Shown here: piece by piece, positions 1-64,000 of the stretch
Layout: every line of letters starts with the position of its first letter
Position numbering within the stretch: position 1 is the first letter of the stretch
NCBI RefSeq assembly: GCF_016862095.1
Contig: NZ_BOMH01000068.1
Location: 62,001-126,000, forward strand
DNA length: 64,000 bases
Direction: 5' to 3'
Source: Actinoplanes cyaneus
GTDB lineage: Bacteria > Actinomycetota > Actinomycetes > Mycobacteriales > Micromonosporaceae
Notes under the pieces: model-generated
What the model was told of the DNA's origin: nothing
Databases searched by the model: none
What the model saw: the letters and a program-made list of their open reading frames with translations, nothing else
Translations under genes and position numbers: made by a program

Positions 1-145
1 CAAGCCGCTCGGGGTGCTGTTCAGCCGGATCAAATGCATCAGCGGATCGACGATCCTGGGCAACGGGGAGATCGCGCTGATCCTCGACGTGGGACCGCTG
101 ATCGCCGACCACTCCGAGCGCGAGGTCGCCGCCCTGGGCGTCTGA
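1..145 (+). CDS. cheA: CheA chemotaxis histidine kinase, C-terminal end (partial)
   Basis: Only the last 47 codons are in the window, read in frame from base 2 to the TGA at 143-145. The peptide contains STILGNGEIALILDVGPLI, the typical end of the CheW-like regulatory domain of CheA, which docks the kinase to CheW and chemoreceptors. Function is inferred from this short segment only. A chemotaxis kinase suggests a motile life stage, as in zoospore-forming actinomycetes. The gene is cut by the window edge, not visibly broken. Confidence 0.75.
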   Translation, partial: KPLGVLFSRIKCISGSTILGNGEIALILDVGPLIADHSEREVAALGV

Positions 146-229
146 CCCAGGATTCTGAACCCGACCGTCCCGTAGTAGCGCTGTGCCGTTGCGGGCGGAA
201 CGTCCGGTCCGGAAAAGCCCGGCTCTTCT

Positions 230-306
230 GGCCGGTCCGGACCGCTCCGGCTCGTCATCGGTCTTCCTGGCGGCCGGTCCGGACCGCTCCGGCTCGTTCA
301 TCGGTC
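230..306. repeat. Two-unit 42-bp tandem repeat downstream of cheA
   Basis: A unit beginning GGCCGGTCCGGACCGCTCCG occurs at 230-263 and again at 272-306, 42 bp apart. A more degenerate third copy lies just upstream, around 200-228. It sits between the cheA stop codon and the convergent small gene at 320-538. No function is visible. Confidence 0.7.
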
Positions 307-319
307 GGCGGCGGCACGG

Positions 320-538
320 TCAGGCCGCGGCTCGCCGGAGGGCGGCCGTCGCGCCGCGGCTGCGGGCCGCCCTGCGTCTTTTGGCCAGCACTATCGGCAT
401 CTTGATGACGGCGGCGCCGATGACGACGGCGCCGTTGCAGAGCAGGCTCCACCCGAGGTCGTCGTGAGCGACGATGACCTGCGCAGACTCCCATCCGGGC
501 TGGTCGATGGGCGGGCACGGGGGCTGGTGTTCGCACAT
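320..538 (-). CDS. DUF5999-like small protein
   Basis: A 72-residue reading frame starting at the ATG at 536-538. It contains MCEHQPPCPP near the start, then AHDDLGWSLLCNG, which match the conserved Cys/Pro-rich start and GWSLLCNG core of the small actinobacterial DUF5999 family as I remember it. Family members have no known function. After the core the sequence departs from the usual acidic tail and becomes hydrophobic and then basic (KRRRAARSRG), so the gene may have a replaced 3' end or be degrading. An upstream in-frame ATG at 571 is possible but gives an unconserved extension. No strong ribosome binding site is visible. Confidence 0.55.
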   Translation of the reverse strand: MCEHQPPCPPIDQPGWESAQVIVAHDDLGWSLLCNGAVVIGAAVIKMPIVLAKRRRAARSRGATAALRRAAA

Positions 539-596
539 GCCATCAGTCTCTGGAGAATGGCGGGCGCGCACATCGAGGCCAGCCTGACTCCTCGAA

Positions 597-612
597 TACC
601 GGCTAGCCGGTA
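597..612. promoter_or_regulatory. 16-bp perfect palindrome upstream of the response regulator
   Basis: TACCGGCTAGCCGGTA reads the same on both strands and lies 25 bp before the start codon of the LuxR-type response regulator. Its 12-bp core CCGGCTAGCCGG recurs at 1657-1668, at the end of the histidine kinase gene. Two identical palindromes bracketing the two regulator genes suggest a shared operator, possibly for autoregulation (inference). Confidence 0.6.
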
Positions 613-636
613 ACAGCGTTGACCCGGGGGATGAGG

Positions 637-1290
637 ATGGACGGCTTGAGAGTGGCTCTCGCGGAGGACGACGTCCTGCTGCGCGAGGGCATCGCCAGTC
701 TGCTGGAGCGCAACGGCCTGATCGTTGTCGGTCAGGTCGGCACCGGCACCGAGCTGCTGGAGCTGGCCCGGCAGACGAAACCGGACGTGGCGGTGGTCGA
801 CGTGCGGATGCCGCCGACGCACACCACCGAAGGCCTGCAGGCGGCCCGCGAGCTGCGGCAGGAGCTGCCGGAGACCGGAATTCTGGTGCTCTCCGCGCAC
901 GCCGACGTCGAGCAGGCCACCGAGCTGCTGTCCGGCGGCCGCCGGATCGGGTACCTGTTGAAGAGCCGGGTCACCGAGGTCGCCGAGTTCCTGGCCGCGA
1001 TCGAGCGGATCGCCAGCGGTGGCTCGGTGATCGATCCCGGTCTCGTCGAGGAGCTCGTCGCGGCGCGCCGGCGCAACGACCCGCTCGCGGCGCTCAGTTC
1101 ACGCGAGCGCGAGGTGCTCGCCGAGATGGCGCAGGGACAGTCGAACGCGGGCATCGCCCGGCGCCTGTTCATCGCCGAGGGCACCGTCGAGAAACACGTG
1201 CGCAGCGTCCTGTCGAAGCTCGACCTGCCGGAGACCGAGGACCACCACCGCCGCGTCCTAGCCGTCCTGACGTTCCTCGACAATCGATAG
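637..1290 (+). CDS. NarL/LuxR-family two-component response regulator
   Basis: 217 residues. An N-terminal receiver domain has the acidic pair EDD at 10-12 and the phospho-accepting Asp in VAVVDVRMPP (about D55). A C-terminal LuxR helix-turn-helix follows (LSSREREVLAEMAQG, then IAEGTVEKHVRSVLSKLDL). It should bind DNA when phosphorylated by a NarL-type histidine kinase, most likely the one encoded at 1661-2635. The start at 637 is preferred because GGGGG lies 6 bp upstream; ATG 631 and TTG 619 are also in frame. The gene runs convergently into the receiver-only gene and overlaps it by 33 bp. Confidence 0.9.
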   Translation: MDGLRVALAEDDVLLREGIASLLERNGLIVVGQVGTGTELLELARQTKPDVAVVDVRMPPTHTTEGLQAARELRQELPETGILVLSAHADVEQATELLSGGRRIGYLLKSRVTEVAEFLAAIERIASGGSVIDPGLVEELVAARRRNDPLAALSSREREVLAEMAQGQSNAGIARRLFIAEGTVEKHVRSVLSKLDLPETEDHHRRVLAVLTFLDNR

Positions 1291-1620
1291 CATCCGGCGT
1301 ACGGCGTCAGCGGACAGTTCCGTCTTCGCCAGGAACCCGATCGCCGGGCTGGCCGCGATCAGGTCCGCGTAATCGTCCCCGGCGTGCGTCGAGATCATGA
1401 TCACCGGGGCGGTGAGCAGCCGCGCCAGGTCGAAGCCGCTCTCGCCGCCGAGCTTGATGTCGACGAGCGCCACGTCCGGGCGCACCGTCGCGGCCAGCCT
1501 GGTCGCGTCGGCCGTCCGGGAGGCGGTGCCCGCGACGACCAGGCCCTCGCGCTCCAGCAGCTCCCGGGCAGCGGCGAGGAAGTGCTGGTTGTCGTCGACG
1601 AGCAGGCAGCGCAGGATCAC
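1258..1620 (-). CDS. Receiver-only response regulator
   Basis: About 120 residues covering only a receiver domain: VDDNQ at 8-12, phospho-accepting Asp in VALVDIKLGG (about D54), and FLAKTELSAD near the end in place of the usual FLxK segment. No DNA-binding or enzymatic output domain follows, so it may act as a phosphate sink or protein-interaction partner (inference). The GTG at 1620 starts exactly at the receiver fold; a GTG at 1644 would add eight residues. It follows the histidine kinase on the same strand, so the two are probably co-transcribed. Its 3' end overlaps the LuxR-type regulator on the other strand. Confidence 0.8.
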   Translation of the reverse strand: MILRCLLVDDNQHFLAAARELLEREGLVVAGTASRTADATRLAATVRPDVALVDIKLGGESGFDLARLLTAPVIMISTHAGDDYADLIAASPAIGFLAKTELSADAVRRMLSIVEERQDG

Positions 1621-1656
1621 CTCACCAGGGTGGCAGGCCCGCACCGGGTCCGCATT

Positions 1657-1668
1657 CCGGCTAGCCGG
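1657..1668. promoter_or_regulatory. Second copy of the CCGGCTAGCCGG palindrome
   Basis: The perfect 12-bp palindrome overlaps the stop codon of the histidine kinase (1661-1663) and lies just before the receiver-only gene. It is identical to the core of the palindrome at 597-612. There is no T-tract, so a terminator is less likely than a protein-binding site or RNA hairpin. Confidence 0.5.
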
Positions 1669-2635
1669 TAGAACCCGGCAATCGGCACGTGACAGTCGTC
1701 CCCTCGCCCGCGGGACTGCGCACCTCTAACGTGCCGCCGAGCGCCTCGACCCGGTCCTTGAGCCCGACCAGGCCGGTGCCGCGGGCAGGGTCGGCGCCGC
1801 CGATGCCGTCGTCACGGACGGTCAGCGACACGGCGTCGCCGTCGGGCTCGACGGTCACCGCGACGGTCGTGGCGTCGGCGTGCTTGACGGCGTTGGTGAG
1901 CATCTCGGACACCACGTAGTACGCGCAGACCTCCACCTGTTCCGGCGGGCGTGCGTCCAGGCGTACGTCCACCTCCACCGGAAGAGGGGAGCGGCGGCCG
2001 AGCGCTCGCAGGGCGGGCCGCAGGCCGGAATCGGACAGCACCGCGGGATGGATGCCACGGGACAACTCGCGCAGCTCGTCGATCACCTCGAGCAGGTCGC
2101 CGGCAGCCGCCTGCTGATCGATCGCGGACGTGCGCAGGCGCAGCGCGAGCGCGACCAGACGCTGCTGGGCGCCGTCGTGCAGGTCCCGCTCGATCCGGCG
2201 GCGCGCCTCGTCCGCGGCCGCGACGATCCGGGCCCGTGATTTGATCAGCTCGTCGGCGAGGTCGCCGCGGGCCCGCTCCGCCTCGACCGCCCGCCGCCCG
2301 GCCGCTGTCGTGACCGCACTGACGATCACGGCCATGACCAGGAACAGGGCGAGGATCGTGAACGCGGCGTCGTTCATGTCCCGCAACGGAGGCAGGAAGA
2401 ACCAGTCGTAGGCCAGAATCGCGGCGACCCCCGCCGGCAGCGCGTACAGGATGCCGGTGGCGCGCGCGATCAGCAGCACGGCCGCCAGCAGCGCGAGCCC
2501 GAGCGGGACGTCCGGGAGATGACCGCGGGCGGCCGAGCAGACCAGCGCCGAGAACGCGAACGCGCCGGCGCCGGCCGCGAGCGACAGCCCGATCTCAGCC
2601 GGGAAGGGTATCCGTGCCACCCGGGGATTCTCCAT
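1661..2635 (-). CDS. NarL-type sensor histidine kinase with DUF4118-like membrane domain
   Basis: 324 residues. The N-terminal half has three to four hydrophobic segments (about residues 14-37, 45-78 and 91-112) resembling the DUF4118 membrane module of KdpD-like sensors. A HisKA_3 dimerisation domain follows, with the phospho-accepting His in ERDLHDGAQQRLV (H153), and then an HATPase domain with NAVKHA (N box) and DDGIGG (G1 box). The ATG at 2635 is chosen because upstream sequence is not conserved-looking. The cognate regulators are most likely the two receiver proteins encoded immediately downstream. The signal sensed is unknown. Confidence 0.9.
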   Translation of the reverse strand: MENPRVARIPFPAEIGLSLAAGAGAFAFSALVCSAARGHLPDVPLGLALLAAVLLIARATGILYALPAGVAAILAYDWFFLPPLRDMNDAAFTILALFLVMAVIVSAVTTAAGRRAVEAERARGDLADELIKSRARIVAAADEARRRIERDLHDGAQQRLVALALRLRTSAIDQQAAAGDLLEVIDELRELSRGIHPAVLSDSGLRPALRALGRRSPLPVEVDVRLDARPPEQVEVCAYYVVSEMLTNAVKHADATTVAVTVEPDGDAVSLTVRDDGIGGADPARGTGLVGLKDRVEALGGTLEVRSPAGEGTTVTCRLPGSTG

Positions 2636-2735
2636 GATCGCCGGCCGCGGAACGAGGGCCACGGACGTGACGTCGACCGCCCCGACCCGTTGACGTCGTC
2701 GCACTTCGTGTGGCGAGAGCCGAGTCCCGGGGCGC

Positions 2736-4805
2736 TCAGTGGTAGTCGAGGTGGGCGACCGAGACGACCTTGCCGGCGCGGATCGTGAGCAGGGCGGCCC
2801 ACGGGTCGAGCGCGCCGGTCATCTGTGAGAAGACGCTGCGGCTGACCTGGCACGTTCCGGCGTGCGTGGCCGGGTCCAGGCACGTCGACGGTGACTTGCG
2901 ATAGTCCAGGTACTTCAGGCCGTCCGCCACGGGCAGGGTCACCCGGAGCCCGCTGTAGACCGGCACGGTGGTCTTCGCGCATTTCGGGGACGAGGCCGCG
3001 ACGGCGTACCGCCGGCAGTAATCCTTTCCGGACAGGTACTCCGCCTGTTCGACGATGGCCAGCCGGTGATCCTCGTAGAGCATCCAGACGCCGGCGGTGA
3101 GCTGCGCGTCACCGGTGGTGAACACGGGCACCGGCGGGACGCTCGGGTCCGGCCCGGAGCGCAGCTGCGCGTCGGTGAACGTGACCTGCCCGCGGCCGCC
3201 CCGTTTCGTCTCCGTGCCGAGCATGACGCGGCCGCTGAGCAGGTTGCTCTCCGTCAGTTCGCCCTGCAGCACCGGGGCGCCGTCGATCGAGACGGTCGCG
3301 CCGCGGTCGGTGGTGACGACCAGGATCCGGTGGGGTACGCCGGCCGTGGTGGGCCGCCGCACCGTGGCGATCGGGTCGTCGGCCGCGGCGTCGGTGCTGG
3401 TCAGATGCGTCTCGTCGGGGCAGACCACGACCCGGTAGGCGTCCGCGAGGTAGTTCGGCTCGTCCTCGTCGGCCGTCGCGCGGAACCAGATCGTGGCGCA
3501 CGACGTGTCGTTGCCCAGTGTCGCGGTGACGCCGATGTTCTGGCTCGGCGGGAACACCAGGTGCGCGTACTCGCCGCACACCATCGACGAATCGGCCTTC
3601 GCCGTGACGACCAGGCCTTTCCTGATCGCGCACGCGCCGGTCGCCTCGGTCACCGGCGTGAACGCGGCATCCGTTCGCAACGGGTCGAACAGGGCGGGCC
3701 GGTCGGTTCCGGCAGCGGCCTGGCTCGGCTTCGCCGATTCGGGGGTACGGACCTCGTCCCCGCCCCGGTGATCACGTAACCCGAGCCCGGCGGCGACCCC
3801 GGCGGACGCCACGAGAGCGCCGGCCGCGATCCACGCCACGCGACGGCGCCCGCGTGTCCGTTTCTGCCCACCGGTCGGGTAGCGGCCGGACTGCTGGGCC
3901 GCCTCTGCCTCCCGCCGCAGCTCGGGTGGCAGCGGGGGAGCGCTCGGCGCGCCGGAGACCAGGAGACGGTCGAGCAGCTCGGGCGCGGTCGGCCGGTTCT
4001 CCGGGTCCTTCTCCAGCGCGGCCCCGACGAGCTCGGCGAGGTACGGCGGCAGGTCCCCGACCCGCGGCGGCTGCGTCAGGATCCGCGCGGCGGTCACCGC
4101 CGGGGTGTCACCGGCGAACGGGGTGCGGCCCGTCCCCGCGTACGTCACCACGACGCCCCACGCGAACACGTCCACCGCCGGGCTGATCAGCCGGTCGGTC
4201 TCCGGGTCGAGGCGTTCCGGGGCCATGTACGCCAGGGTGCCGATCACCTCCTCGGCGCGCGTGTGGAAGCTGGTCGGCTCCAGCGGCCGGGCGATCCCGA
4301 AGTCGATCACCTTGGGGATGCCGAGCGCGAACAGCACGTTGCGCGGCTTGAGGTCCCGGTGGATCACCCCGACGCCGTGGATGGCGGCGAGCGCCGAGGC
4401 CACCCCGACCGCGACCCCGTGCAGGCTGCCCCCGCCCAGCGGCCCGTTCTCGGCGACCACCTCGCTGAGGCTCGGGCCGTCCACGTACTCGACCACCAGG
4501 TACGGCGTCTCGTGATCCGGGTCGGCGTCGAGCACCTCGGCCGTGCAGAACGGCGGGACCTGCCGTGCGCGGTTCACCTCGCTGCGGAACCGGGCGCGGT
4601 ATTGCGGGTCATGTGCGTACTCCGGGCGGATGACCTTGACCGCGACGAGCCGTCCGTGCGGGTCCTGCCCCAGGTAGACCGCGCCCATGCCGCCCGCTCC
4701 GAGCCGGGAGAGCAGACGGTACCTCCCGATGAACTCGGGGTCGGCAGGGTGCAGGGGATCTACCACGGGGTGACAACCTACCGACCCCGGTGGCCGCGGC
4801 GTCAT
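2736..4805 (-). CDS. Membrane-anchored Ser/Thr protein kinase with extracellular sensor domain
   Basis: 689 residues. The kinase domain spans about residues 28-285, with LGAGGMG (P-loop), VAVKVI (Lys57), HRDLKPRN (catalytic Asp151), DFG at 168-170 and MAPER. A basic linker and one transmembrane helix (about 323-343) follow. The roughly 340-residue extracytoplasmic region has no PASTA repeats and ends in a Cys-containing domain. The ATG at 4805 has GGGAG five bases upstream. The kinase is a clear paralogue of the one at 20517-22613: same order, same AAQQSGRY linker and similar C-terminal Cys pattern. Ligand and substrates are unknown. Confidence 0.92.
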   Translation of the reverse strand: MTPRPPGSVGCHPVVDPLHPADPEFIGRYRLLSRLGAGGMGAVYLGQDPHGRLVAVKVIRPEYAHDPQYRARFRSEVNRARQVPPFCTAEVLDADPDHETPYLVVEYVDGPSLSEVVAENGPLGGGSLHGVAVGVASALAAIHGVGVIHRDLKPRNVLFALGIPKVIDFGIARPLEPTSFHTRAEEVIGTLAYMAPERLDPETDRLISPAVDVFAWGVVVTYAGTGRTPFAGDTPAVTAARILTQPPRVGDLPPYLAELVGAALEKDPENRPTAPELLDRLLVSGAPSAPPLPPELRREAEAAQQSGRYPTGGQKRTRGRRRVAWIAAGALVASAGVAAGLGLRDHRGGDEVRTPESAKPSQAAAGTDRPALFDPLRTDAAFTPVTEATGACAIRKGLVVTAKADSSMVCGEYAHLVFPPSQNIGVTATLGNDTSCATIWFRATADEDEPNYLADAYRVVVCPDETHLTSTDAAADDPIATVRRPTTAGVPHRILVVTTDRGATVSIDGAPVLQGELTESNLLSGRVMLGTETKRGGRGQVTFTDAQLRSGPDPSVPPVPVFTTGDAQLTAGVWMLYEDHRLAIVEQAEYLSGKDYCRRYAVAASSPKCAKTTVPVYSGLRVTLPVADGLKYLDYRKSPSTCLDPATHAGTCQVSRSVFSQMTGALDPWAALLTIRAGKVVSVAHLDYH

Positions 4806-4823
4806 CCGGCTCCCGCTGCACTT

Positions 4824-4885
4824 TCAACTGGTTGGTTGACAGGGGCCAGCGGTGCTTGTACGTTGAGTTTCAACTACAAAGTTGA
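4824..4885 (+). promoter_or_regulatory. Promoter with two TCAAC-N6-GTTGA operators
   Basis: TTGACA (4836-4841) and TACGTT (4859-4864) are separated by 17 bp, a good sigma-70-type promoter for the gene at 4900. TCAAC-N6-GTTGA occurs at 4824-4839, overlapping the -35 box, and at 4870-4885, just past the -10 box; the second copy extends to seven-base arms (TTTCAAC/GTTGAAA, 4868-4887). Their centres are 46 bp apart. This arrangement suggests repression by a dimeric regulator not encoded next door. The same DNA also lies upstream of the divergent kinase. Confidence 0.75.
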
Positions 4886-4899
4886 AAGAGGGGTTCCGG

Positions 4900-5469
4900 A
4901 TGACACTGTCCGACCAGCCTGCCGAGCGGCACCGGCAGATCAGCGGGGGCTTCACCGAGCGGGTCCGGGGCGCCTCGGCGTGGGACGCGCCGGCGCCGGT
5001 TCCCGGGTGGGCCGCGCGTGATGTGGTGCGGCACCTGGTCGAGTGGCTCCCGGCGTTCCTGGCCTCGGGCTCCGACGTCCGGCTCCCCGCCGGGCCATCG
5101 GTGGACGCCGACCCGGTCGCCGCGTGGCAGGCGCACAACGACGCGGTCCAGGCCCTGCTCGACGACCCGGCCACCGCCGCGCGGCGGCTGTCCAATCCGC
5201 ACATCGGTGAGGTGCCGCTGGATCGGGCGATCGACCAGTTCTACACGTCCGACGTGTTCATGCACACCTGGGACCTGGCCCGGGCCACCGGTCAGGACGA
5301 ACGTCTCGACCAGGAGTTCTGCGCCCAGCTGCTGGCCGGGATGGAGCCGATGGAGGAGATCATCCGCTCGTCCGGGCAGTATGGTCCTCGCGTGCCGGTC
5401 AAGGACAACGCCGACGTGCAGACCCGCCTGCTCGGCTTCATCGGCCGCGACCCGGACTGGACCGCCTGA
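4900..5469 (+). CDS. Maleylpyruvate isomerase/DinB-fold, mycothiol-dependent-type enzyme
   Basis: 189 residues. The N-terminal segment PGWAARDVVRHLVEW and the later QFYTSDVFMHTWDLARATGQ are the hallmark blocks of the actinobacterial TIGR03086/maleylpyruvate isomerase-like family. These adopt a DinB four-helix fold and often bind a divalent metal, and some use mycothiol. The exact reaction cannot be predicted. The ATG at 4900 has AAAGAGGGG upstream; the earlier TTG at 4882 lies inside an operator and is unlikely. The gene stands alone, divergent from the Ser/Thr kinase, under an apparently tightly controlled promoter. Confidence 0.8.
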   Translation: MTLSDQPAERHRQISGGFTERVRGASAWDAPAPVPGWAARDVVRHLVEWLPAFLASGSDVRLPAGPSVDADPVAAWQAHNDAVQALLDDPATAARRLSNPHIGEVPLDRAIDQFYTSDVFMHTWDLARATGQDERLDQEFCAQLLAGMEPMEEIIRSSGQYGPRVPVKDNADVQTRLLGFIGRDPDWTA

Positions 5470-5533
5470 CCAACGCCCCAGCTCAGCGCCGCGATCCCCG
5501 GCCCGGTACAGGTTCGTCGCGCGGCCGGGCGTC

Positions 5534-5590
5534 CCGGCTGGTGCTCATGGTCGTTATTCGGCCCGGATAACGACCATGAGCACCAGCCGG
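5534..5590. repeat. Dispersed hairpin repeat, copy 1 (24-bp arms, 9-nt loop)
   Basis: A perfect inverted repeat: 24-nt left arm 5534-5557, loop 5558-5566, right arm 5567-5590. The left arm begins CCGGCTGGTGCTCATGG and ends GTCGTTAT. A second copy with the same arm and loop lengths is at 18893-18949, and two imperfect relatives are at 5669-5722 and 5731-5781. No transposase or T-tract is adjacent. Confidence 0.9.
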
Positions 5591-5668
5591 CCAACCGTGC
5601 GTCGCGTTGCGACCCGGTGCTGCGCGAGGCCCGGCGTGGTCCGCCTCCGGCACGCGGCCGCAGCACCT

Positions 5669-5722
5669 CGGCTGGTGCTCACGGTTGGAAAACAGCCTGA
5701 ACGCAGCCGTGAGTGCCAGCCG
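5669..5722. repeat. Dispersed hairpin repeat, copy 2 (imperfect)
   Basis: Left arm CGGCTGGTGCTCACGG (from 5669) pairs with GCCGTGAGTGCCAGCCG (5706-5722) at about 15 of 17 positions, with a 20-nt intervening segment. It shares the GGCTGGTGCTCA-CGG core with the perfect copies but has lost the inner GTCGTTAT part. Confidence 0.75.
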
Positions 5723-5730
5723 CGGTGGGT

Positions 5731-5781
5731 GGGCTGGTGGTCACGGTTGTGATGGGGCTCGATAGCAACCGTGAGTGCCGG
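5731..5781. repeat. Dispersed hairpin repeat, copy 3 (degenerate)
   Basis: GGCTGGTGGTCACGGTTG (5732-5749) faces GCAACCGTGAGTGCCGG (5765-5781). The TCACGGTTG/CAACCGTGA portion pairs well and the outer part is mismatched. The three copies fill most of the 363-bp gap between the genes at 4900-5469 and 5833-6777. I see no gene in that gap. Confidence 0.65.
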
Positions 5782-5832
5782 TTGCTCGGGGGCTGGGACG
5801 ACCGCGCGAGCCGGCGGGCGTGGGCGGCCCGG

Positions 5833-6777
5833 TCAGGTGGCGGCGCGGTGGGCGGGGCCGTGGGCCTCGACGCAGTGCGGCTCGCCGGAATGGCCGGGCA
5901 GGTCGTCGCTGTGGTCCACCTGCAACGTCGTGTGGCCGATGTCGTGCCGGTGCCGCAGCAGATGCTCGAGATCGGCCCGGGTGGCGTGGCAGTCGGCGTG
6001 GTCGGCGACGATCACGTGCGCGGATAGCGCCGTCTGACCGGAGGTGATCTGCCAGACGTGCAGATCGTGGATCTCGGTCACCGCGGGGACGGCGGCCAGC
6101 TCCGCCCCGATCGCGTCGACGTCGACGCCGGCCGGGGCGGCTTCGAGCAGGATGCGGCCGGGGTCGCGGACCAGGCGGACCCCGGCCACGACCATGAGCA
6201 CCACCACGATCAGCGAGGCGATCGCGTCGGCGCGGGCGAAGCCGGTGACCACCATGACCACGCCGGCGATCAGCGTGGCGACGAACGCGAACAGGTCGTT
6301 GAGGATGTGCTGGAACGCCCCTTCGACGTTGAGGCTGGTCCGGTTCGCCCGGGACATGCACCACGCGGCGCCGAGGTTGACCACGACACCGGCCGCGGCC
6401 GTCGCGACGACCAGGCCGCCGGCGACCTCGGGCGGGTCGAGCAGGCGGCGGACCGCCTCATACCCCAGCCATCCGCCGAGCAGCAGCAACGACAACCCGT
6501 TGGCCTGGGCGGAGAGGATTTCCGCGCGCTTGAGCCCGTACGTGTAGCCGCCCTGCGGCGGCCGCGCGGCCAGGCGCATCGCGATCAGGGCGAGGACGAT
6601 CGCGGCCGCGTCGGTCAGCATGTGCGCGGCGTCGGAGAGCAGGGCCAGCGACCGGGCGACGACGCCGACGACGACCTCACCGGCCATGAACGTGGTGATC
6701 AGCGCGAGCGCGGCGACGAGCCAGCGCCTGTCCGCACCGGCGCTCACGCCGTGGTGATGGTCGTGCTCGTGCCCCAT
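5833..6777 (-). CDS. Cation diffusion facilitator (CzcD/ZitB-type) metal exporter
   Basis: 314 residues. A His-rich start (MGHEHDHHHG) precedes six predicted membrane helices between about residues 17 and 200. The metal-site motifs are SLALLSDAAHMLTDA in helix 2 (HxxxD) and HILNDLFAF in helix 5. A cytosolic C-terminal domain contains HDLHVWQI and several His residues. These features are typical of CDF proteins that export Zn(II), or sometimes Co/Cd, using the proton gradient. The ATG at 6777 has AAAGGGGCC upstream. It is monocistronic and no metal regulator is adjacent. Confidence 0.93.
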   Translation of the reverse strand: MGHEHDHHHGVSAGADRRWLVAALALITTFMAGEVVVGVVARSLALLSDAAHMLTDAAAIVLALIAMRLAARPPQGGYTYGLKRAEILSAQANGLSLLLLGGWLGYEAVRRLLDPPEVAGGLVVATAAAGVVVNLGAAWCMSRANRTSLNVEGAFQHILNDLFAFVATLIAGVVMVVTGFARADAIASLIVVVLMVVAGVRLVRDPGRILLEAAPAGVDVDAIGAELAAVPAVTEIHDLHVWQITSGQTALSAHVIVADHADCHATRADLEHLLRHRHDIGHTTLQVDHSDDLPGHSGEPHCVEAHGPAHRAAT

Positions 6778-6991
6778 CGGCTCGGCCCCTTTCCCGCGCA
6801 CCAACTGTAAGCCGCCCGCCCCGGGCGACGCGGTGCCCGCCCAGCGCCGGGAACAGCTCGCCGGAGTCGCAGCGACAAGGCACAGGAACCGGGCGCCGAC
6901 CACGCGCTCGTCCTGACGCCGGCTTTCCGACCCCGGTCAACCCCATGTGCCCGTACGGCCGAAAGCCCTGCTCCCTGCTCGGAAACGCACG

Positions 6992-7564
6992 TCACTTCCC
7001 GGTGGTGAGCAGCGCGACCAGGCTGTCGGCCAGCTGATCGTCGAAGGGCCCGGGCACCGCCAGCAACCGGTACCACAGCACGCCGTAGACGACGTCGGCC
7101 ACCACGTCCGCGGTGAGGCCCGGCGGCAGGTCGCCACGGTCGCGCGCCCGATCGACCAGCGTCGCCAGCGCGGCGCGGCGGCGCTGGAGGAACTCCTCGC
7201 GGAAGCGCTCGCCGAAGACCGGGTCGAGCTGAGCCTCGACCATCAGCGCGCGCAGCAGCTCCCCGATCTGTGGAGCGCGCGCGAGCGTGTAGCTGTCGTT
7301 GAGCATCTTCCGCAGGTCAGCGGCCCAGCTGCCCTCGTCGGGCATCGGGATGTAGACGTCGGCCTTGCGCGCGAGCGCCTCCATCAGGACGTCGCCCTTG
7401 GACGGCCAGCCGCGGTAGATCGTCTGTTTCCCGACGCCGGCGCGCTGCGCGATCTTCTCGATGGAGGCCGCCGCGTAGCCCTGCTCGACGACGAGTTGCG
7501 TGGCCGCGAGCAGGATCGCGTCCCGGCTCTCCTGGCTGCGGGGCCGGCCCGTCCTGCGCTCCAT
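6992..7564 (-). CDS. TetR/AcrR-family repressor, divergent from an SDR gene
   Basis: 190 residues. The N-terminal TetR helix-turn-helix (about residues 10-56) reads AILLAATQLVVEQGYAAASI then AGVGKQTIYRGWPSKGDVL. The C-terminal ligand domain resembles the TetR_C_11-type set. The ATG at 7564 lies just inside an intergenic inverted repeat shared with the SDR gene at 7665. It likely represses itself and that gene, released by an unknown small molecule, a common arrangement for divergent TetR pairs (inference). Confidence 0.92.
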   Translation of the reverse strand: MERRTGRPRSQESRDAILLAATQLVVEQGYAAASIEKIAQRAGVGKQTIYRGWPSKGDVLMEALARKADVYIPMPDEGSWAADLRKMLNDSYTLARAPQIGELLRALMVEAQLDPVFGERFREEFLQRRRAALATLVDRARDRGDLPPGLTADVVADVVYGVLWYRLLAVPGPFDDQLADSLVALLTTGK

Positions 7565-7590
7565 GCCGATGATCGTAACGCACTTTCGAT

Positions 7591-7647
7591 ACGAGACGGT
7601 GCGGTTCGGAAGTGTGTTAGCCTCACTTACGAACCGCACCGTCTCGT
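7591..7647. promoter_or_regulatory. 18-bp inverted repeat operator between tetR and SDR
   Basis: ACGAGACGGTGCGGTTCG at 7591-7608 is repeated perfectly in inverted orientation at 7630-7647, with a 21-bp spacer. The pair occupies the centre of the 100-bp intergenic region and so should cover both divergent promoters. It is the obvious binding site for the adjacent TetR protein. Confidence 0.8.
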
Positions 7648-7664
7648 TTGTCAGGAGCATCGTC

Positions 7665-8366
7665 ATGTCGAAGCGCATCCTCGTCGTCGGCGGCACCTCG
7701 GGCGTCGGCCTCGCCACCGCCCGCCGCCTGGCCGCCGCGGGCAACACCGTCCACGTCGCCAGCCGCGACACCACCAAGCTCACCGACGCGCCCGAACTCG
7801 AAGCGCACCAGGCCGACGGCAACGACGCCGCAGCCGTGGCGCGCCTCGCCGCCGGGCTCGCGCCACTGGACACCCTGGTCGTCACCCTGTCCGGCGCGGA
7901 GGGCGCCGGTGCGTTCGCCGAGCTGGACCTGGCGTCGCTGCGCCGCGCGTTCGAGGGGAAGTTCTGGCCGACCCTGACCGTCCTGCAGGCCGTCCTGCCG
8001 CACCTGGCCGAACGCGCCTCGATCACGCTCGTCGGCGCGATCAGCGCGCACGCCGCCATGCCCGGGACGGCCGGGATCGGCTCGCTCAACGCCGCCGTCG
8101 AGTCCCTGGTCCGGCCCCTCGCGGTCGAGCTGGCGCCGCGCCGGATCAACGCGGTGTCGCCGGGGCTGGTCGACACTCCCTGGTGGAACGGCCTCGCCGA
8201 GCCGGACCGGACCGCGTGGTTCGCCTCCGCCGCGAAGGTCCTGCCCGTCGGCCGGGTCTCCACCGCCGACGAGATCGCCGACGCGGTCGTGCTGGCCGCC
8301 ACCAACCCGTCAATGACCGGTTCGATCCTCCACATCGACGGGGGCGCCCGGTTCGCCCACTTCTGA
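7665..8366 (+). CDS. Short-chain dehydrogenase/reductase
   Basis: 233 residues. The N-terminal NAD(P)-binding motif is GGTSGVGLATA. The usual Ser-Tyr-Lys triad is degenerate: the segment aligned with YxxSK reads GTAGIGSLNAAVES and has no Tyr or Lys. The end has the classic GSILHIDGG. It belongs to the SDR family usually found divergent from a TetR repressor. Loss of the Tyr/Lys pair makes normal oxidoreductase chemistry doubtful. The ATG at 7665 has AGGAG upstream. It converges on the adenosine deaminase gene and overlaps it by 57 bp. Confidence 0.88.
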   Translation: MSKRILVVGGTSGVGLATARRLAAAGNTVHVASRDTTKLTDAPELEAHQADGNDAAAVARLAAGLAPLDTLVVTLSGAEGAGAFAELDLASLRRAFEGKFWPTLTVLQAVLPHLAERASITLVGAISAHAAMPGTAGIGSLNAAVESLVRPLAVELAPRRINAVSPGLVDTPWWNGLAEPDRTAWFASAAKVLPVGRVSTADEIADAVVLAATNPSMTGSILHIDGGARFAHF

Positions 8367-9389
8367 GCGTGAGGCGGTCACGTAGTCGTCGATCTCGGTC
8401 AGGATCGCGGCTTTGCCGTGGTCGTCCAGGAACGAGTAGCGGACCGCCTGCCGGGCCAGCTCGGCGACACCCGGGGCGTCGAGCCGGAGCAGGCCTGCCG
8501 CCACCTCGTACTCCCGGTTGAGGGTGGTCGAGAACATCGGCGGGTCGTCGGAGTTGATGGTGACCGGGACGCCGGCCGCCACCAGCGCCGGCAGCGGGTG
8601 CTCGGCCAGCGACGGCACCGAGCGCGTACGCACGTTGGAGGTCGGGCACACCTCCAGCGCGATGTCGTGGTCGCGCAGGTGGGCCATCAGCTCGGGGTCG
8701 CGGGCGGCGGCGATGCCGTGGCCGATGCGTTCGGCGCCGAGGTGGCGTAGCGCGTCCCAGATCGTCTGCGGGCCGGTCGACTCGCCGGCGTGCGGCACAC
8801 TGCGCAGCCCGGCGGCCCGGGCGGCGGCGAAGTGCGCGGCGTAACGCTCCCGCGGGATGCCGGCCTCGGGCCCGCCCAGCCCGAAACTGATCAGCCCGGC
8901 CGGCCGCTGGTCCAGGGCCACGCCGAGCGTCACGTCGGCCGAGTTCATCGTCGGCTCGCCCGGGATGTCGAAGCACCAGCGCAGCTGGATGCCGTGGTCC
9001 CGCTCGGCCCGCAGCCGCGCGTCCTCGACCGCCTCGCAGTACGCCTCGGCCGGGATGCCGCGAGTGACGGAGGAGTACGGGGTGAGGGTCACCTCGGCGT
9101 ACCGCACCGCCTGCGCGGCCAGCCCCGCCCCGATGTCGTAGGTGAGCGTCGCGACGTCCTCGGCGTCCCGGATCAGGTCCACCACCGACAGGTAGACCTC
9201 GACGAAGTGCGCGAAGTCGGTGAACGTGAAGAACTCCGCCAGCAGTTCCGGATCGGCCGGCACGGAGGTGGTTCCGGCGTGCCGCTCGGCCAGCCGGGCC
9301 ACGGTCTGCGGTGTCGCCGACCCGACGTGGTGGACGTGCAACTCCACCTTGGGCAGCCCGGCGATGAATGCGGTCAGATCTGATGCCAC
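8310..9389 (-). CDS. Adenosine deaminase-family amidohydrolase
   Basis: 359 residues, full length for the family. Metal ligands are seen in ELHVHHVGSA (HxH, about residues 17-21), HAGES and the late SDDPPMF; the catalytic HAGE Glu is present, and GIAAARDPEL follows the GHG motif. It should deaminate adenosine or a related 6-aminopurine nucleoside. The HHVGSA variant in place of HLDGA is common in actinobacteria, some of whose ADA-like enzymes act on aminofutalosine in menaquinone synthesis, so the substrate is uncertain. GTG start at 9389 with GGGAGG upstream. Confidence 0.88.
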   Translation of the reverse strand: MASDLTAFIAGLPKVELHVHHVGSATPQTVARLAERHAGTTSVPADPELLAEFFTFTDFAHFVEVYLSVVDLIRDAEDVATLTYDIGAGLAAQAVRYAEVTLTPYSSVTRGIPAEAYCEAVEDARLRAERDHGIQLRWCFDIPGEPTMNSADVTLGVALDQRPAGLISFGLGGPEAGIPRERYAAHFAAARAAGLRSVPHAGESTGPQTIWDALRHLGAERIGHGIAAARDPELMAHLRDHDIALEVCPTSNVRTRSVPSLAEHPLPALVAAGVPVTINSDDPPMFSTTLNREYEVAAGLLRLDAPGVAELARQAVRYSFLDDHGKAAILTEIDDYVTASRSEVGEPGAPVDVEDRTGH

Positions 9390-9531
9390 GAGTAGTCCTC
9401 CCGGGTGGGAGGCGCCCTTGCGACCGGGGTCGGGCCGGGCCGAGCGTGGCGGATGATCATCCGTCGCAGCGCCTCTCGACCCGCACCGGGCATGCTAACA
9501 CCGGCCCCTGACCATCGGCGTCCATCGTCCC

Positions 9532-10120
9532 CTAGCCTCCGGTGAGGACGGCGATCAGCTTGCCGGCCGCGTTGTCGCCGAGCAGGATGCGGTTCATCGT
9601 GATGCCGTCGGTGGCGAGGTCGGCGCTGCGGGCGAACATCGCCTGCTCGTAGGCGGCGAGCGCCGCCTCGGTGTCCTCCGGATGCGCGGCGAGGGCCGTG
9701 CCGAGCTCGGCGCCGTCCTGCATGGCGAGGTTCGCGCCCTCGCCGTTCGGGGGCTGCAGGTGCGCGGCGTCGCCGAGCAGGGTCACGCCCGGCACGCGGG
9801 GCCAGCGATGATCGATCGGCAGCCCGAAGTGCGGGCGGTGGACCGGCTCGGTGTCGCTCTCGGTGATCAGTGCGGCCAGTTCCGGCGCCCAGCCGGACAC
9901 CTCGGCGGCGAACCGGCCGGTAGCGCCGGGGGGCGGTGAACCAGTCCAGCGGTCGAGTCACCCAGGTAGGCGTGCAGGTTCCCGTCGCTCTCGCGATGCA
10001 CCAGGAGGACTTTGCCGCTCGTGGCGCGGTCGAAGGCGAACAGCGAACCGCCGCCGACGAGTTTCGCGGAGAGGCCGGGCGCACTGCTCGTGCGGCAACG
10101 CCACGATCGACAGTGAGTGC
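9532..10120 (-). pseudogene. FAD-dependent monooxygenase (TetX-like), truncated and frameshifted
   Basis: The last 120 codons (9532-9900) encode WAPELAALIT and TLLGDAAHLQPPNGEGANLAM, the FAD-binding end of class A aromatic hydroxylases. The preceding part lies in two other frames: one encodes GGGSLFAFDRATSGKVLLVH and HAYLGDST, the next RPLDWFTAP. At least two frameshifts are therefore needed, near 9960 and near the six-G run at 9928-9933. The N-terminal dinucleotide motif GxGxxG is absent. This is a decayed monooxygenase unless the run contains a sequencing error; even then the 5' half is missing. Confidence 0.75.
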
Positions 10121-10320
10121 CACCCGGCGGTGTCCGGTCCCGGTGCGCCGGCGTCGACCGGAGCCCGCTGGATGATCGTGTGAGGACCTTGACCGAAGGT
10201 GCCGGAGAAAGGCGATCGGCGGACGGAAGGGTAAGCGCGGCGTACATTTTGAGCCGGGCGCTCGCCATTGTATTCGTCAGATTGTTCCGGGCGTTCCCAT
10301 TTCGATGAAAGGGAGCTTCG

Positions 10321-10683
10321 ATGAAAACTCGAAAGTGGAGCGCGGTGCTCGGTGGCGCGCTGGTCGTCGGGTCGTTAGGGCTGGTCCAGGGGCTGAGCGC
10401 GGCCTCGGCAATGGCCGCTGACGCGGGTGCGGTGACCATTTCGGCGCACGTCGCGCAGGTCGGCGGAAAAGAGTATCAGCAGGGTTATCGGGACGGGATC
10501 AAGGACGGCGGGGAAGCGGGGGAGGCCGCCTGCAAGAAAGTGAACGACGACGCTGGTCTGAGCCTGCACAGCGGGCAGGGTTTCGCGAATGACCAGGCTC
10601 AGCAGGAGGCGGATTATCAGCGGGGCTACGACGTCGGCTACCAGAAGGCGTACGACAAGGCGTTCGAGACCTTCTGCTCCTGA
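10321..10683 (+). CDS. Small secreted protein with tyrosine/glycine repeats
   Basis: 120 residues. A signal peptide is clear: KTRK start, hydrophobic core to about residue 30 and an ASAMA cleavage region. The mature part contains related segments EYQQGYRDGIKDG and DYQRGYDVGYQKAYDKAF, each a Y-x-x-GY-x-x-G pattern, with one Cys in the middle (AACKK) and one at the C-terminus. I do not recognise a named family; the repeats resemble short glycine-zipper-like or surface-associated motifs. AAAGGGAG lies five bases before the ATG. An intrinsic terminator follows, so it is monocistronic. Confidence 0.8.
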   Translation: MKTRKWSAVLGGALVVGSLGLVQGLSAASAMAADAGAVTISAHVAQVGGKEYQQGYRDGIKDGGEAGEAACKKVNDDAGLSLHSGQGFANDQAQQEADYQRGYDVGYQKAYDKAFETFCS

Positions 10684-10695
10684 GAGTGGCGATCG

Positions 10696-10724
10696 CGGAG
10701 GGGGCGGCCGGGCTACCCCCTCCG
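10696..10724 (+). terminator. Stem-loop after the small secreted protein gene
   Basis: CGGAGGGGG (10696-10704) pairs perfectly with CCCCCTCCG (10716-10724) across an 11-nt loop, beginning 12 bp after the stop codon. The short following tract is GTTGGGT, so termination would be of the U-poor actinomycete type. Confidence 0.55.
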
Positions 10725-10750
10725 TTGGGTCGATCCGGGAAAATCTTGCG

Positions 10751-10815
10751 AACACGTTGGTTCCTGTTTCTTTTCGTTGACATCACACATGTAACTGGCT
10801 CAATGTGAACGTGTT
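10751..10815 (+). promoter_or_regulatory. Probable promoter and inverted repeat before the GH2 gene
   Basis: TTGACA at 10777-10782 with CAATGT at 10801-10806 (18-bp spacing) is a plausible promoter. It is flanked by AACACGTT (10751-10758) and its exact reverse complement AACGTGTT (10808-10815). Such paired half-sites around a promoter are common for sugar-responsive repressors, but no regulator gene is adjacent. Confidence 0.45.
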
Positions 10816-10842
10816 ACGTCGTCAGGCGAAGGGAAACACTCG

Positions 10843-13800
10843 ATGCCACGATCGCCGTGGAGAGCGCTGCTCCTGGCCGTCCTCTTGACTCTCTCGTTCA
10901 CCGCCGTGCCGACCGGCGCGAACGCTGCCGTCACGGTGCACGGCCTCAAGGGCGAGTACTACGCGATGTCCGCCCCGGGCGCCCGCGACTTCGCCCAGCT
11001 GGGCGGGGTCTCGCTCGACCCGAACATCGACCTGTCCGATCTGACCGGCACCTTCCAGTCGTTGCTCGGCCGCACCGAGCACACGACGGCCCGCTGGACC
11101 GGCAAGCTGACCGCCCCGGCGACCGGGGACTACACGTTCTTCATGATCGGCGACAACGGGTTCCGGTTCTTCCTGGACGGGCAGCCGGTGATCGACCACT
11201 GGGTCGGTGACTGGGACGTCGAGCAGACCAGCGCGGCAGTGCATCTGGTCGCCGGGGAGGCTCACGACGTACGCATCGAAATGTTCCAGGATGTCGGCGG
11301 GGCGAACCTCTTCCTGCGCTGGTCGGGCGCCGGGCTGTCGAAGCAGCTCGTGCCGGAGAGCGCTTTCACCCCGCCGGACGGCTTCCAGGTCTTCCCGGTC
11401 GCGCTGACCGTCGGGGCTGACGGCCGCAAGCTGGTCGCCGACTTCGACGCGACGGTCGACGCGATCGCGCAGACCGCCGCACACCTGAAGATCGAGGCCG
11501 ACACCACGCCGATGCCGATCTCGTCGATCAGGAAGACCGGGAAGAAGCAGCTGACCGTCACCCTGGCCGAGCCGATCCAGGCCGGGCAGAAGGTGCGCGT
11601 CACCTACGACGGCACGGGCGGCCTGGTCGTCGGCGGCGAGACGGTGCCGCAACTGGTCCGTTCCGCGATCAACAACTCCACGCACCGCCTGACCACGGTG
11701 TGGGGCGACAAGCTGAACGAGCAGCACCCGCTGCCGGAGTACCCGCGTCCGCAGCTCACCCGCCGCGACTGGCTCAACCTGAACGGCCCGTGGGAGTTCG
11801 CCGGCGCCACAGCGACCGAGCAGCCGGTCTTCGGCAGGAAGTTGCGGGAGCGGATCATCGTGCCGTTCCCGGTCGAGTCGCAACTGTCCGGCATCGAGCG
11901 GCGCGAGTCGCACATGTTCTACCGCAAGCTGGTGACCATCCCGAAGGGCTGGAGGGAGCGGGTCAAGCTCAACTTCGGGGCGGTCGACTACCAGGCCAAG
12001 GTGTACGTCAACGGCAGCCTGGTCACCGAGCACACCGGCGGCTACACGGCGTTCACCGCGGACATCACCGACGCGCTGCGCGGCCGTGGCCAGCAGGAGA
12101 TCCTGGTCGAGGTCACCGACGTGACCGGGCCGGACCAGCCGAAGGGCAAGCAGTCGCTGAACCCGGGCGGCATCGTCTACACCCCGTCGTCGGGCATCTG
12201 GCAGACCGTGTGGCTGGAGCCGGTCGCCGCCGCGAGCATCGACACCATCGTGACCACTCCGGACCTGGCCACCAACTCGCTGAAGCTGACCGTCACGTCG
12301 GCGTCCGCGAAGGCCGGCACCACGGTCACGGCGGTCGCAAAGGACGCCAAGGGCCGCAAGGTCGGTACGGTCACCGGCCTCGCCGGGGCGCAACTGAGCC
12401 TGCCGATCGCCAAGCCGCACCTGTGGACGACGGACGATCCCTATCTGTACGACCTGGACGTCACGCTCGGCCGCGATCGGGTGGGCAGCTACTTCGGGAT
12501 GCGCTCGGTCGCCGTACAGCAAATCGGTGGCTTTCCGAAGTTGACGTTGAACGGCAAACCGGTCTTCTCCCTGGCCACCCTGGATCAGGGCTTCTTCCCG
12601 GACGGGCTCTACACCGCGCCGAGCGACGACGCGCTGAAGTTCGACCTGGTGGAGACGAAGAAGCTCGGCTTCAACGCGGTCCGCAAGCACATCAAGGTCG
12701 AGCCGGCGCGCTGGTACAAGCATGCCGACGAGCTCGGTCTGCTCGTCTGGCAGGACTTCGTGTCGGCCGACATCACCGGCACCGCCGGTCAGCGGGCCTG
12801 GTACGACCAGGGTCGCGAGATGATGAGCCAGCTGCACAACAGCCCCTCCGTGATCGGCTGGGTGGTGTTCAACGAGGGCTGGGGCGAGTGGGACCGCACC
12901 GCGACCGGCCAGATCGCCGAGCAGGTCAGGGCCGCCGACCCGTCCCGGATCGTGAACGCGCACAGCGGCGTGAACTGCTGCGCGTCGAAGGGCGACTCCG
13001 GCAAGGGCGACGTCATCGATCACCACGACTACAACAACACCGACCCCGCCTACCCCGACGCGACGCGGATGGCGATGGACGGCGAGCACGGCGGCTTCAC
13101 CCTGCGCACCCCCGGGCACATGTGGCCGGGCACGCCCGCGGTGATCTACAGCGGGGTCGCCGACAAGGCCGCGCTGACCGCCAAGTACGTCGACAACACC
13201 GAGCGCTTCTACCTGGAGGCGGCCGGGGCCGAGCTGTCCGGTTCGGTCTACACCCAGATCACCGATCTGGAGACCGAGCTCAACGGTCTGTGGACCTATG
13301 ACCGGCGGCAGATCAAGGTCGATCCCGCTCCCGTACGGGCGGTGAACCTTCGCGTCATCGCGGCCGGCGCCGCCGCGCAGGCCAAGCCGGCCCCGCCCGG
13401 CCACGGCGACTGGAGCCTGGACGAGGGCACCGGCACCGTGGCTCGCGATTCCGGCGGGTCCAGTGATCTCACGCTGACCGGCAACACCGCGTGGACGGCG
13501 GGCGTGTCCGGCTCGGCGCTGAAGTTCGACGGTGACGGCGACTCCGCGGACACCGCCGCGCCGGTCGTCGACACCACGAAGGACTACACGGTGTCGGCCT
13601 GGGTGACGCTGGACAAGGTGCCGGGCAACTACGCGACAGCGGTCAGCCAGGACGGCCGGCGGGCCGAGAACCCGTTCTACCTGCAATACGGGCAGGGCGC
13701 GTTCGCGTTCAGCACGCCGGGCGGCAACCGGGCGCGGCTCGCGGTCACGCCCGAGCTGAACCACTGGTACCAGCTGACCGGGGTCCGTGACCACGCCACC

Positions 13801-14013
13801 GGCGAGATCCGGCTGTTCGTCGACGGCAAGCGGGTCGCGACCACGACCGCCGGGCCGGATGTGGTCAGCACCGGGCCGCTGTCGGTGGGCCGGGCGAAGT
13901 ACGCCGGCAACAAGACCGACTACTGGTCCGGCAACGTCGATCAGGTCCACGCCTTCGGCCGGGCGCTGACCGACGCGGAGGTCTCCGCCCTGTACGCCGC
14001 GGAAGTTCACTGA
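10843..14013 (+). CDS. Secreted multidomain glycoside hydrolase family 2 protein
   Basis: 1056 residues. Order: signal peptide (1-28), PA14 carbohydrate-binding domain (about 33-150), an Ig-like domain (about 180-275), GH2 sugar-binding and Ig-like domains (about 310-570), GH2 catalytic barrel (about 575-840) and a C-terminal LamG/concanavalin-like domain (about 880-1055). In the barrel, FNEGWGEW supplies the predicted acid/base Glu678, and GEHGG the likely nucleophile Glu748. It should hydrolyse a beta-glycoside in exported polysaccharide; beta-galactosidase, glucuronidase and mannosidase cannot be told apart. The gene stands alone between its own promoter and terminator. Confidence 0.92.
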   Translation: MPRSPWRALLLAVLLTLSFTAVPTGANAAVTVHGLKGEYYAMSAPGARDFAQLGGVSLDPNIDLSDLTGTFQSLLGRTEHTTARWTGKLTAPATGDYTFFMIGDNGFRFFLDGQPVIDHWVGDWDVEQTSAAVHLVAGEAHDVRIEMFQDVGGANLFLRWSGAGLSKQLVPESAFTPPDGFQVFPVALTVGADGRKLVADFDATVDAIAQTAAHLKIEADTTPMPISSIRKTGKKQLTVTLAEPIQAGQKVRVTYDGTGGLVVGGETVPQLVRSAINNSTHRLTTVWGDKLNEQHPLPEYPRPQLTRRDWLNLNGPWEFAGATATEQPVFGRKLRERIIVPFPVESQLSGIERRESHMFYRKLVTIPKGWRERVKLNFGAVDYQAKVYVNGSLVTEHTGGYTAFTADITDALRGRGQQEILVEVTDVTGPDQPKGKQSLNPGGIVYTPSSGIWQTVWLEPVAAASIDTIVTTPDLATNSLKLTVTSASAKAGTTVTAVAKDAKGRKVGTVTGLAGAQLSLPIAKPHLWTTDDPYLYDLDVTLGRDRVGSYFGMRSVAVQQIGGFPKLTLNGKPVFSLATLDQGFFPDGLYTAPSDDALKFDLVETKKLGFNAVRKHIKVEPARWYKHADELGLLVWQDFVSADITGTAGQRAWYDQGREMMSQLHNSPSVIGWVVFNEGWGEWDRTATGQIAEQVRAADPSRIVNAHSGVNCCASKGDSGKGDVIDHHDYNNTDPAYPDATRMAMDGEHGGFTLRTPGHMWPGTPAVIYSGVADKAALTAKYVDNTERFYLEAAGAELSGSVYTQITDLETELNGLWTYDRRQIKVDPAPVRAVNLRVIAAGAAAQAKPAPPGHGDWSLDEGTGTVARDSGGSSDLTLTGNTAWTAGVSGSALKFDGDGDSADTAAPVVDTTKDYTVSAWVTLDKVPGNYATAVSQDGRRAENPFYLQYGQGAFAFSTPGGNRARLAVTPELNHWYQLTGVRDHATGEIRLFVDGKRVATTTAGPDVVSTGPLSVGRAKYAGNKTDYWSGNVDQVHAFGRALTDAEVSALYAAEVH

Positions 14014-14018
14014 GCCGG

Positions 14019-14048
14019 TGCGGCGCGGGCCGGTCGGCCCGCGCCGCA
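14019..14048 (+). terminator. Intrinsic terminator after the GH2 gene
   Basis: A perfect 13-bp stem (TGCGGCGCGGGCC, 14019-14031, with 14036-14048) and a four-base loop are followed by ACGCTTTTGC. It begins five bases after the GH2 stop codon. Confidence 0.8.
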
Positions 14049-14127
14049 ACGCTTTTGCACCCGGCTTCGTTGCGTTGCCGGTGCAGGTCGTCTCAACCAC
14101 TCAAGGGCCCTACCGATAGTGCCCGAC

Positions 14128-16926
14128 ATGTCGCACAGAGTGAACGACCAGCGTCTCCAGACGCTGCACGCCACCGGCCTGCTCGACGCGGCGCCGGTGC
14201 CGTCGCTGGACCGGCTGACCTCGTTGGCCGCGCGCCTGCTGAACGCCGGCGGGGCGCTGGTCACCCTGATCGACGCCGACCGTCAGTGCTTCGTGAGCCA
14301 GCACGGTCTTCCGGACCTGCCGGGCGACACCCCGCTACGGCAGTCCTACTGCAAGTTCGTGGTGTACGACGAGGCCCCGCTGATCGTCGCGGACGCGCGC
14401 CTCGACGACCGACTGCGCGACATCGCCAGCGAGATGGCCATCGCGTACGCCGGCTACCCGCTCTGCGCCCCGGACGGCAGCGTGCTCGGCTCGTTCTGCG
14501 TCGTCGACTCGCGCCGCCGCGACTGGACCGCCGACGAGACCGCCATCCTCGCCGACCTGGCCGCGGCCGCGTCGGTCGAGGTCGCGCTGCGGCTGGCCTG
14601 CGCCCGGGAGACCGCCGCCCGGCAGCGGACCGAGGCGATCCTGAACGGCACGCACGACGCGTTCGTCTCCACCGACCGTTCCGGAACCGTCCTGGCCTGG
14701 AACGCGGCCGCCGAGCGGATGTTCGGCTACCCCGCCACCGACACGCTGGGCCGCCCGCTCGCCGGCCTGGTCTTCCCGGACCGGTTCCGCGACCTGCAGG
14801 AGATCGCTGACCAGCCGCTCCCGGTGACCGTGACCGGCTGCTCCGGGCAGGAGTTCCCGGTGGAGATGACCGTGCAGTTCGTCGACGAGGTCGTCTACTA
14901 CGCGTTCGCCCTGGACAGCGCGTTCCTGCAGGCGTTGCTGGACAGCCTCGACACCGGCGTGGCCGCGTGCGACAACCAGGGCCGTCTCACCTACTTCAAC
15001 CGCAGCATGCGCGAGATGCTCGGCTGCAAGGACGCCGCCGCCGACCTGGCGACCGAGGAGTGGGCCGAGCAGTACGGCATCTACACCCCCGACGGCCGGC
15101 GTCGCCCCGAGCGGATGCCGCTGGGCCGCGCGCAGGCCGGCGAGATCGTGCGCGGGGAGCAGGCGATGCTGTGGCGCGACGGCGAGCGGCGCTTCCTGGT
15201 CACCAACGCCCGCCCGATCGACACCGCCGACGGCCGGCAGCTCGGCGCCGTCGCGGTCGTCGCCGACATCACCGAGGCGCACCGGGCCGAGGAGTTGCGC
15301 CGCGCCCGGCACGCCGTCGCCCAGGCGCTCTCCGTCGCGACCACTGCGCAGGACGCGGCGATCCGGGCGGTCGAGGCCATCACCGACGAACTGGGCTGGC
15401 TCTGCGGCGAGTACTGGCAGGTCTCCGAGGACCGGCGGCGAATCGAACGGCTGAGCTCGCACACCACCGGTGACCGGGATCTGTCCACGTTCAGCAGCGA
15501 CCGGCCGCTGACCTTCGTACGCGGGGAGGGTCTGCCCGGGCTGGTCTGGCACCGCAACAACGAGGTGTGGTGGCACACCGGGGTCATGCCCGAGGACATG
15601 GTGTCGCCGGGCCGCCGGGAGCTGCACGAGGTCGGGATGCGGGTCGCGGTCGGTGTGCCGGTGCGCTCCGGCCGTCGTACCCTCGGCGTGCTCGCCTTCT
15701 ACACCGACGTCGACTTCCCGTACGACTCGGACACCGCCGGCATGTTCGATGCCGTCGGCGCCCACCTCGGGCACTTCCTCGAACGTCGCTGGGCCGAGGA
15801 GATGTCCCTGGCGCTGGCCGAGGCGCGGCGCAGCTTCAACCGGGTCGTCGAGCAGGTCAACGACTACGTCTGGACCGTCGAGGGGGTCGGCGGGGAGCCG
15901 CCGCGGGTCGTCTGGGCCAGCCCCAACACCACGACCGTGTTCGGGGTCGTCCCCGACGGCGTGCCGAGCCCGACGCTCATCGAGCGGCTGCACCCGGACG
16001 ACGCCGACCTGATGGTGGCCTTTCAGGAGGCGCTCGCCGACGGCGAAGCGGCCGAGCTGGAATGCCGCATCCTCGGCTTCGACGGTGTGACCCGCTGGGT
16101 CTGGACGCGGGCCCGGGCGCGCTGGTCGGACGGCCGGTTCTTCGTCGACGGGCTCAGCACCGACGTAACCGAGCGGCGCGAACTCGCCGACAAGCGGGAC
16201 GAGCTGCTCGAACAGGAGCGCCGGCAGGTCGAGCAGCTGCGCAGCCTGGACGAGATGAAGGACGAGCTGGCCGCGGTCGTCATCCATGAGCTGCGCAACC
16301 CGATCGGCGTGATCCGCGGCTACAGCGAGACGCTGCTGGAATCGACGGGGCTCGGTGATCGGGAGCGCCGTTACGCCGACGTCATCGAGCGGACCACCCT
16401 GCACCTGCAGGGCCTCGTCGACGACCTGCTGGACCTGGCACGGCTCGCCGCCGGGCACATCAGCGTCGACCCGGGCGCGCTGGCCGGTGACGAGCTGATC
16501 CGCGACGTGATCGAGAACCACGCGCCCGGTGCGGCCGCCAAGCACCTGACCGTCGTGCAGCGGGTCGGACCGGGGCTGGCGCTGCACGCCGACGGGCGCC
16601 GGCTGCGTCAGGCGCTGGACAACATCATGTCCAACGCCATCAAGTACACGCCCGACGGGGGAGAGGTCACGGTGACCGCCTCCCGGGACGGGGACACGGT
16701 CGTCGTCGCGGTCAGCGACACCGGCATCGGCATCCCGGCCGAGCAGTACCCCCACCTGTTCAGCCGCTTCTTCCGGGCCAGCAACGCGACCCAGGCCGGC
16801 ATCAAGGGCACGGGTCTCGGCCTGGCCGTCACCAAGGCGATCGTCGAGGCCCACGACGGGACGATCGCCGCGGGCCCGGCCATCGGCGGCGGAACGACGT
16901 TCACCCTGCGGCTGCCGGCGCTCTGA
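14128..16926 (+). CDS. Large soluble PAS/GAF sensor histidine kinase
   Basis: 932 residues, no membrane helices. Order: GAF domain (about 20-165), PAS (about 170-270), PAS (about 275-390), GAF (about 395-560), PAS/PAC (about 570-695), coiled linker, HisKA with phospho-accepting His in AVVIHELRNPIG (about residue 720), then HATPase with NIMSNAIKYT (N box), DTGIGIP (G1) and GTGLGL (G2). The first GAF resembles those in cytosolic photoreceptor-like or redox-sensing kinases. The ATG at 14128 is the first good start; a GTG at 14119 would add three residues. No cognate regulator is adjacent, so it is an orphan kinase. Confidence 0.9.
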   Translation: MSHRVNDQRLQTLHATGLLDAAPVPSLDRLTSLAARLLNAGGALVTLIDADRQCFVSQHGLPDLPGDTPLRQSYCKFVVYDEAPLIVADARLDDRLRDIASEMAIAYAGYPLCAPDGSVLGSFCVVDSRRRDWTADETAILADLAAAASVEVALRLACARETAARQRTEAILNGTHDAFVSTDRSGTVLAWNAAAERMFGYPATDTLGRPLAGLVFPDRFRDLQEIADQPLPVTVTGCSGQEFPVEMTVQFVDEVVYYAFALDSAFLQALLDSLDTGVAACDNQGRLTYFNRSMREMLGCKDAAADLATEEWAEQYGIYTPDGRRRPERMPLGRAQAGEIVRGEQAMLWRDGERRFLVTNARPIDTADGRQLGAVAVVADITEAHRAEELRRARHAVAQALSVATTAQDAAIRAVEAITDELGWLCGEYWQVSEDRRRIERLSSHTTGDRDLSTFSSDRPLTFVRGEGLPGLVWHRNNEVWWHTGVMPEDMVSPGRRELHEVGMRVAVGVPVRSGRRTLGVLAFYTDVDFPYDSDTAGMFDAVGAHLGHFLERRWAEEMSLALAEARRSFNRVVEQVNDYVWTVEGVGGEPPRVVWASPNTTTVFGVVPDGVPSPTLIERLHPDDADLMVAFQEALADGEAAELECRILGFDGVTRWVWTRARARWSDGRFFVDGLSTDVTERRELADKRDELLEQERRQVEQLRSLDEMKDELAAVVIHELRNPIGVIRGYSETLLESTGLGDRERRYADVIERTTLHLQGLVDDLLDLARLAAGHISVDPGALAGDELIRDVIENHAPGAAAKHLTVVQRVGPGLALHADGRRLRQALDNIMSNAIKYTPDGGEVTVTASRDGDTVVVAVSDTGIGIPAEQYPHLFSRFFRASNATQAGIKGTGLGLAVTKAIVEAHDGTIAAGPAIGGGTTFTLRLPAL

Positions 16927-16942
16927 CCGGCGGCCGGGCAGA

Positions 16943-17914
16943 TCAAGCCTTCGCTGTACGCGGGGAGACCGCCCCGCCGCGGTCGGCCTCCACCGCGCGC
17001 CGCAGCATCGACCGGACCACCGCGGGGTGGAACAGTCGCACCACGGTCAGGTAGACGCGACCGGCCCGGGTGGTCGCCGTCGCGTGCGTGGACACGGTGA
17101 CGGTCACCCCGTCGTCGTCCGGCTCGGCCAGCACACTCGCGCGGAAGTTCAGATGCGACGCGTCGGTGCCGAGCAGCACCTCACGATCGGTGCGGGCGAG
17201 GGTGGCGAAGGCGGAACGGTCACCGCGCTCGATGCCGAACGGGGTGACCAGCGTGTTGCGCAACCGCATCAGAGCGGCCACGGCCCGGGGCGGATCGCGG
17301 AAGACCCGGTCCGCCCAGGTCTGCGGGTCGGTGGCGGCGCCCGGGTGCACGCGGGCCGTGTACGCGTCGGCGAGATCCGGCCCGGGCAGGGCGGAATGCA
17401 GCAGCCCGGCCCGCGCGGGCACCGGAACGGCCCGGATCGGGCGGCTCAGCCTCGTCATCAGCCGCGCCCGGAACGGGTGCCGGGCGGGCGGGACCACCGC
17501 GCCGGCAGCGGCCCGCTCGGCGTTGTCGAGCAGCTCCTCCAGCAGCGTGTCGTGGCATGTCCGCACGATCGCCGCCCAGGCCGGTCGCATCGAGCCGCGC
17601 AGGCTGACCGCCATCCGGTGCCGCAGCACACACGCCTCGGCGCCGCGGGCCTCGACCTCGAAGACGTGGGTGCCGCACACGCCGATCCGCTCGTCGAAGG
17701 TGAACTCCACCCGGCGGCCCGGCTCGTGACCGGTGACGTGATAGCGCACCCGCCCGTGGCCACCTGTGGCTCCCGGGCCGAGCGGACGATCGAGGCGCAT
17801 CGGCATCCAGGCCGGGGACGGCCAGAGCCGATCACCCGGCCGGCCCAGCCCGTCGAGCAGTTGCCCGACGACGGCTGCCGGGGCGGCGATGAGGCGTTCG
17901 TGCACGTTCTCCAC
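16943..17914 (-). CDS. SRPBCC plus DUF2867-like protein
   Basis: 323 residues. The N-terminal half (about 1-135) has the SRPBCC/polyketide-cyclase-like pattern: VHERLIAAPAAVV at the start, VEFTFDERIG in the sheet, and a C-terminal helix containing TLLEELLDNAE. The second half, from LPGPDLADAYTARVHPGA, matches DUF2867. Both folds bind small hydrophobic ligands, but no reaction can be assigned. The start is GTG at 17914 with GGAAGGCGG upstream. It is divergent from a TetR repressor whose operator repeats fill the gap, so it is probably the repressor's target. Confidence 0.78.
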   Translation of the reverse strand: MENVHERLIAAPAAVVGQLLDGLGRPGDRLWPSPAWMPMRLDRPLGPGATGGHGRVRYHVTGHEPGRRVEFTFDERIGVCGTHVFEVEARGAEACVLRHRMAVSLRGSMRPAWAAIVRTCHDTLLEELLDNAERAAAGAVVPPARHPFRARLMTRLSRPIRAVPVPARAGLLHSALPGPDLADAYTARVHPGAATDPQTWADRVFRDPPRAVAALMRLRNTLVTPFGIERGDRSAFATLARTDREVLLGTDASHLNFRASVLAEPDDDGVTVTVSTHATATTRAGRVYLTVVRLFHPAVVRSMLRRAVEADRGGAVSPRTAKA

Positions 17915-17927
17915 GGCGATCCGCCTT

Positions 17928-17965
17928 CCGTACGGTGGCGTATGTTTTCCGTACTGTAGCGTATG
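17928..17965. promoter_or_regulatory. Two direct operator repeats, 21-bp period
   Basis: CCGTACGGTGGCGTATG (17928-17944) and CCGTACTGTAGCGTATG (17949-17965) differ at two positions and lie exactly 21 bp, two helical turns, apart. Each contains TAC-N6-GTA dyad symmetry. They occupy the whole gap between the divergent SRPBCC and TetR genes, and the second covers the TetR start codon. Confidence 0.75.
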
Positions 17966-18541
17966 GACATGGCGTCAACGCGGCTCAGTGCCGACGACTG
18001 GACAGCGGCGGCCCTGGAAGCGATCGGTCGCGGTGGCCTCGCCGCGGTCGCGGTCGAGCCGCTCGCCGCCCGGCTCGGCGCGACCAAGGGCAGCTTCTAC
18101 TGGCACTTCGCGAACCGGGACGCGCTGATCGAGGCCGCCCTGCACCGCTGGGAACGCGATCACACCGATGCCGTGATCACCCTCATCGAGGCCCAGCCCG
18201 ACGCGATGTCCCGGATCCGGCTGCTGATCACGACGGTCATCGCGTCGACGACCGCGCCGCACGCCGACGGGATCGAGCTGGCCATGCTCGCGACCGCCGA
18301 CCATCCGCACGTGGCGCCGGTGCTGGCCCGGGTGACCGAGCGGCGGGTGGCGTACACGGCCGGGCTCTTCGAGGAGCTGGGGATGACGGCCGGCGAGGCG
18401 CGGCTGCGCGCGTTGATGGCGGTCAGCGCCTACCTGGGGTTCGGGCAGCTCGCCCACGCGGCGCCGGCCACGGTGCCGGCCGGCCTGGACGAACGGCGCT
18501 CCTACGCCGAGCGGCTGATCGCCCTGCTCACCGCCCGCTGA
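17963..18541 (+). CDS. TetR-family repressor
   Basis: 192 residues. The N-terminal helix-turn-helix spans about residues 12-58 (TAAALEAIGRGGLAAVAVEP, then LGATKGSFYWHFANRDALIEA). The C-terminal ligand domain contains ADHPHVAPVLARVTERR, typical of one actinobacterial TetR group. Start ATG 17963 lies inside the upstream operator; ATG 17969 is an alternative, and a leaderless message is possible. It likely controls itself and the divergent SRPBCC gene. Its 3' end runs directly into a series of CCCGCTGA-containing repeats that begin at the stop codon. Confidence 0.92.
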   Translation: MDMASTRLSADDWTAAALEAIGRGGLAAVAVEPLAARLGATKGSFYWHFANRDALIEAALHRWERDHTDAVITLIEAQPDAMSRIRLLITTVIASTTAPHADGIELAMLATADHPHVAPVLARVTERRVAYTAGLFEELGMTAGEARLRALMAVSAYLGFGQLAHAAPATVPAGLDERRSYAERLIALLTAR

Positions 18542-18790
18542 CCCCGCCGCGCCCGCTGACCCCCTGCGTCCGCTGAACCCCGCCGCTCATCGCGCCCGCC
18601 GCGCCGCTCGGCGCGTCCACTGATCCTGCCGCTGCCGCTGCCGCTGCCGCTGCCGCTGCCGCCTGCCGCGCCCGCTGGTCGCGCCCGCTGGTCGCGCCCG
18701 CTGCTCGCTGCTCGCTGCTCACTGCGCCCGCTGGTCGCGCTGCTCGCCGCGCCCGCTGATCTTGCCGCTCGACCGGTGACGCCTTCCGCC
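18534..18790. repeat. Low-complexity repeat field beginning at the tetR stop codon
   Basis: CCCGCTGA, which contains the tetR stop codon, recurs at 18552 and, as TCCGCTGA, at 18569. Beyond that come about six GCTGCC hexamers (18628-18663), repeated GCGCCCGCTGGTC units (about 18668-18745) and CTCGCTG units. This is the first half of a 596-bp stretch (18542-19137) in which I see no gene. Confidence 0.8.
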
Positions 18791-18892
18791 GCTCGACCGA
18801 TGACGCCGCTCGGCGCGGAGCGCGGCCGAGGCGCGACAAGTGCCCGATCGCGGGGGATGCGAGGGCTGAGGAGGTGGTGCTGGCACGAGGTC

Positions 18893-18949
18893 CCGGCTGG
18901 TTCTCACGGTCGTTATGAGGCACGAATAACGACCGTGAGAACCAGCCGG
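18893..18949. repeat. Dispersed hairpin repeat, copy 4 (24-bp arms, 9-nt loop)
   Basis: A perfect inverted repeat with left arm 18893-18916, loop 18917-18925 and right arm 18926-18949. The left arm begins CCGGCTGGTTCTCACGG and ends GTCGTTAT. Relative to copy 1 at 5534-5590 each arm carries two substitutions, each matched by a compensating change in the other arm, while the loop sequence differs completely. Confidence 0.9.
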
Positions 18950-19020
18950 AAAGAGCGACGGCCCCACCGGCGCTCGCACCGCGTTCGTCGCGAACGCCAC
19001 CGGCCGAGCGCGCAAGCCAT

Positions 19021-19097
19021 TGCCCGGGGCGCCCGCTACCGGACAGCGCGCGGGCCGCTGCCCGGGGCGCCCGCTACCGAACGAGCGCACGGGCCGC
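19021..19097. repeat. 38-bp tandem duplication
   Basis: TGCCCGGGGCGCCCGCTACC begins at 19021 and again at 19059. The whole 38-39 bp unit is duplicated with a few substitutions near its end. It lies in the gene-free stretch just downstream of the L,D-transpeptidase gene. Confidence 0.75.
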
Positions 19098-19137
19098 TGC
19101 GCGGACGCCCACCCCGGTCGCGCTCGGATCGGGAGGG

Positions 19138-20391
19138 TCAGTTGCCGTACTTGTCGAAGGAGACGGTCCAGTCGCCGAGACCGTTGGTGAGGCCGAGGGT
19201 GCGCGGGCTGTTCTTGACGTCGACCACGTCGCCGACCATGAAGTTCTCATACACCCACTTGGCGTCCTCGACGCTCAGGTTGATGCAGCCGTGCGACTTG
19301 TTCGCCACGCCCAGCTGGTGGTTCCACGGGGCGGCGTGCAGGAACTCGCCCGAGTACGAGATTCGGGTGCAGTACTGCACCTTGTCGTCACCGTAGTAAT
19401 ACGGGTTGTTCGGGTCGGTGACGCCGTAGCTCGACGAGTTCATCGTGTGCCACAGCTCCTTGGAGAGCACGACGTGCGGGCCGCCCGCGGTCCAGAAGTT
19501 GATCTCCTGACCCTGCGCGCCCTTCGTGGTGCCGCCCATGCCGAAGCTGCTCTTCATGGTGCGCACGACCTTGCCGTCGATCATCACCTTGGTGATGTGC
19601 GTGCGGCTGTCGGCGATCGCGATCAGCTGGCGGCCGATCTTGAAACTGGCGGAGGCGTTGCGGTCACCGTAGACGCCCTTGCCCAGCTCCTTGCCGAGGA
19701 CGTCGACGCTCACCTTGATCGAGCTGCCGGCCGTCCAGTACTTCGCCGGGCGCCAGTGCACGATGGTGTTGCTGACCCAGTGGAACTTGCCCTCCACCTT
19801 CGGCGACGTCGTGATCTCGATGGCCTTCTCGGCCAGCTCCTTGTCGACGGTGTGGCTGAACGCGACGATGACCGGCTGGCCCGCCCCATACGTCCCGCCG
19901 GACTTCAACGAGTTCAGCCCGTTGGCCTGGAAAGTGATCCGGGCGATCTGCTTCGGCTTGATCGTGGTGAACGTCGAGGCCTGCTCGGAGGCCGTGCCGG
20001 CGCTGTCAGCGGCCTTCACGACCACCTTGTACGTCTTGTTGTAGTCCAGCTCGCCGGTCGAGGCCCAGGTGCCGTCGGACTGCAGCGCGCCGGCGACCTT
20101 CGTCTTGCCGGTGGTGACAGTGACCGACTGCAGCGTGCCGGACTGGGCGGCCACGACGATCGGCTTGGTCAGCGCGACGCCGGTGGCCTTGTCGGCCGGC
20201 GTCACCGTCAGCTGCACGACCGGCGCCGACTCGACCGGGGCGGACGCGCCGGGCGCGGCCTGGTTGTCGGCCACCGGGTTGGTCCAGACGGTGCCGCCGG
20301 AGTCGGCCGAGGCGTGGGCGGAACAACCGGCGGCCGTGGCCGTGGCGGCCACACCGAGCGTGCCGATGATGACCTTGCGTCGCTGAATCAT
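19138..20391 (-). CDS. L,D-transpeptidase lipoprotein (LdtMt2-like)
   Basis: 417 residues. A basic start (MIQRRK), hydrophobic segment and AAGC lipobox at about residues 19-22 indicate lipid anchoring outside the membrane. Two Ig-like domains (about 55-260) precede the YkuD catalytic domain, which ends with HQLGVANKSHGCINLSVEDA, where His and Cys are catalytic. These enzymes form 3-3 crosslinks in peptidoglycan and resist most beta-lactams. The ATG at 20391 is chosen because the lipoprotein signal starts there; longer forms add unsupported sequence. The gene lies 125 bp downstream of a membrane Ser/Thr kinase on the same strand. Confidence 0.93.
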   Translation of the reverse strand: MIQRRKVIIGTLGVAATATAAGCSAHASADSGGTVWTNPVADNQAAPGASAPVESAPVVQLTVTPADKATGVALTKPIVVAAQSGTLQSVTVTTGKTKVAGALQSDGTWASTGELDYNKTYKVVVKAADSAGTASEQASTFTTIKPKQIARITFQANGLNSLKSGGTYGAGQPVIVAFSHTVDKELAEKAIEITTSPKVEGKFHWVSNTIVHWRPAKYWTAGSSIKVSVDVLGKELGKGVYGDRNASASFKIGRQLIAIADSRTHITKVMIDGKVVRTMKSSFGMGGTTKGAQGQEINFWTAGGPHVVLSKELWHTMNSSSYGVTDPNNPYYYGDDKVQYCTRISYSGEFLHAAPWNHQLGVANKSHGCINLSVEDAKWVYENFMVGDVVDVKNSPRTLGLTNGLGDWTVSFDKYGN

Positions 20392-20516
20392 GGCTCTCGC
20401 ATTCGAGGGGGGTGCCGCCGATGGTTGCACATATAGAAGACGTGGTGGGGGCCGGAAAGGTTGACCGCCGGGTCGATCAATCTTGCGACAACCCCGAACG
20501 CTGTCAACCCGTGCTG

Positions 20517-22613
20517 TCACGGTGTATAGACCTCGGCCACGCCGGTCACGACGCCGCCGGCCGTGGTGATCTGGGCCAGGCCGCCGCCTTTGAGCCGCTC
20601 GGCAAGCTGGTCAGCGCCGATCTTGCAGGTGCCGACGGTCACCGGGTCACCGCCGCAGCGCTCCGGGTCGTCGAACGTGCCGGTGAGCTTCGGGGCGGCC
20701 GACGTCGGCAACGTCACTGTCATCCGGCTGTCCTCGGTCACCCACTCGCGGTCGCACGGCGCGTCCGAGGAGGGCTTGACGGCGAACGTCTTGCAGTACT
20801 GCTCGCCCGACAGGAACAGGACCGGCTCGACGACCAGGGACTTCGACTTCGGGGAGAAGGCGTGCACCTTGACGGTCGACGTGCCGTAGTCATGCCGTAC
20901 GTCGAAGAAGGTGACTTTGGTGGTCGCGGTTGCCGAAGGCGCCGCCGTGGAGGAGATCGGCCGGATCTCCGCACGGGCGACGACCGCGGCAGCGGGGTCG
21001 AGACCGTCCTTCTCCGGCGTGACCCCGAAGGTCACCTTGCCGGCGAGCAGGCTCGGGTCGGTCAGCTCGACGTTCAGCAGGGCGGATCCGTCGATCGCGA
21101 CGTTCGCGCGCGAGCCGAGCACGGTCAGCGCGACCGCATGCACCTTGCCGACGGCGAACAGGTCGGTGGCCTTCTCGCCGAGCGTGGTGGTCTGCACGGC
21201 GCCCTGATGCCGGAGCCGGACGCGACTCGAGCAGAGATCCAGCCAGTACGCTGCGTCGCCGGCCGCGCGGAACGCGACGGTGGCGCAGGACTTCGCTCTG
21301 GTGACGGTCACGTCCAGGTGGATCGCCTGGTCACCGGCGAACGTCTCGGTCGTGCCCGGGCACTCGATGCCCACCTCGGGTGTCGTCATGACCAGCCCGC
21401 TGGTGCCGAACGAGCAGCGCCCGTCGTTGACGTCGGTGAAGCTCTTCCACTGGCCGGGGCGGTTCAGCGCGTCGACGACCCAGGGGCCGCGCACCGCGCC
21501 GGGCACCGGCATCGCCGGCTGCACGGGCAGGACCAACTGCTCCGCCTGCGACGGTGGCAGCGGCTCCGGCTGGGGCAGGCCCCGTGAGTAGAGGCCGGCC
21601 ACCGCCATGAGCGCCGCGGCCACCGCGGTGACGGCGATGATGGTGCGGGCGCGGCGGCGGGGCTTGCGGGGCACCTCCGCACCGCGGTGATGGCCGCCGG
21701 AGACGTACCGCCCGGACTGCTGCGCCGCCTCCGCGGCCTGGCGCAGCTGCGGGTCGAGCGTGTCCCCGCGGGTGTGCGACCGGCTGCCGGTGTGCTGCTC
21801 GAGCAGCAGGTTGAGCAGCTCGTGGGCGGTCGGGCGCTCCTGCGGGTCCTTGGCCAGCGTGAGCGCCACCAGACCGGCGAGCGGCTCGGACAGGCCGGTC
21901 AGGTCCGGCGGCTGGGTCAGGATCCGGGCCGCCGTGGCGCCCGGCGAATCCGCGCGGAACGGGGTGCGGCCGGTCCCCGCGTACGCGATCACGGCACCCC
22001 ACGCGAACACGTCGGCGGCCGGCGTGATCTCCCGGTCGATGCCGTCGAAGCGTTCCGGCGCCATGTAGGCGACAGTGCCGACCATCTCGTCCGGGCGGGT
22101 GTGCTGGCTGGTCACCTCGAGGGCCCGCGCGATGCCGAAGTCGATCACCTTGGGGGCGCCCATGGCCAGCAGCACGTTGCGCGGCTTGAGGTCACGGTGG
22201 ATGACCCCGGCGCCGTGGATCGCGGTCAGCGCGGTGGCCACCCCGACGGCGAGACTGTGCAGCTGACCGGCGCTCATCGGGCCGTCGCGCTGGATCACCT
22301 CGTCCAGGCTCGGGCCGTCGACGAACTCCACCACCAGGTACGGCGTGCGGTGCTCGGGGTCGGCGTCGAGGACCGCGGCGGTGCAGAACGGCGGAACCTC
22401 GCTCGCGCGCCGGACCTCGCTGCGGAACCGGCCGCGGAACTCCTCCTCATGCGCGTACTCCGGCTTGATGACCTTGACCGCGACCCGCAGGCCGTCGTCG
22501 CGACGGCCGAGGAACACCGCGCCCATGCCGCCCTCGCCGAGCCGGGCGAGCAGTTCGTAGCCGCCCAGCGACCGCGGATCGCCGGGGCGTAACGGGCTCT
22601 TCATCGGGGCCAT
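20517..22613 (-). CDS. Membrane-anchored Ser/Thr protein kinase, paralogue of the kinase at 2736-4805
   Basis: 698 residues. Kinase domain about residues 17-280: LGEGGMG, VAVKVIKPEYAH (Lys47), HRDLKPRNVL, IDFGIA and YMAPERF. After the shared AAQQSGRY linker comes a basic stretch (RKPRRRAR), one transmembrane helix (about 335-352) and a large extracytoplasmic domain with several Cys residues. It matches the kinase at 2736-4805 along its whole length, including the extracellular part. ATG 22613 is used; ATG 22604 is a near alternative. It precedes the L,D-transpeptidase gene, so a cell-wall signal is conceivable (inference). Confidence 0.92.
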   Translation of the reverse strand: MAPMKSPLRPGDPRSLGGYELLARLGEGGMGAVFLGRRDDGLRVAVKVIKPEYAHEEEFRGRFRSEVRRASEVPPFCTAAVLDADPEHRTPYLVVEFVDGPSLDEVIQRDGPMSAGQLHSLAVGVATALTAIHGAGVIHRDLKPRNVLLAMGAPKVIDFGIARALEVTSQHTRPDEMVGTVAYMAPERFDGIDREITPAADVFAWGAVIAYAGTGRTPFRADSPGATAARILTQPPDLTGLSEPLAGLVALTLAKDPQERPTAHELLNLLLEQHTGSRSHTRGDTLDPQLRQAAEAAQQSGRYVSGGHHRGAEVPRKPRRRARTIIAVTAVAAALMAVAGLYSRGLPQPEPLPPSQAEQLVLPVQPAMPVPGAVRGPWVVDALNRPGQWKSFTDVNDGRCSFGTSGLVMTTPEVGIECPGTTETFAGDQAIHLDVTVTRAKSCATVAFRAAGDAAYWLDLCSSRVRLRHQGAVQTTTLGEKATDLFAVGKVHAVALTVLGSRANVAIDGSALLNVELTDPSLLAGKVTFGVTPEKDGLDPAAAVVARAEIRPISSTAAPSATATTKVTFFDVRHDYGTSTVKVHAFSPKSKSLVVEPVLFLSGEQYCKTFAVKPSSDAPCDREWVTEDSRMTVTLPTSAAPKLTGTFDDPERCGGDPVTVGTCKIGADQLAERLKGGGLAQITTAGGVVTGVAEVYTP

Positions 22614-22710
22614 CCGTCCAAGGTCATGGTTCCGGAACGGCTCACAGCGTACGGGGCGCGGGCATCATCGCTCGATCAGGCCGATGACATGTCCGGCCGG
22701 GCTCACCGGG

Positions 22711-22741
22711 TTGACCTCAAGCGCTCTTGAGGTTGGAGGAT
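22711..22741 (+). promoter_or_regulatory. SoxR box within the promoter of the DUF6069-frnE genes
   Basis: ACCTCAAG-CGCT-CTTGAGGT (22714-22733) is a perfect 8-bp inverted repeat with a 4-bp spacer, matching the SoxR consensus CCTCAAGTTAACTTGAGG in arms and spacing. It sits between TTGACC (22711-22716) and GAGGAT (22736-22741), which are 19 bp apart, the long spacer typical of MerR-family activated promoters. SoxR itself is encoded at 24930-25727. Confidence 0.88.
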
Positions 22742-22767
22742 CCTAGCGACTCATCTCGATCGCTAGG
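22742..22767. promoter_or_regulatory. Inverted repeat covering the leader and ribosome binding site
   Basis: CCTAGCGA (22742-22749) and TCGCTAGG (22760-22767) form a perfect 8-bp inverted repeat with a 10-nt spacer. It starts next to the SoxR promoter's -10 box and its right arm overlaps the AGGGGG ribosome binding site of the gene at 22776. It could be a second operator or an RNA hairpin limiting translation. Confidence 0.5.
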
Positions 22768-22775
22768 GGGAAAAC

Positions 22776-23201
22776 ATGACGGTTGCAGAGCAGTCGGCGG
22801 GCACCGGTACGCGGCGGGTCGCGGCCCGAGCGCTGGTGGCCACCGGTGCGGCGCTGGCCGCCATCCTGGTCTATGTCATCGCCGATCCGGTGCTCGGTCT
22901 CGACCTGACCGTGCCGGAGGCGCCCGGATCCAGCGCACGGGTGTCGCTGGAGATCGGCCCGGTCGTGATCACCGCGGTGCTGGCCGTGCTGGCGGGCTGG
23001 GGGCTGCTGGCGCTGCTGGAACGGATCACCGCCAAGGGGCTCACGATCTGGACCGTGATCGCGCTCGTCGTCCTGGCCGTCAGCCTGCCCTACATGCCCG
23101 GCTTCACGGTCACCGAGCGGATCACGCTCGCGGTGATGCACGTCCTGCTCGCCGCGATCCTCATCCTCGGGATGCGGCGCACTGCCACGCGTGGACGCTG
23201 A
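22776..23201 (+). CDS. DUF6069-type four-helix membrane protein in the SoxR regulon
   Basis: 141 residues with four hydrophobic helices (about 18-38, 60-82, 91-108 and 115-134) and short loops. GPVVITAVLAVLAGWGLLALL in helix 2 resembles the DUF6069 family of actinobacterial membrane proteins. Function is unknown. AGGGGGAAAAC precedes the ATG. Its promoter contains a SoxR box, so it is expected to rise under redox-cycling stress. A FrnE-like oxidoreductase starts five bases after the stop codon and is very likely co-transcribed. Confidence 0.75.
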   Translation: MTVAEQSAGTGTRRVAARALVATGAALAAILVYVIADPVLGLDLTVPEAPGSSARVSLEIGPVVITAVLAVLAGWGLLALLERITAKGLTIWTVIALVVLAVSLPYMPGFTVTERITLAVMHVLLAAILILGMRRTATRGR

Positions 23202-23206
23202 GCCCG

Positions 23207-23830
23207 ATGCTCGTCGAGGTCTGGTCGGACATCATGTGTCCGTGGTGCTACCTCGGTAAACGCCGGTTGGAGACGGCTTTGAGCCGGCTCCCTGGCGGGG
23301 AAACGGCCGAGGTGCGCTGGCGAAGCTTCGAGCTGCGCCCCGCGTACGGACGTGAGCCGTCCCGCACCCTGGGCGAACTCATGTCGGCCGACCGTGGGAT
23401 GCCGGCCGGCGCCGTACCGAAGATGTTCGCCTGGATCGAGCGGCTCGGCGCGGACGAAGGCCTGGAGTTGTCGCTGGCAGGGGTGCGGCCGGTCAACTCG
23501 TTCGACGCGCACCGGGTGGCGCACCTGGCCGCCGCCCGCGGTCGTCAGCCCGAGGTGGTCGACCGCCTGTTCCGGGCGCACCTGTCCGAGAACGTCGACG
23601 TGGCGGATCTCCTGGTGCTGGCCGACCTGGCGGCCGAGGCGGGACTGGACCGGGCCGAGGTCGCCCGGGTGCTCGCCGGTGACGATTACGCCGACGATGT
23701 GCGGGCGGATGAGCGGCGAGCCCGCGACCTGAACATCACGGCGGTTCCGACCTTCGTGGTCGACGGCGGTGCTCGGCTCTCCGGATCCCCGCCGGTCGGC
23801 GAACTGCAGGCGCTGCTCAGCGGGGGATAG
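23207..23830 (+). CDS. FrnE-like DsbA-family oxidoreductase
   Basis: 207 residues with a thioredoxin fold and all-helical insertion. The active-site motif CPWC lies near the start (SDIMCPWCYLGKRRLE), and the cis-proline region AVPTFVVDGG near the end. There is no signal peptide, so it acts in the cytoplasm, like FrnE proteins tied to polyketide production or oxidative-stress tolerance. Five bases separate it from the upstream DUF6069 gene, suggesting translational coupling and shared SoxR control. Confidence 0.9.
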   Translation: MLVEVWSDIMCPWCYLGKRRLETALSRLPGGETAEVRWRSFELRPAYGREPSRTLGELMSADRGMPAGAVPKMFAWIERLGADEGLELSLAGVRPVNSFDAHRVAHLAAARGRQPEVVDRLFRAHLSENVDVADLLVLADLAAEAGLDRAEVARVLAGDDYADDVRADERRARDLNITAVPTFVVDGGARLSGSPPVGELQALLSGG

Positions 23831-23864
23831 GCGGGGCCTGCGGCTTCCCGCCGCGGGCCCCGCC

Positions 23865-23996
23865 CACCTCACTCGGCCGGCAGCGGTTTCCAGCCGGTGC
23901 TGCCCTGCCACCTCACTCGGCCGGCAGTGGCTTCAAGCCGATGCTGCCCGCCCACCTCACTCGGCCGGCAGCGGCTTCCAGCCCGTGCTGCCCAGC
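23865..23996. repeat. 44-bp tandem repeat spanning the 3' end of the NmrA-like gene
   Basis: CACCTCACTCGGCCGGCAG starts at 23865, 23909 and 23953, exactly 44 bp apart, with few substitutions. The unit at 23953 contains the last codons and stop codon of the minus-strand gene at 23957-24841. The other two copies lie beyond its stop, so the end of the gene has been copied twice into the intergenic space. Confidence 0.9.
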
Positions 23997-24841
23997 CACT
24001 GCTCAAGGGTGAGCAGCCCGGGGAACTGCTTGCGCAAGGTCGGCAGATCCGCTGTGTAACCGATCCGGTTCAGCCAGTCGTAGGCGGTGGCCTGCCACGG
24101 ATTCGTTTCCTTCAACTCCTCCATCGAGATCGACTCGAAGCTGGTCGGAATGCCGGTGTGACGCTGGAACACCTCGGCGATCTGCTCGCCGGTGAGCTCG
24201 TCGCCGGCCAGCTCGACCTTGGCGCCGATGAACTCCTCCGGAGCGTCGAAGGCGTCAGCGGCGAAGTAACCGATGTCGTTGGCCGCGATCATCTGCAGCG
24301 GGACGCCGGGCGCCAGCCCCCGCCGGTAGACCAGCCGGTCACCGGCCATCTTCGGCGGGAACATGTCGGTGTTCAGGTTCTCCATGAAGTACGCCGGGCG
24401 CAGGAACGTCACCGGCAGGTCGTGCTCGCCGATGCGCTCCTCGATGCGCAACTTGGACTCGCGCCAGTGCACGCCCTCGGGCCGCTCGGCGCCACCGACC
24501 GAGCTGTGCACCATGTGCTCGATCCCGGTCTCATGGGCGATGTCGGCGACGAGCTTGCCGTGACGCTCCTCGCCGGGGACTCCACCCTCGCCGAGGGGGG
24601 TCTGGACGCTGAACAAGCCATACATCCCGGCCATGGCCTTGCGCAGGGAGCCGGCGTCGTCCAGGTCACCCTGGACCAGGGTGGCGCCGCGCTCCCGCAA
24701 CGCCTGTGCCGCCGGCTTGCCCGGATCACGCACGAAGGCGTGCACCGGCCAGCCACGGTCCAGCAGATAGCGCGCGGTGGAGCCGCCCTGCTTGCCGGTC
24801 GCTCCAAGTACGAGGATCGTTCGTCGGTCGTCGGAAGGCAC
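23957..24841 (-). CDS. NmrA-like NAD(P)-binding protein
   Basis: 294 residues. GATGKQGGSTARYLL is the atypical NmrA dinucleotide motif, followed by VRDPGKPAAQAL and the family block FLRPAYFMENL. NmrA-like proteins sense NAD(P) redox state or act as quinone or NADPH oxidoreductases. It lies 88 bp downstream of soxR on the same strand and is probably in the same transcription unit. NAD-epimerase-like proteins are known SoxR targets in Streptomyces, which supports a role in redox stress (inference). Confidence 0.88.
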   Translation of the reverse strand: MPSDDRRTILVLGATGKQGGSTARYLLDRGWPVHAFVRDPGKPAAQALRERGATLVQGDLDDAGSLRKAMAGMYGLFSVQTPLGEGGVPGEERHGKLVADIAHETGIEHMVHSSVGGAERPEGVHWRESKLRIEERIGEHDLPVTFLRPAYFMENLNTDMFPPKMAGDRLVYRRGLAPGVPLQMIAANDIGYFAADAFDAPEEFIGAKVELAGDELTGEQIAEVFQRHTGIPTSFESISMEELKETNPWQATAYDWLNRIGYTADLPTLRKQFPGLLTLEQWLGSTGWKPLPAE

Positions 24842-24929
24842 AGCCCCACCCCTTCATCCGGTCAGCTCCGGGCCAACGATGGCGCAGCGCACTCGAATGC
24901 CGGTGGAGAAGTCGTCCAGCCGTGGACCG

Positions 24930-25727
24930 TCAGTTCCCGCAGGCGGCCTGGCTCGACGGGCACACCCACTCCGGCCGGAAAGCCCGGTGATCGACAGCCT
25001 CCGCCGAGGGCCGGGCGGCCCCCTGCCCGTCGGCCCTCGCCGTGTCCGGCCCGCCGGTTCCCGCCACGCCTTGCCCGTCAGCCTTCGCCGCAGCCGGCGG
25101 GCGGGTGCGCTGGTCGCAGCCGGCGGCAGGCCGTGTCGTGCGCTGGTCGCAGCCCGCGGCAGGCCGCGTTGTGCGCTGGTCGTTGCCTGCGGCAGGTCGC
25201 GTCGTGCGCTGGTCGCTGCTCGCGGGCGGTCGCGTCGTGCGCTGGTCGCCGCCCGCCGGGGGCCGGGTGACGCGGCGGGAGACGAGGCGGCGCGGGCCGG
25301 GGCCCTCCGCCGCGAGCATGTCGCCCGGATTGGACAGGCGGCAGCGCTGCAGGGACAGGCAGCCGCAGCCGATGCAGTCGGTCAGATCGTCACGCAGCTG
25401 CAACAACTGCTCGATCCGGTCGTCCAGCTCGCGCCGCCAGGTGGCCGACAGCCGGGCCCAGTCGTCCCTGGTCGGTGTGCGGCCCTCCGGCAGGGTGGCC
25501 AACGCGTCGCGGATGGCGTCGAGCGGGATGCCGACACGCTGCGACACCCGGATGAACGCGACCCGGCGCAGCGTGTCCCGGTGATAACGGCGCTGGTTGC
25601 CGCCCGTCCGGCGGCTGCTGATCAGGCCTTTGGACTCGTAGAAATGCAGGGCGGACACGGCGACGCCGCTGCGTGCCGCGACCTCGCCGACGGTGAGTTC
25701 CTTGCTGGTCTCCGCGGTCTGCACCAT
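24930..25727 (-). CDS. soxR: SoxR redox-sensing transcription activator with repetitive C-terminal extension
   Basis: 265 residues. The MerR helix-turn-helix begins [20 protein letters not shown]. The iron-sulfur ligands are [12 protein letters not shown] (Cys118, 121, 123 and 129), the exact SoxR spacing for a [2Fe-2S] cluster. The conserved region ends near GPGPRRL (147). About 115 further residues follow, including five 11-residue repeats of the form [10 protein letters not shown]-x, encoded by a 33-bp tandem repeat. Usual SoxR proteins are about 150-180 residues, so this tail is extraordinary. SoxR boxes precede the quinone oxidoreductase gene upstream and the DUF6069 gene. In actinomycetes SoxR responds to redox-active secondary metabolites such as actinorhodin. 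Confidence 0.93.
25105..25269. repeat. 33-bp tandem repeat in the 3' part of soxR (five units)
   Basis: GTGCGCTGGTCG occurs at 25105, 25138, 25171, 25204 and 25237, exactly 33 bp apart. The units are in frame with soxR and encode an Arg/Thr/Pro/Ala-rich 11-residue repeat. Confidence 0.93.
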
Positions 25728-25812
25728 TGCGCAACGATACCGATCGCTATCCGGGGTGGGTGGGTGTCGTGGACCGGTGGGCGCCCGCTCGGCGGGCCCC
25801 CACCGGTGAGGG

Positions 25813-26727
25813 TCACTCGTTGACGAGCACGACCTTGCCGCGGACGTGCCCGGACTCGACGTCCCGATGGGCCTGTGCGGCCTGGGCGAACGGATACGCC
25901 GCCTGGAGGTGGATGCGCAGCTTGCCCTCGGTGTGCAGCTCGGCCAGCTCGGCCAGGCGGGCCGCGGTGCGGGTGCCGCCGAGCATGCGGACACCGAACT
26001 GCTGGGCACCGCGGTAGTCGCCGATCGTGCCGACGCGCTCCTTGTCCTTGACCAGCTCCAGCGACGGCGCGATGGCGTCGCGGCTGGCGGCGTCGAAGGC
26101 CGCGTCCACACCCTCCGGCGCGAGCGCGCGGACCCGATCGACCAGGCCCGGCCCATACGCCACCGGGGTGGCGCCGAGCTCGCGCAGATAGTCGTGGTTG
26201 CGCTCGCTGGCCGTCCCGATGACCTGTGCCCCCCAGGCGCGGGCGAGCTGGACGGCCATCGTGCCCACACCGCCGGCCGCGCCGTGGACCAGCACCGTGT
26301 CGCCGGCGCCGACCTTGAGCTCGCTGAGAGCGATGTGCGCGGTCTGGCCGCACACCGACAGCACGCCGGCCTCGGCCCACGGCATGCCGGCCGGCTTGAT
26401 GATGATGTGGTCGGCGCTGATCGTCACGAACTCGGCGACCGCGTCCATGGTGGTGAAACCGATGACCTCGTCGCCGACGGCGAAGCCGGTCACGCCGTCG
26501 CCGACCTCGTCGATCACCCCGGCCAGCTCGTTGCCGGTGGTCTGCGGGAAGGTGACCTCGACGAACCCCTGCGCGTCGCCGCGGCGCACCATCGTGTCGA
26601 AGGGCTGGACGCCGGCGGCCTTCACCCGGACCCGGACGTCGCCCGCGCCGGCGTGCGGCTCGGCGACGTCGACGATCTCCAGGACATCGGGGCCGCCGAA
26701 GCTGGAGAAGACAACCGCTTGAGACAT
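25813..26727 (-). CDS. Quinone oxidoreductase / zinc-independent alcohol dehydrogenase-like protein
   Basis: 304 residues of the medium-chain reductase family. The N-terminal GroES-like half has [15 protein letters not shown]. The Rossmann half has [22 protein letters not shown]. The zinc-binding Cys/His set is absent, as in NADPH:quinone reductases of the QOR/CurA group. The ATG at 26727 has GAGGGAG upstream. Its promoter carries a SoxR-like box and the soxR gene follows 85 bp downstream, so it probably detoxifies or recycles quinones under SoxR control. Confidence 0.92.
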
Positions 26728-26776
26728 TGTGCTCCCTCGTGGACTCAAGGCCCGGCGCGTCCCGCCGGACCGTTCA

Positions 26777-26807
26777 ACCCTGCAACCCCAACCTGACTTG
26801 AGGTCAA
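26777..26807 (-). promoter_or_regulatory. SoxR-like box upstream of the quinone oxidoreductase
   Basis: Read on the minus strand, ACCTCAAG-TCAG-GTTGGGGT (26804 down to 26785) has one perfect SoxR half-site and one matching at six of eight positions. It lies between TTGACC (26807-26802) and CAGGGT (26782-26777), spaced 19 bp, exactly as at the perfect site at 22711-22741. Confidence 0.72.
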
Positions 26808-26810
26808 GGC

Positions 26811-26857
26811 GCCGGGCGCGGGAACGACCTGCCTTCGCCGGCGTTCCCGCGCCCGGC
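26811..26857. repeat. 16-bp perfect inverted repeat
   Basis: GCCGGGCGCGGGAACG (26811-26826) pairs with 26842-26857 across a 15-nt loop. It lies between the SARP gene end and the quinone oxidoreductase promoter and could terminate transcription coming from the SARP gene or act as an operator. Confidence 0.6.
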
Positions 26858-26866
26858 CTGCGCTCC

Positions 26867-26956
26867 TGCCTGGCCCTACTGCCTGGCCGTCTTGCCTGGC
26901 CGTCTTGCCTGGCCTTCCTGCCTGGTCTTCCTGCTGGCCTTGTTGCCCGGCCTTTC
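26867..26956. repeat. 13-bp tandem repeat (TGCCTGGCC-type), about six units
   Basis: TGCCTGG recurs at 26867, 26880, 26893, 26906 and 26919, with degenerate copies at 26932 and 26944, giving a 13-bp period. It is intergenic, just downstream of the SARP terminator hairpin in the direction of SARP transcription. Confidence 0.85.
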
Positions 26957-26963
26957 CGACCTG

Positions 26964-26996
26964 CCTTCGCGGGCCGGGAGACCCGGCCCGCGAAGG
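26964..26996 (-). terminator. Hairpin immediately after the SARP stop codon
   Basis: A perfect 15-bp stem (CCTTCGCGGGCCGGG, 26964-26978, with 26982-26996) and a three-base loop abut the SARP stop codon at 26997-26999. No T-tract follows, as is common in actinomycetes. Confidence 0.75.
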
Positions 26997-27830
26997 TCAC
27001 AGGACGTGCGCCTGACGTCGCGGCGCGACGTCCAGCTGTGTGGCAAACCGGTTCACCGGGCCGGCCCGGTTGTCCACCCGTGGGTTGAGCACCTCTTGCT
27101 GGAGCCGCTGGACCTCCGCCGCCGGCTCGATGCCGAGCTCGTCGCGGAGGATGCGGCGCAGATCCTGGTAGGCCTGCAGCGCCTCGGCCCGCCGGCCGGA
27201 TCGGTACAGCGCGGTGATGAGCTGGCCGTGGAACCACTCGTTCAACGGGTACGCCACCACGAGGGACCGCAGCTCGGGCAGCAGCTCGCGGTGCCGGCCG
27301 AGGCGTTTCTCGGCCTCGATGCGCAGCTCGATGGCCCGGATCCGCAGCTCGTCGAGGTGCGTGACGTGGGCCTGCAGGACGTTGCCGATCGTGATGCTGG
27401 CCAGGGCCGGGCCGCGCCACAGATCGAGTGCCTCGCGCAGTCGCGCCGCGGCCTGCTCGGCGTGCCCGTCGTCGAGCTCCGCGCGTCCCTGTTTGACCAG
27501 GCGTTCGAAGACCTTGATGTCGACCTCGTCGGGCTCCACCTCGATCGCGTAGCCCCGAGGGCGAGTGAGCAGGAGGACGCGTGATTTCGGGATGAGGCCC
27601 TCGCGGACGAACATCCGCCGAGCGTGGTAAACATATGTCTGCAATGTGGTGAGTGCGCTCTTCGGCGGCTCGTCGCCCCACAATTCCTGCACCAGCAGAT
27701 CGATGCCGGTTATCTCATTCGACTTCAGCAGCAGCAGGGCGAGAACCTGGGCCAGCTTCGAGGCTGTCAGTGCGCACCTGCGGCCGTCGTCAGCGATTAT
27801 TTCCATTGGTCCGAGAAGGTTGAATCGCAC
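26997..27830 (-). CDS. SARP-family pathway-specific activator
   Basis: 277 residues, the size of small SARPs such as ActII-ORF4. A winged helix-turn-helix of the OmpR type (about residues 5-95: VRFNLLGPMEI, TASKLAQVLALLLL, TTLQTYVYHAR) is followed by the bacterial transcriptional activation domain (about 100-245, including GRAELDDGHAEQAAARLREALDLWRG). The GTG at 27830 has GGGGGAG eight bases upstream. It lies at the edge of the polyketide cluster, whose promoters contain heptamer repeats with 11-bp spacing, the known geometry of SARP sites. It is therefore the likely cluster activator. Confidence 0.93.
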   Translation of the reverse strand: MRFNLLGPMEIIADDGRRCALTASKLAQVLALLLLKSNEITGIDLLVQELWGDEPPKSALTTLQTYVYHARRMFVREGLIPKSRVLLLTRPRGYAIEVEPDEVDIKVFERLVKQGRAELDDGHAEQAAARLREALDLWRGPALASITIGNVLQAHVTHLDELRIRAIELRIEAEKRLGRHRELLPELRSLVVAYPLNEWFHGQLITALYRSGRRAEALQAYQDLRRILRDELGIEPAAEVQRLQQEVLNPRVDNRAGPVNRFATQLDVAPRRQAHVL

Positions 27831-28299
27831 GGTGGAACTCCCCCGTCGTTTCCCCGAATGCGGTTGCCTGTCCACCGATCCGCAAATATGTCCGATCTTC
27901 CGAACGCGGCCGGGGTGGCGGCGGTCATGTGATGGCGCGACGATGGTTGTCGATCGCGCGAGCCGTGCTCATCCTGCTCGGCAGCGCGGCCGGCGGCTGG
28001 CTCTGTCATGACGGTGCTCGAACATCGGATCCCCCGTTGGTTATCGACAGTTGCGCCTGCATCCTACTTGGACATTGTGTTCGTGGTTTTGCCCGGACAT
28101 GCCGAATGGCGATCGTGTAAATGACAGATTCGCGCCCCGCGAAGTTTGATCTCCACGGCGGCGGCGTCCATCTCATGAATCCGCTGGTGGGGTACAACTA
28201 TAGATGTCTGTCTAACAAGATCGACACCGCGGTTGCCGTCGGAGGAAGTGAGGAACATTACGCCGCCGACGGTATTCTTCCCGCTCGGAAATTTGATCG
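27831..28299. other. Gene-free, relatively AT-rich regulatory region upstream of the SARP gene
   Basis: This 470-bp stretch separates the SARP gene from the end of the exporter operon. It is visibly richer in A and T than its surroundings. A plus-strand frame starting at 28121 and short minus-strand frames around 28006-28258 lack family resemblance and typical codon usage, so I see no gene. It must hold the SARP promoter and may be where higher-level regulators act. I found no clear heptamer array in it. Confidence 0.6.
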
Positions 28300-28309
28300 C
28301 GCAAAAGAA

Positions 28310-28338
28310 GCAGGGCCGACCACATGGGTCGGCCCTGC
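28310..28338 (-). terminator. Terminator of the polyketide operon
   Basis: GCAGGGCCGACC (28310-28321) pairs perfectly with 28327-28338 across a five-base loop. Read on the minus strand the stem is followed by TTCTTTTGCG. It lies 28 bp beyond the exporter stop codon and ends the ten-gene operon. Confidence 0.88.
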
Positions 28339-28365
28339 AGATCGGCTCTTTAGGCCCGGGAATTC

Positions 28366-30171
28366 CTATTTGTCGGCTGCGGTGTCGACCCGTCCCTCAG
28401 TGCCCTTCGATGAATCGCCGCCGCCGGCCGCACCCGTCGAGGAGCTTTCGCCACCACCGTTGCCGTTCCAGGAGTCGCCGCCACCGCTGCTGCCGGCGCC
28501 GGCCCAGGAGTTGCCCCCGCCGCTGCCGGTTCCGGTGCCGCTCCAGGAGTTGCCCCCGCCGCTGCTGCCGGTGCCGCTCCAGGAGTTGCCCCCGCCGCTG
28601 CCGCCTGTGCCGCTCCAGGAACTGCCGCCGCCTCCGCCGCCCCACGGGTTGGCGCCGGCGGCCGGCTTGCCGGGGAGCCAGCGCGCGACGACAGCCGCGC
28701 CGATCAGCGCCACCACCGCGGCACAGAGCGAGCTGACGTGCATCGCCGACACGAACGCGTCGTGGGCCGCCTGGACCAGGGTGGCCCCGTGGGTCGTGTC
28801 CTGACGCGCGACGGCCAGCGTCGCCTCGATCGACTCACCGGCCTTCGCCGCCGTCGCCGCGGGCAGGACCGTGAGCTTGTCCTCAATGTCGAGGCGGTAG
28901 ACGGCGCTCAGCGCGGAACCGAGCACGGCGACGCCCACCACCTGACCCACCTGGCGCATCGTGTTGTTCATGGCCGAGCCGACAGCGGCCTTCTCCCGCG
29001 GCAGCGACATCATGACCGACACCGCGGCCGGCGGCATCACGTGCGCGATGCCCGTGCCCAGGAGGAAGAAGTCCGGGAGGATCGCCCAGATCGGCGTGTC
29101 CGCGTCGACCAGGGTGAGCGCCGTCAGCGCCACCGCGACGGTCACCAGGGCCAGGGAGCAGACCAGTTTCGGCCCGAACCGCCGTACCGTGGCGGCACTC
29201 AACGGCCCGAAGATCGCGAGCGCGGCGGCGAGCGCGAGGGTGCAGGCGCCGGCCCGCAACGGCGTGAACCCCCGGACGGACTGCAGGTAGAACGCGCTGA
29301 AGAACAGGAAGCCGGACATCGCGAACGAGACGAACCCGACGGCCGCGATCGCCGCCGAGAAGCCCGGGTGTCGCAGCAGTCGAACTTCGAAGGCAGGATT
29401 CGCCGTACGGCGTTCGTGCCACACGAACAGTCCCAGCACCACGAGCCCGGCCAGGATCGGGCCCCAGGCCACCGGCTCGGTGAACGATCCACGGCTGCCG
29501 CCCTCGATCACGCCGTAGACGAGCAGGACCAGCCCGGCGATCGAGAGCAGGACGCCGGGGACGTCGAGTGGCCGCTTGGCGGGCGCCTTCGACTCGGGCA
29601 CCGCCACCCCGATCGCGATCATGACGAGCACCACGATCGGCACGTTGACCAGGAAGACCGACCCCCACCAGAAGTGGGCCAGGAGCAGACCGCCGGTGAT
29701 CGGGCCGAGCGCGATGGCCACGCCGATCGCGGCGCTCCAGATGCCGATCGCCTTGGCCCGTTCGGTGATCGGGAAGACCGCGGCGATGATGGCCAGGGTG
29801 CACGGCATGACCGCGGCCGCGCCGACGCCCATCAGCGCCCGGGCGGTGATCAGCTGTTCCGGGTTCTGCGAGTAGGCGGAGGCCAGCGAGGACAGTCCGA
29901 AGATGACCAGGCCGGTCAGCAGGACCCGTTTGCGCCCCACCCGGTCGGCGATCACACCCCAGCTGAACAGCAGGGCGGCGAAGACGATGGTGTACGAGTT
30001 GAGGGTCCACTCCAGTTCGCCGTGGGTGGCGCCCAACCCCAGGACGGGATCGGAGAGCGTGCGCAGCGACACGTTCAGGATCGTCGTGTCGATGATGACG
30101 GCCATCAGGCTGCCGACGAGTACCGCAAGGATGCGCCAGCGGCGCGGATGTCCGAGGTCGGTGTCCGCCAC
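28366..30171 (-). CDS. DHA2-family (EmrB/QacA) multidrug exporter with glycine/serine-rich tail
   Basis: 601 residues. Fourteen hydrophobic helices span about residues 10-510, with LVGSLMAVIIDTTILNVSL in helix 1, WGVIADRVGRKR (motif A) after helix 2, and the motif C-like region GPITGGLLL. It resembles ActII-2-type actinorhodin exporters. After the last helix come about 85 residues of the form GGGNSWSGTGSS repeated five times, a tail not expected in this family. The GTG at 30171 has GAGAGGA upstream. It is the last gene of the polyketide operon and probably exports the product. Confidence 0.92.
   Translation of the reverse strand: MADTDLGHPRRWRILAVLVGSLMAVIIDTTILNVSLRTLSDPVLGLGATHGELEWTLNSYTIVFAALLFSWGVIADRVGRKRVLLTGLVIFGLSSLASAYSQNPEQLITARALMGVGAAAVMPCTLAIIAAVFPITERAKAIGIWSAAIGVAIALGPITGGLLLAHFWWGSVFLVNVPIVVLVMIAIGVAVPESKAPAKRPLDVPGVLLSIAGLVLLVYGVIEGGSRGSFTEPVAWGPILAGLVVLGLFVWHERRTANPAFEVRLLRHPGFSAAIAAVGFVSFAMSGFLFFSAFYLQSVRGFTPLRAGACTLALAAALAIFGPLSAATVRRFGPKLVCSLALVTVAVALTALTLVDADTPIWAILPDFFLLGTGIAHVMPPAAVSVMMSLPREKAAVGSAMNNTMRQVGQVVGVAVLGSALSAVYRLDIEDKLTVLPAATAAKAGESIEATLAVARQDTTHGATLVQAAHDAFVSAMHVSSLCAAVVALIGAAVVARWLPGKPAAGANPWGGGGGGSSWSGTGGSGGGNSWSGTGSSGGGNSWSGTGTGSGGGNSWAGAGSSGGGDSWNGNGGGESSSTGAAGGGDSSKGTEGRVDTAADK
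28468..28640. repeat. 36-39 bp tandem repeat in the 3' end of the exporter gene
   Basis: CCAGGAGT-type units start at 28468, 28504, 28543, 28579 and 28615 (36, 39, 36 and 36 bp apart). They are in frame and encode repeated Gly-Gly-Asn-Ser-Trp-Ser-Gly-Thr segments. Confidence 0.88.
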
Positions 30172-30211
30172 GGTGTCTGGTTCCTCTCTGATGTCGCGCT
30201 CCGCGGGTCGC

Positions 30212-30742
30212 CTACTCGCGCGAGACGGTGGCGACCGTGCCGAAGCGACGGTCGAAGTAGATGGCCGGAGTTCCCTTGTCACCGAGCAGCACCGTGTCCA
30301 CCCGGCCAACCATGATCATGTGATCGCCGACGTCGTACCGGCTGGCGACCAGGCATTCGACGGCGGCCGCGGCACCGGCCAGCACGGTCCGGTCCTGATC
30401 GGTGCGGACGAACTCGCCGGAGGCGAACTTGTCGGCCGCCTTGCTGGCGAACCGGTGTGCGACGTCGGCGTGGTGGGCCTGGAGGATGCTCACGGCGAAA
30501 TGGCCGGTCCGGGCGAACACCGGGTAGGAGTTGGCGCTCTTGGCCAGGCACACCAGAACCAGCGGGGGATCGAGCGAGACCGAGCAGAACGAGCTGGCGG
30601 TGAACCCGTAGGGCACCCCGTCCTCGTCGTGCGTGGTCACGATCGTCACCCCGGTCGGGAACCGCGCCATCGCGTCCCGGAATGTCGCCGGCTCCACCGT
30701 GCCCTGTGCCTCGGCGTCGTGGTGCGGACCTGCTGAAATCAC
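30212..30742 (-). CDS. Flavin reductase (ActVB/HpaC-like)
   Basis: 176 residues of the flavin reductase-like split-barrel family. Typical blocks are RFPTGVTIVTTHDEDGVPYGFTA, FCSVSLDPPLVLVCL and FAVSILQ. Such enzymes reduce free FMN with NAD(P)H and hand it to a partner monooxygenase; ActVB serves ActVA-5 in actinorhodin synthesis. Here the likely partner is the monooxygenase at 38885-40024. The GTG start at 30742 has a strong AGGAGGAGAGG site. It begins 40 bp before the exporter gene and has its own SARP-like promoter at 30822-30867. Confidence 0.92.
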   Translation of the reverse strand: MISAGPHHDAEAQGTVEPATFRDAMARFPTGVTIVTTHDEDGVPYGFTASSFCSVSLDPPLVLVCLAKSANSYPVFARTGHFAVSILQAHHADVAHRFASKAADKFASGEFVRTDQDRTVLAGAAAAVECLVASRYDVGDHMIMVGRVDTVLLGDKGTPAIYFDRRFGTVATVSRE

Positions 30743-30821
30743 GTCCCTCTCCTCCTGGTGGCCTGCCGGCGTGCAACCGGCGTGGCAGCGCGGCAAGGTG
30801 CTCGGAGGGCGAACGCCGCCC

Positions 30822-30867
30822 ATCCTGTTCGCCCGATCTCGAAAATCGGTCGAGAATGCGTCGAACG
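30822..30867 (-). promoter_or_regulatory. SARP-type heptamer array before the flavin reductase gene
   Basis: TCGAAAA, TCGAGAA and TCGAACG start at 30839, 30850 and 30861, spaced exactly 11 bp. Downstream on the minus strand, CAGGAT (30827-30822) is a good -10 box, and the start codon lies at 30742. This suggests an internal SARP-activated promoter for the flavin reductase and exporter. Confidence 0.72.
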
Positions 30868-30881
30868 TCGACGTGTGCGGG

Positions 30882-31916
30882 TCAGCCGGCGGTGCCGGAG
30901 CGTTCCAGGGCCTCGGCGGCCTGCCGGACGATGGCGAGGCGCCCGTCCAGATCGGTCGCCGCGGCGGAGACCATGATCCCCAGCGTGGTGACGCCGGCGT
31001 CGGCGTACTCACGCATGCGGCCCGCTATGCGGTCGACCGGCCCGATCAGCGAGGTGGCGTCGATGAAGTCGAACGGCACGGCGGCCGCCGCACCGGCCCG
31101 GTCGCCGCCCGCGAGCCGATCGCGCAACTCGGTGACCGCCTCGGTGAACCCCAGCCGGTCCGCCATCGCACAGTAGAAGTTGCGCTCGCGGTCGCCGATC
31201 CCTAGCAGGTACACGAAGTGTGCCCGCAGCGCGTCGGCGGCCGGCCGTGGATCGCCGGCCACCGAGGTGGCCAGGCAGGGCAGCACGTCGAACCCGTCCA
31301 GCTCGCGACCGGCCCGGGCCCGGCCGGCGCGGATCTCGTCCACCGCGGACTTGACCGCGGCCGGGGAGGCGAACACGCCGATCCAGCCGTCGGCGATCTC
31401 GCCGGCGAGCCGCAGATTCCGGGGGCCGACGGCGGCCAGGTAGATCGGCAGATCGGCCCGTAGCGGCTCGGTGAACAGGTGCAGCGGCGCCGGCGAGCTA
31501 CCGGTGGCGGGCAGGGGGTAGTAGGTGCCGTCGTGGCTGACCGGGCCGCCGCGCAGGGCCGCGCGCACGATCCCGACGTACTCGCGGGTCCGGCCCAGCG
31601 GATGGTCGGACGCGGCGCCGTACCAGCCGTTCGCGACGTCCGGGTTGGACACGCCCAGGCCCAGCCGGAACCGGCCGCCGGAGAGGCTGTCGAGCGTCGC
31701 CGCGGTCAGCGCCGCCATCGCCGGGGTGCGGCCCGGGATCTGCATGACCCCGGAGGCCAGCGCGATCCGCTCGGTCTGCCCGGCCACGTACCCCAGCACG
31801 CTCGGCGCGTCGGACTTGTAGCCCTCAGGGGCCAGGGCGATCGCGTACCCCAGACGCTCGGCCTCCCTGGCCAGCTCGCCGGCGCCCTGGTAGACGAGGT
31901 TCACACCCAGCTTCAT
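30882..31916 (-). CDS. LLM-class F420-dependent oxidoreductase
   Basis: 344 residues of the luciferase-like (TIM barrel) superfamily. Features are MKLGVNLVYQG at the start, SGVMQIPGRTPAMAALTAATLDSLSGGRFRLGLG in the core and LPIYLAAVGPRNLRLAGEIADGW. The pattern is that of F420-dependent reductases and dehydrogenases. In aromatic polyketide pathways such enzymes reduce ring carbons, but the substrate here is unknown. It lies between the SDR and flavin reductase genes in the operon. A hairpin upstream, between SDR and LLM, may reduce read-through. Confidence 0.88.
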   Translation of the reverse strand: MKLGVNLVYQGAGELAREAERLGYAIALAPEGYKSDAPSVLGYVAGQTERIALASGVMQIPGRTPAMAALTAATLDSLSGGRFRLGLGVSNPDVANGWYGAASDHPLGRTREYVGIVRAALRGGPVSHDGTYYPLPATGSSPAPLHLFTEPLRADLPIYLAAVGPRNLRLAGEIADGWIGVFASPAAVKSAVDEIRAGRARAGRELDGFDVLPCLATSVAGDPRPAADALRAHFVYLLGIGDRERNFYCAMADRLGFTEAVTELRDRLAGGDRAGAAAAVPFDFIDATSLIGPVDRIAGRMREYADAGVTTLGIMVSAAATDLDGRLAIVRQAAEALERSGTAG

Positions 31917-31941
31917 GTTTCTCCGTCCTTTCCTGGGACGG

Positions 31942-31972
31942 CTGCCGGCCGGCGATGCACGCCGACCGGCAG
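31942..31972 (-). terminator. Intercistronic hairpin between the SDR and LLM genes
   Basis: CTGCCGGCCGGCG (31942-31954) faces CGCCGACCGGCAG (31960-31972), pairing at 12 of 13 positions with a five-base loop. It begins eight bases after the SDR stop codon. It may act as an attenuator or an RNA-stability element within the operon. Confidence 0.55.
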
Positions 31973-31979
31973 CGAGCGG

Positions 31980-32708
31980 TCAGATGAGGTGTGCGCCGCC
32001 GTCGGCCAGCAGCACCTGGCCGGTCACGTACGTCGATCGGATCAGGCCCAGCACGACCTCGGCGACGTCATCGGGCAGTCCGACGCGCCGCAGCGGGGTC
32101 TCCTGCCGGACCTTCTCGGCGATCTGCGTCATCTGGCTGGTCCACGGCGTCTCGATCAGGCCGGGGGCGACGGCGTTGACCCGCACCTCCGGCCCGACCA
32201 CGTTGGCCAGCAGCCGGGTCATGTGCTCGACCGCGGCCTTGCTGACCGCGTACGGGATGGAACTGCCGGCCGGCCGGCTGCCGGCGACCGAGGAGATGTT
32301 GACGATGCAGCCGGCGCCGGACTCCCGCAGGTGCGGGATCGCGGCGACGGCGGTCTGCCAGGTGCCCACGACGTTGACGTCGAGGATCTCGTGCCACACC
32401 TGCGGGGTGACCGCCTCGAGATCCGGGTGGGGGATGCGCCGAGTCGTGCCGGCGTTGTTCACCAGCACGTCGAGCCGGCCGTACTCCTCGACGGCCGCCT
32501 GCACCAGCCGCCGGGCCCCGTCCGGGGTGGCGATGTCGGCCTGGACGTATGTCGCCTCGGGCAGCGTCGCGGCCAGCTCGCGGCCGGCCTCGGCGCTGCG
32601 CGCGGAGTTGACCACTACCCGGGTCCCGGTCGCGGCCAGACGCCGCGCGATCGCGGCGCCGATGCCGGACGACGATCCGGTCACGATGGCGACCTTCTTG
32701 TCGGTCAC
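31980..32708 (-). CDS. Short-chain dehydrogenase/reductase (possible second ketoreductase)
   Basis: 242 residues of the classical FabG-like SDR type: TGSSSGIGAAIA cofactor motif, NNAG, catalytic Ser in NISSVAGS, YAVSK with Tyr and Lys, and GQVLLADGG. All catalytic residues are present. Being inside the polyketide operon and distinct from the ActIII-type enzyme at 44133, it may reduce a second position of the polyketide, like the stereospecific ketoreductases of granaticin and medermycin synthesis (inference). The upstream PPOX gene ends 22 bp away. Confidence 0.9.
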   Translation of the reverse strand: MTDKKVAIVTGSSSGIGAAIARRLAATGTRVVVNSARSAEAGRELAATLPEATYVQADIATPDGARRLVQAAVEEYGRLDVLVNNAGTTRRIPHPDLEAVTPQVWHEILDVNVVGTWQTAVAAIPHLRESGAGCIVNISSVAGSRPAGSSIPYAVSKAAVEHMTRLLANVVGPEVRVNAVAPGLIETPWTSQMTQIAEKVRQETPLRRVGLPDDVAEVVLGLIRSTYVTGQVLLADGGAHLI

Positions 32709-32730
32709 GTCTTCTCCTCGGTCATGGGTG

Positions 32731-33117
32731 TCAGCTCGTGCCCGGCACGTCGCGGGCGTTGCGGCGGCCGTCGAGGCCCCACGCGGTGATCCGCTGCGGG
32801 ACGATGCGGATGTACGCGTCCGGCCCGTCGACCGCCTCGGCCCGGCCCCGGATCTCGATACCGCGTGGCTGCCACGGCGGCAGCACGTCGTCGATCACGA
32901 TCGCGGCGCGACCCGAGCGGGCCACGTCACGGAACTTCTTGCTCTGGCCCATGCCGGTGCCGCCGATCTCGATGGCCTGGCGCTCGGCGTCGAAACGCCA
33001 GCCGACCGGTGCGACGTGGGGCATGCCGTCGGATCCCACGGTGGCGATCCGGGCCAGCAGGGTGGGACTCGGGCCGGACTGCAGGTATTCGCGCTCGGCG
33101 TCGGTGAAAATGGTCAT
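32731..33117 (-). CDS. PPOX-class F420-type flavin/deazaflavin-binding protein
   Basis: 128 residues with the split beta-barrel of the pyridoxamine-phosphate-oxidase-like superfamily: FTDAEREYLQ, LARIATVGSDGMPHVAPVGWRFD and KKFRDVARSGRAAIVIDDV. This small form is typical of F420-dependent enzymes. It may reduce or oxidise a polyketide intermediate. ATG 33117 is chosen because its ATGA overlaps the stop codon of the upstream cyclase gene by four bases; ATG 33126 is also possible. Together with the LLM enzyme, it suggests F420 is used in the pathway. Confidence 0.85.
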   Translation of the reverse strand: MTIFTDAEREYLQSGPSPTLLARIATVGSDGMPHVAPVGWRFDAERQAIEIGGTGMGQSKKFRDVARSGRAAIVIDDVLPPWQPRGIEIRGRAEAVDGPDAYIRIVPQRITAWGLDGRRNARDVPGTS

Positions 33118-34043
33118 GCCAGGCATGTTGGTACGAGCCCGTCGTTGTATTCCACCATCTCGCCGAAGATCGACACCACGTCGAGCGGACGGCCGAGATC
33201 GCCCGGACCCAGCTCGGCGTAGGCACGATGAAGATTGCCGACGATCCGTTCCGGATCTATCAGGTGACCGAAGTCACCGGTTCCCGACTCGCGGGCGACC
33301 TCCAACGGGGTAAGGCCCGCGGCCGCACCGTCCGCGGCGAGGCGCTGGATCCATTCCAGATAGTCGGTGGTGGTGTCGAAGACCTCCGGACCGGCCACCG
33401 GCCCGTGCCCGCAGACGATCGTGCGGGCGCCGAGCTCGCGCAGCCGCCGCACCGCGACCAGCGCGCCGGAGACCGATCCCATCAGGTTGAACGGCGTCGA
33501 CCCGGAGAGGACGACGTCACCGGCGAAGAGCACCCGCTCGTCGGGCAGCCAGGCCACCACGTCGTTGGTGGTGTGCGCCGGCCCGACGTGCAGCAACTCC
33601 ACCCGCCGGTCTCCGACGTGCACCGCCGCCCGGCCGGCGAACGTGAGCGTCGGCAGGGTGACCCGCACGTCGCCCCACTGCACGTCCGGCCAGAGCCCGG
33701 TCAGGGCCATCCCGGTCGCCGCCATCTCGGTGCGGGCCAGCTCGTGTGCGACGACCTGCGCGGCCGGTCCGAACAGGTGGTTGCCGAAGTTGTGATCGCC
33801 GTGGTGGTGGGTGTTGACCACGGTCCGGCGCGGGCCGGGCCGGAGCGCGTCGACAGCGTCCCGCAGCCGCCGCGCACGACGCTCGGTGGCCAGCGTGTCG
33901 ATCACCAGTGCGCCGTCCGGGCCGGCCACCACCCCGGCGTTGCTCACGCACCAGCCACCCGGCGGCTGGACGTACGCGTACACGCCGTCGGCCACCTCGG
34001 TCAGCGAGGCCTCCAGCTCCGGGCCGGCCACGGACGGGATCAC
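33114..34043 (-). CDS. Metallo-beta-lactamase-fold cyclase (ActIV-like)
   Basis: 309 residues. The metal-binding motif is NTHHHGDHNFGNH, with later ligands in HVGPAHTTNDVV, FAGDVV and CGHGPVAG, so two metal ions are likely bound. In the actinorhodin and related clusters an enzyme of this fold (ActIV) closes the second ring and releases the chain from the ACP; position and fold suggest the same job here. The start GTG (34043) overlaps the aromatase stop codon by four bases. Other MBL hydrolases cannot be excluded. Confidence 0.85.
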   Translation of the reverse strand: MIPSVAGPELEASLTEVADGVYAYVQPPGGWCVSNAGVVAGPDGALVIDTLATERRARRLRDAVDALRPGPRRTVVNTHHHGDHNFGNHLFGPAAQVVAHELARTEMAATGMALTGLWPDVQWGDVRVTLPTLTFAGRAAVHVGDRRVELLHVGPAHTTNDVVAWLPDERVLFAGDVVLSGSTPFNLMGSVSGALVAVRRLRELGARTIVCGHGPVAGPEVFDTTTDYLEWIQRLAADGAAAGLTPLEVARESGTGDFGHLIDPERIVGNLHRAYAELGPGDLGRPLDVVSIFGEMVEYNDGLVPTCLA

Positions 34044-34996
34044 GGGACGGTTCCCTCGGTGACCGGCACCCGGGCGCCCGCGTACGCCCCGGCGTGGGTG
34101 AGGGTCGCGCGGCTGTTGGCGCCCAGCGCGTCGCGCAGGAACCTGCGGGCGTCGGCCACCGTGGCGGACGGCCCCAGCACTGTCGTGATCGTGGCCGGGT
34201 TGATCGCCACGGTGTGCCGCGCGATGACCACCGTGCCCTCGACCCCGGTGTGGAACTCCCAGCTGCCGCTGTGCCCGGTGAGCAGCGCCGGCGGCACCAG
34301 CTGCTTGTAGACGATCTGCTCGGCCGGGAAGCACAGCCGGATCGAGCGCGTGGTGTGCGCCGAGCCGTCGGCGGTCACGGTGTCCATCTCCATGTCCTGC
34401 ACGCCGGGCGGCTCCTCGCGCAGCGTGACCCGGCTGACGTGCGGCAGCCGGTCCGGCCAAAGGTCGGAGCGGTTCACGAACTCGTAGGCGTCCGCCGCCG
34501 CGCCGGGCAGGCGCACCAGGTCCTCGAACGTGAACACCAGGTCGTCGATCGGGTGCCCGCCCTGCGCGACGCGGCCCAGCGCGGCCAGCTCGACCGGGCT
34601 GTTGTGGTCGACCGCCCGGGTGATCCAGTCGAGCGCGGCGGGGTCGTCGCCGACCGCGGTGAAGTCGTGGTCGAGCACGATCTCGGTGCCGCCGGGCACC
34701 TCCCGGAAGTGCCAGGCGCCGCCCATCGACCCGATCGGCGCCTGGCTGCGCTCCTGCGCGAACGTGATCGTCCGCGCTCGCGGGTCGAGGGTGCGCCGCG
34801 ACGTCCAGGTCTTGACCTCGCCGTTGGTGGTCGCCCAGATCTGGAACCGCTCGCTGTGCCCGTCGTGCTCGAGCAGCCGGACGTGCACTGTGGGTTCGAA
34901 GATGACCGGCCATCGGGTCACGTCCGCGACCAGCGCGTACAGGGTGTCGGCCGGTGCCGCGACGGTCAGCGTGTGGCGGGTGACGCGGCCGGTCAT
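34040..34996 (-). CDS. Didomain polyketide aromatase/cyclase (ActVII-like)
   Basis: 318 residues, nearly the length of ActVII. Two tandem SRPBCC (StAR-like) domains occupy about 1-150 and 160-318. The first begins HTLTVAAPADTLYALVADVTRWPVIFEPTVH, and the second includes FTFEDLVRLPGAAADAYEFVNRSDLWPDRLPHV. Didomain ARO/CYCs act on C9-reduced chains, dehydrating and aromatising the first ring. This agrees with the C9-type ketoreductase at 44133. Its ATG overlaps the ACP stop codon by four bases. Confidence 0.95.
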   Translation of the reverse strand: MTGRVTRHTLTVAAPADTLYALVADVTRWPVIFEPTVHVRLLEHDGHSERFQIWATTNGEVKTWTSRRTLDPRARTITFAQERSQAPIGSMGGAWHFREVPGGTEIVLDHDFTAVGDDPAALDWITRAVDHNSPVELAALGRVAQGGHPIDDLVFTFEDLVRLPGAAADAYEFVNRSDLWPDRLPHVSRVTLREEPPGVQDMEMDTVTADGSAHTTRSIRLCFPAEQIVYKQLVPPALLTGHSGSWEFHTGVEGTVVIARHTVAINPATITTVLGPSATVADARRFLRDALGANSRATLTHAGAYAGARVPVTEGTVP

Positions 34997-35247
34997 GCCG
35001 TGGCCAGCCGGCCGTTGACCAGGTCGAGCAACTCCTGCGGGGTACGGGCGTCGTTCACCTCGTCGTCCGGCAGCTTCACGCCGAACTCCTGCTCGATGCG
35101 CGCCGCGGTCTCCATGAGCGCGAGCGAGTCGTACCCCAGGTCGTCGAATCGCCGGCCGGCGCTGTCGGTGACGGTCGCCGTGGCGTCGTCCTCCCCGGCA
35201 CAGCTGACAAGGATGCGCTGCAGGTCGTCGATGGTCATGATGGGCAT
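34993..35247 (-). CDS. Type II polyketide acyl carrier protein
   Basis: 84 residues. The phosphopantetheine site is DDLGYDSLALMET, with Ser41 as the attachment residue. The rest has the helical, acidic pattern of type II PKS ACPs (IEQEFGVKLPDDEVND). AAGGAG precedes the ATG at 35247, giving the standard start MPIMTIDDL; the longer frame from 35280 would overlap the upstream gene. It carries the growing poly-beta-ketone for KS-alpha/CLF and hands it to the ketoreductase, aromatase and cyclase. Confidence 0.95.
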   Translation of the reverse strand: MPIMTIDDLQRILVSCAGEDDATATVTDSAGRRFDDLGYDSLALMETAARIEQEFGVKLPDDEVNDARTPQELLDLVNGRLATA

Positions 35248-35272
35248 TGCGGGCTCCTTGGATAGCGAATGG

Positions 35273-36508
35273 TCAGTCACGGACGGCCCGGACGACGACG
35301 GCGGAGTTGAACCCCCACCGGCCGCGGGCGAGGATCAGAGCGGTCGCGACGCGCGCGGCCCGCGGCTCGTGCAGGACCAGGTCGAGGCCGTAGTCGCCGG
35401 GAACGTCCTCGGTCCCGGCCGTGGCCGGCAGCACCCCGTCGCGGATGGACAGCAGTGCCGACACGACGTCGAGCGGGCCGCCACCGGAGAGCAGCCGGCC
35501 GGTGAGCGCCTTCGGTGCCGTGACCGGGACGCCGTGCGGGCCGAAGATTCCGGTGATCGCGGCCGCCTCGGCCCGGTCCAGCCCGGCCAGGCCGGCGGCG
35601 TCGGCGAAGACCACGTCCACCTCGGCCGGGGTCACGCCGGCGTCGGCCAGTGCCAGCTCGGCGGCGCGGCGTAGGCCCGGCGGCCGGGGCGAGCCGGGCG
35701 GCGGGTCGAAGGTGGAGGCGTAACCGGCGATCTCCCCGTAGATCTGGCTCTCGCCGCGGGCGCGGGCGGCCTCGGCCCGTTCCAGCACCAGGATCGCGCC
35801 GCCCTCGCCCGGGATCCAGCCGGCCGCCGCGCTGTCGAACGGGGTGTACGCGCGCGCGGGGTCGGTGACCTGGCTGACCCCGCCGCTGGACAGGTGCGAC
35901 ACCCAGCCCCACGGGTCGAAGGCCGAGTCCACCCCGCCGGCGACCACGAGCCGGGTGCCGCGGCGGGCGGTCCGCCGGGCGTGGCCGATCGCGTCCAGCC
36001 CGCCGGCCTGGTCGGCGACCAGGGCGCTGCTGGGCCCGCGCATCCCGTGCCGGATCGAGATCTGGCCGGTGTTGACCGCGTAGAACCAGGCGAACGACTC
36101 GTACACGCTGACCAGCTGCGGGCCCTGGGCCCAGAGCTTGTTGAACTCCCGGTGGGTGAAGTCGAAACCGCCGGAGGCGTTCGACGTGACCACGCCCATC
36201 TCGTAGTCGACCAGGCTGCCGGCGTCGACCTTGGCGTCGGTCAGGGCCCAGTCGGCGGCGGCCAGCGCGAAGCGTGTCGACACGTCGGTCTGAGGCAGCA
36301 GCCGGCCCGGGATGTGGTCCTTCGGCTCGAAGCCGCTGATCTGCCCGGCCAGCGCCGCCGGGTAGGCGGAGGCGTCGAACCGGGTCAGCGGCGCGATGCC
36401 GGAGCGTCCCTCCAGCGTGGCGTCCCAGTACTGCTGGGCGCCGAGGCCGTTCGGGGCGATCACCCCGATGCCGGTGACGTAGACGGGTTCGTGGTGCGGG
36501 CCGGTCAT
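35273..36508 (-). CDS. Ketosynthase beta subunit / chain length factor
   Basis: 411 residues of the thiolase fold. The active-site Cys of ketosynthases is replaced by Gln167 in VADQAGG, the mark of CLF subunits. The gate region reads FDFTHREF, so F115, T118 and F122 occupy the places of F109, T112 and F116 that set octaketide length in the actinorhodin CLF (literature knowledge). It also shares [20 protein letters not shown] with that protein. The ATG overlaps the KS-alpha stop codon by four bases, implying coupled translation of the heterodimer. Confidence 0.96.
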
Positions 36509-37773
36509 GCCGTCGCTCCTTCCGGGCGGCGCAGCACCATCGCGCTCTGGAAGCCGCCGAAGCCGCTGCCCACGGTGAGGACGGCGTCCAGCCGTCGCTC
36601 CCGGGCGGTCAGGGGTACGTAGTCCAGGTCGCACTCCGGGTCGGCCGAGTGCAGGTTCGCCGTCGGGGGCACCACGCCGTGCTCGATCGCCAGCAGCGAC
36701 GCGGCGATCTCGATCGAGCCGATCGCGCCCAGCGAATGCCCGACCATCGACTTGATCGAGCTGATCGGGGTCCGGTACGCGTGGTCGCCGAGACTGCGCT
36801 TGAACGCCGCCGTCTCGTGGCGGTCGTTCTGCTTGGTCCCCGAGCCGTGCGCGTTGATGTAGTCGATCGCGGTGCCGTCCAGGCGCGACTCGTCCAGTGC
36901 CGACCGGATCGCCTCGGCCATCTCGCGACCGTCGGTCTTGAGCCCGGTCATGTGGTAGGCGTTGCAGCGGGTGGCGTACCCGGAGATCTCGGCGTACACG
37001 TGCGCGCCGCGGCGGCGGGCCGACTCGTACTCCTCCAGCACGAAGACCGCGGCGCCCTCGGCCAGCACGAATCCGGTGCGGGACGCGTCGAACGGGCGGG
37101 AGGCGTGCTCCGGGTCGTCGTTGCGCGGGGTCGTCGCCTTGATCGCGTCGAAGCAGGCGACCACGATCGGGGTGATCGGGGTGTCGGACGCGCCGGTCAC
37201 CATGACGTCGGCGCTGCCCTCGCGGATCAGCTGCACGGCGTGGCCGACCGCGTCGATGCCGGAGGTGCAGCCGTTGGAGACCATCGCGGCCGGCCCCTCG
37301 GCGCCCACGGTCCAGGCCACCTCGGCCGGCATCACGCTCGGCACCAGGTAGTCGTACATGTGCGGGGACAGGTAGCGGTGGTCGACCTCCCAGGCGGCGC
37401 CGTCGCCGGAGAGCACCCGGTACTCCCTCTCCAGGCTGGTGGCCGCGGCGACCGCGCTGCCCAGGCTGACGCCGACCCGGTGCGGGTCGGTGGCGGCGAA
37501 GTCCAGACCGCTGTCGGCGACCGCGTCGCGGGCACAGACCACCGCGAACTGGGCCGCCCGGTCCATCCGGCGGATCTCCCGCGGGGTCAGGCCCTCCGAT
37601 TCGGCGTCGAAGTCGATCTCCGCGGCGACCTGCGAGCGGTAGGGCGAGGGGTCGAAGAAGGAGATGCGGCGGGTGGCCGTGCGTCCGGCGGTGAGCAGGT
37701 CCCAGAACTCCTTGACGCCCCGGCCGCCGGGTGCCCGCACGCCGATCCCGGTGACCACCACACGGCGCGTCAT
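36505..37773 (-). CDS. Type II polyketide ketosynthase alpha subunit
   Basis: 422 residues. Catalytic Cys169 is in [10 protein letters not shown], at the same number as in the actinorhodin KS. The His residues are in [12 protein letters not shown] and [12 protein letters not shown]. It pairs with the CLF encoded next and elongates with malonyl-ACP. GGAGGCGG precedes the ATG at 37773. It is the first gene of a ten-gene operon running to about 28340, and a four-heptamer SARP-like array lies about 100 bp upstream. Confidence 0.97.
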
Positions 37774-37872
37774 TGACCGCCTCCAAAGGCAGAATAAACT
37801 GTCGTACGAAGCATGTCTGCGCATTCCTTTCGCCGATGTGAAGGCGCGTTCTGTATTGCGGCCGTGTTTCCG

Positions 37873-37912
37873 GCTCGGGCAACTCTCGAATGTCGCTCGA
37901 ATGTCACTCGGA
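37873..37912 (-). promoter_or_regulatory. SARP-type heptamer array upstream of the ketosynthase operon
   Basis: GCTCGGG, TCTCGAA, GCTCGAA and ACTCGGA start at 37873, 37884, 37895 and 37906, each exactly 11 bp from the next. The two central units are part of a TCGAATGTC direct repeat. The array is 100 bp from the KS-alpha start codon. A -10 box was not clear. Confidence 0.75.
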
Positions 37913-37930
37913 TTTGACTGGAACAGGTGT

Positions 37931-37972
37931 CGCCGGGCGGGCACCGACATTTCCGGCGACGCCCGCCCGGCG
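37931..37972 (-). terminator. Hairpin after the secreted protein gene
   Basis: CGCCGGGCGGGC (37931-37942) pairs perfectly with 37961-37972 across an 18-nt loop, six bases beyond the stop codon of the gene at 37979-38632. It would insulate that gene from the ketosynthase promoter just downstream. Confidence 0.65.
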
Positions 37973-37978
37973 GTCACG

Positions 37979-38632
37979 TCACTTGGTCGCGGTCGTGCTG
38001 GTGAGGGTCACCGTCGCGGCCGGCTCGCAACGGAACGGCCGCAGCGTGCCGGCCGGGTCACCGGCCGACGCGCTGGTCCGGGTCCACGAGAACGACGGGT
38101 TGTCGGTGCCGGTGCCACCCGTGGCCGTGGTCAGGACACCGGTCTTGACCTTCGACAGCAGCAGCACGTCCAGCTCGGGCAGGTCGAAGACGGTCGCCGC
38201 CGGGAACGGGCCGGCCGCCTTCAGCACCAGGACGTCGCCCTGCCGCTCGACGGACGCGCCACTGACCGTGCCACCGGTCAGCCACCAGGCCACCGGCACG
38301 GCGCCGGTCGGCAGCTTGAAGCGCACGGCGACGTCCTGGACCTGGGACTGGATCGCCGGGTTGGGCGTGATGGCCGGGGTGTCGAGCGTCACCTTGAAGA
38401 ACTGGCCCTTGGCGACCGTCGCCGGCGCCGAGGTGGTGAAGGTGAGAGCGTAGGGCACTGTCGTCTCCCCGCCGGGGAAGGTGACGTAGCAGCCGTAGTT
38501 GACGGTGACCGGGGTGGCCGCCGCCGCAGTGGTCTCCGTGGCGGCCTGCGCGGACACCGCCGGCAGCACACCGGCGAGCGCGAGCACGGTGGTGGCCGCG
38601 ACGCGGGTGGCCCACTTCGACTTCAGGGTCAT
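37979..38632 (-). CDS. Secreted protein of unknown function inside the polyketide cluster
   Basis: 217 residues. A signal peptide is evident (basic KSKWATR, hydrophobic core, VSAQA cleavage region near residue 30). The mature part is beta-rich with two Cys residues, one near the start ([11 protein letters not shown]) and one near the end (RPFRCEPAA), perhaps disulfide-bonded. It resembles secreted DUF6801-like or dehydrogenase-associated beta-sandwich proteins only vaguely, so I do not assign a family. GAGAGG precedes ATG 38632. It lies between the two arms of the cluster, so it may be incidental or help export or binding of the product. Confidence 0.75.
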
Positions 38633-38774
38633 CATCTGCCTCTCAGATTCGGTATGGGATCGCACGGCCGGCGCGGCGGGTCGGGCACCCACCGGAATCA
38701 CCTGCCGTGCGCCGGGCAAATGTCTATCCGCCGCCGATAGAGCGCCGCTCGCACGCGACTCGAAAATGCGTCCA

Positions 38775-38828
38775 TCGAATGTCGCGCGAGCCGCTGTCGA
38801 GCCTTTCTCGAGCGGACCGGGCGATTCT
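38775..38828 (+). promoter_or_regulatory. SARP-type heptamer array and -10 box before the monooxygenase operon
   Basis: TCGAATG, GCGAGCC, TCGAGCC and TCGAGCG start at 38775, 38786, 38797 and 38808, each 11 bp apart. GATTCT at 38823-38828 lies 8 bp after the last heptamer, the spacing reported for SARP-activated promoters. The start codon is at 38885. Confidence 0.78.
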
Positions 38829-38884
38829 CTCCGGGCACCTTCCCGCGCCGGAGAATCCGTCGCCGCACCCAGGAGGTAACCAGC

Positions 38885-40024
38885 GTGCTGAATCACCCGC
38901 TGACCGATACCGATCTGCCGAGCGCGGCGACCGGGATCGCCGCGATCGCCGCCCGATGCGCGAACGACGCGGAGGACAACCGGCGCCTGGACCCCGAGGT
39001 GGTGAGCGCGGTCCTGGCGGCCGGCTTCGCCAGGCACTTCGTCCCGGCCGCCTGGGGCGGCAACGCCGGCACCTTCACCGACCTGACCGACGCGGTCGTC
39101 ACCATCGGCTCGGCCTGCGCCTCCACCGCGTGGTACGCGTCGCTCACCGCCAGCCTCGGGCGGATGGCCGCGTTCCTGCCGGCCGAGGGGCAGGCCGAGC
39201 TCTGGTCCGCCGGCCCGGACCCGCTGATCGTCGGCGCACTGATGCCGGTCGGCACGGCGCAGCCGGTGGACGGCGGGTGGCAGCTCAGCGGCCGCTGGAC
39301 GTTCGTCAGCGCCGTCGACTACTCCGACTGGGCGCTGGTCTGCGCGATGGCGGCGACCGGGGCCGCGCCGCAGGCCCGCTTCTTCGCGGTGCCGCGCTCC
39401 GGCTACCGCATCGAGGACACCTGGTTCAACGTGGGGATGCGCGGCACCGGCAGCAACACCCTGGTGATCGCCGACCAGTTCGTGCCGGCCGCCCGGTCGT
39501 TCACCCGCGACGAGGTCGCCGCCGGTGGCGCGGGTGGCTCGGCGGCGCTCTGTCACGCCGTACCGCTGAAAGCAGTCAATGGTCTGTCCTTCGCGGCACC
39601 CGTGCTCGGCGCCGCCCGGGGCGCGCTCGACGCCTGGACCGGCTACCTCGGCGAGAAGGTACGCAAGGCGGCGCCGCGACCCGGGCTTACCGCCGCCGGG
39701 CCGGCCGGTCACGAGCTCACGCTGGCCCGGTCGTCCGGCGAGATCGACGCGGCGGAACTCCTGCTGCGCCGGGTCGCCGCGGTCGCCGACACCGGCACTG
39801 TCGGCCCGCTCGACGTGGCCCGCAGCACGCGCGACTGCGCACTCGCCGTCGACCTGCTGGTCACCGCGGTCGACCGGCTCTTCCGGGCGGCCGGCACCTC
39901 CGGCCAGTCGTCCACCAACGCCATCCAGCGGTTCTGGCGCGACGTCAACGCCGCGTCCAGCCACGTGGTGCTGCAGTTCGAGCCGGCCGCCGGCGCCTAC
40001 GCGGCGCTGCTGCTGAAGCTCTGA
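38885..40024 (+). CDS. Acyl-CoA-dehydrogenase-fold flavin monooxygenase (ActVA-5/HpaH-like)
   Basis: 379 residues. The fold is that of two-component FMN monooxygenases: [22 protein letters not shown] near the start, [22 protein letters not shown] in the beta domain, and a C-terminal helical part with [22 protein letters not shown], where the family's terminal His region lies. Such enzymes hydroxylate aromatic rings using reduced FMN from a separate reductase, here probably the gene at 30212. The GTG at 38885 has AGGAGGTAA upstream. It heads the plus-strand operon and has a SARP-like promoter. Confidence 0.92.
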
Positions 40025-40051
40025 CCACCGTTCCGACCACCGAGGAGAGCA

Positions 40052-40414
40052 ATGATGATCGACGTTTCCCGGCCCGATACCGGCTTCGTCGCCCTGGTCA
40101 CGATCCGGCTCGGCGACCCCGCTGCCGGTCAGCCGCTGCTGGACCTGCTGGCCGGCGAGGTCGAGCAGTGGGTCCGCTTCCAGCCCGGCTTCGTGTCCGC
40201 GAACTATCACGTCAGCATCGACGGCACCCGCGTGATCAACTACGCGCAGTGGTCGAGCGAGCAGGCGTACCGGGAGTCCTTCAAGGCCAGCCCGAACAGC
40301 GGGTCGCTGCGCGAGGCGATTCTCGCGATCCCCGGCGTCGAGGGCCTGGAGATGACCGGTTACACCCTGGCCCGGTCCGTCGCCGCCGCCTCGGCCGCAG
40401 CCGGGACGGTGTAA
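40052..40414 (+). CDS. ABM-domain monooxygenase-like protein (ActVA-6-like)
   Basis: 120 residues with one antibiotic biosynthesis monooxygenase (ABM) domain, a dimeric ferredoxin-like fold: [51 protein letters not shown]. The cofactor-free ActVA-Orf6 family oxidises anthrone-type rings to quinones, which fits a quinone product. GAGGAG precedes the ATG. It is 27 bp after the monooxygenase gene and two bases before the carboxyltransferase gene. Confidence 0.9.
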
Positions 40415-40416
40415 CG

Positions 40417-42111
40417 ATGGACTCGGCCGACTGGGTGATGTGCCGAGGCTGCCGGACCCTCGTCTACGGCAAGCGGTTCGCGCGCGACCTCGGCGTCTGC
40501 CCCGAGTGCGGCCGCCACGCGCCGGTCAGCGCCCAGGAGCGGCTGCGGCAGCTGTCCGACGGCGGGGAGTTCGAGCGGCTCGACTTCGTCGCCCGCAGTG
40601 AGGATCCGCTCGGCTTCGTCGACACCCGGCCGTACCCGTCACGCCTGGCCTCGGCACGAGCCCGGACAGGCATGGAGGAGGCGGTGCTCTGCGCCCGGAT
40701 CACCATCGAGGGCCTGCCGGTGATCGCCGCGGTGATGGACTTCCGGTTCATGGGCGGCAGCCTCGGCAGTGCCGTCGGCGAACTGATCACCCTCGCCGCG
40801 GAGACGGCGCTGGCCGAGCGGACCCCGCTGCTGATCGTCTCGTCCTCCGGCGGCGCCCGGATGCAGGAGGGCGCGCTCTCGCTCATGCAGATGGCCAAGA
40901 CCAGCGCCGCCCTCGCCCAGCTGGACGAGGCCGGCATCCTCACGCTGTCGCTGATCGCCGACCCGACCTTCGGCGGGGTGGCCGCGTCGTTCGCGACCCT
41001 CGCCGACGTCATCGTGGCCGAGCCGGGCGCCCGGCTCGGGTTCGCCGGCCGCCGCGTCATCGAGCAGACCATCCGCCAGCAACTGCCACCGGAGTTCCAG
41101 ACCGCGGAGTTCCTGCTGGAACGGGGCTTCATCGACCTGATCGTGGCGCGCCGTCGGCTGCGCCCGGAACTGGCGAGACTGCTGCGGGTCGGCAGCCGGC
41201 CGGCCGGTGGCCGCTCCGGGTCCGGTGACCCGGCGCCGGACGCGCCGGTGATCCGCGACCCCCGGGACCTGCCCGAGGCCGACCCGTGGGCCCAGGTCGC
41301 CCGGGCCCGCAAGCTGGACCGGCCGACCACGCTGGACTACGCATCGATGATCTGCGCCGACTTCCAGGAGTTGCGCGGCGACCGGGTCGGGGGCGAGTGC
41401 GCCGCGGTCGTCGGTGGCACCGCCTGGCTCGACGGACGCGCGGTGATGCTGATCGGCCAGCAGAAGGGGCACACCCCGGCCGAGCTGATGCGGCGCAACT
41501 TCGGGATGCCGTCGCCGGCCGGTTACCGCAAGGCGGCCCGGCTCATGCGCCTCGCCGACAAGCTGGGCATCCCGGTCGTGACGCTCGTCGACACCCCGGG
41601 GGCCTACCCGGGAGCCGATGCCGAGGAGCAGGGCCAGGCGGTCGCCATCGCGGAGAGCCTGCGGCTGATGGCCTCCCTGCGGGTGCCGGTGGTGTCCGTC
41701 GTGATCGGCGAGGGCGGCAGCGGCGGCGCGCTCGGGCTCGCCCTCGCCAACCGGGTGCTGATGTTCGCCGACAGCGTCTACTCGGTGATCAGCCCGGAGG
41801 GCTGTGCCGCGATCATCTGGGACGATCCGTCGGCGGCCGCGGACGCCGCGGCGGCGCTGCGGCTCAACTCGCGGGACCTGCTGCGGCTCGGCGTCGTCGA
41901 CGGCGTCATCCCGGAACCGGAGGGTGGCACCGGCGCCGCGCCGCTGGCCGCCGCCGACCGGCTGCGGCTGGCCATCGGGCAGAGCCTGCGCGAGCTGGAC
42001 GGGCTCAACGGCGCCGAGCTGTGCGCCGACCGCCGGGCCCGGTTCCGCCAGTTCGGCTCGTCGCTGACGGTCGAGGCGGAACTCTGGACGATGAGCGAGG
42101 AGGTGCGGTGA
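40417..42111 (+). CDS. accDA: Fused acetyl-CoA carboxylase carboxyltransferase (AccD-AccA)
   Basis: 564 residues. The N-terminal beta part (about 1-265) starts with a four-Cys zinc ribbon ([23 protein letters not shown]) and contains [11 protein letters not shown]. The C-terminal alpha part (about 285-560) contains [17 protein letters not shown] and [12 protein letters not shown]. In most bacteria these are separate genes; fusions of this kind are known in actinomycete aromatic polyketide clusters. It transfers CO2 from carboxybiotin to acetyl-CoA to make malonyl-CoA extender units. The GTG of the next gene overlaps its stop codon. Confidence 0.94.
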
Positions 42112-43475
42112 ACCCGGCCACCGAACCGATGTTCGCCAAGGTGCTGATCGCCAACCGGGGCGAGATCGCTCTGCGGGTCGCCCGCGCGTGCCGGGAGCTG
42201 GGCGTGGCCACCGTCGCCGTGCACTCCGTGCCGGACCGTGACTCGGCGGTGGTCCGCTTCGCCGACGAGTCGGTGCAGATCGGGCCGGCCGCGCCGGGGA
42301 AGAGCTACCTCAACGCGGCGGCGATCCTCGAGGCCGCCCAGCGCACCGGCGCCGACGCCGTCCACCCCGGGTACGGATTCCTCTCCGAGTCGCCCGACTT
42401 CGCCGAGGCCTGCGAGGACCTGGGCATCGTCCTGGTCGGCCCACCGGCCGGTGTGATGGGCCGGCTCGGCGACAAGGCGACGGCCCGGTCGCTGATGCAC
42501 GCGGCCGGGCTGCCCCTGCTGCCTGGTGGCCTCGACCCGCTCGGCCCGGAGGAGGCCGCCGCGCTCGCCGGCCGGATCGGCTTCCCGGTCATCATCAAGG
42601 CCTGCGCCGGTGGCGGCGGTCGCGGAATGCAGGTCGTGCACGACCCGGACCGGTTCGCCGAGGAGTTCCGGCGCACCCAGGCCACCGCCCAGATGCTGTT
42701 CGGTGACGGCCGGGTGTACGTGGAGAAGTACCTGTCCGACGCCCGCCACGTCGAGGTCCAGGTCCTCTGCGACGGGCGCGGCAACGCGATCCACCTGGGC
42801 GAGCGCGACTGCACGGTCCAGCGCCGGCACCAGAAACTGATCGAGGAGACGCCGGCCCCGAGCCTGCCACCGGGCCTGGCCGAGCAGATGGGCGCCTCCG
42901 CGGTCGCCGGGGCGCTGGCCGCCGGATACGTCGGCGCCGGCACCTTCGAGTTCCTGCTCGCCCCGGACGGGGAGTACTACTTCATGGAGGTCAACTGCCG
43001 CATTCAGGTGGAACACCCGGTGACCGAGATGGTGACCGGCATCGACCTGGTCCGCGAGCAGCTGCGGATCGCGGCCGGCAATCCGCTCGATCTCGAGCAG
43101 GACGACGTACGCCTGCGTGGTGTCGCTCTGGAATGCCGGATCAACGCCGAGGACCCGGCCAACGGCTTCGTCCCGACCCCCGGGCTGATCGAGCAGTTCA
43201 TCCCGGCGGGCGGGCCGTTCGTCCGGGTCGACACGCACGTCCACGCCGGGTACACGGTGCCGCCGAACTACGACTCGCTGCTGGCCAAGCTCGTGGTCTG
43301 GGCGCCGCGGCGGGACGAGGCCATCGCCCGGATGCTGCGGGCGCTGTCCGAGTTCACGGTGACCGGCGATCGGGTCCGGACGACCGGCGACTTCCTGGCC
43401 CGGGTCCTCGACGACGACCGGTTCCGCGGGGCCACGCACACGACGGCGCTCGTCGACGAGTTGCTGCGGCCCTGA
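42108..43475 (+). CDS. accC: Biotin carboxylase subunit of acetyl-CoA carboxylase
   Basis: 455 residues, the full length of a stand-alone Acc[23 protein letters not shown] starts the N-terminal domain. The ATP-grasp domain has [16 protein letters not shown] and EERDC-like [16 protein letters not shown], and [20 protein letters not shown] supplies the metal and catalytic residues. It carboxylates biotin on the carrier protein encoded at 44930. The GTG start overlaps the upstream stop by four bases. Together the three proteins form a complete pathway-dedicated carboxylase. A strong terminator follows. Confidence 0.95.
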
Positions 43476-43483
43476 GCGCATGC

Positions 43484-43525
43484 CTGAGGGCGGCCGGGAC
43501 GACACCTCGTCCCGGCCGCCCTCAG
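43484..43525. terminator. Bidirectional terminator between accC and the SnoaL-like gene
   Basis: A perfect 19-bp stem (43484-43502 with 43507-43525) and a four-base loop lie between two convergent genes, nine bases after the accC stop and eight before the other. The arm begins CTGAGGGCGGCCGGGAC. Confidence 0.88.
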
Positions 43526-43532
43526 CCGTTGC

Positions 43533-43967
43533 TCAGAACAGCTGGTCGTGCTCCACCCGGCGGGAGCGGTTGAGCAACTCGCCGTCCTCACGGACCAGCA
43601 CGTCGTGCACCACGCAGCTGGGCGCGATGATCGGCTGCTTCACGCCCGGCCGGACGGTCACCACCAGGGCGTAGACGGTCGAGCGGATCGTGCCGTCCTC
43701 CTGGGGCTCCAGGTTCACGTGGTTGAACCAGTGGCGGCGCTGCACCGGGTCGCCGGCGAACCGCTCGTGGAACTCGTGCAGCTCGCGGACGATCTGCTCA
43801 CGCCCGCGAGCCGGCTCCCGGCCCGGGGTGTGCCGGAACTCGCCGTCGATGGTGAACGTGTCCGCGTACGCCTCGAAGACGCCGCCGTCCAGCAGCTGCA
43901 TCTGACGCGCGTAGAACTGCTGGACCTCGGCGTACAACTCGGTGCGGGACTGGGTGCTGCTCGTCAT
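43533..43967 (-). CDS. SnoaL/NTF2-like protein
   Basis: 144 residues with the NTF2-like alpha+beta barrel pattern: VQQFYARQMQLLDGGVFEAYADTFTIDGEF, the FRHTPGREPARGREQIVRELHEFHER segment, and HWFNHVNLEP. It resembles SnoaL-like proteins and ring-hydroxylating dioxygenase small subunits often found in aromatic polyketide clusters. It could be a cyclase, hydratase or hydroxylase partner; I cannot choose. GGAGTGAG precedes the ATG. It is divergent from the ketoreductase gene, with SARP-like heptamers in between. Confidence 0.82.
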   Translation of the reverse strand: MTSSTQSRTELYAEVQQFYARQMQLLDGGVFEAYADTFTIDGEFRHTPGREPARGREQIVRELHEFHERFAGDPVQRRHWFNHVNLEPQEDGTIRSTVYALVVTVRPGVKQPIIAPSCVVHDVLVREDGELLNRSRRVEHDQLF

Positions 43968-44005
43968 GGGCTCACTCCGGATCGTCGGTCGATGTGTCCA
44001 CCGTG

Positions 44006-44034
44006 CCGAGCCCCGCTCGAACCCCGCTCGACAA
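44006..44034 (-). promoter_or_regulatory. SARP-type heptamer array near the SnoaL-like gene
   Basis: CCGAGCC, TCGAACC and TCGACAA start at 44006, 44017 and 44028, spaced 11 bp. The array lies 40 bp upstream of the minus-strand gene ending at 43967 and may serve it. A further pair at 44068 and 44079 faces the plus-strand gene. Confidence 0.6.
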
Positions 44035-44067
44035 CGCATGGACGCCCGCATGAGCCTCCAGGCCCGC

Positions 44068-44099
44068 TCGACCGGGTTTCGAGCCACGGCGGACACCAT
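44068..44099 (+). promoter_or_regulatory. SARP-type heptamer pair and -10 box before the ketoreductase gene
   Basis: TCGACCG (44068) and TCGAGCC (44079) are 11 bp apart. CACCAT at 44094-44099 lies 8 bp after the second, the same spacing as at the monooxygenase promoter (38814 to 38823). Confidence 0.68.
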
Positions 44100-44132
44100 C
44101 GGAGACCTGATGGCCGATGCGATGGAGGATTC

Positions 44133-44918
44133 ATGACGCAACAGACCCGGCGGGTAGCCCTCGTCACCGGCGCGACCAGCGGAATGGGCCTGGACATCAC
44201 CCGCCGCCTGGCCGGCCTGGGCATCAGTGTCTTCATCTGCTCCCGGAACGCCGAGGCGGTCGCCGGCACGGTGAAGGAGCTGACCGGCGAGGGGTTCGAC
44301 GTGGACGGTCAGAGCTGCGACGTCTCCGTGCCCGAGCAGGTGCGTGACCTCGTCCACGCCGCGGTGGAGCGGTTCGGCCCGCTCGACGTCCTGGTCAACA
44401 ACGCCGGCCGCAGCGGCGGCGGCGTGACCGCGGAAGTCCCCGAGGATCTCTGGTTCGAGGTCATCAACACCAACTTGAACAGCGTCTTCCTGGTCACCAA
44501 GACGGCGCTGACCGACGGCGGCATGCTCGCCAAGGGCAACGGCCGGGTGGTCAACATCGCCTCCACCGGCGGCAAGCAGGGCGTCGTGCACGGCGCGCCC
44601 TACTCGGCCTCCAAGCACGGCGTGGTCGGCCTGACCAAGGCGTGGGGCCTGGAGCTGGCCAAGAGCGGCGTGACCGTCAACGCGGTCTGCCCCGGATTCG
44701 TGGAGACGCCGATGGCCGAGCGCGTCCGCGAGCACTACGCCGGCATCTGGGGCGTCGACGAGGCGGAGGCCCACGCGCGGATCACCGCCCGGGTCCCGAT
44801 CGGCCGCTACGTCGAGCCGCGCGAGGTTTCCGCGATGGTGGAGTACCTGATCAGCCCGGATGCCGCGGCCGTCACAGCGCAGGCGCTGAACGTCTGCGGC
44901 GGCCTCGGCAACTACTAG
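44133..44918 (+). CDS. ActIII-type polyketide ketoreductase
   Basis: 261 residues, the same length as ActIII. TGATSGMGLDI binds NADPH. Catalytic Ser144, Tyr157 and Lys161 are at ActIII numbering (NIASTGGKQGVVHGAPYSASK). These enzymes reduce the C9 ketone of the nascent chain and fix first-ring folding. The ActIII P94-G95-G96 motif reads S94-G95-G96 here (AGRSGGG), a change in a segment implicated in stereocontrol. GGAGGATTC precedes the ATG. The BCCP gene follows after 11 bp. Confidence 0.95.
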   Translation: MTQQTRRVALVTGATSGMGLDITRRLAGLGISVFICSRNAEAVAGTVKELTGEGFDVDGQSCDVSVPEQVRDLVHAAVERFGPLDVLVNNAGRSGGGVTAEVPEDLWFEVINTNLNSVFLVTKTALTDGGMLAKGNGRVVNIASTGGKQGVVHGAPYSASKHGVVGLTKAWGLELAKSGVTVNAVCPGFVETPMAERVREHYAGIWGVDEAEAHARITARVPIGRYVEPREVSAMVEYLISPDAAAVTAQALNVCGGLGNY

Positions 44919-44929
44919 GGAGCGCCGGT

Positions 44930-46231
44930 ATGAGTCAGGACGATCGCGAACTGCGCGATGTTCTCGAGCTGGTTCGTGACAACGCTCTGCATCTGCTCTC
45001 CGGGGTGTCGCAGCCGCCGAGCGCGCTGCGGTTGCAGGCCGGCGGGGTGAGCGTCGAGCTGGAGTGGCCGGTGACGACCGCGCCGGCTCAGCCGGCGCCA
45101 CCGGCGGCCCCGGTCGCCGTCGCCCCTCAGGTGGAGGCGGACGGGTTGTCGTTCGTGACCGCGCCGATGGTCGGCGCGTTCTTCCGGGCGCCGGAACCGG
45201 GCGCCAAGCCCTTCGTCGAGGTCGGTGACACGGTCGTCGCCGGGCAGCAGGTCGCGATCGTCGAGGCGATGAAACTCATGATCCCCGTCAACGCGGAGCT
45301 CGACGGCCGCGTCGTCGAGGTGTTCAAGGACAACGGCGAGCCGGTCGAGTACGACGAGCGGCTGTTCGCCCTCGCCCCGCTCGGCTCCGGAGAGGAGTCA
45401 TACGTGGAGATCAACACCGAGACCGTCGTTCAGGAGGTCTTCCTGGACGACTTCAGCGACGGACTGCGCACCGAGGGGGACGCCGCCAGGTGGCGGCTCC
45501 GGCCGGTCGGGTCGCTCCCGGCCGGCGACGGGGTGGTGCACACCACCGGCGACGGCATCGTGATCGAGCCGCCCGGCCGCGACCCGGAGACCGGCGAGCC
45601 GGCTTTCGCACCGTCCGAGGGCGGCGTGACCGAGCACATCCGGTGGGCCGCCTTCGCCGGCCGTGTCGCCTCCACCGGCGTGGCCGGGTTCGACGTCCGT
45701 CCCGGGCAGGTCCTGACGGCCGGCACCGAGATGGCCGCGCAGTTCTTCGGCACCGGCAAGCACCACCTCGGGGACACCGTCACCGATCCCGGCTCCGACC
45801 TGCGCCTGGGCATGGCCGGTATGATCTGCGTGGACATGGAGTCCGGGCTGGTCTTCGACTTCGTGCTGACCCAGAACACGGTCTACGCGCTGTACGAGCG
45901 TCTGCCGCGGCCCGATCGCAGTCACGCGACCTTCTCGTACGCGGTGCCGGTCGCGGACCGCAAGCCGGATCAGTTCCACCGGTTCGAGGTCGGCCTCGAC
46001 CCGGATGCCGGGACGGCCCGGTGGAGCCTGGACGGCGCCGAGGTGCTGACCGCCGACCGGCTGGGGACGCAGTCCCTGGACGCGCGCTACCTGAAGAAGT
46101 CCGGCGGTGGCGCCGAGGAGCTCGTCGTGCCGCGGCAGGTGGTGCTCGGCTTCGGCCTGTTCACCGACGGCGTCTTCGGCCAGGGCATCCGCCTCGGTGT
46201 CCGCCGCGCCCGGGTCGCCACGGCGGGCTGA
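44930..46231 (+). CDS. accB: Biotin carboxyl carrier protein fused to a DUF6081-like domain
   Basis: 433 residues. The first 155 are a complete BCCP: an N-terminal helix (DVLELVRDNALHLLSG), a Pro/Ala linker, then VTAPMVGAFFRAPEPGAKPFV and biotinylation motif VEAMKLM (Lys115), ending LFALAPL. Normally such a protein stops there. Instead the frame continues through GSGEES, encoded by GGAGAGGAG, to an in-frame GTG at 45404 that looks like a start. The remaining 275 residues (LDDFSDGL, FAGRVASTGVAGFDVRPGQ, VVLGFGLFTDGVFGQG) form a beta-rich DUF6081-like domain of unknown function. Two products, fused and internal, are possible. Confidence 0.88.
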   Translation: MSQDDRELRDVLELVRDNALHLLSGVSQPPSALRLQAGGVSVELEWPVTTAPAQPAPPAAPVAVAPQVEADGLSFVTAPMVGAFFRAPEPGAKPFVEVGDTVVAGQQVAIVEAMKLMIPVNAELDGRVVEVFKDNGEPVEYDERLFALAPLGSGEESYVEINTETVVQEVFLDDFSDGLRTEGDAARWRLRPVGSLPAGDGVVHTTGDGIVIEPPGRDPETGEPAFAPSEGGVTEHIRWAAFAGRVASTGVAGFDVRPGQVLTAGTEMAAQFFGTGKHHLGDTVTDPGSDLRLGMAGMICVDMESGLVFDFVLTQNTVYALYERLPRPDRSHATFSYAVPVADRKPDQFHRFEVGLDPDAGTARWSLDGAEVLTADRLGTQSLDARYLKKSGGGAEELVVPRQVVLGFGLFTDGVFGQGIRLGVRRARVATAG

Positions 46232-46350
46232 TCGGCCGACCGGGGTAAGCCCCGTGCCCGCCGTGCCCGGTCGTGACGGCGGGCTGATCGGCCGCCCTGG
46301 GTGCGAGCTCGGCGTCGGCCCTGCCCGTGCCGTGACGGCGGCTGATCATC
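46220..46350. repeat. Repeats of the BCCP-fusion 3' end in the intergenic region
   Basis: ACGGCGGGCTGATCGGCCG begins at 46220, where it contains the TGA stop codon, recurs exactly at 46276 and imperfectly at 46335. The copies are 56 and 59 bp apart and fill most of the 200-bp gap before the sigma factor gene. Confidence 0.85.
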
Positions 46351-46431
46351 CGGCCGGGGCGCGAGTGATGAGTTCTCGCGCCCGGCCCCGTCATATCTGC
46401 GAAGGACATGACGAGGCGAAAGGATGACGGC

Positions 46432-47424
46432 ATGAGCGCGGACACATGGCTGGGCGAGCGGGGCGTGGGCGGAGCCGGCGAGCCGGAGTTCACCGGGCTG
46501 GCCGAGCGGCACCGGCGGGAGCTGCACGTGCACTGCTACCGGATGCTCGGCTCGTTCGAGGACGCCGAGGACACCGTGCAGGAGACGTTCCTGCGGGCCT
46601 GGCGGCGGCGCGAGACGTTCGAGGGGCGGTCCACATTCCGGGCCTGGCTGTACCGGATCGCGACCAACGCCTGTCTGGACCTGCTCGCCAAGCGCCGCCC
46701 GGAGCCCGCGACCGGCGGCGAGGTCCTCTGGCTGCAGCCCTACCCGGACCGGTTGCTCGACGAGTTGCCGGCCGGTGACGCGGACGAGCCGGAGACCCTG
46801 GCCGTGGCGCGGGAGACGATCGAGCTGGCGTACCTGATCGCGGTCCAGCACCTGGCGCCGCGCCCGCGGGCCGTGCTGATCCTGCGCGACGTGCTCGGCT
46901 GGCCGGCGAAGGACGTCGCGGATCTGCTCGGCGACTCGGTCAACTCGGTGAACAGCGCGCTGCAGCGGGCCCGCGCCGGCATGCGGGAGCACCTGCCCGA
47001 GCAGCGGCAGGACTGGACCGGCGGCCAGGAGGACGCCGGGACGCGGGAGCTGGTGCGCCGCTTCACCGAGGCCAGCGTGGCCACCGACATCCCGGCGCTC
47101 GCCTCGATGCTGCGCGACGACGTCCGCTGCTCGATGCCGCCCACGCCGGGCCTGCAGATCGGCCGCGACGCGGTGATCGGTGACTGGACCGCGGACGGCT
47201 TCGCGGGCATGACCGGCCTGCGCGCGGTTCCGGCCGCCGCGAACCGGCAGCCCGCGGTCGCCTTCTACCACTGGCGGGAGCAGGAGGGGGCGTACCTGCC
47301 GCTGACCCTCGACGTGCTGCGGATCAGCGGCGGCGCGATCAGCGAGATCGTGACGTTCCACGCTGACCGGTTCGCGCGGTTCGGGCTGCCGGAGCGACTG
47401 CCCGCGGACGGCACGGAGTCGTGA
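46432..47424 (+). CDS. Sigma-70-family (ECF, SnoaL-tailed) RNA polymerase sigma factor
   Basis: 330 residues. Region 2 is ELHVHCYRMLGSFEDAEDTVQETFLRAWRRRETFEGRSTFRAWLYRIATN; region 4 is QHLAPRPRAVLILRDVLGWPAKDVADLLGDSVNSVNSALQRAR. A C-terminal NTF2/SnoaL-like domain (about 210-330) follows, as in the large ECF groups with a built-in regulatory domain and no dedicated anti-sigma factor (TIGR02960-like). ATG 46432 has AAGGA seven bases upstream; ATG 46408 is also possible. Its targets are unknown. It lies just outside the polyketide genes and is not clearly part of them. Confidence 0.9.
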   Translation: MSADTWLGERGVGGAGEPEFTGLAERHRRELHVHCYRMLGSFEDAEDTVQETFLRAWRRRETFEGRSTFRAWLYRIATNACLDLLAKRRPEPATGGEVLWLQPYPDRLLDELPAGDADEPETLAVARETIELAYLIAVQHLAPRPRAVLILRDVLGWPAKDVADLLGDSVNSVNSALQRARAGMREHLPEQRQDWTGGQEDAGTRELVRRFTEASVATDIPALASMLRDDVRCSMPPTPGLQIGRDAVIGDWTADGFAGMTGLRAVPAAANRQPAVAFYHWREQEGAYLPLTLDVLRISGGAISEIVTFHADRFARFGLPERLPADGTES

Positions 47425-47492
47425 GCGCCCCGGCCGGCCCGGCGGTGGCGCCGGAGGACTGACCCCGGGGGAGACCGAGCGGGAGGGAGCCG

Positions 47493-50189
47493 GTGTGCGA
47501 GGCTGACCGCCGACGGATCATGGGGGCGGTCGTGGGCGAGCCACTGGTGGGGCGTGCGGAGGAGCTGGGCCGGATCGCGACGGCGCTGGCGCGGACAGCG
47601 GAGCCGGCGGGCGCCGCGCTGGTGCTGCGCGGTGCGGCCGGCATGGGCAAGAGCGCCCTGCTGGCCAGGGCCGGCGACCTGGCGCGGGAGCGGAACATCA
47701 GGGTGCTGTCGGTGACCGGCGTGCAGGCCGAGACCCGCCTGCCGTTCGCCGCCCTGCGCCAGCTGCTGGATCCGCTGGGGCCGGTGGCGCTCGACGACGC
47801 CGAGCCGCCCGCCGCCGGCCTGCGGGCGCTGGAGCTGCTGAGCTCCGCCGGGGAGGCCGGCCCGCTCTGCCTGATCGTCGACGACGCCCAGTGGATCGAT
47901 CTGCAGAGCTGGGAGGCACTGGCGTTCCTCGCCCGGCGCCTGCCGGACGAGCCGCTGGTCCTGCTCTTCGCGGTCCGCGAGAGCGACGAGGCCGCCGCCC
48001 GGCTGGCCGGGTCGGGGCTGGCCGAGACCCTGGTCGGCCCGCTCGCCGGCGACGCCGCGGAGTCGCTGCTGGACCTGGTCGCCGCCGACCTGTCGCCGGC
48101 GTTGCGCAGCCGAGTCCTGGCCGAGTCCGGCGGCAACCCACTGGGCCTGATCGAGCTCGCGGCCACCGCCGGGCAGTACGCCGGAGCGGGCTCGCTCCCG
48201 CTGACCGCGCGGCTCGAACGGACCTACGCGACGGTGGTCGCAGCCCTGCCGGCCGCGGCCCGCTCGCTGGTGCTGGTGGCCGCGCTGGACGACAGCGAGC
48301 AGCTCGGCGAGGTGCTCGCAGCGGGGGCCGAGCTGACCGGTGGCCCGGTCTCGCCGGCGACCCTGCAGCCGGCGCTGTCAGCGGGCCTGCTCACCACCGA
48401 CGGGGTCACCGTGCGGTTCCGGCACCCGCTGATCCGGTCAGCGGTGCAGCAGGCCGCGGGCGTGGCCGAGCGGCTCGCCGCGCACGCCGCCCTGGCCCGG
48501 GTGCTGCCGGCGGAGAGCGACCGGAGCACCTGGCACAGCGCGGCCGCCACGGTCCGCGCCGACGACCGGCTCGCCCACCGGCTGGCCGAGCTCGCGGCGC
48601 GCGCCGGGCGCAGCGGCGCGGCCGACACCGCGGCGGTGGCCTGGCAGCGGGCCGGCGAGCTGACGGCGGACCCGCGCACCCGGGCGGACCGGCTGATGTG
48701 GGCGGTGACCGCGATGATGAAGCTCGGTGACCGGGAGCGGGCCGAGAATCTGCTGCGAACTCTCGGCGAGCACGACTTGGACACCGGGCAGCAGGTCCGG
48801 TTCCTGTGGATGCGCGAGGCGATGCTGGGCGAGGGCTGGTCCGGCAAGACCCGGCACGCCCGGCTGCTCGACGTGGTGCGCCGCCTCATCGACCAGGGCG
48901 ACGACGAGCTCGCTCTCGACGCGCTCGGGATGTTCTCGCTGCGCAACTGGTGGGATCCGCCGCCGCCGGAACGCCGGACGGACATCGTCGCGCTCGCCGA
49001 GCGGCTGGCGATCCCGCCGGACGACCCGCGGCTGATCCGGGTGCTCGCGCACAACGCGCCGACCGAGCGGGCCGCCGAGGTGGTGGCGCGGGTGGGGGAG
49101 CGGCTGACGGCCCCGCCCAGCAACCCGGACCGGCTGTTCGAGCTCGGGGACGCCGCCACGTCGATCGGCGACCATCCGGCAGCCACGCTGCTGCTGGCCG
49201 ACGCGGTGGCCGGCTCGCGCCTCAACGGGCACGTCAACACGCTACTGGCCGCGCTGAGGTCGCAGGCCTGGGTCGCGGCGCACGCCGGGGAGGTGCGGCT
49301 CGCCGTCATCGCCGGCGAGGAGGCGCAGAAACTCGCGCTCGAGATGAAGAACTTCGTCGGGGCGATCAGCGCGAAGCTGTGCCTGGCCCTGGCCGAGGCG
49401 GTGCGCGGCAACGACGCCGCGGCGGCAGCCCACGCCGACGAGTCGGAGCGGGCGTTGCATTCCGGCGGACGGCACCCGTTCCTGTGCGTCATCGCGACGG
49501 CCCGCGGGGTCGCACTGCTCGCCGCCGGGAAGCCCGTGGACGCGTTCGAGCAGCTCACGCGGGTGTTCGACCCGAACGACGCGGCCTATCACCCGTACGT
49601 GCGGCTCCTCGCCCTCGCTCATCTGGCCGAGGCGGGCAGGCTGGCCGACCGGTTGCCCGAGCTGGAGCCGATCGTCGACGAGTGCCGGGCCCTCGCCGCG
49701 ACCGCGCCCTGGCCGGTCCTCACCGTTCACCTGCGCTACGCGACGGCGCTGCTCGCCGCCGAGCCGGAGCCGGCGTTCCGGGAGGCGCTCGCCGCGGACC
49801 TCGCCGACTGGCCGTTCGAGCGGGCCCGGACCCAGCTGGCGTACGGCGAGTGGCTGCGCCGCCATCGACGCCCGGCCGAGGCGCGTCCGGTGCTGCGCGC
49901 CGCGCTGGAGACGCTGACGGCGCTCGGCGTGACGCCGTGGGCCGAACGCGCCCGGCGCGAGTTGCGGGCGACCGGCGAGACGGTGCGTGCCGCGCAGGAC
50001 CGGACCGCCCCGCTGACCGCCCAGGAACTGCAGATCGCCCAGCTCGCCGCGCGCGGGCTGAGCAATCAGGAGATCGCCCGCCAGCTCTACGTCTCGCCGC
50101 GCACGGTCAGCACGCACCTCTACCGGATCTACCCCAAGATCGGCGTGCGGTCCCGCGGCGGTCTGGCCGACGCCCTGCGGGACTCATAG
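47493..50189 (+). CDS. Large LuxR-family (LAL) ATP-binding regulator
   Basis: 898 residues. An AAA ATPase domain lies near the N-terminus: VGRAEEL, Walker A in RGAAGMGKSALLARA, Walker B in LCLIVDDAQWID. A long TPR-like helical region follows (about 340-810), then a C-terminal LuxR helix-turn-helix: LTAQELQIAQLAARGLSNQEIARQLYVSPRTVSTHLYRI. LAL regulators activate secondary metabolite or catabolic genes in response to a ligand. The GTG at 47493 has GGGAGGGAG upstream. The 3' end overlaps the convergent SDR gene by six bases. Its target is not evident. Confidence 0.9.
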   Translation: MCEADRRRIMGAVVGEPLVGRAEELGRIATALARTAEPAGAALVLRGAAGMGKSALLARAGDLARERNIRVLSVTGVQAETRLPFAALRQLLDPLGPVALDDAEPPAAGLRALELLSSAGEAGPLCLIVDDAQWIDLQSWEALAFLARRLPDEPLVLLFAVRESDEAAARLAGSGLAETLVGPLAGDAAESLLDLVAADLSPALRSRVLAESGGNPLGLIELAATAGQYAGAGSLPLTARLERTYATVVAALPAAARSLVLVAALDDSEQLGEVLAAGAELTGGPVSPATLQPALSAGLLTTDGVTVRFRHPLIRSAVQQAAGVAERLAAHAALARVLPAESDRSTWHSAAATVRADDRLAHRLAELAARAGRSGAADTAAVAWQRAGELTADPRTRADRLMWAVTAMMKLGDRERAENLLRTLGEHDLDTGQQVRFLWMREAMLGEGWSGKTRHARLLDVVRRLIDQGDDELALDALGMFSLRNWWDPPPPERRTDIVALAERLAIPPDDPRLIRVLAHNAPTERAAEVVARVGERLTAPPSNPDRLFELGDAATSIGDHPAATLLLADAVAGSRLNGHVNTLLAALRSQAWVAAHAGEVRLAVIAGEEAQKLALEMKNFVGAISAKLCLALAEAVRGNDAAAAAHADESERALHSGGRHPFLCVIATARGVALLAAGKPVDAFEQLTRVFDPNDAAYHPYVRLLALAHLAEAGRLADRLPELEPIVDECRALAATAPWPVLTVHLRYATALLAAEPEPAFREALAADLADWPFERARTQLAYGEWLRRHRRPAEARPVLRAALETLTALGVTPWAERARRELRATGETVRAAQDRTAPLTAQELQIAQLAARGLSNQEIARQLYVSPRTVSTHLYRIYPKIGVRSRGGLADALRDS

Positions 50190-50963
50190 GCTGGTGGTCA
50201 TCCCGCCGTCGATCAGGACGTCGGTTCCGGTGACGTTCCCGGCCCGGTCACTGGCCAGCAGCAGGGCCAGGTCGGCGACCTCCCGCGGCCGGGTGAAACG
50301 GCCGGTGGCGGTGCCGCTGACCGCCTTCTCGGCGACCTGATCCGGGGTCACGTCGCTCGCGCCTCCGATGGTCTCGGCGACGCCACCGGCGCCGAGCCAC
50401 AGGTCCGTCTCGACCGGGCCCGGGCTGATCGTGTTGACCCGGACGCCGCGCGGGCCGACCTCCTTGGACAGCGCTTTCGAGAAGTTCAGCAGGGCCGCCT
50501 TGCTCGCGCTGTAGTCGATGACGAGGGGGTCCGGCAGGGACGCGTTCACCGAGCAGATCGTGACGATCGAACCACCATTGCGGAGCAGTTCCGGAAGGGC
50601 CGCGCGCGTCACCCGTACGGCGGAAAGGAAGTTGAGGGTGAAGGTCTCGAGCCATTCCTCGTCGGTGACCGAGGTGAATCCGCCGAGCCGCGGATGGACG
50701 CCGCCGACGTTGTTGACCAGCACGTCCAGCCGGCCACCGAGCAGCGGGAGCGCGGTCTCGACCAGCGTGGTGGCGCCCTGCGGCGTGGCGAGGTCGACGG
50801 CGACCGGGTGAACGCCGTCGATCGCCGCGAGCTCCTTGCTCGTGGTGCGGGCCCCGGCCACCACGGTGGCGCCCTGCTCGGCGAAAGCGCGCGCGATCGC
50901 CGATCCGATGCCGCGGCTCGCACCGGTGACGACGACGCCTTTTCCGGACAATTGAAGATCCAT
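50184..50963 (-). CDS. Short-chain dehydrogenase/reductase
   Basis: 259 residues of the classical SDR family: VTGASRGIGSAIA, NNVGG, Ser in TICSVNAS, YSASK with the catalytic Tyr and Lys, and TDVLIDGG. It carries the complete catalytic set, so it should be an NAD(P)-dependent alcohol dehydrogenase or ketone reductase of unknown substrate. It is monocistronic, convergent with the LAL regulator and 78 bp upstream of the end of the hydrolase operon. Confidence 0.9.
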   Translation of the reverse strand: MDLQLSGKGVVVTGASRGIGSAIARAFAEQGATVVAGARTTSKELAAIDGVHPVAVDLATPQGATTLVETALPLLGGRLDVLVNNVGGVHPRLGGFTSVTDEEWLETFTLNFLSAVRVTRAALPELLRNGGSIVTICSVNASLPDPLVIDYSASKAALLNFSKALSKEVGPRGVRVNTISPGPVETDLWLGAGGVAETIGGASDVTPDQVAEKAVSGTATGRFTRPREVADLALLLASDRAGNVTGTDVLIDGGMTTSL

Positions 50964-51041
50964 GACAATGCCCTTTCCCGTACGCGGGGACGCCGCGACC
51001 CACTTCTCCGGGGATCGCGACGCCCCGCGGATTCCTGCGGG

Positions 51042-52001
51042 TTACCGGAAGAACGCGAGCAGTTTCGTCGTCATCTCTTCCGGGTGCTCCTCGTAGATCC
51101 AGTGCCCGGAGTTCGTGATCTTCAGATAGGTCACGTCCGTCGCATACTTCGGCACCTGGGACTCCAGGAAACCGTTCAGGCTGCCGTCGGCGTCCACCGC
51201 CAGCACCGGCATCGGCAACGGCGTCAGGATGTTGACCTTGTTCGCTTCGATGTCGGCCGGGAACGCCCGGAACCACTCGAAACTCGCCCGCAGATGAGCG
51301 TCGTCCCTCAGGTACTTGGCGAACACCTTCACGTCGTCCGGGCCGACGCCGTCCTTGACCACCTCGAGCTGGTCGGTGAAACCCTGCACCCACTGCTCCT
51401 CGCGGCCGTCGACGGTCTGCTCGGGCAGCCCGTTGCGCAGCGCGAAGAAGCCGAACTGCCAGCCGCCGTGGCCGGTCTCGGGCATCGCCGGGAACCCGTA
51501 GATGCTGCCGTCCGGGATCGGCGCCTCGCTGAGCACGAGCTTCGTGACCTCGGTGGGGTGCGCCGCGGCGTAGGCGTAGGCCACCATCGTGCCGATGTCG
51601 TGCCCGACCAGCCGGATGCCGGAGTTCAGGCCGAGCTTGACGAGCAGGCCGTGCAGGTCGTCGGCCATCGTCTTCTTGTCGTAGCCGCCGGCCGGCGCGT
51701 CGCTCTTGCCGGCGCCGCGCAGATCCGGCGCGATCACCGTGTAGTGCCTGGCCAGCTCGGGCATGACGGCGTGCCACTCGAACCAGGTCTCGGGGTAGCC
51801 GTGGATCAGCACCAGGACCGGGCCGCGCCCGCCGCGGACGTAGTTGATGCCGACGTCGCCGACGCGGACCTTCCGCTCGGTGAAACCGGCCGGCAGCCGG
51901 GAGTCGGCGGTGTCGTGCCCGTGCGCGTCGGCGACGACCGGCCCGCTGAGCGCGACGACCGCGACCAGCGTGGCGGCGATCGCCCGGATGGCCGCCCGCA
52001 T
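51042..52001 (-). CDS. Secreted alpha/beta hydrolase (epoxide hydrolase-like)
   Basis: 319 residues. A signal peptide is likely (RAAIRAIAATLVAVVALSGP, then VADAHG). The fold has the oxyanion motif HGYPETWFEW, nucleophile Asp in LVGHDIGTMVAYAYA, and a late His in NSGHWIYEEHPEEM. The HGxP and GHDxG motifs are those of epoxide hydrolases and haloalkane dehalogenases. Its ATG shares one base with the upstream hydrolase stop codon (TGATG), so the two are translationally coupled. Confidence 0.88.
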   Translation of the reverse strand: MRAAIRAIAATLVAVVALSGPVVADAHGHDTADSRLPAGFTERKVRVGDVGINYVRGGRGPVLVLIHGYPETWFEWHAVMPELARHYTVIAPDLRGAGKSDAPAGGYDKKTMADDLHGLLVKLGLNSGIRLVGHDIGTMVAYAYAAAHPTEVTKLVLSEAPIPDGSIYGFPAMPETGHGGWQFGFFALRNGLPEQTVDGREEQWVQGFTDQLEVVKDGVGPDDVKVFAKYLRDDAHLRASFEWFRAFPADIEANKVNILTPLPMPVLAVDADGSLNGFLESQVPKYATDVTYLKITNSGHWIYEEHPEEMTTKLLAFFR

Positions 52002-52792
52002 CAGAGGCCCTGCCCTTTCAGCCAGGTCAGCGTGGTCTCGGCGACCTCGCGCCAGCCCGAGTCGATGGTCAGCGAGTGCGCCTTGCCGGGGAAGTCCACG
52101 ATGTCGGTCACCGCGTGCGAGTGGCGGTACTGCTTGAGCGTCGCCCGGACGACCGTCTCCGGCACCGTGTGGTCCTTGCCGCCGGCCATCAGCAGCAGCG
52201 GGCCGCGCGACTCGTTGCCGGTGTTCACCTTCGCCGGCGAGTGCGGGTTGAAGTTCGCGGCGGCCGCCTCGAACAGCGGCTTGCCCGGGGCCGGGATCGA
52301 CCACCGGTCGAACAGCTCGCGGGACTCCTGCTCGGAGACCGCGTTGCCGAACGCGTACCGGAACTGCTCGGGGGTCAGCGAGACCGCGCGGCCCGCGTTC
52401 GCCGGGTTGCCCAGCACCGGGAACCCGGAGCGCAGCGCGGACAGCGGCAGCGGCAGCACGCCCTTGATCTGCGCCGCGTCGATGGCGACAGCAGCGGCCG
52501 CCAGGTCGAGGCCGAGCAGTTTCTGGGCGATCATGCCGCCGAACGAGTGTCCGATCACGATCGGCTTGGTGTCCAGCGTGCCGATGATCTTCGCGTAGTG
52601 GTCGACGACATCGTCGATGCCGTGGCCGGCCAGCGCCTCCGGGTGGGCGCGGGTCTCCTCGACGGTGTCGGCGTCGCCGGGCCAGCCGGGCGCCCGGGTG
52701 CGGTAGCCGCGCTCGGTGAAGAGGTCGGCCCACGGCTGCCACGACGACGCGTGCAGCCAGAGGCCGTGGATGAAGATGACGGTGGTGGTCAC
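52001..52792 (-). CDS. Alpha/beta hydrolase
   Basis: 263 residues: VIFIHGLWLHASSWQPW (oxyanion region), nucleophile Ser in VIGHSFGGMIAQ, late Asp in GGKDHTVPE and His in FPGKAHSL, a full catalytic triad. It is a general esterase or lipase-like enzyme with no signal peptide. The GTG at 52792 overlaps the AfsR-like stop codon by four bases. The regulator and the two hydrolases therefore form one operon. Confidence 0.9.
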   Translation of the reverse strand: MTTTVIFIHGLWLHASSWQPWADLFTERGYRTRAPGWPGDADTVEETRAHPEALAGHGIDDVVDHYAKIIGTLDTKPIVIGHSFGGMIAQKLLGLDLAAAAVAIDAAQIKGVLPLPLSALRSGFPVLGNPANAGRAVSLTPEQFRYAFGNAVSEQESRELFDRWSIPAPGKPLFEAAAANFNPHSPAKVNTGNESRGPLLLMAGGKDHTVPETVVRATLKQYRHSHAVTDIVDFPGKAHSLTIDSGWREVAETTLTWLKGQGL

Positions 52793-54756
52793 AGCGGCAG
52801 AGCCTCCGAGGTCGGGTCGAGATCGCTGATGGGCGACGTTAGGCGCGGTGCTGTGGGCAAAGTGTGTGCGGGAAGTTGGCGCGGGTTCTGCCGGCTTGCC
52901 GGCCTCGTTCGCGGCGCCGCTGCTTCGCGCGCTGCGGTTTCCGGTGCTGCTGTTCCGCTCGGTGTCGTTTCCCGTGCCGCTGTTTCGCGTGCTGTCGTTT
53001 CCCGCGCCGGCGTTTCGCGTACTGCTGTTTCGCGTGCTGTCGTTTCCTGAGCCGCGGTTTCGCGTGCTGCTGTTTCGCGGGCGAAGAGTCGTAGCAGCTC
53101 GTGCATCCGGAATCGCCCGGGACCGATTTCGATCAGCATGCCGGCCGCTGACAGTTCCGAGGCGGCCGACGAGAGGCCGACCTCCGCCGACTCGTGCCCG
53201 AGCCGCGCGAAGGCCTCTGCCGCGTGCTCGGTCAAAGAGCTCACCGACAGAGCGAAGGATGCGCGTACGTCATCGGCCAGTCCCGGCGCCGACAACGCGT
53301 CCAGCCGGCCGGCGCGCAGCTCGGCGGCGAGCACCCGCAACGGCGCCGCAGGACCGTGCTGTGCCCGCGCCGCGACGATCGCCAGCGCTAGGGGCAGCCC
53401 ACCGCAGTACGCGACGATCTCACCCGTGGCCACCGGATCGGCCGACAGCCGTGCCGGGCCCAGGCGTCTCTCCAGCATCCGCCGCGAGCCGAGCGGTGAC
53501 AGCGGCGGCACCCTGATCACCGGCGCGCCGTGAACCGCCAGGCCGATCGGCTCCGCCCGGCCGGTCACGATCACCAGGCAGCCGCCGCCACCCGGAAGAA
53601 GCGGGCGGACCTGCCCGGCGTCCCGCGCGTCGTCGAGCACGACCAGCATCCGGCGCCCGGCGAGCAGGGTGCGGTAGAGCGCTGCCCGGGCGTCCACCGT
53701 CTCTGGCACGTCGCGACCGCTGACGCCCAGCCCGTCGAGCAACGCCGCGAGCGCCTCGCCGGAGGTCAGCGGGCGGCGTTCGCGGTCGAAGCCCCTCAGG
53801 TTGAGATAGAGCTGGCCGCCCGGGAACCTCCCCGCCACCCGGTGTGCCCAGTGGACGGCGAGCGTGGTCTTGCCGACGCCCGGCATGCCGGTCACCGCCA
53901 CCGGCCCGGCCAGGTCGGCGAGCCCGTCGAGCAGCGCCAGCTCGGCGTCGCGCGCCGCGAAGACCGGCAGGTCGGCGGGGAGTTGCGCCGGAATCCGCGC
54001 GGCCCGGGCCGGCCGCAGCACGGCGTCGCGGGCGTCGGTGGCCTCGACGCCCGGCGTGATGCCCAGTTCCTCGCCGAGCCGCACCCGCAGCCGCTCGTAG
54101 GTGGCCAGCGCCCCGGCCTGATGACCGGTCGCGGCCCACAGCCGGATCAGCCGCGCGTGCAGCGCCTCGTCGAACGGCGCCTGATCCGCGGCCCGCCGCA
54201 CCGCACCGAGCAGCAGCTCCGCGTCACCCGTGGCCAGCGCGAGGTCGGCGGCCTCCCGGGCGAGCGCGGTCAGCTCCTGATCGAGCGCGGTGAAGACGGT
54301 GTCGTTGCGGACCAGCGCGTCGATCCCGTCGGCCACCGTCCCCTGCCACAGGTCGAGCGCCTCCCGGAAAAGGTGGGGTTTCGCCTCCCGGCGACCCTGC
54401 TCGGCCAGCGCCCGCAGGCGCAGCAGGTCGAGACTCTCCGGGCCGACGGCGAGCCGGTAACCGCCCGCCGACCGGATCAGCCAGCTCCCCGGATCCCGCA
54501 CCGGCAGAGCGGGCTCGATCAGCCGGCGCAGGAGCCCGACGTTGCGGTGCACCGCGTTGACCGCGGTGTTCGGCGGGGCGGCGCCCCACATCGCGTCCAC
54601 GAGGTGCGCGAGGCTCATCACCTCGCCGCCGTGCGCCAGGAGAAGCGCGATCAACGTACGGGACTGCGGTGAGCCGAGGTGGATCTCCCTGTCACCGCGC
54701 CAGGCACGAACCGGGCCCAGCACGGTGAACCGGAGCGGGCGAGGGGACTTCTGCAT
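52789..54756 (-). CDS. AfsR-like SARP/NB-ARC regulator with pentapeptide-repeat tail
   Basis: 655 residues. An OmpR-type winged helix (about 8-95) and activation domain (about 100-245) form a SARP head. An NB-ARC ATPase follows, with Walker A in GMPGVGKTTLAVHWA, VLDDARDA (Walker B) and GGLPLAL. The NB-ARC domain ends with MHELLRLFARE, after which AfsR relatives have TPR repeats. Here there are instead eleven five-residue repeats (RETAA, QETTA, RETAV and so on) and a Pro-rich end. The lost TPR region may alter ligand control. It leads an operon with two hydrolases, probable targets. Confidence 0.9.
   Translation of the reverse strand: MQKSPRPLRFTVLGPVRAWRGDREIHLGSPQSRTLIALLLAHGGEVMSLAHLVDAMWGAAPPNTAVNAVHRNVGLLRRLIEPALPVRDPGSWLIRSAGGYRLAVGPESLDLLRLRALAEQGRREAKPHLFREALDLWQGTVADGIDALVRNDTVFTALDQELTALAREAADLALATGDAELLLGAVRRAADQAPFDEALHARLIRLWAATGHQAGALATYERLRVRLGEELGITPGVEATDARDAVLRPARAARIPAQLPADLPVFAARDAELALLDGLADLAGPVAVTGMPGVGKTTLAVHWAHRVAGRFPGGQLYLNLRGFDRERRPLTSGEALAALLDGLGVSGRDVPETVDARAALYRTLLAGRRMLVVLDDARDAGQVRPLLPGGGGCLVIVTGRAEPIGLAVHGAPVIRVPPLSPLGSRRMLERRLGPARLSADPVATGEIVAYCGGLPLALAIVAARAQHGPAAPLRVLAAELRAGRLDALSAPGLADDVRASFALSVSSLTEHAAEAFARLGHESAEVGLSSAASELSAAGMLIEIGPGRFRMHELLRLFARETAARETAAQETTARETAVRETPARETTARETAARETTPSGTAAPETAAREAAAPRTRPASRQNPRQLPAHTLPTAPRLTSPISDLDPTSEALPL
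52921..53085. repeat. 15-bp tandem repeat in the 3' end of the AfsR-like gene (eleven units)
   Basis: TTTCGCG or TTTCC-type units recur every 15 bp from 52921 to 53071. They are in frame and encode Arg-Glu-Thr-Ala/Thr-Ala repeats. Confidence 0.9.
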
Positions 54757-54809
54757 GGCTCCGACGCTAAGCGTGTCCGTGCGGTCCTCGCGTACGTACT
54801 TTTACGCAG

Positions 54810-56192
54810 TTACCCGGCCGGCGGGATGTTGTGGTTGATCCGGAAGACGTTCGCCGGGTCGTACCGCCGCTTGATCTCCCGCAGTCGTGGGTACGCCTCC
54901 GGCGACCAGGCCAGCACCGCGGTCTGCGGCGCCGAGTCGGCGGCGAACATGAAGTTCAGGTAGCGCCGCCCGGTCGACCACGGCGCCAGCGCGTCGATCA
55001 GGCGCTGCTCGTACGCCAGCATCGCCTCCGCGTCCGGCGGCCCGCCCGCCGCGACCAGGAAGACGTTGAACAGCGTCTCGTCGCGGTTGCCGACCGCGTT
55101 CGGCACGGCCGGCGGACGCGACAGCGCGCCACCCAGGTGCCGGATCTCCGCGAGGACCAGTGGCGACGGCGCACCCGGCCCGGCCAGTTCCAGCACCGCG
55201 TCGACCGCCTCGGCGGGCAGGTCGTGCAGCAGGGCGCCGCGCTCGAACAGCGGTAACGGGTCGACCGGGTCACTGTGCACGGAGGCGATCGCGGCGTACG
55301 GCAACTCGGTGACCGCGTCGATGATCGGCGCGCCCAGCGCCCGGAACGGTGCCACCAGCCGCTCGCCCTGCGCCGCGTCGCCCAGGTACGTGATCCGGAG
55401 GTGCGCGACGAGCCGGTCGCGCAGCGGCTCCGGCACGAACGGCGCCGGCGGCAGGTGCAGCAGCCCCACCGATGCGGACATCTCCTCCGGCACGTCCTTC
55501 ACCCACCGGCGGAACAGGTGCAGCACCTCCCCGGCGAGCTCACCGGGGAAGAAGATGCCGCCGCCGTAGAACGACGGGATCGGGAACAGCCCGAACTCGA
55601 TGGCCACGACCACCCCGAAGTTGCCCTTGCCGCCGCGCAACGCCCAGAACAGCTCCGGGTCCCGCTCCGCGTCGACCCGCCGCAGTTCGCCGTCGGCGGT
55701 CACCACGTCGAGGGCCGTCACGTGGTCGGCGGCGTATCCGTGCTTGCGGCCGAACGGCCCGAGCCCGCCCCCGATCGTGTACGACACCACCGTCACCGTC
55801 GGCGAGGAGCCGTTCAGGGCGGCCAGCCCCACCTTGGCGAGCTGCTCGATCAGCTCGGCCCAGCGCACGCCGGCCTCCACCCGGGCGGTCCGGGCGTGCA
55901 CGTCGATGCTGATCCCGCCCAGCCGCCGGGTCGTGATCATGACCGCCCCAGCGGACGACACCGCACTTCCGTGCCCGGCGCCGAGCACCGCCACCGGCAG
56001 GCCGCCGGCCACGGCGAACCGGACGGCGGCCCGGACGTCGGCCGCGTCCACGGCGCCCACCACCACCGACGGCGCGGGCACGACGGTCAGGTTGTAGGTG
56101 GCGGTCTCCGCCGCGTAACCCTCGTCCGCGGGGACGAACACCGGGCCGGTGACGACCGCGCGCAGACCCGCGACATCCATTGCTTCACTCAC
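54810..56192 (-). CDS. FAD-linked oxidoreductase of the BBE family
   Basis: 460 residues. The FAD-binding (PCMH) domain has VPAPSVVVGAVDAADVRAAVRFA, the covalent-flavin His in VLGAGHGSAVS, and GGGLGPFGRKHGYAADHV. The Cys of bicovalent flavin enzymes is absent. The C-terminal BBE motif is RYLNFMFA ... RLREIKRRYDPANVFRINHNIPP. Members oxidise sugars, alcohols or alkaloid and polyketide carbons. Start is GTG 56192; ATG 56180 is possible. It lies beside the AfsR-like operon on the same strand, but 53 bp separate them and its own promoter is likely elsewhere. Confidence 0.9.
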   Translation of the reverse strand: MSEAMDVAGLRAVVTGPVFVPADEGYAAETATYNLTVVPAPSVVVGAVDAADVRAAVRFAVAGGLPVAVLGAGHGSAVSSAGAVMITTRRLGGISIDVHARTARVEAGVRWAELIEQLAKVGLAALNGSSPTVTVVSYTIGGGLGPFGRKHGYAADHVTALDVVTADGELRRVDAERDPELFWALRGGKGNFGVVVAIEFGLFPIPSFYGGGIFFPGELAGEVLHLFRRWVKDVPEEMSASVGLLHLPPAPFVPEPLRDRLVAHLRITYLGDAAQGERLVAPFRALGAPIIDAVTELPYAAIASVHSDPVDPLPLFERGALLHDLPAEAVDAVLELAGPGAPSPLVLAEIRHLGGALSRPPAVPNAVGNRDETLFNVFLVAAGGPPDAEAMLAYEQRLIDALAPWSTGRRYLNFMFAADSAPQTAVLAWSPEAYPRLREIKRRYDPANVFRINHNIPPAG

Positions 56193-56330
56193 AGAGCGGT
56201 GCCTTCCTCGAAGCCGCGGCCGGCGATCACCGGCCGCGCCTCATTGGGCCACCCACCCAGTGGACGAAGTGTGGACACCCGCGCCTGTTCACCATCGCGA
56301 TCGGCGGCGACACGGTGACGGCCGGGTCCC

Positions 56331-57281
56331 TCAGCGCGCCGGTGCCTCGCTCGGCGTGCTCTCCCGGGGTGCCGGGGACGGAACCCGCCGGGACGGCGTC
56401 CGGACGGCACCGACGTTGGCGGCGACGACCAGCGCGATGGCCAGCCCTTCGGCAGGTGTGAGCTGCTGGTGCAGGACGACATAGCCGGCGATCGCGGCGA
56501 CGGCGGGCCCGAGGCTCATCAGGACGGCGAAGGTCGTGGTGGGCATGCGGCGGAGTGCCAGCAACTCCAGGGTGTAGGGCAGCGCCGAGGACAACAGCGC
56601 CACTCCGGCGCCCATCGCGAGGATGGACGGGTCCAGCAGCGTGGTTCCCGCTGTGCCCACGCCGAGGGGAAGGGTGATGATCGCGGCGGCGGTCATGGCC
56701 AGGGCCAGGCCGTCGGCCCGGGGAAAGCGTTGCCCGGCCCGTGCACTGGCCATGATGTATCCGGCCCACACGGCGCCTGCCGCGGTCGCGAAGCCGATCC
56801 CGGCCGGGGTGAGCCGATCGAATCCGGTGCTGCTCAGCAACGCCACCCCGGCGGCGGCCAGGCCGGCCCACAGCCAGCTCGCCGCGCGGCGGGCGGTCAC
56901 CACCGACAGCACGAGCGGCCCCAGCACCTCCAGCATCACCACGGGACCCAGCGGGATCAGCGCGATCGCGTGATAGGCCAGCGTGTTCATGCCGGCGAGC
57001 GCCGCACCGAAGCCGCCGATCAGCAGCCAGTCGGCGCGCCGATGTCCCCGTACGCGGGGCCGGCACACCGCCAGCAGCACGAGCGCCGCGATCGTCAGCC
57101 GCAGGGTCACGGCTCCGTCCACCCCGGCCCGGGGGAACAGCAGCGCCGCGACCGCGCCGCCGAACGGACCCGACAGCAGGGCGCCCAGCACCAGCCCGAC
57201 CGCCCCGGCGCGCCGTGTCGGGGACACCGGTGCCTCGGCAGGAGCGACGGCGGACGGCGTGGTGTCGGGAGCGCTGGTCAT
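56331..57281 (-). CDS. EamA/DMT-family transporter (RhtA-like exporter)
   Basis: 316 residues with about ten hydrophobic helices in two EamA repeats. Examples are GLVLGALLSGPFGGAVAALLF (helix 1), VVMLEVLGPLVLSVVT and ALPYTLELLALRRMPTTTFAVLMSLGPAVAAIAGYVVLHQ, which closely fits the RhtA threonine/homoserine exporter group. It probably exports amino acids or related metabolites. Start ATG 57281 is chosen; GTG 57302 is an alternative. It is divergent from a LysR regulator, a usual arrangement for such exporters. Confidence 0.88.
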   Translation of the reverse strand: MTSAPDTTPSAVAPAEAPVSPTRRAGAVGLVLGALLSGPFGGAVAALLFPRAGVDGAVTLRLTIAALVLLAVCRPRVRGHRRADWLLIGGFGAALAGMNTLAYHAIALIPLGPVVMLEVLGPLVLSVVTARRAASWLWAGLAAAGVALLSSTGFDRLTPAGIGFATAAGAVWAGYIMASARAGQRFPRADGLALAMTAAAIITLPLGVGTAGTTLLDPSILAMGAGVALLSSALPYTLELLALRRMPTTTFAVLMSLGPAVAAIAGYVVLHQQLTPAEGLAIALVVAANVGAVRTPSRRVPSPAPRESTPSEAPAR

Positions 57282-57350
57282 GCGGTCGACGTTAGGAGTC
57301 ACCCCTCGGCCGCGGAAATGCCGAATGTGCTGCGGTTATGCTCTGTGGTT

Positions 57351-58229
57351 ATGACCGTGGAGCTGCGGCATCTGCGCGCCTTCCTCGCCATCGCCGCCGA
57401 AGGCACCATCACCCGGGCCGCGGCCCGGCTGCACGTGACGCAACCCGCGCTCTCCCGCACCCTGCGCCAGCTGGAAGCACACCTGGGCGCCCGCCTGATC
57501 GACCGGTCCACCCATCACCTGCGGCTCACCGTCGCCGGGCACGCGTTCCAGCCGCGAGCCGCCGCCGCGGTCACGGCGGTCGACGAGGCACTCGACCCCG
57601 CCCGCGCCGGGACCTGGCCCCTGCGTCTCGGCCACGCCTGGTCGGCACTGGGCGAACACACCACGCCCCTGCTGCGCCGCTGGAAGCAGGAACACCCGGA
57701 CACCCCCCTGCAACTGCTGCGCGTCGACGACCGCAACGCCGGGCTCGACCGCGGCACCGTCGACGTCGCCGTCATCCGGGGCGAGGCCGACCTGCCCGCC
57801 GAGGTGAACACCGTGGCCCTGCTGCTCGAGCCGCGCGTCGCCGCCGTCGCCGCCGACAGCCCGCTCGCCCGGAGGACCCGACTCACCCTGCGCGACCTCA
57901 TCGCCAGGCCGATCGCCGTCAACACCATCGCCGGGACCACGGCCCTCGGTCTCTGGCCTCCGGACGACACCCCTGATGACACGATCGAGGTCGCCAACAC
58001 CGACGACTGGATCGCTGCCATCGCCGCCGGCGACGCTGTCGGCGTCACGACCACCGCCACCGCGATCACCTACCCGAACCCCGCCGTGGCGTACCTGCCG
58101 CTCGCCGGCGTACCAGCCGTCACGGTCCACCTGGCCTGGAAGCAGCCCCCGAGCCATCCCGCCGTACCGGACTTCATCGCCCTCGCCCAGCGGCTCATCC
58201 CCGCACCACCCAGCACGACAGGCGGCTGA
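57351..58229 (+). CDS. LysR-family regulator divergent from the EamA exporter
   Basis: 292 residues. The LysR helix-turn-helix is at the N-terminus: LRHLRAFLAIAAEGTITRAAARLHVTQPALSRTLRQLEAHLG. The effector domain follows (LRLGHAW ... VDVAVIRGE). It likely regulates the divergent exporter gene in response to its substrate. The 69-bp intergenic region contains two GGTTATG repeats 12 bp apart and an ATGCCG-N9-CGGTTAT half-dyad, possible binding sites. ATG 57351 is the annotated start. Confidence 0.92.
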   Translation: MTVELRHLRAFLAIAAEGTITRAAARLHVTQPALSRTLRQLEAHLGARLIDRSTHHLRLTVAGHAFQPRAAAAVTAVDEALDPARAGTWPLRLGHAWSALGEHTTPLLRRWKQEHPDTPLQLLRVDDRNAGLDRGTVDVAVIRGEADLPAEVNTVALLLEPRVAAVAADSPLARRTRLTLRDLIARPIAVNTIAGTTALGLWPPDDTPDDTIEVANTDDWIAAIAAGDAVGVTTTATAITYPNPAVAYLPLAGVPAVTVHLAWKQPPSHPAVPDFIALAQRLIPAPPSTTGG

Positions 58230-58296
58230 GCACGGGCCGGCTCTCTCGGGGCGGCACCGCGGGATCAGCGGCCGATCAGGGAAGCCGGTCCGGCGG

Positions 58297-58971
58297 TCAG
58301 TACCAGTGTTCGGCGCCGCTGAGGGCGGCGTCGAGCCACCGCTCGTACCAGGCGAGGAAGTCGGCGTCGGCGGTGAACATCGGCGCGCGGCCCCAGAACA
58401 GGTAGGCCACCCGCCCGCGGGCCGGCCCGGTCACCACCAGGGCGACCATGTCGCCGCACCCCTGGTCGGCCAGGGCGATCGCCCCTGGGTACCACTCGCC
58501 GTCCTCGTCCACGCCGGCGCGCTCGAACCAGTCCTCGCCCTTGCCGTAGTCGGCGCCCGGCACCGTGGGGAACGGCTGGGACAGCGGTTTCTTGGTTTCC
58601 TCCATGAGGATCCGATCCCAGTGGTGCAACGGGGTCAGCCCGTAGAACGGGCCCGCGCCGCCGAACTGTCCCGGTCCGCCGTGGCCGATCGTGGTGAGGA
58701 AGCCCCGGTACGCCCCGGGCAGCGTGATCCCGTGCTCGCGCTCGAACGTGGCGACCTGCGCCTCGGCCAGCGGTGGCCCGAGGACACAGCCGTGCGAGGA
58801 CGCGCCGAAGATCTTCGGCCGGTCAAGACGTGACAGCTTCTCCCGCACGCGTTCCAGCCGTTGCTCGAGCGTTTCCATGCCGTCGAGCAAAGCATCAGCG
58901 ATCCAGTCGGGGTCGCTCCGGGGGGTGTTCCGTCGGTGTTCCGGCCGGGGCGTGACAGCGACGCCGGTCAC
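58297..58971 (-). CDS. SMI1/KNR4 (SUKH)-family protein
   Basis: 224 residues from GTG 58971, or 193 from ATG 58878, which precedes METLEQRLERVREKLSRL. The core GPPLAEAQVATFEREHGITLPGAYRGFLTTIGHGG is the SUKH signature. SUKH proteins often act as immunity proteins against nuclease toxins or as general binding modules. No toxin gene is adjacent, so function is uncertain. The longer form starts with unconserved sequence, so the shorter is equally possible. Confidence 0.85.
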   Translation of the reverse strand: MTGVAVTPRPEHRRNTPRSDPDWIADALLDGMETLEQRLERVREKLSRLDRPKIFGASSHGCVLGPPLAEAQVATFEREHGITLPGAYRGFLTTIGHGGPGQFGGAGPFYGLTPLHHWDRILMEETKKPLSQPFPTVPGADYGKGEDWFERAGVDEDGEWYPGAIALADQGCGDMVALVVTGPARGRVAYLFWGRAPMFTADADFLAWYERWLDAALSGAEHWY

Positions 58972-59016
58972 ATGCGAGGCTACCCATCGGTAACTTCGGC
59001 GACGGAGGGTGGCGTC

Positions 59017-59904
59017 ATGACGAATGCGACGGATTCACACCAGCAGGAAGCGGCGGCGATCGATCCGGCTCTGGTGCGTCAGGCCTGGCGACTGGCCGAG
59101 CCGCTGCACGGCATGATCTATTTCGTGCCCGAGGCCCACGAGCGGTACGCGGCGCTGGGCCTCACCGGGCGCGCCGGCTACTTCGCCTCGCGCGCGGCCG
59201 CTCTGGGGCCCGTCGGCGCCGAGCCGGTCACCGCCACCTTCTTCAACTTCAACCCGGGCCTGGTCGCCGCCGCGCTGCCCGCTGCCTGGGAGAAGACCAC
59301 TCCGGCCGCGGTCCTGGCCGCCCGGCTGGAAGCCGCTGACGCGGCCCTGACCCGTGGCCTCGGCGACGCGGTGCACGGCCCGGAGGTGGCCGAGGCCGCC
59401 GGCCTGGCCCGTCGCGCGGCCGAGGCCGCCGCAGCCCACCCGCAGGGCCGTCCGTTGTTCGCCGCCCACGCCGCCCTGCCGTGGCCGGACCAGCCGCATC
59501 TGATCCTCTGGCAGGCGCAGACCGTGCTGCGGGAGTTCCGCGGCGACGGGCACGTCGCGGCCCTGCTGCTCGCCGGGCTGACCGGGCTGGAGGCGCTGGT
59601 GCTGCACGCCGCCTCCGGTGCGGTGCCGGAACGGTTCCTGCGCCGCAGCCGCGGCTGGAGCGACGAGCAGTGGGCCGGGGCGGTCGGCGACCTGCGGCGC
59701 CGGGGACTGATCGACGGCCACGAACCGGTGCTGAGCGCCGCCGGCCGCGCCCAGCGCGACGGGATCGAGGAGGCCACCGATCGGCTCGCCGCACCGGCGT
59801 ACGCGGTTCTCGGCGCGGACGGCTGCCGGCGCCTCGCCGAGCTGGCTCGGCCCCTGAGCCGGACGATCGTCGCCGCCGGCTTGCTCAACGTGGACAAGGT
59901 TTAG
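59017..59904 (+). CDS. SCO6745/SalK-like helical protein
   Basis: 295 residues, mostly helical, of the SCO6745 (SalK-associated) family: AWRLAEPLHGMIYFVPEAHERYAALGLTGRAGYFASRAAALGPV at the start and FFNFNPGLVAAALPAAW, then WSDEQWAGAVGDLRRRGLIDG. This family has no established reaction. GGAGGGTGG precedes the ATG. It is monocistronic. Confidence 0.85.
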   Translation: MTNATDSHQQEAAAIDPALVRQAWRLAEPLHGMIYFVPEAHERYAALGLTGRAGYFASRAAALGPVGAEPVTATFFNFNPGLVAAALPAAWEKTTPAAVLAARLEAADAALTRGLGDAVHGPEVAEAAGLARRAAEAAAAHPQGRPLFAAHAALPWPDQPHLILWQAQTVLREFRGDGHVAALLLAGLTGLEALVLHAASGAVPERFLRRSRGWSDEQWAGAVGDLRRRGLIDGHEPVLSAAGRAQRDGIEEATDRLAAPAYAVLGADGCRRLAELARPLSRTIVAAGLLNVDKV

Positions 59905-59981
59905 CGCTGCTCCGGCGGGTGGTGGCTTCCGGGGTGTTCCCGGGACCCACGACCGGCCGCTCGTGCCGCCCGTCACAGCGT

Positions 59982-60043
59982 TTGCAAAAGAGAGCGTCTG
60001 CAACTACTTTTTCTTGCACACGTTGAAACAAGGCGTATGCAAG
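59982..60043 (+). promoter_or_regulatory. TTGCA half-sites upstream of the old-yellow-enzyme gene
   Basis: TTGCA-N12-TGCAA (59982-60003) and CTTGCA-N19-TGCAAG (60013-60043) are two dyads with the same half-site, in a noticeably AT-rich 60-bp stretch before the gene at 60067. A regulator of the MarR or HxlR type is conceivable; none is adjacent. Confidence 0.45.
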
Positions 60044-60066
60044 TAATTGTGGAACGGGTGGTCACC

Positions 60067-61179
60067 ATGTCAGTGCTGTTCACGCCGATCACCCTGCCGG
60101 CCCCCGAGGGCCCGGGGCTCGTCCTGCGTAACCGCGCCATCGTCGCGCCGATGTGCCAGTACGTCATCGACGCCGAGGACGGGGTGCCCCGCGACTGGCA
60201 CCTGCAGCATCTGGGCTCCTTCGCCGCCGGCGGGTTCGGCATGGTCACGACCGAGGCCACCGGCGTCGAGGCCCGGGGCCGGATCAGCCCCCGCGACGTC
60301 GGCCTCTACGACGACGAGCAGCAGCGGGCGCACGAGCGGCTGGTCACCTTCCTGCACTCGCAGGGCGCCGCGGCCGCGGTGCAGCTCGCCCACGCGGGCG
60401 GCAAAGCCTCCACCTTCCCGTGGCTTCCCGGCCAGCCGGACGGCACGGTGCCCGCCGCCGACGGCGGCTGGAGCACGGTCAGCGCCGTCGACGGTCCCGT
60501 GCTGCCGGGCCTGAGCGCCGCGGCCGGGTTGAGCCGCGAGGGCATCGCCGAGGTGGTCGCGGCCTTCGCCGCCGCGGCCCGTCGTGCGGACGCCGCCGGG
60601 TATGACGCGATCCAGCTGCACGGCGCGCACGGCTACCTGATCCACCAGTTCCTGTCGCCGCTGACGAACACCCGGACCGACGAGTACGGCGGTGACGAGG
60701 AGGGCCGGACCAGGCTCGCCCGGGAGGTCGCCGCCGCCGTGCGCGCCGTCTGGCCGGCGCACAAACCGCTCGGGATCCGGATCAGCGCGACCGACTGGGT
60801 GGACGGCGGCTGGGACGTGCCCGCTTCGGCGCGCCTGATCCGCCGGCTCGCCGAGGAGCACGGTGTGACCTGGGTGGACGTGTCCTCAGGGGGCCTCGGT
60901 GGCGGTGCGGCGATCCCGGTCGGTCCCGGATATCAGGTGCCGCTGGCCGCGGAGCTGACCCGGCAGCTCGCCGGCACGCCCGTCGTGGTGAGCGCGGTGG
61001 GCCTCGTCGAGGAGGCGCTGCAGGCGGAGACGATCCTGGCGACCGGCCAGGCGCACGCCGTGTCCATCGGCCGGGCGGCCCTGCGCGATCCGCATTGGGC
61101 CACGTCCGCCGCGGCACGTCTCGGCATCGACCGCACCGAGCTTCCGCGTCCGCCCCAGTACTGGCGAGCCGGCTGGTAG
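60067..61179 (+). CDS. NADH:flavin oxidoreductase / old yellow enzyme (YqjM-like)
   Basis: 370 residues, an FMN TIM barrel. Typical motifs are IVAPMCQYVI, VQLAHAGGKAS, the HGAHGYLIHQFLSPLTNTRTDEYGG signature with paired His/Asn region, and IRISATDWVDGGW. It reduces electrophilic alkenes with NAD(P)H. The Cys in the N-terminal APMCQY fits the YqjM class. ATG 60067 (MSVLFTPIT) is preferred over 60037, which lies within the operator-like region. Confidence 0.93.
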   Translation: MSVLFTPITLPAPEGPGLVLRNRAIVAPMCQYVIDAEDGVPRDWHLQHLGSFAAGGFGMVTTEATGVEARGRISPRDVGLYDDEQQRAHERLVTFLHSQGAAAAVQLAHAGGKASTFPWLPGQPDGTVPAADGGWSTVSAVDGPVLPGLSAAAGLSREGIAEVVAAFAAAARRADAAGYDAIQLHGAHGYLIHQFLSPLTNTRTDEYGGDEEGRTRLAREVAAAVRAVWPAHKPLGIRISATDWVDGGWDVPASARLIRRLAEEHGVTWVDVSSGGLGGGAAIPVGPGYQVPLAAELTRQLAGTPVVVSAVGLVEEALQAETILATGQAHAVSIGRAALRDPHWATSAAARLGIDRTELPRPPQYWRAGW

Positions 61180-61240
61180 CAGCCCCGCAACGCCCTGCCG
61201 GGGCCTTCGTGACGCCGTACCCGAGCAGGGTGTTGATCCT

Positions 61241-62518
61241 TCAGGGGGTCAGGGTGAGGCCGAGATTGTCGCGCAGGGTCGCGCCGCGGTAGTCGTCCTT
61301 GACGATGCCGCGGCGGCGCAGGTCGTGCAGCAGTCCGTTGACGACGAAGTCGTGCTGGACGTCGTCGGCCAGCCCGCCGAGCGAGAGCACGTCGAGCACC
61401 CCGGCGTCGAAACGCTCCTGCACCGCGTCGGCCAGCTGTTCCGGGGTGCCGGCCACCGACCAGTGGCCGGTGTCCTGGGCGGCCTGGATCAGCTCGCGCA
61501 GCGTGTGTCCCTCGCGGATCAGCCGGCTGAAGATCTCGGCCCGCCCGCGCCGCCGGTTGATCCCGCCGATGTCCGGCAGCAGGCTCTCCGGCAGCCGTTC
61601 GTCGAGCTTGGCCTCGGTGAGGTCGATGCCGCCACCCAGCATGCCGGCGACCAGCTCGCGGCCCTTCTCGTAGTCGATCGCCTCGAGGCGCTCGCGGACG
61701 AGCCGCCGGGCTTCGGCCTCGGTGGACCCGAAGGTCGCGTGGAACGAGCTGAAGATCAACGGCAATCCGCGCGTACGGCCGTGAGCCGCCGCCTGTGCCC
61801 GGATCCGGCCGGTGAACTCCTCGGCGTCGGCCAGCGTCGGCAGCGCCGTGAAGACGATCTCGGCGAAGCGGACGCCGAGCGCGATCCCGGCGGCCGACTG
61901 TCCGGCCTGGATCAGCACGGGCCGCCGCTGTGGCAGGGGCGGGATGTTGATCGGTCCCTCGATCGAGAAGAACTCGCCCCGGTGCCGGATCGGTTCGATC
62001 AGCGAGGGGTCCAGCACCGCCTGCCCGTCCGGGCCCGCGCGCAGGGCGCCGGGCCGCCAGCTGTCCCACAGCGCGTTCACCACCTCGACCGTCTCAGCCG
62101 CCCGGGCGTAGCGCTGCTCGGGTGAGGGCAGCTCCCCGGTCCCGAAGTTCTGTTCCCCGATCGAGGAGGTGACCAGGTTCCAGGCGGCCCGGCCGTTGCT
62201 GACGTGGTCGAGCGTGGCGAACATGCGGGCCAGGTTGAACGGGTGGTGGAACGTCGTGGAGACGGTCGCGATCAGTCCCGCCTTCGAGGTGACCTGGCTG
62301 AGCGCGGCCACGAAGATCAGCGGTTCCTGGGCGCCGATCGTGCCCTGCGCACCGAATTCCAGCAGGTCCGGCACGAACAGCGCGTCGATCCGGGCCGCCT
62401 CGGCGCGCTGGGCGACCAGCGTCGCGGTGGCCAGGGTGGAGCGGTGCGGGTCGAGGGCCAGTTCGTAGGGGCCGGGGTGGCCGCCGGCGCTGGCGACAGT
62501 GGCGAGAGTGCGTCTCAT
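61241..62518 (-). CDS. FMN-dependent monooxygenase of the NtaA/SnaA/DszA (SoxA) family
   Basis: 425 residues of the luciferase-like class: VASAGGHPGPY-like start, TISTTFHHPFNLARMFATLDHVSNGRAAWNLVTS (family signature, with TVSTTF here), and RPVLIQAGQSAAGIALGVRFAEIVFTA. Members oxidise organosulfur compounds, nitrilotriacetate or similar using FMNH2. ATG 62518 has AGGAG upstream. It is divergent from a cystathionine beta-synthase gene, suggesting a role in sulfur acquisition (inference). Confidence 0.9.
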   Translation of the reverse strand: MRRTLATVASAGGHPGPYELALDPHRSTLATATLVAQRAEAARIDALFVPDLLEFGAQGTIGAQEPLIFVAALSQVTSKAGLIATVSTTFHHPFNLARMFATLDHVSNGRAAWNLVTSSIGEQNFGTGELPSPEQRYARAAETVEVVNALWDSWRPGALRAGPDGQAVLDPSLIEPIRHRGEFFSIEGPINIPPLPQRRPVLIQAGQSAAGIALGVRFAEIVFTALPTLADAEEFTGRIRAQAAAHGRTRGLPLIFSSFHATFGSTEAEARRLVRERLEAIDYEKGRELVAGMLGGGIDLTEAKLDERLPESLLPDIGGINRRRGRAEIFSRLIREGHTLRELIQAAQDTGHWSVAGTPEQLADAVQERFDAGVLDVLSLGGLADDVQHDFVVNGLLHDLRRRGIVKDDYRGATLRDNLGLTLTP

Positions 62519-62531
62519 CGGTTCTCCTGTC

Positions 62532-62590
62532 GGTACGGTCAGTGCCCGCTCCACCGTACCCGATAAGTTCTATAGGTTTTATATGTATTG
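62532..62590. promoter_or_regulatory. Divergent control region between the monooxygenase and CBS genes
   Basis: GGTACGGT (62532-62539) is inverted at 62553-62560 (ACCGTACC), with a 13-bp spacer. Next to it is a very AT-rich run (62563-62590, containing CTATAGG and TTTTATATG) that must hold promoter elements. The 119-bp gap lies between two divergent genes probably linked to sulfur metabolism. Confidence 0.55.
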
Positions 62591-62637
62591 CGGGGGGCGG
62601 CAACCTTCATGGCCAGTGCCGGCAGTAGGTTTCGGGA

Positions 62638-63963
62638 ATGAGTGTGATCGACGCCATCGGCGACACGCCCCTGATCCGGCTCACCCGGGTCACCGAGGGG
62701 ATCGCCGCCGAGGTGCTCCTCAAGGCGGAGTTCCTCAACCCGGGCGGCAGCGTGAAGGACCGCGCGGCGCTCGCCATGGTCAGCGCCGCCGAGGAGTCGG
62801 GCGAACTGCGGCCCGGCGGGGTGATCGTCGAGGGGACCTCGGGCAACACCGGGATCGGCCTGGCCATGATCGCGGCCCAGCGCGGCTACCGGGCGATCGT
62901 CGTGGTGCCGGACAAGAGCAGCACCGAGAAGATCAAGACCCTGCGCGCGTACGGCGCCGAGGTCGTGATCACCGCGGGCGGCGTCACCCGGGAGGACCCG
63001 CGGCATGTGTCCCGGGTCGCCGCGCGGCTGGCCGAGGAGACCCCGGGTGGCTGGCTCGCCGGACAGTACGACAACCCGGCGAACCCCGGCGCGCATCTGG
63101 CCACCACCGGCCCGGAGATCTGGCGGCAGACCGGCGGGCGGGTCACGCACTTCGTCGCGGGCGTCGGCACCGGCGGGACGATCAGCGGCGCCGGGGCGTA
63201 CCTGCGCGAGACCGGCGCGGTCACCGTCGTCGGCGCGGACCCGGAGAGCTCGGTCTACGGCGGTGGCGACGGCAGCCCGTACTACGTGGAGAGCATCGGC
63301 CACTACGTGCACCCGGACACGGTCGAGGACGTGTGGCCGCAGTCGTACCACCCGAAGGTCGTCGACCGCATCGAGCGCGTCGGCGACCGGGAGTCGATCG
63401 CGATGACCCGGCGGCTGGCCCGCGAGGAGGGCATCCTGGCCGGCGCGTCCACCGGCACGGCGGTGGTGGCCGCCCTGCGCGTGGCCCGCGAGCTCGGCCC
63501 GTCCGGCGTGGTGGTCGTGCTCGCCCCGGACTCCGGCCGTGCCTACCTGTCCAAGTACTTCGACGACGACTGGCTGCGCCGCGCAGGCTTCCCCGCCCCG
63601 CCCGTCCCGGGGCCGCTGACCGGTGACGGGCCGGTCGTGACGCCACTGGTGCTGGCCGCGGACGCCACGGTCCGTGACCTGGCCGCGGGCGAGGTGGCCG
63701 TGCTCGTCCTGCCCCGCCCGGCCGGGAGCGAGGCGCCGCCCGCCCCGGGCGACGTGGTCGGGGTGGTGGCGGCCACCGAGCTGGCCGGCGCGCGGCCCGA
63801 TGCCCCGCTGCGCGACTTCGCCCGTCCGCTGCCATCGGCCGGGGCGGGGGAGCCGGCGGCGGAAGCGCTCGCCCGCACCCCGGCCGGCGCGATCTGGCTC
63901 GCCGTACTCACCGACGGCCGCATCACCGGCGCGATCGCCCGCGCCGCCCTGGAAGCGGAGTGA
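62638..63963 (+). CDS. Cystathionine beta-synthase / cysteine synthase-type PLP enzyme
   Basis: 441 residues. PLP Lys is in FLNPGGSVKDRAAL, and the phosphate-binding loop is EGTSGNTGIGLA and GVGTGGTISG. The C-terminal 120 residues (from VVTPLVLAADATVRDLAAG) form a degenerate CBS-pair-like regulatory domain. It should condense serine or O-acetylserine with homocysteine or sulfide; the family cannot be narrowed here. ATG 62638 starts directly at the conserved N-terminus. The gene is divergent from the FMN monooxygenase. Confidence 0.92.
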   Translation: MSVIDAIGDTPLIRLTRVTEGIAAEVLLKAEFLNPGGSVKDRAALAMVSAAEESGELRPGGVIVEGTSGNTGIGLAMIAAQRGYRAIVVVPDKSSTEKIKTLRAYGAEVVITAGGVTREDPRHVSRVAARLAEETPGGWLAGQYDNPANPGAHLATTGPEIWRQTGGRVTHFVAGVGTGGTISGAGAYLRETGAVTVVGADPESSVYGGGDGSPYYVESIGHYVHPDTVEDVWPQSYHPKVVDRIERVGDRESIAMTRRLAREEGILAGASTGTAVVAALRVARELGPSGVVVVLAPDSGRAYLSKYFDDDWLRRAGFPAPPVPGPLTGDGPVVTPLVLAADATVRDLAAGEVAVLVLPRPAGSEAPPAPGDVVGVVAATELAGARPDAPLRDFARPLPSAGAGEPAAEALARTPAGAIWLAVLTDGRITGAIARAALEAE

Positions 63964-64000
63964 GAGCCTGAGCGGTGAGCACTGGAATGCCGTAGCTCTT

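Follow-up and report, generated by a model that had tools for sequence, protein, structure and literature searches.

The stretch of DNA analysed here (the window, 64,000 nucleotides) comes from the genome of Actinoplanes cyaneus (G000; 10.36 Mb in 183 contigs), which belongs to a genus that serves in the production of antibiotics and acarbose. Two of its intergenic regions harbour four hairpin units, each of them between convergent genes as predicted by a home-made gene finder (Table 1).

Table 1. Hairpin units of the window and the genes that face them
Feature	Position	Strand	Remarks
MDMPI_N domain gene (Pfam)	4882..5469	+	upstream of the units at 5534-5783, points at them
Hairpin unit 1	5534..5590	.	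perfect arms of 24 nt, centre TCGGCCCGG
Degenerate 52-nt unit, first of tandem pair	5670..5721	.	period of 62 bp
Degenerate 52-nt unit, second of tandem pair	5732..5783	.	linker of 10 nt
Cation efflux family gene (Pfam)	5833..6903	-	far side of the units at 5534-5783, points at them
TetR family gene (Pfam)	17963..18541	+	upstream of unit 2, points at it
Hairpin unit 2	18893..18949	.	perfect arms of 24 nt, loop GAGGCACGA, the commonest of the family
L,D-transpeptidase (YkuD) gene (Pfam)	19138..20520	-	far side of unit 2, points at it

Both hairpins picked out by the initial annotation are present, and their arms of 24 nt are perfectly paired. For unit 2 the repeat finder returned arms of 24 nt with 100% complementarity and 9 nt between them, and for unit 1 arms of 28 nt with 96% complementarity, the outer 24 nt of which are perfectly paired by eye. 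Folding of the + strands gave z-scores of -13.8 and -12.4 for the two hairpins as DNA and of -14.4 and -11.1 as RNA; in the RNA fold of unit 1 the central 'loop' prolongs the stem to 27 pairs with a loop of 3 nt. Two arm positions differ between the copies and are compensated at both, which bears out the paired substitutions first noticed, while the loops, said to differ fully, in fact agree at 5 of 9 positions (TCGGCCCGG and GAGGCACGA). Likewise confirmed were the two degenerate relatives beside the first copy, which stand head to tail 62 bp apart, the intergenic location of all four units, and the absence of a T-tract, no such terminator being found in a scan of the first site (5400-6000). 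The pattern GGCTGGTNNTCAYGGTYG matches 17 times in the window against a shuffle mean of 3.3, a number reached in 0 of 100 shuffles.

Low-complexity tandem repeats (CCGCTG / CGCCCGCTG) adjoin unit 2 at 18630-18760. A further hairpin at 7591-7647, with arms of 24 nt (96% complementary) and 9 nt between them, is unrelated in sequence; it adjoins a gene start and is perhaps the operator of the adjoining regulator.

Copies in the genus and anatomy of the unit

When up to 3 mismatches are allowed, the arm pattern matches 355 times on the forward and 357 times on the reverse strand of the A. cyaneus genome, compared with 0 and 1 matches for the reversed pattern. The full hairpin occurs there 128 times in exact form, twice in a near relative (G032), and in none of 65 other Actinoplanes genomes. 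In 35 other Actinoplanes genomes the arm pattern yielded 228 forward matches in G032, 35 in G014, 14 in G016 and 0-6 in the remainder; judged by the L,D-transpeptidase, a single protein, these three are the nearest among the relatives searched (85%, 77% and 80% identity, respectively). Two of the hairpins in G032 are letter-identical to hairpins on scaffolds of Actinoplanes liguriensis NRRL B-16723. The initial annotation had left it to a search of the genome and its relatives whether further copies exist; there are hundreds of them, and the search of relatives revealed a genus-wide family.

The members of this wider family share a foot (GGCTGG/CCAGCC) and a length of 52-53 nt, while their stems vary by species, as exemplified by TTCTCATGGGCGTTAT in G000, TTCTCACCGTGGTTAT in G032, CTCTGCGGGGTGTCTC in G010, CCCTGACGGCCCTATC in G076 and TCGTCACGGTGGTGTC in G060. 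Sites of the form GGCTGG-N40/41-CCAGCC number 3-21 in 52 of 67 Actinoplanes genomes and at least 31 in the other 15. The reversed pattern, used as a control, matches 19-66 times per genome; it exceeds the forward count in most family-free genomes and is no exact baseline there. Clear of both the background range and their own control are 11 of the 67 genomes, namely G076 (781 sites), G060 (607), G014 (575), G000 and G090 (448 each), G010 (260), G032 (238), G069 and G077 (109 each), G016 (87) and G083 (72). A stricter pattern applied outside the genus, to 297 genomes of the same order, found 0-4 sites in each, against 0-6 for its reversed control. The family of short hairpin repeats with nearly perfect arms that gathers between facing genes in some Actinoplanes is real and larger than first noticed, and within the genomes searched it is restricted to this genus. 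Phage and plasmid collections held no match to a 77-nt query around unit 2, and the literature searched, with subscription journals mostly outside its reach, described no repeats of this kind in Actinoplanes.

Across 34 copies the information content amounts to 1.77 bits per position in the arms, falls to 0.47 in the 10 nt flanking each end and to 0.07 in the 50 nt beyond. As this drop coincides with the ends of the hairpin, the hairpin itself is the repeated unit, consisting of a constant foot (mostly CCGGCTGG/CCAGCCGG in G000), some 16 stem pairs particular to the species and an apex of 8-9 nt. A recent segmental duplication, which the initial annotation had named as a possible source of the copies, is excluded because conservation is confined to the hairpin. 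The outer flanks additionally carry symmetric but weak motifs (CTCGCG, some 45-50 nt outwards), which a mobile unit of 57 bp does not explain.

Among the 43 units of 53 nt in an 855-kb sample of the A. cyaneus genome, 23 have a loop identical to GAGGCACGA or to its reverse complement (13 one way, 10 the other), and 32 have one within 2 mismatches of either. The loop is thus neither random nor free, but dominated by a single sequence in both orientations. By their pairing, the 62 sampled units fall into two age classes, 36 of them being paired at 20 or more of 22 positions and 20 at 15-17. Among the 21 perfect-armed copies of the sample there are 11 different arms.

Covariation of the stem

Two alignments were examined for compensated changes, both built from units preselected to have at least 15 of 22 positions paired (as were the units in the region counts below), so that the pairing percentages given here are inflated. 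The first comprises the full set of 43 units of 53 nt sampled in G000 and omits those of 52 nt. In this alignment 95.2% of the cells pair, 14 of 22 pairs vary on both sides, and none of five covariation measures was reached in 500 shuffles. The second, hand-picked alignment contains 32 units from several species (24 of the 29 best-per-stretch units of G032, G010, G076 and G060, four from G000 and four single-locus units); 90.2% of its cells pair, 15 of 22 pairs vary on both sides, and of the five measures three were matched by none of 500 shuffles and two by 18 and 25 shuffles. Copy counts against the control, shuffles, covariation and folding z-scores together rule out chance hairpins.

The initial annotation had concluded that selection acts on the stem. 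The observation behind this claim stands, in that pairing is kept through compensated changes; the conclusion itself is open to other readings, since matched arms would also result if founder stems had been copied many times, or if one arm had been corrected from the other during replication. Wobble mismatches, read on the strand defined by the loop, comprise 47 G-T and 39 A-C (p=0.45), an equality that gives no sign of a constraint on single-stranded RNA. This argument is not decisive, because both strands between convergent genes are possibly transcribed.

Arrangement between convergent genes and in arrays

In the 855 kb of G000, which were picked from contigs known to hold copies and in which genes were predicted by a home-made codon-usage script, 33 of the 44 unit-bearing intergenic regions are convergent, against 77 of all 404 regions longer than 60 bp (Fisher p=4e-18). 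A further 10 are unidirectional and a single one is divergent; with 1 of 115 divergent regions carrying a unit, the depletion there is likewise strong (Fisher p=4e-6). Only 3 of 62 sampled units lie inside predicted genes. Distances from unit to stop codon have quartiles of 111, 199 and 308 nt, and 7 of 104 are 50 nt or less. The convergent share points the same way in G076 (9 of 15 regions, p=4e-5), G060 (4 of 6, p=0.013), G032 (5 of 11, p=0.020) and G010 (2 of 3, p=0.049), all single-test values from few regions, and no bias appears in G016, where the one region sampled is not convergent (0/1). Stretches were taken at even steps throughout in G060 (20 stretches), on known arrays for the first five and at even steps for the other 15 in G076, from three contigs known to hold copies in G032, and around one gene in G016 and G010.

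In G076 and G060 the units form head-to-tail arrays with a period of 62-64 bp and up to 12 units per cluster. In 18 of the 21 arrays of these two genomes (loci L185-L224), oriented by the position of dnaA, the leading strand of the 9-11-nt linkers is rich in G, one tie being scored as C-rich. The linker start CGAC, once oriented, shows no polarity in G076 (6 with, 3 against and 2 undecided on the left arm; 2 with and 2 against on the right), and strand-biased mutation may therefore explain the G-rich linkers. The rows of G076 all lie on one strand among the matches listed, which extend to 2.26 Mb.

Eight orthologous convergent gene pairs, few for a comparison, could be set side by side, and 6 of the 8 have no unit in either genome. 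A seventh has a unit in G000 but none in G060. At the eighth, the second site of the window, G000 and G032 both carry a unit, with a different stem in each. Neither a clean empty site nor a target duplication was seen among the eight pairs; similarly, the unit ends of 34 copies show no conserved direct repeat, and the comparison offered no empty site with alignable flanks. The species-specific stems could also have arisen by conversion of old sites in place, and the orthologue comparison does not decide between this and movement.

Possible modes of spread

The description of the units as REP-like holds well. Like REP, BIME and REPIN elements they are short intergenic palindromes, and REPs are described as often present in more than 100 copies per genome, mostly downstream of genes, species-specific and at times in arrays (PMC2817692, PMC3733652, PMC6006769). 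The A. cyaneus units number in the hundreds, lie near gene 3' ends, carry compensated stems and lie preferentially between convergent or unidirectional genes (43 of 44 G000 regions), as has been reported for REPs, together with GTAG or CGTC tags and species-specific sequence (PMC3733652, PMC2817692, PMC6006769, PMC1525189, PMC12306157). They differ in a stem of 22-24 pairs with an apex of 8-9 nt, against a basal stem of 7-20 in REPs (PMC2817692, PMC3733652, PMC6006769); in the constant foot CCGGCTGG instead of a GTAG, GTGG or CGTC tag; in the head-to-tail arrays of 62-64 bp; and in the lack of a Y1 transposase in several rich genomes.

A REP-associated transposase, for which the initial annotation had proposed to look, was searched for and not found with the units. 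Y1_Tnp (Pfam) matches occur in 6 of the 11 genomes searched, G000 having two fragments only, and there are none in G076 (781 sites), G060 (607), G077, G016 and G083. None of nine Y1_Tnp loci inspected in other genomes carries a unit, and the neighbour of several of them reads, from its sequence, as a TnpB of the IS605 type. Subclass 1.1 of the Y1 transposase family is of the IS200/IS605 kind. For Actinobacteridae a published survey records no other subclass of the family (PMC6006769). The REP tags GTAG, GTGG and CGTC, sought 0-2 nt 5' of the hairpin foot, stand at 0, 1 and 7 of 124 unit ends in G000, against 0, 4 and 9 at a distance of 190 nt; they are not enriched in G076 (130 ends), G060 (34) or G032 (28) either, and G010, with only 10 ends, has GTGG twice against 0 in the control. 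Because several rich genomes are free of a Y1 transposase and no REP tag is found, we regard the units as REP-like in behaviour and do not class them as REPs of the RAYT type. That a RAYT/TnpA-REP transposase moves them as it does ordinary REPs, as their general look and the Y1_Tnp matches in six genomes might suggest, is already largely refuted and highly improbable: five unit-bearing genomes have no match, the nine loci are without a unit, and the tags are unenriched at the foot.

A second reading would make the units two-way terminators or insulators, selected for their hairpin between convergent genes and homogenised by gene conversion without being moved. In its favour are the strong preference for convergent regions and the near lack of units in divergent ones, the great stability of the hairpins on both strands, and the only orthologous site of G000 and G032 that aligns well, which is occupied in both with differing stems; a stable GC-rich hairpin at gene 3' ends is, indeed, what the units have in common with intrinsic terminators. 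The units nevertheless lack a T-tract at the one site scanned, lie far from stop codons at the distances given above, are copied from few stem types across one genome, are missing altogether from most Actinoplanes genomes, and in places form rows that surpass the need of a terminator, all of which leaves this reading rather unlikely. Still less probable, in our judgement, is an origin from a classical DDE insertion sequence, as its MITE-like ends or its derivatives. Small size, lack of coding capacity, inverted repeats, multiple copies and the weak symmetric outer flanks would fit; yet conservation is limited to the 57-bp hairpin, a single hairpin whose interior is practically nothing beyond its apex of 9 nt, no transposon with such ends occurs in the stretches read, and tandem arrays with linkers of 10 nt, which are unusual for MITEs, count against it too. 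A structured RNA or riboregulator could account for the covarying stem and for a loop that is conserved and asymmetric. There are, against this, no Rfam matches above the gathering score in the window or in five unit-bearing loci, the loop runs either way (13 and 10 of 43 units), G-T and A-C mismatches are equally frequent, and the gene neighbourhoods read share no common function, so that we give an RNA very little credence.

Loss of SbcCD, the nuclease that cuts palindromes, was considered as a cause of the expansion and rejected, as the SbcD model TIGR00619 scores above its cut-off in 67 of 67 genomes.

We consider it probable that the units are miniature palindromic repeats of a REP-like Actinoplanes family, spread by a putative trans-acting factor. 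Such a factor would recognise the foot in an extruded or single-stranded hairpin and would copy units to new places, or convert units there, with new stem variants sweeping through one genome and old ones decaying. Stems could drift while their arms stay matched, whether through a need for pairing or through correction of one arm by the other. The units would survive chiefly between convergent genes, where no gene or promoter is broken, and may profit there from supercoiling; the tandem arrays, with their period of 62-64 bp, presumably grow by slippage or unequal exchange. Any advantage to the host, for instance through blocking transcription from both sides, would be hypothetical. More tentatively, and with some doubt on our part, the spread might proceed without any Y1 (RAYT) enzyme through a factor specific to Actinoplanes that reads the foot GGCTGG/CCAGCC and leaves the stem free, a proposal that would accommodate stems of each species' own, up to about 780 sites in a genome and linkers that are G-rich on the leading strand.

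REP populations have so far been explained by a captive Y1 transposase, and Actinoplanes offers REP-like units in their hundreds with that enzyme absent from several rich genomes, so that the question of what copies REPs becomes testable outside the known system. The genus also provides an evolutionary series, in which closely related species have no units, tens or hundreds of them, the foot remaining constant and the stem changing. On the practical side, the units are repeats of the kind that break short-read assemblies, and they may affect convergent transcription in Actinoplanes.

In the G000 sample, blastn at 1e-6 links 40 of 77 convergent intergenic regions through repeats to other intergenic regions, compared with 1 of 115 divergent regions. 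A second repeat, 'B', is absent from the window and occurs at G000 loci such as L046 near 17186, L055 near 12570 and L070 near 13466; it is structured and intergenic, with the core GGGTCCCCGCGGGAGC and a long hairpin, both sides of which covary by eye. Its exact longer pattern occurs at 56 places in G000 and at none in 39 other genomes (G032 not included). In the 855 kb of G000 there are 15 copies, 14 of them between convergent genes and 13 no more than 400 nt from a hairpin unit, and every one of the 15 is oriented with its 3' end towards the 3' end of the neighbouring gene, 39-182 nt away.
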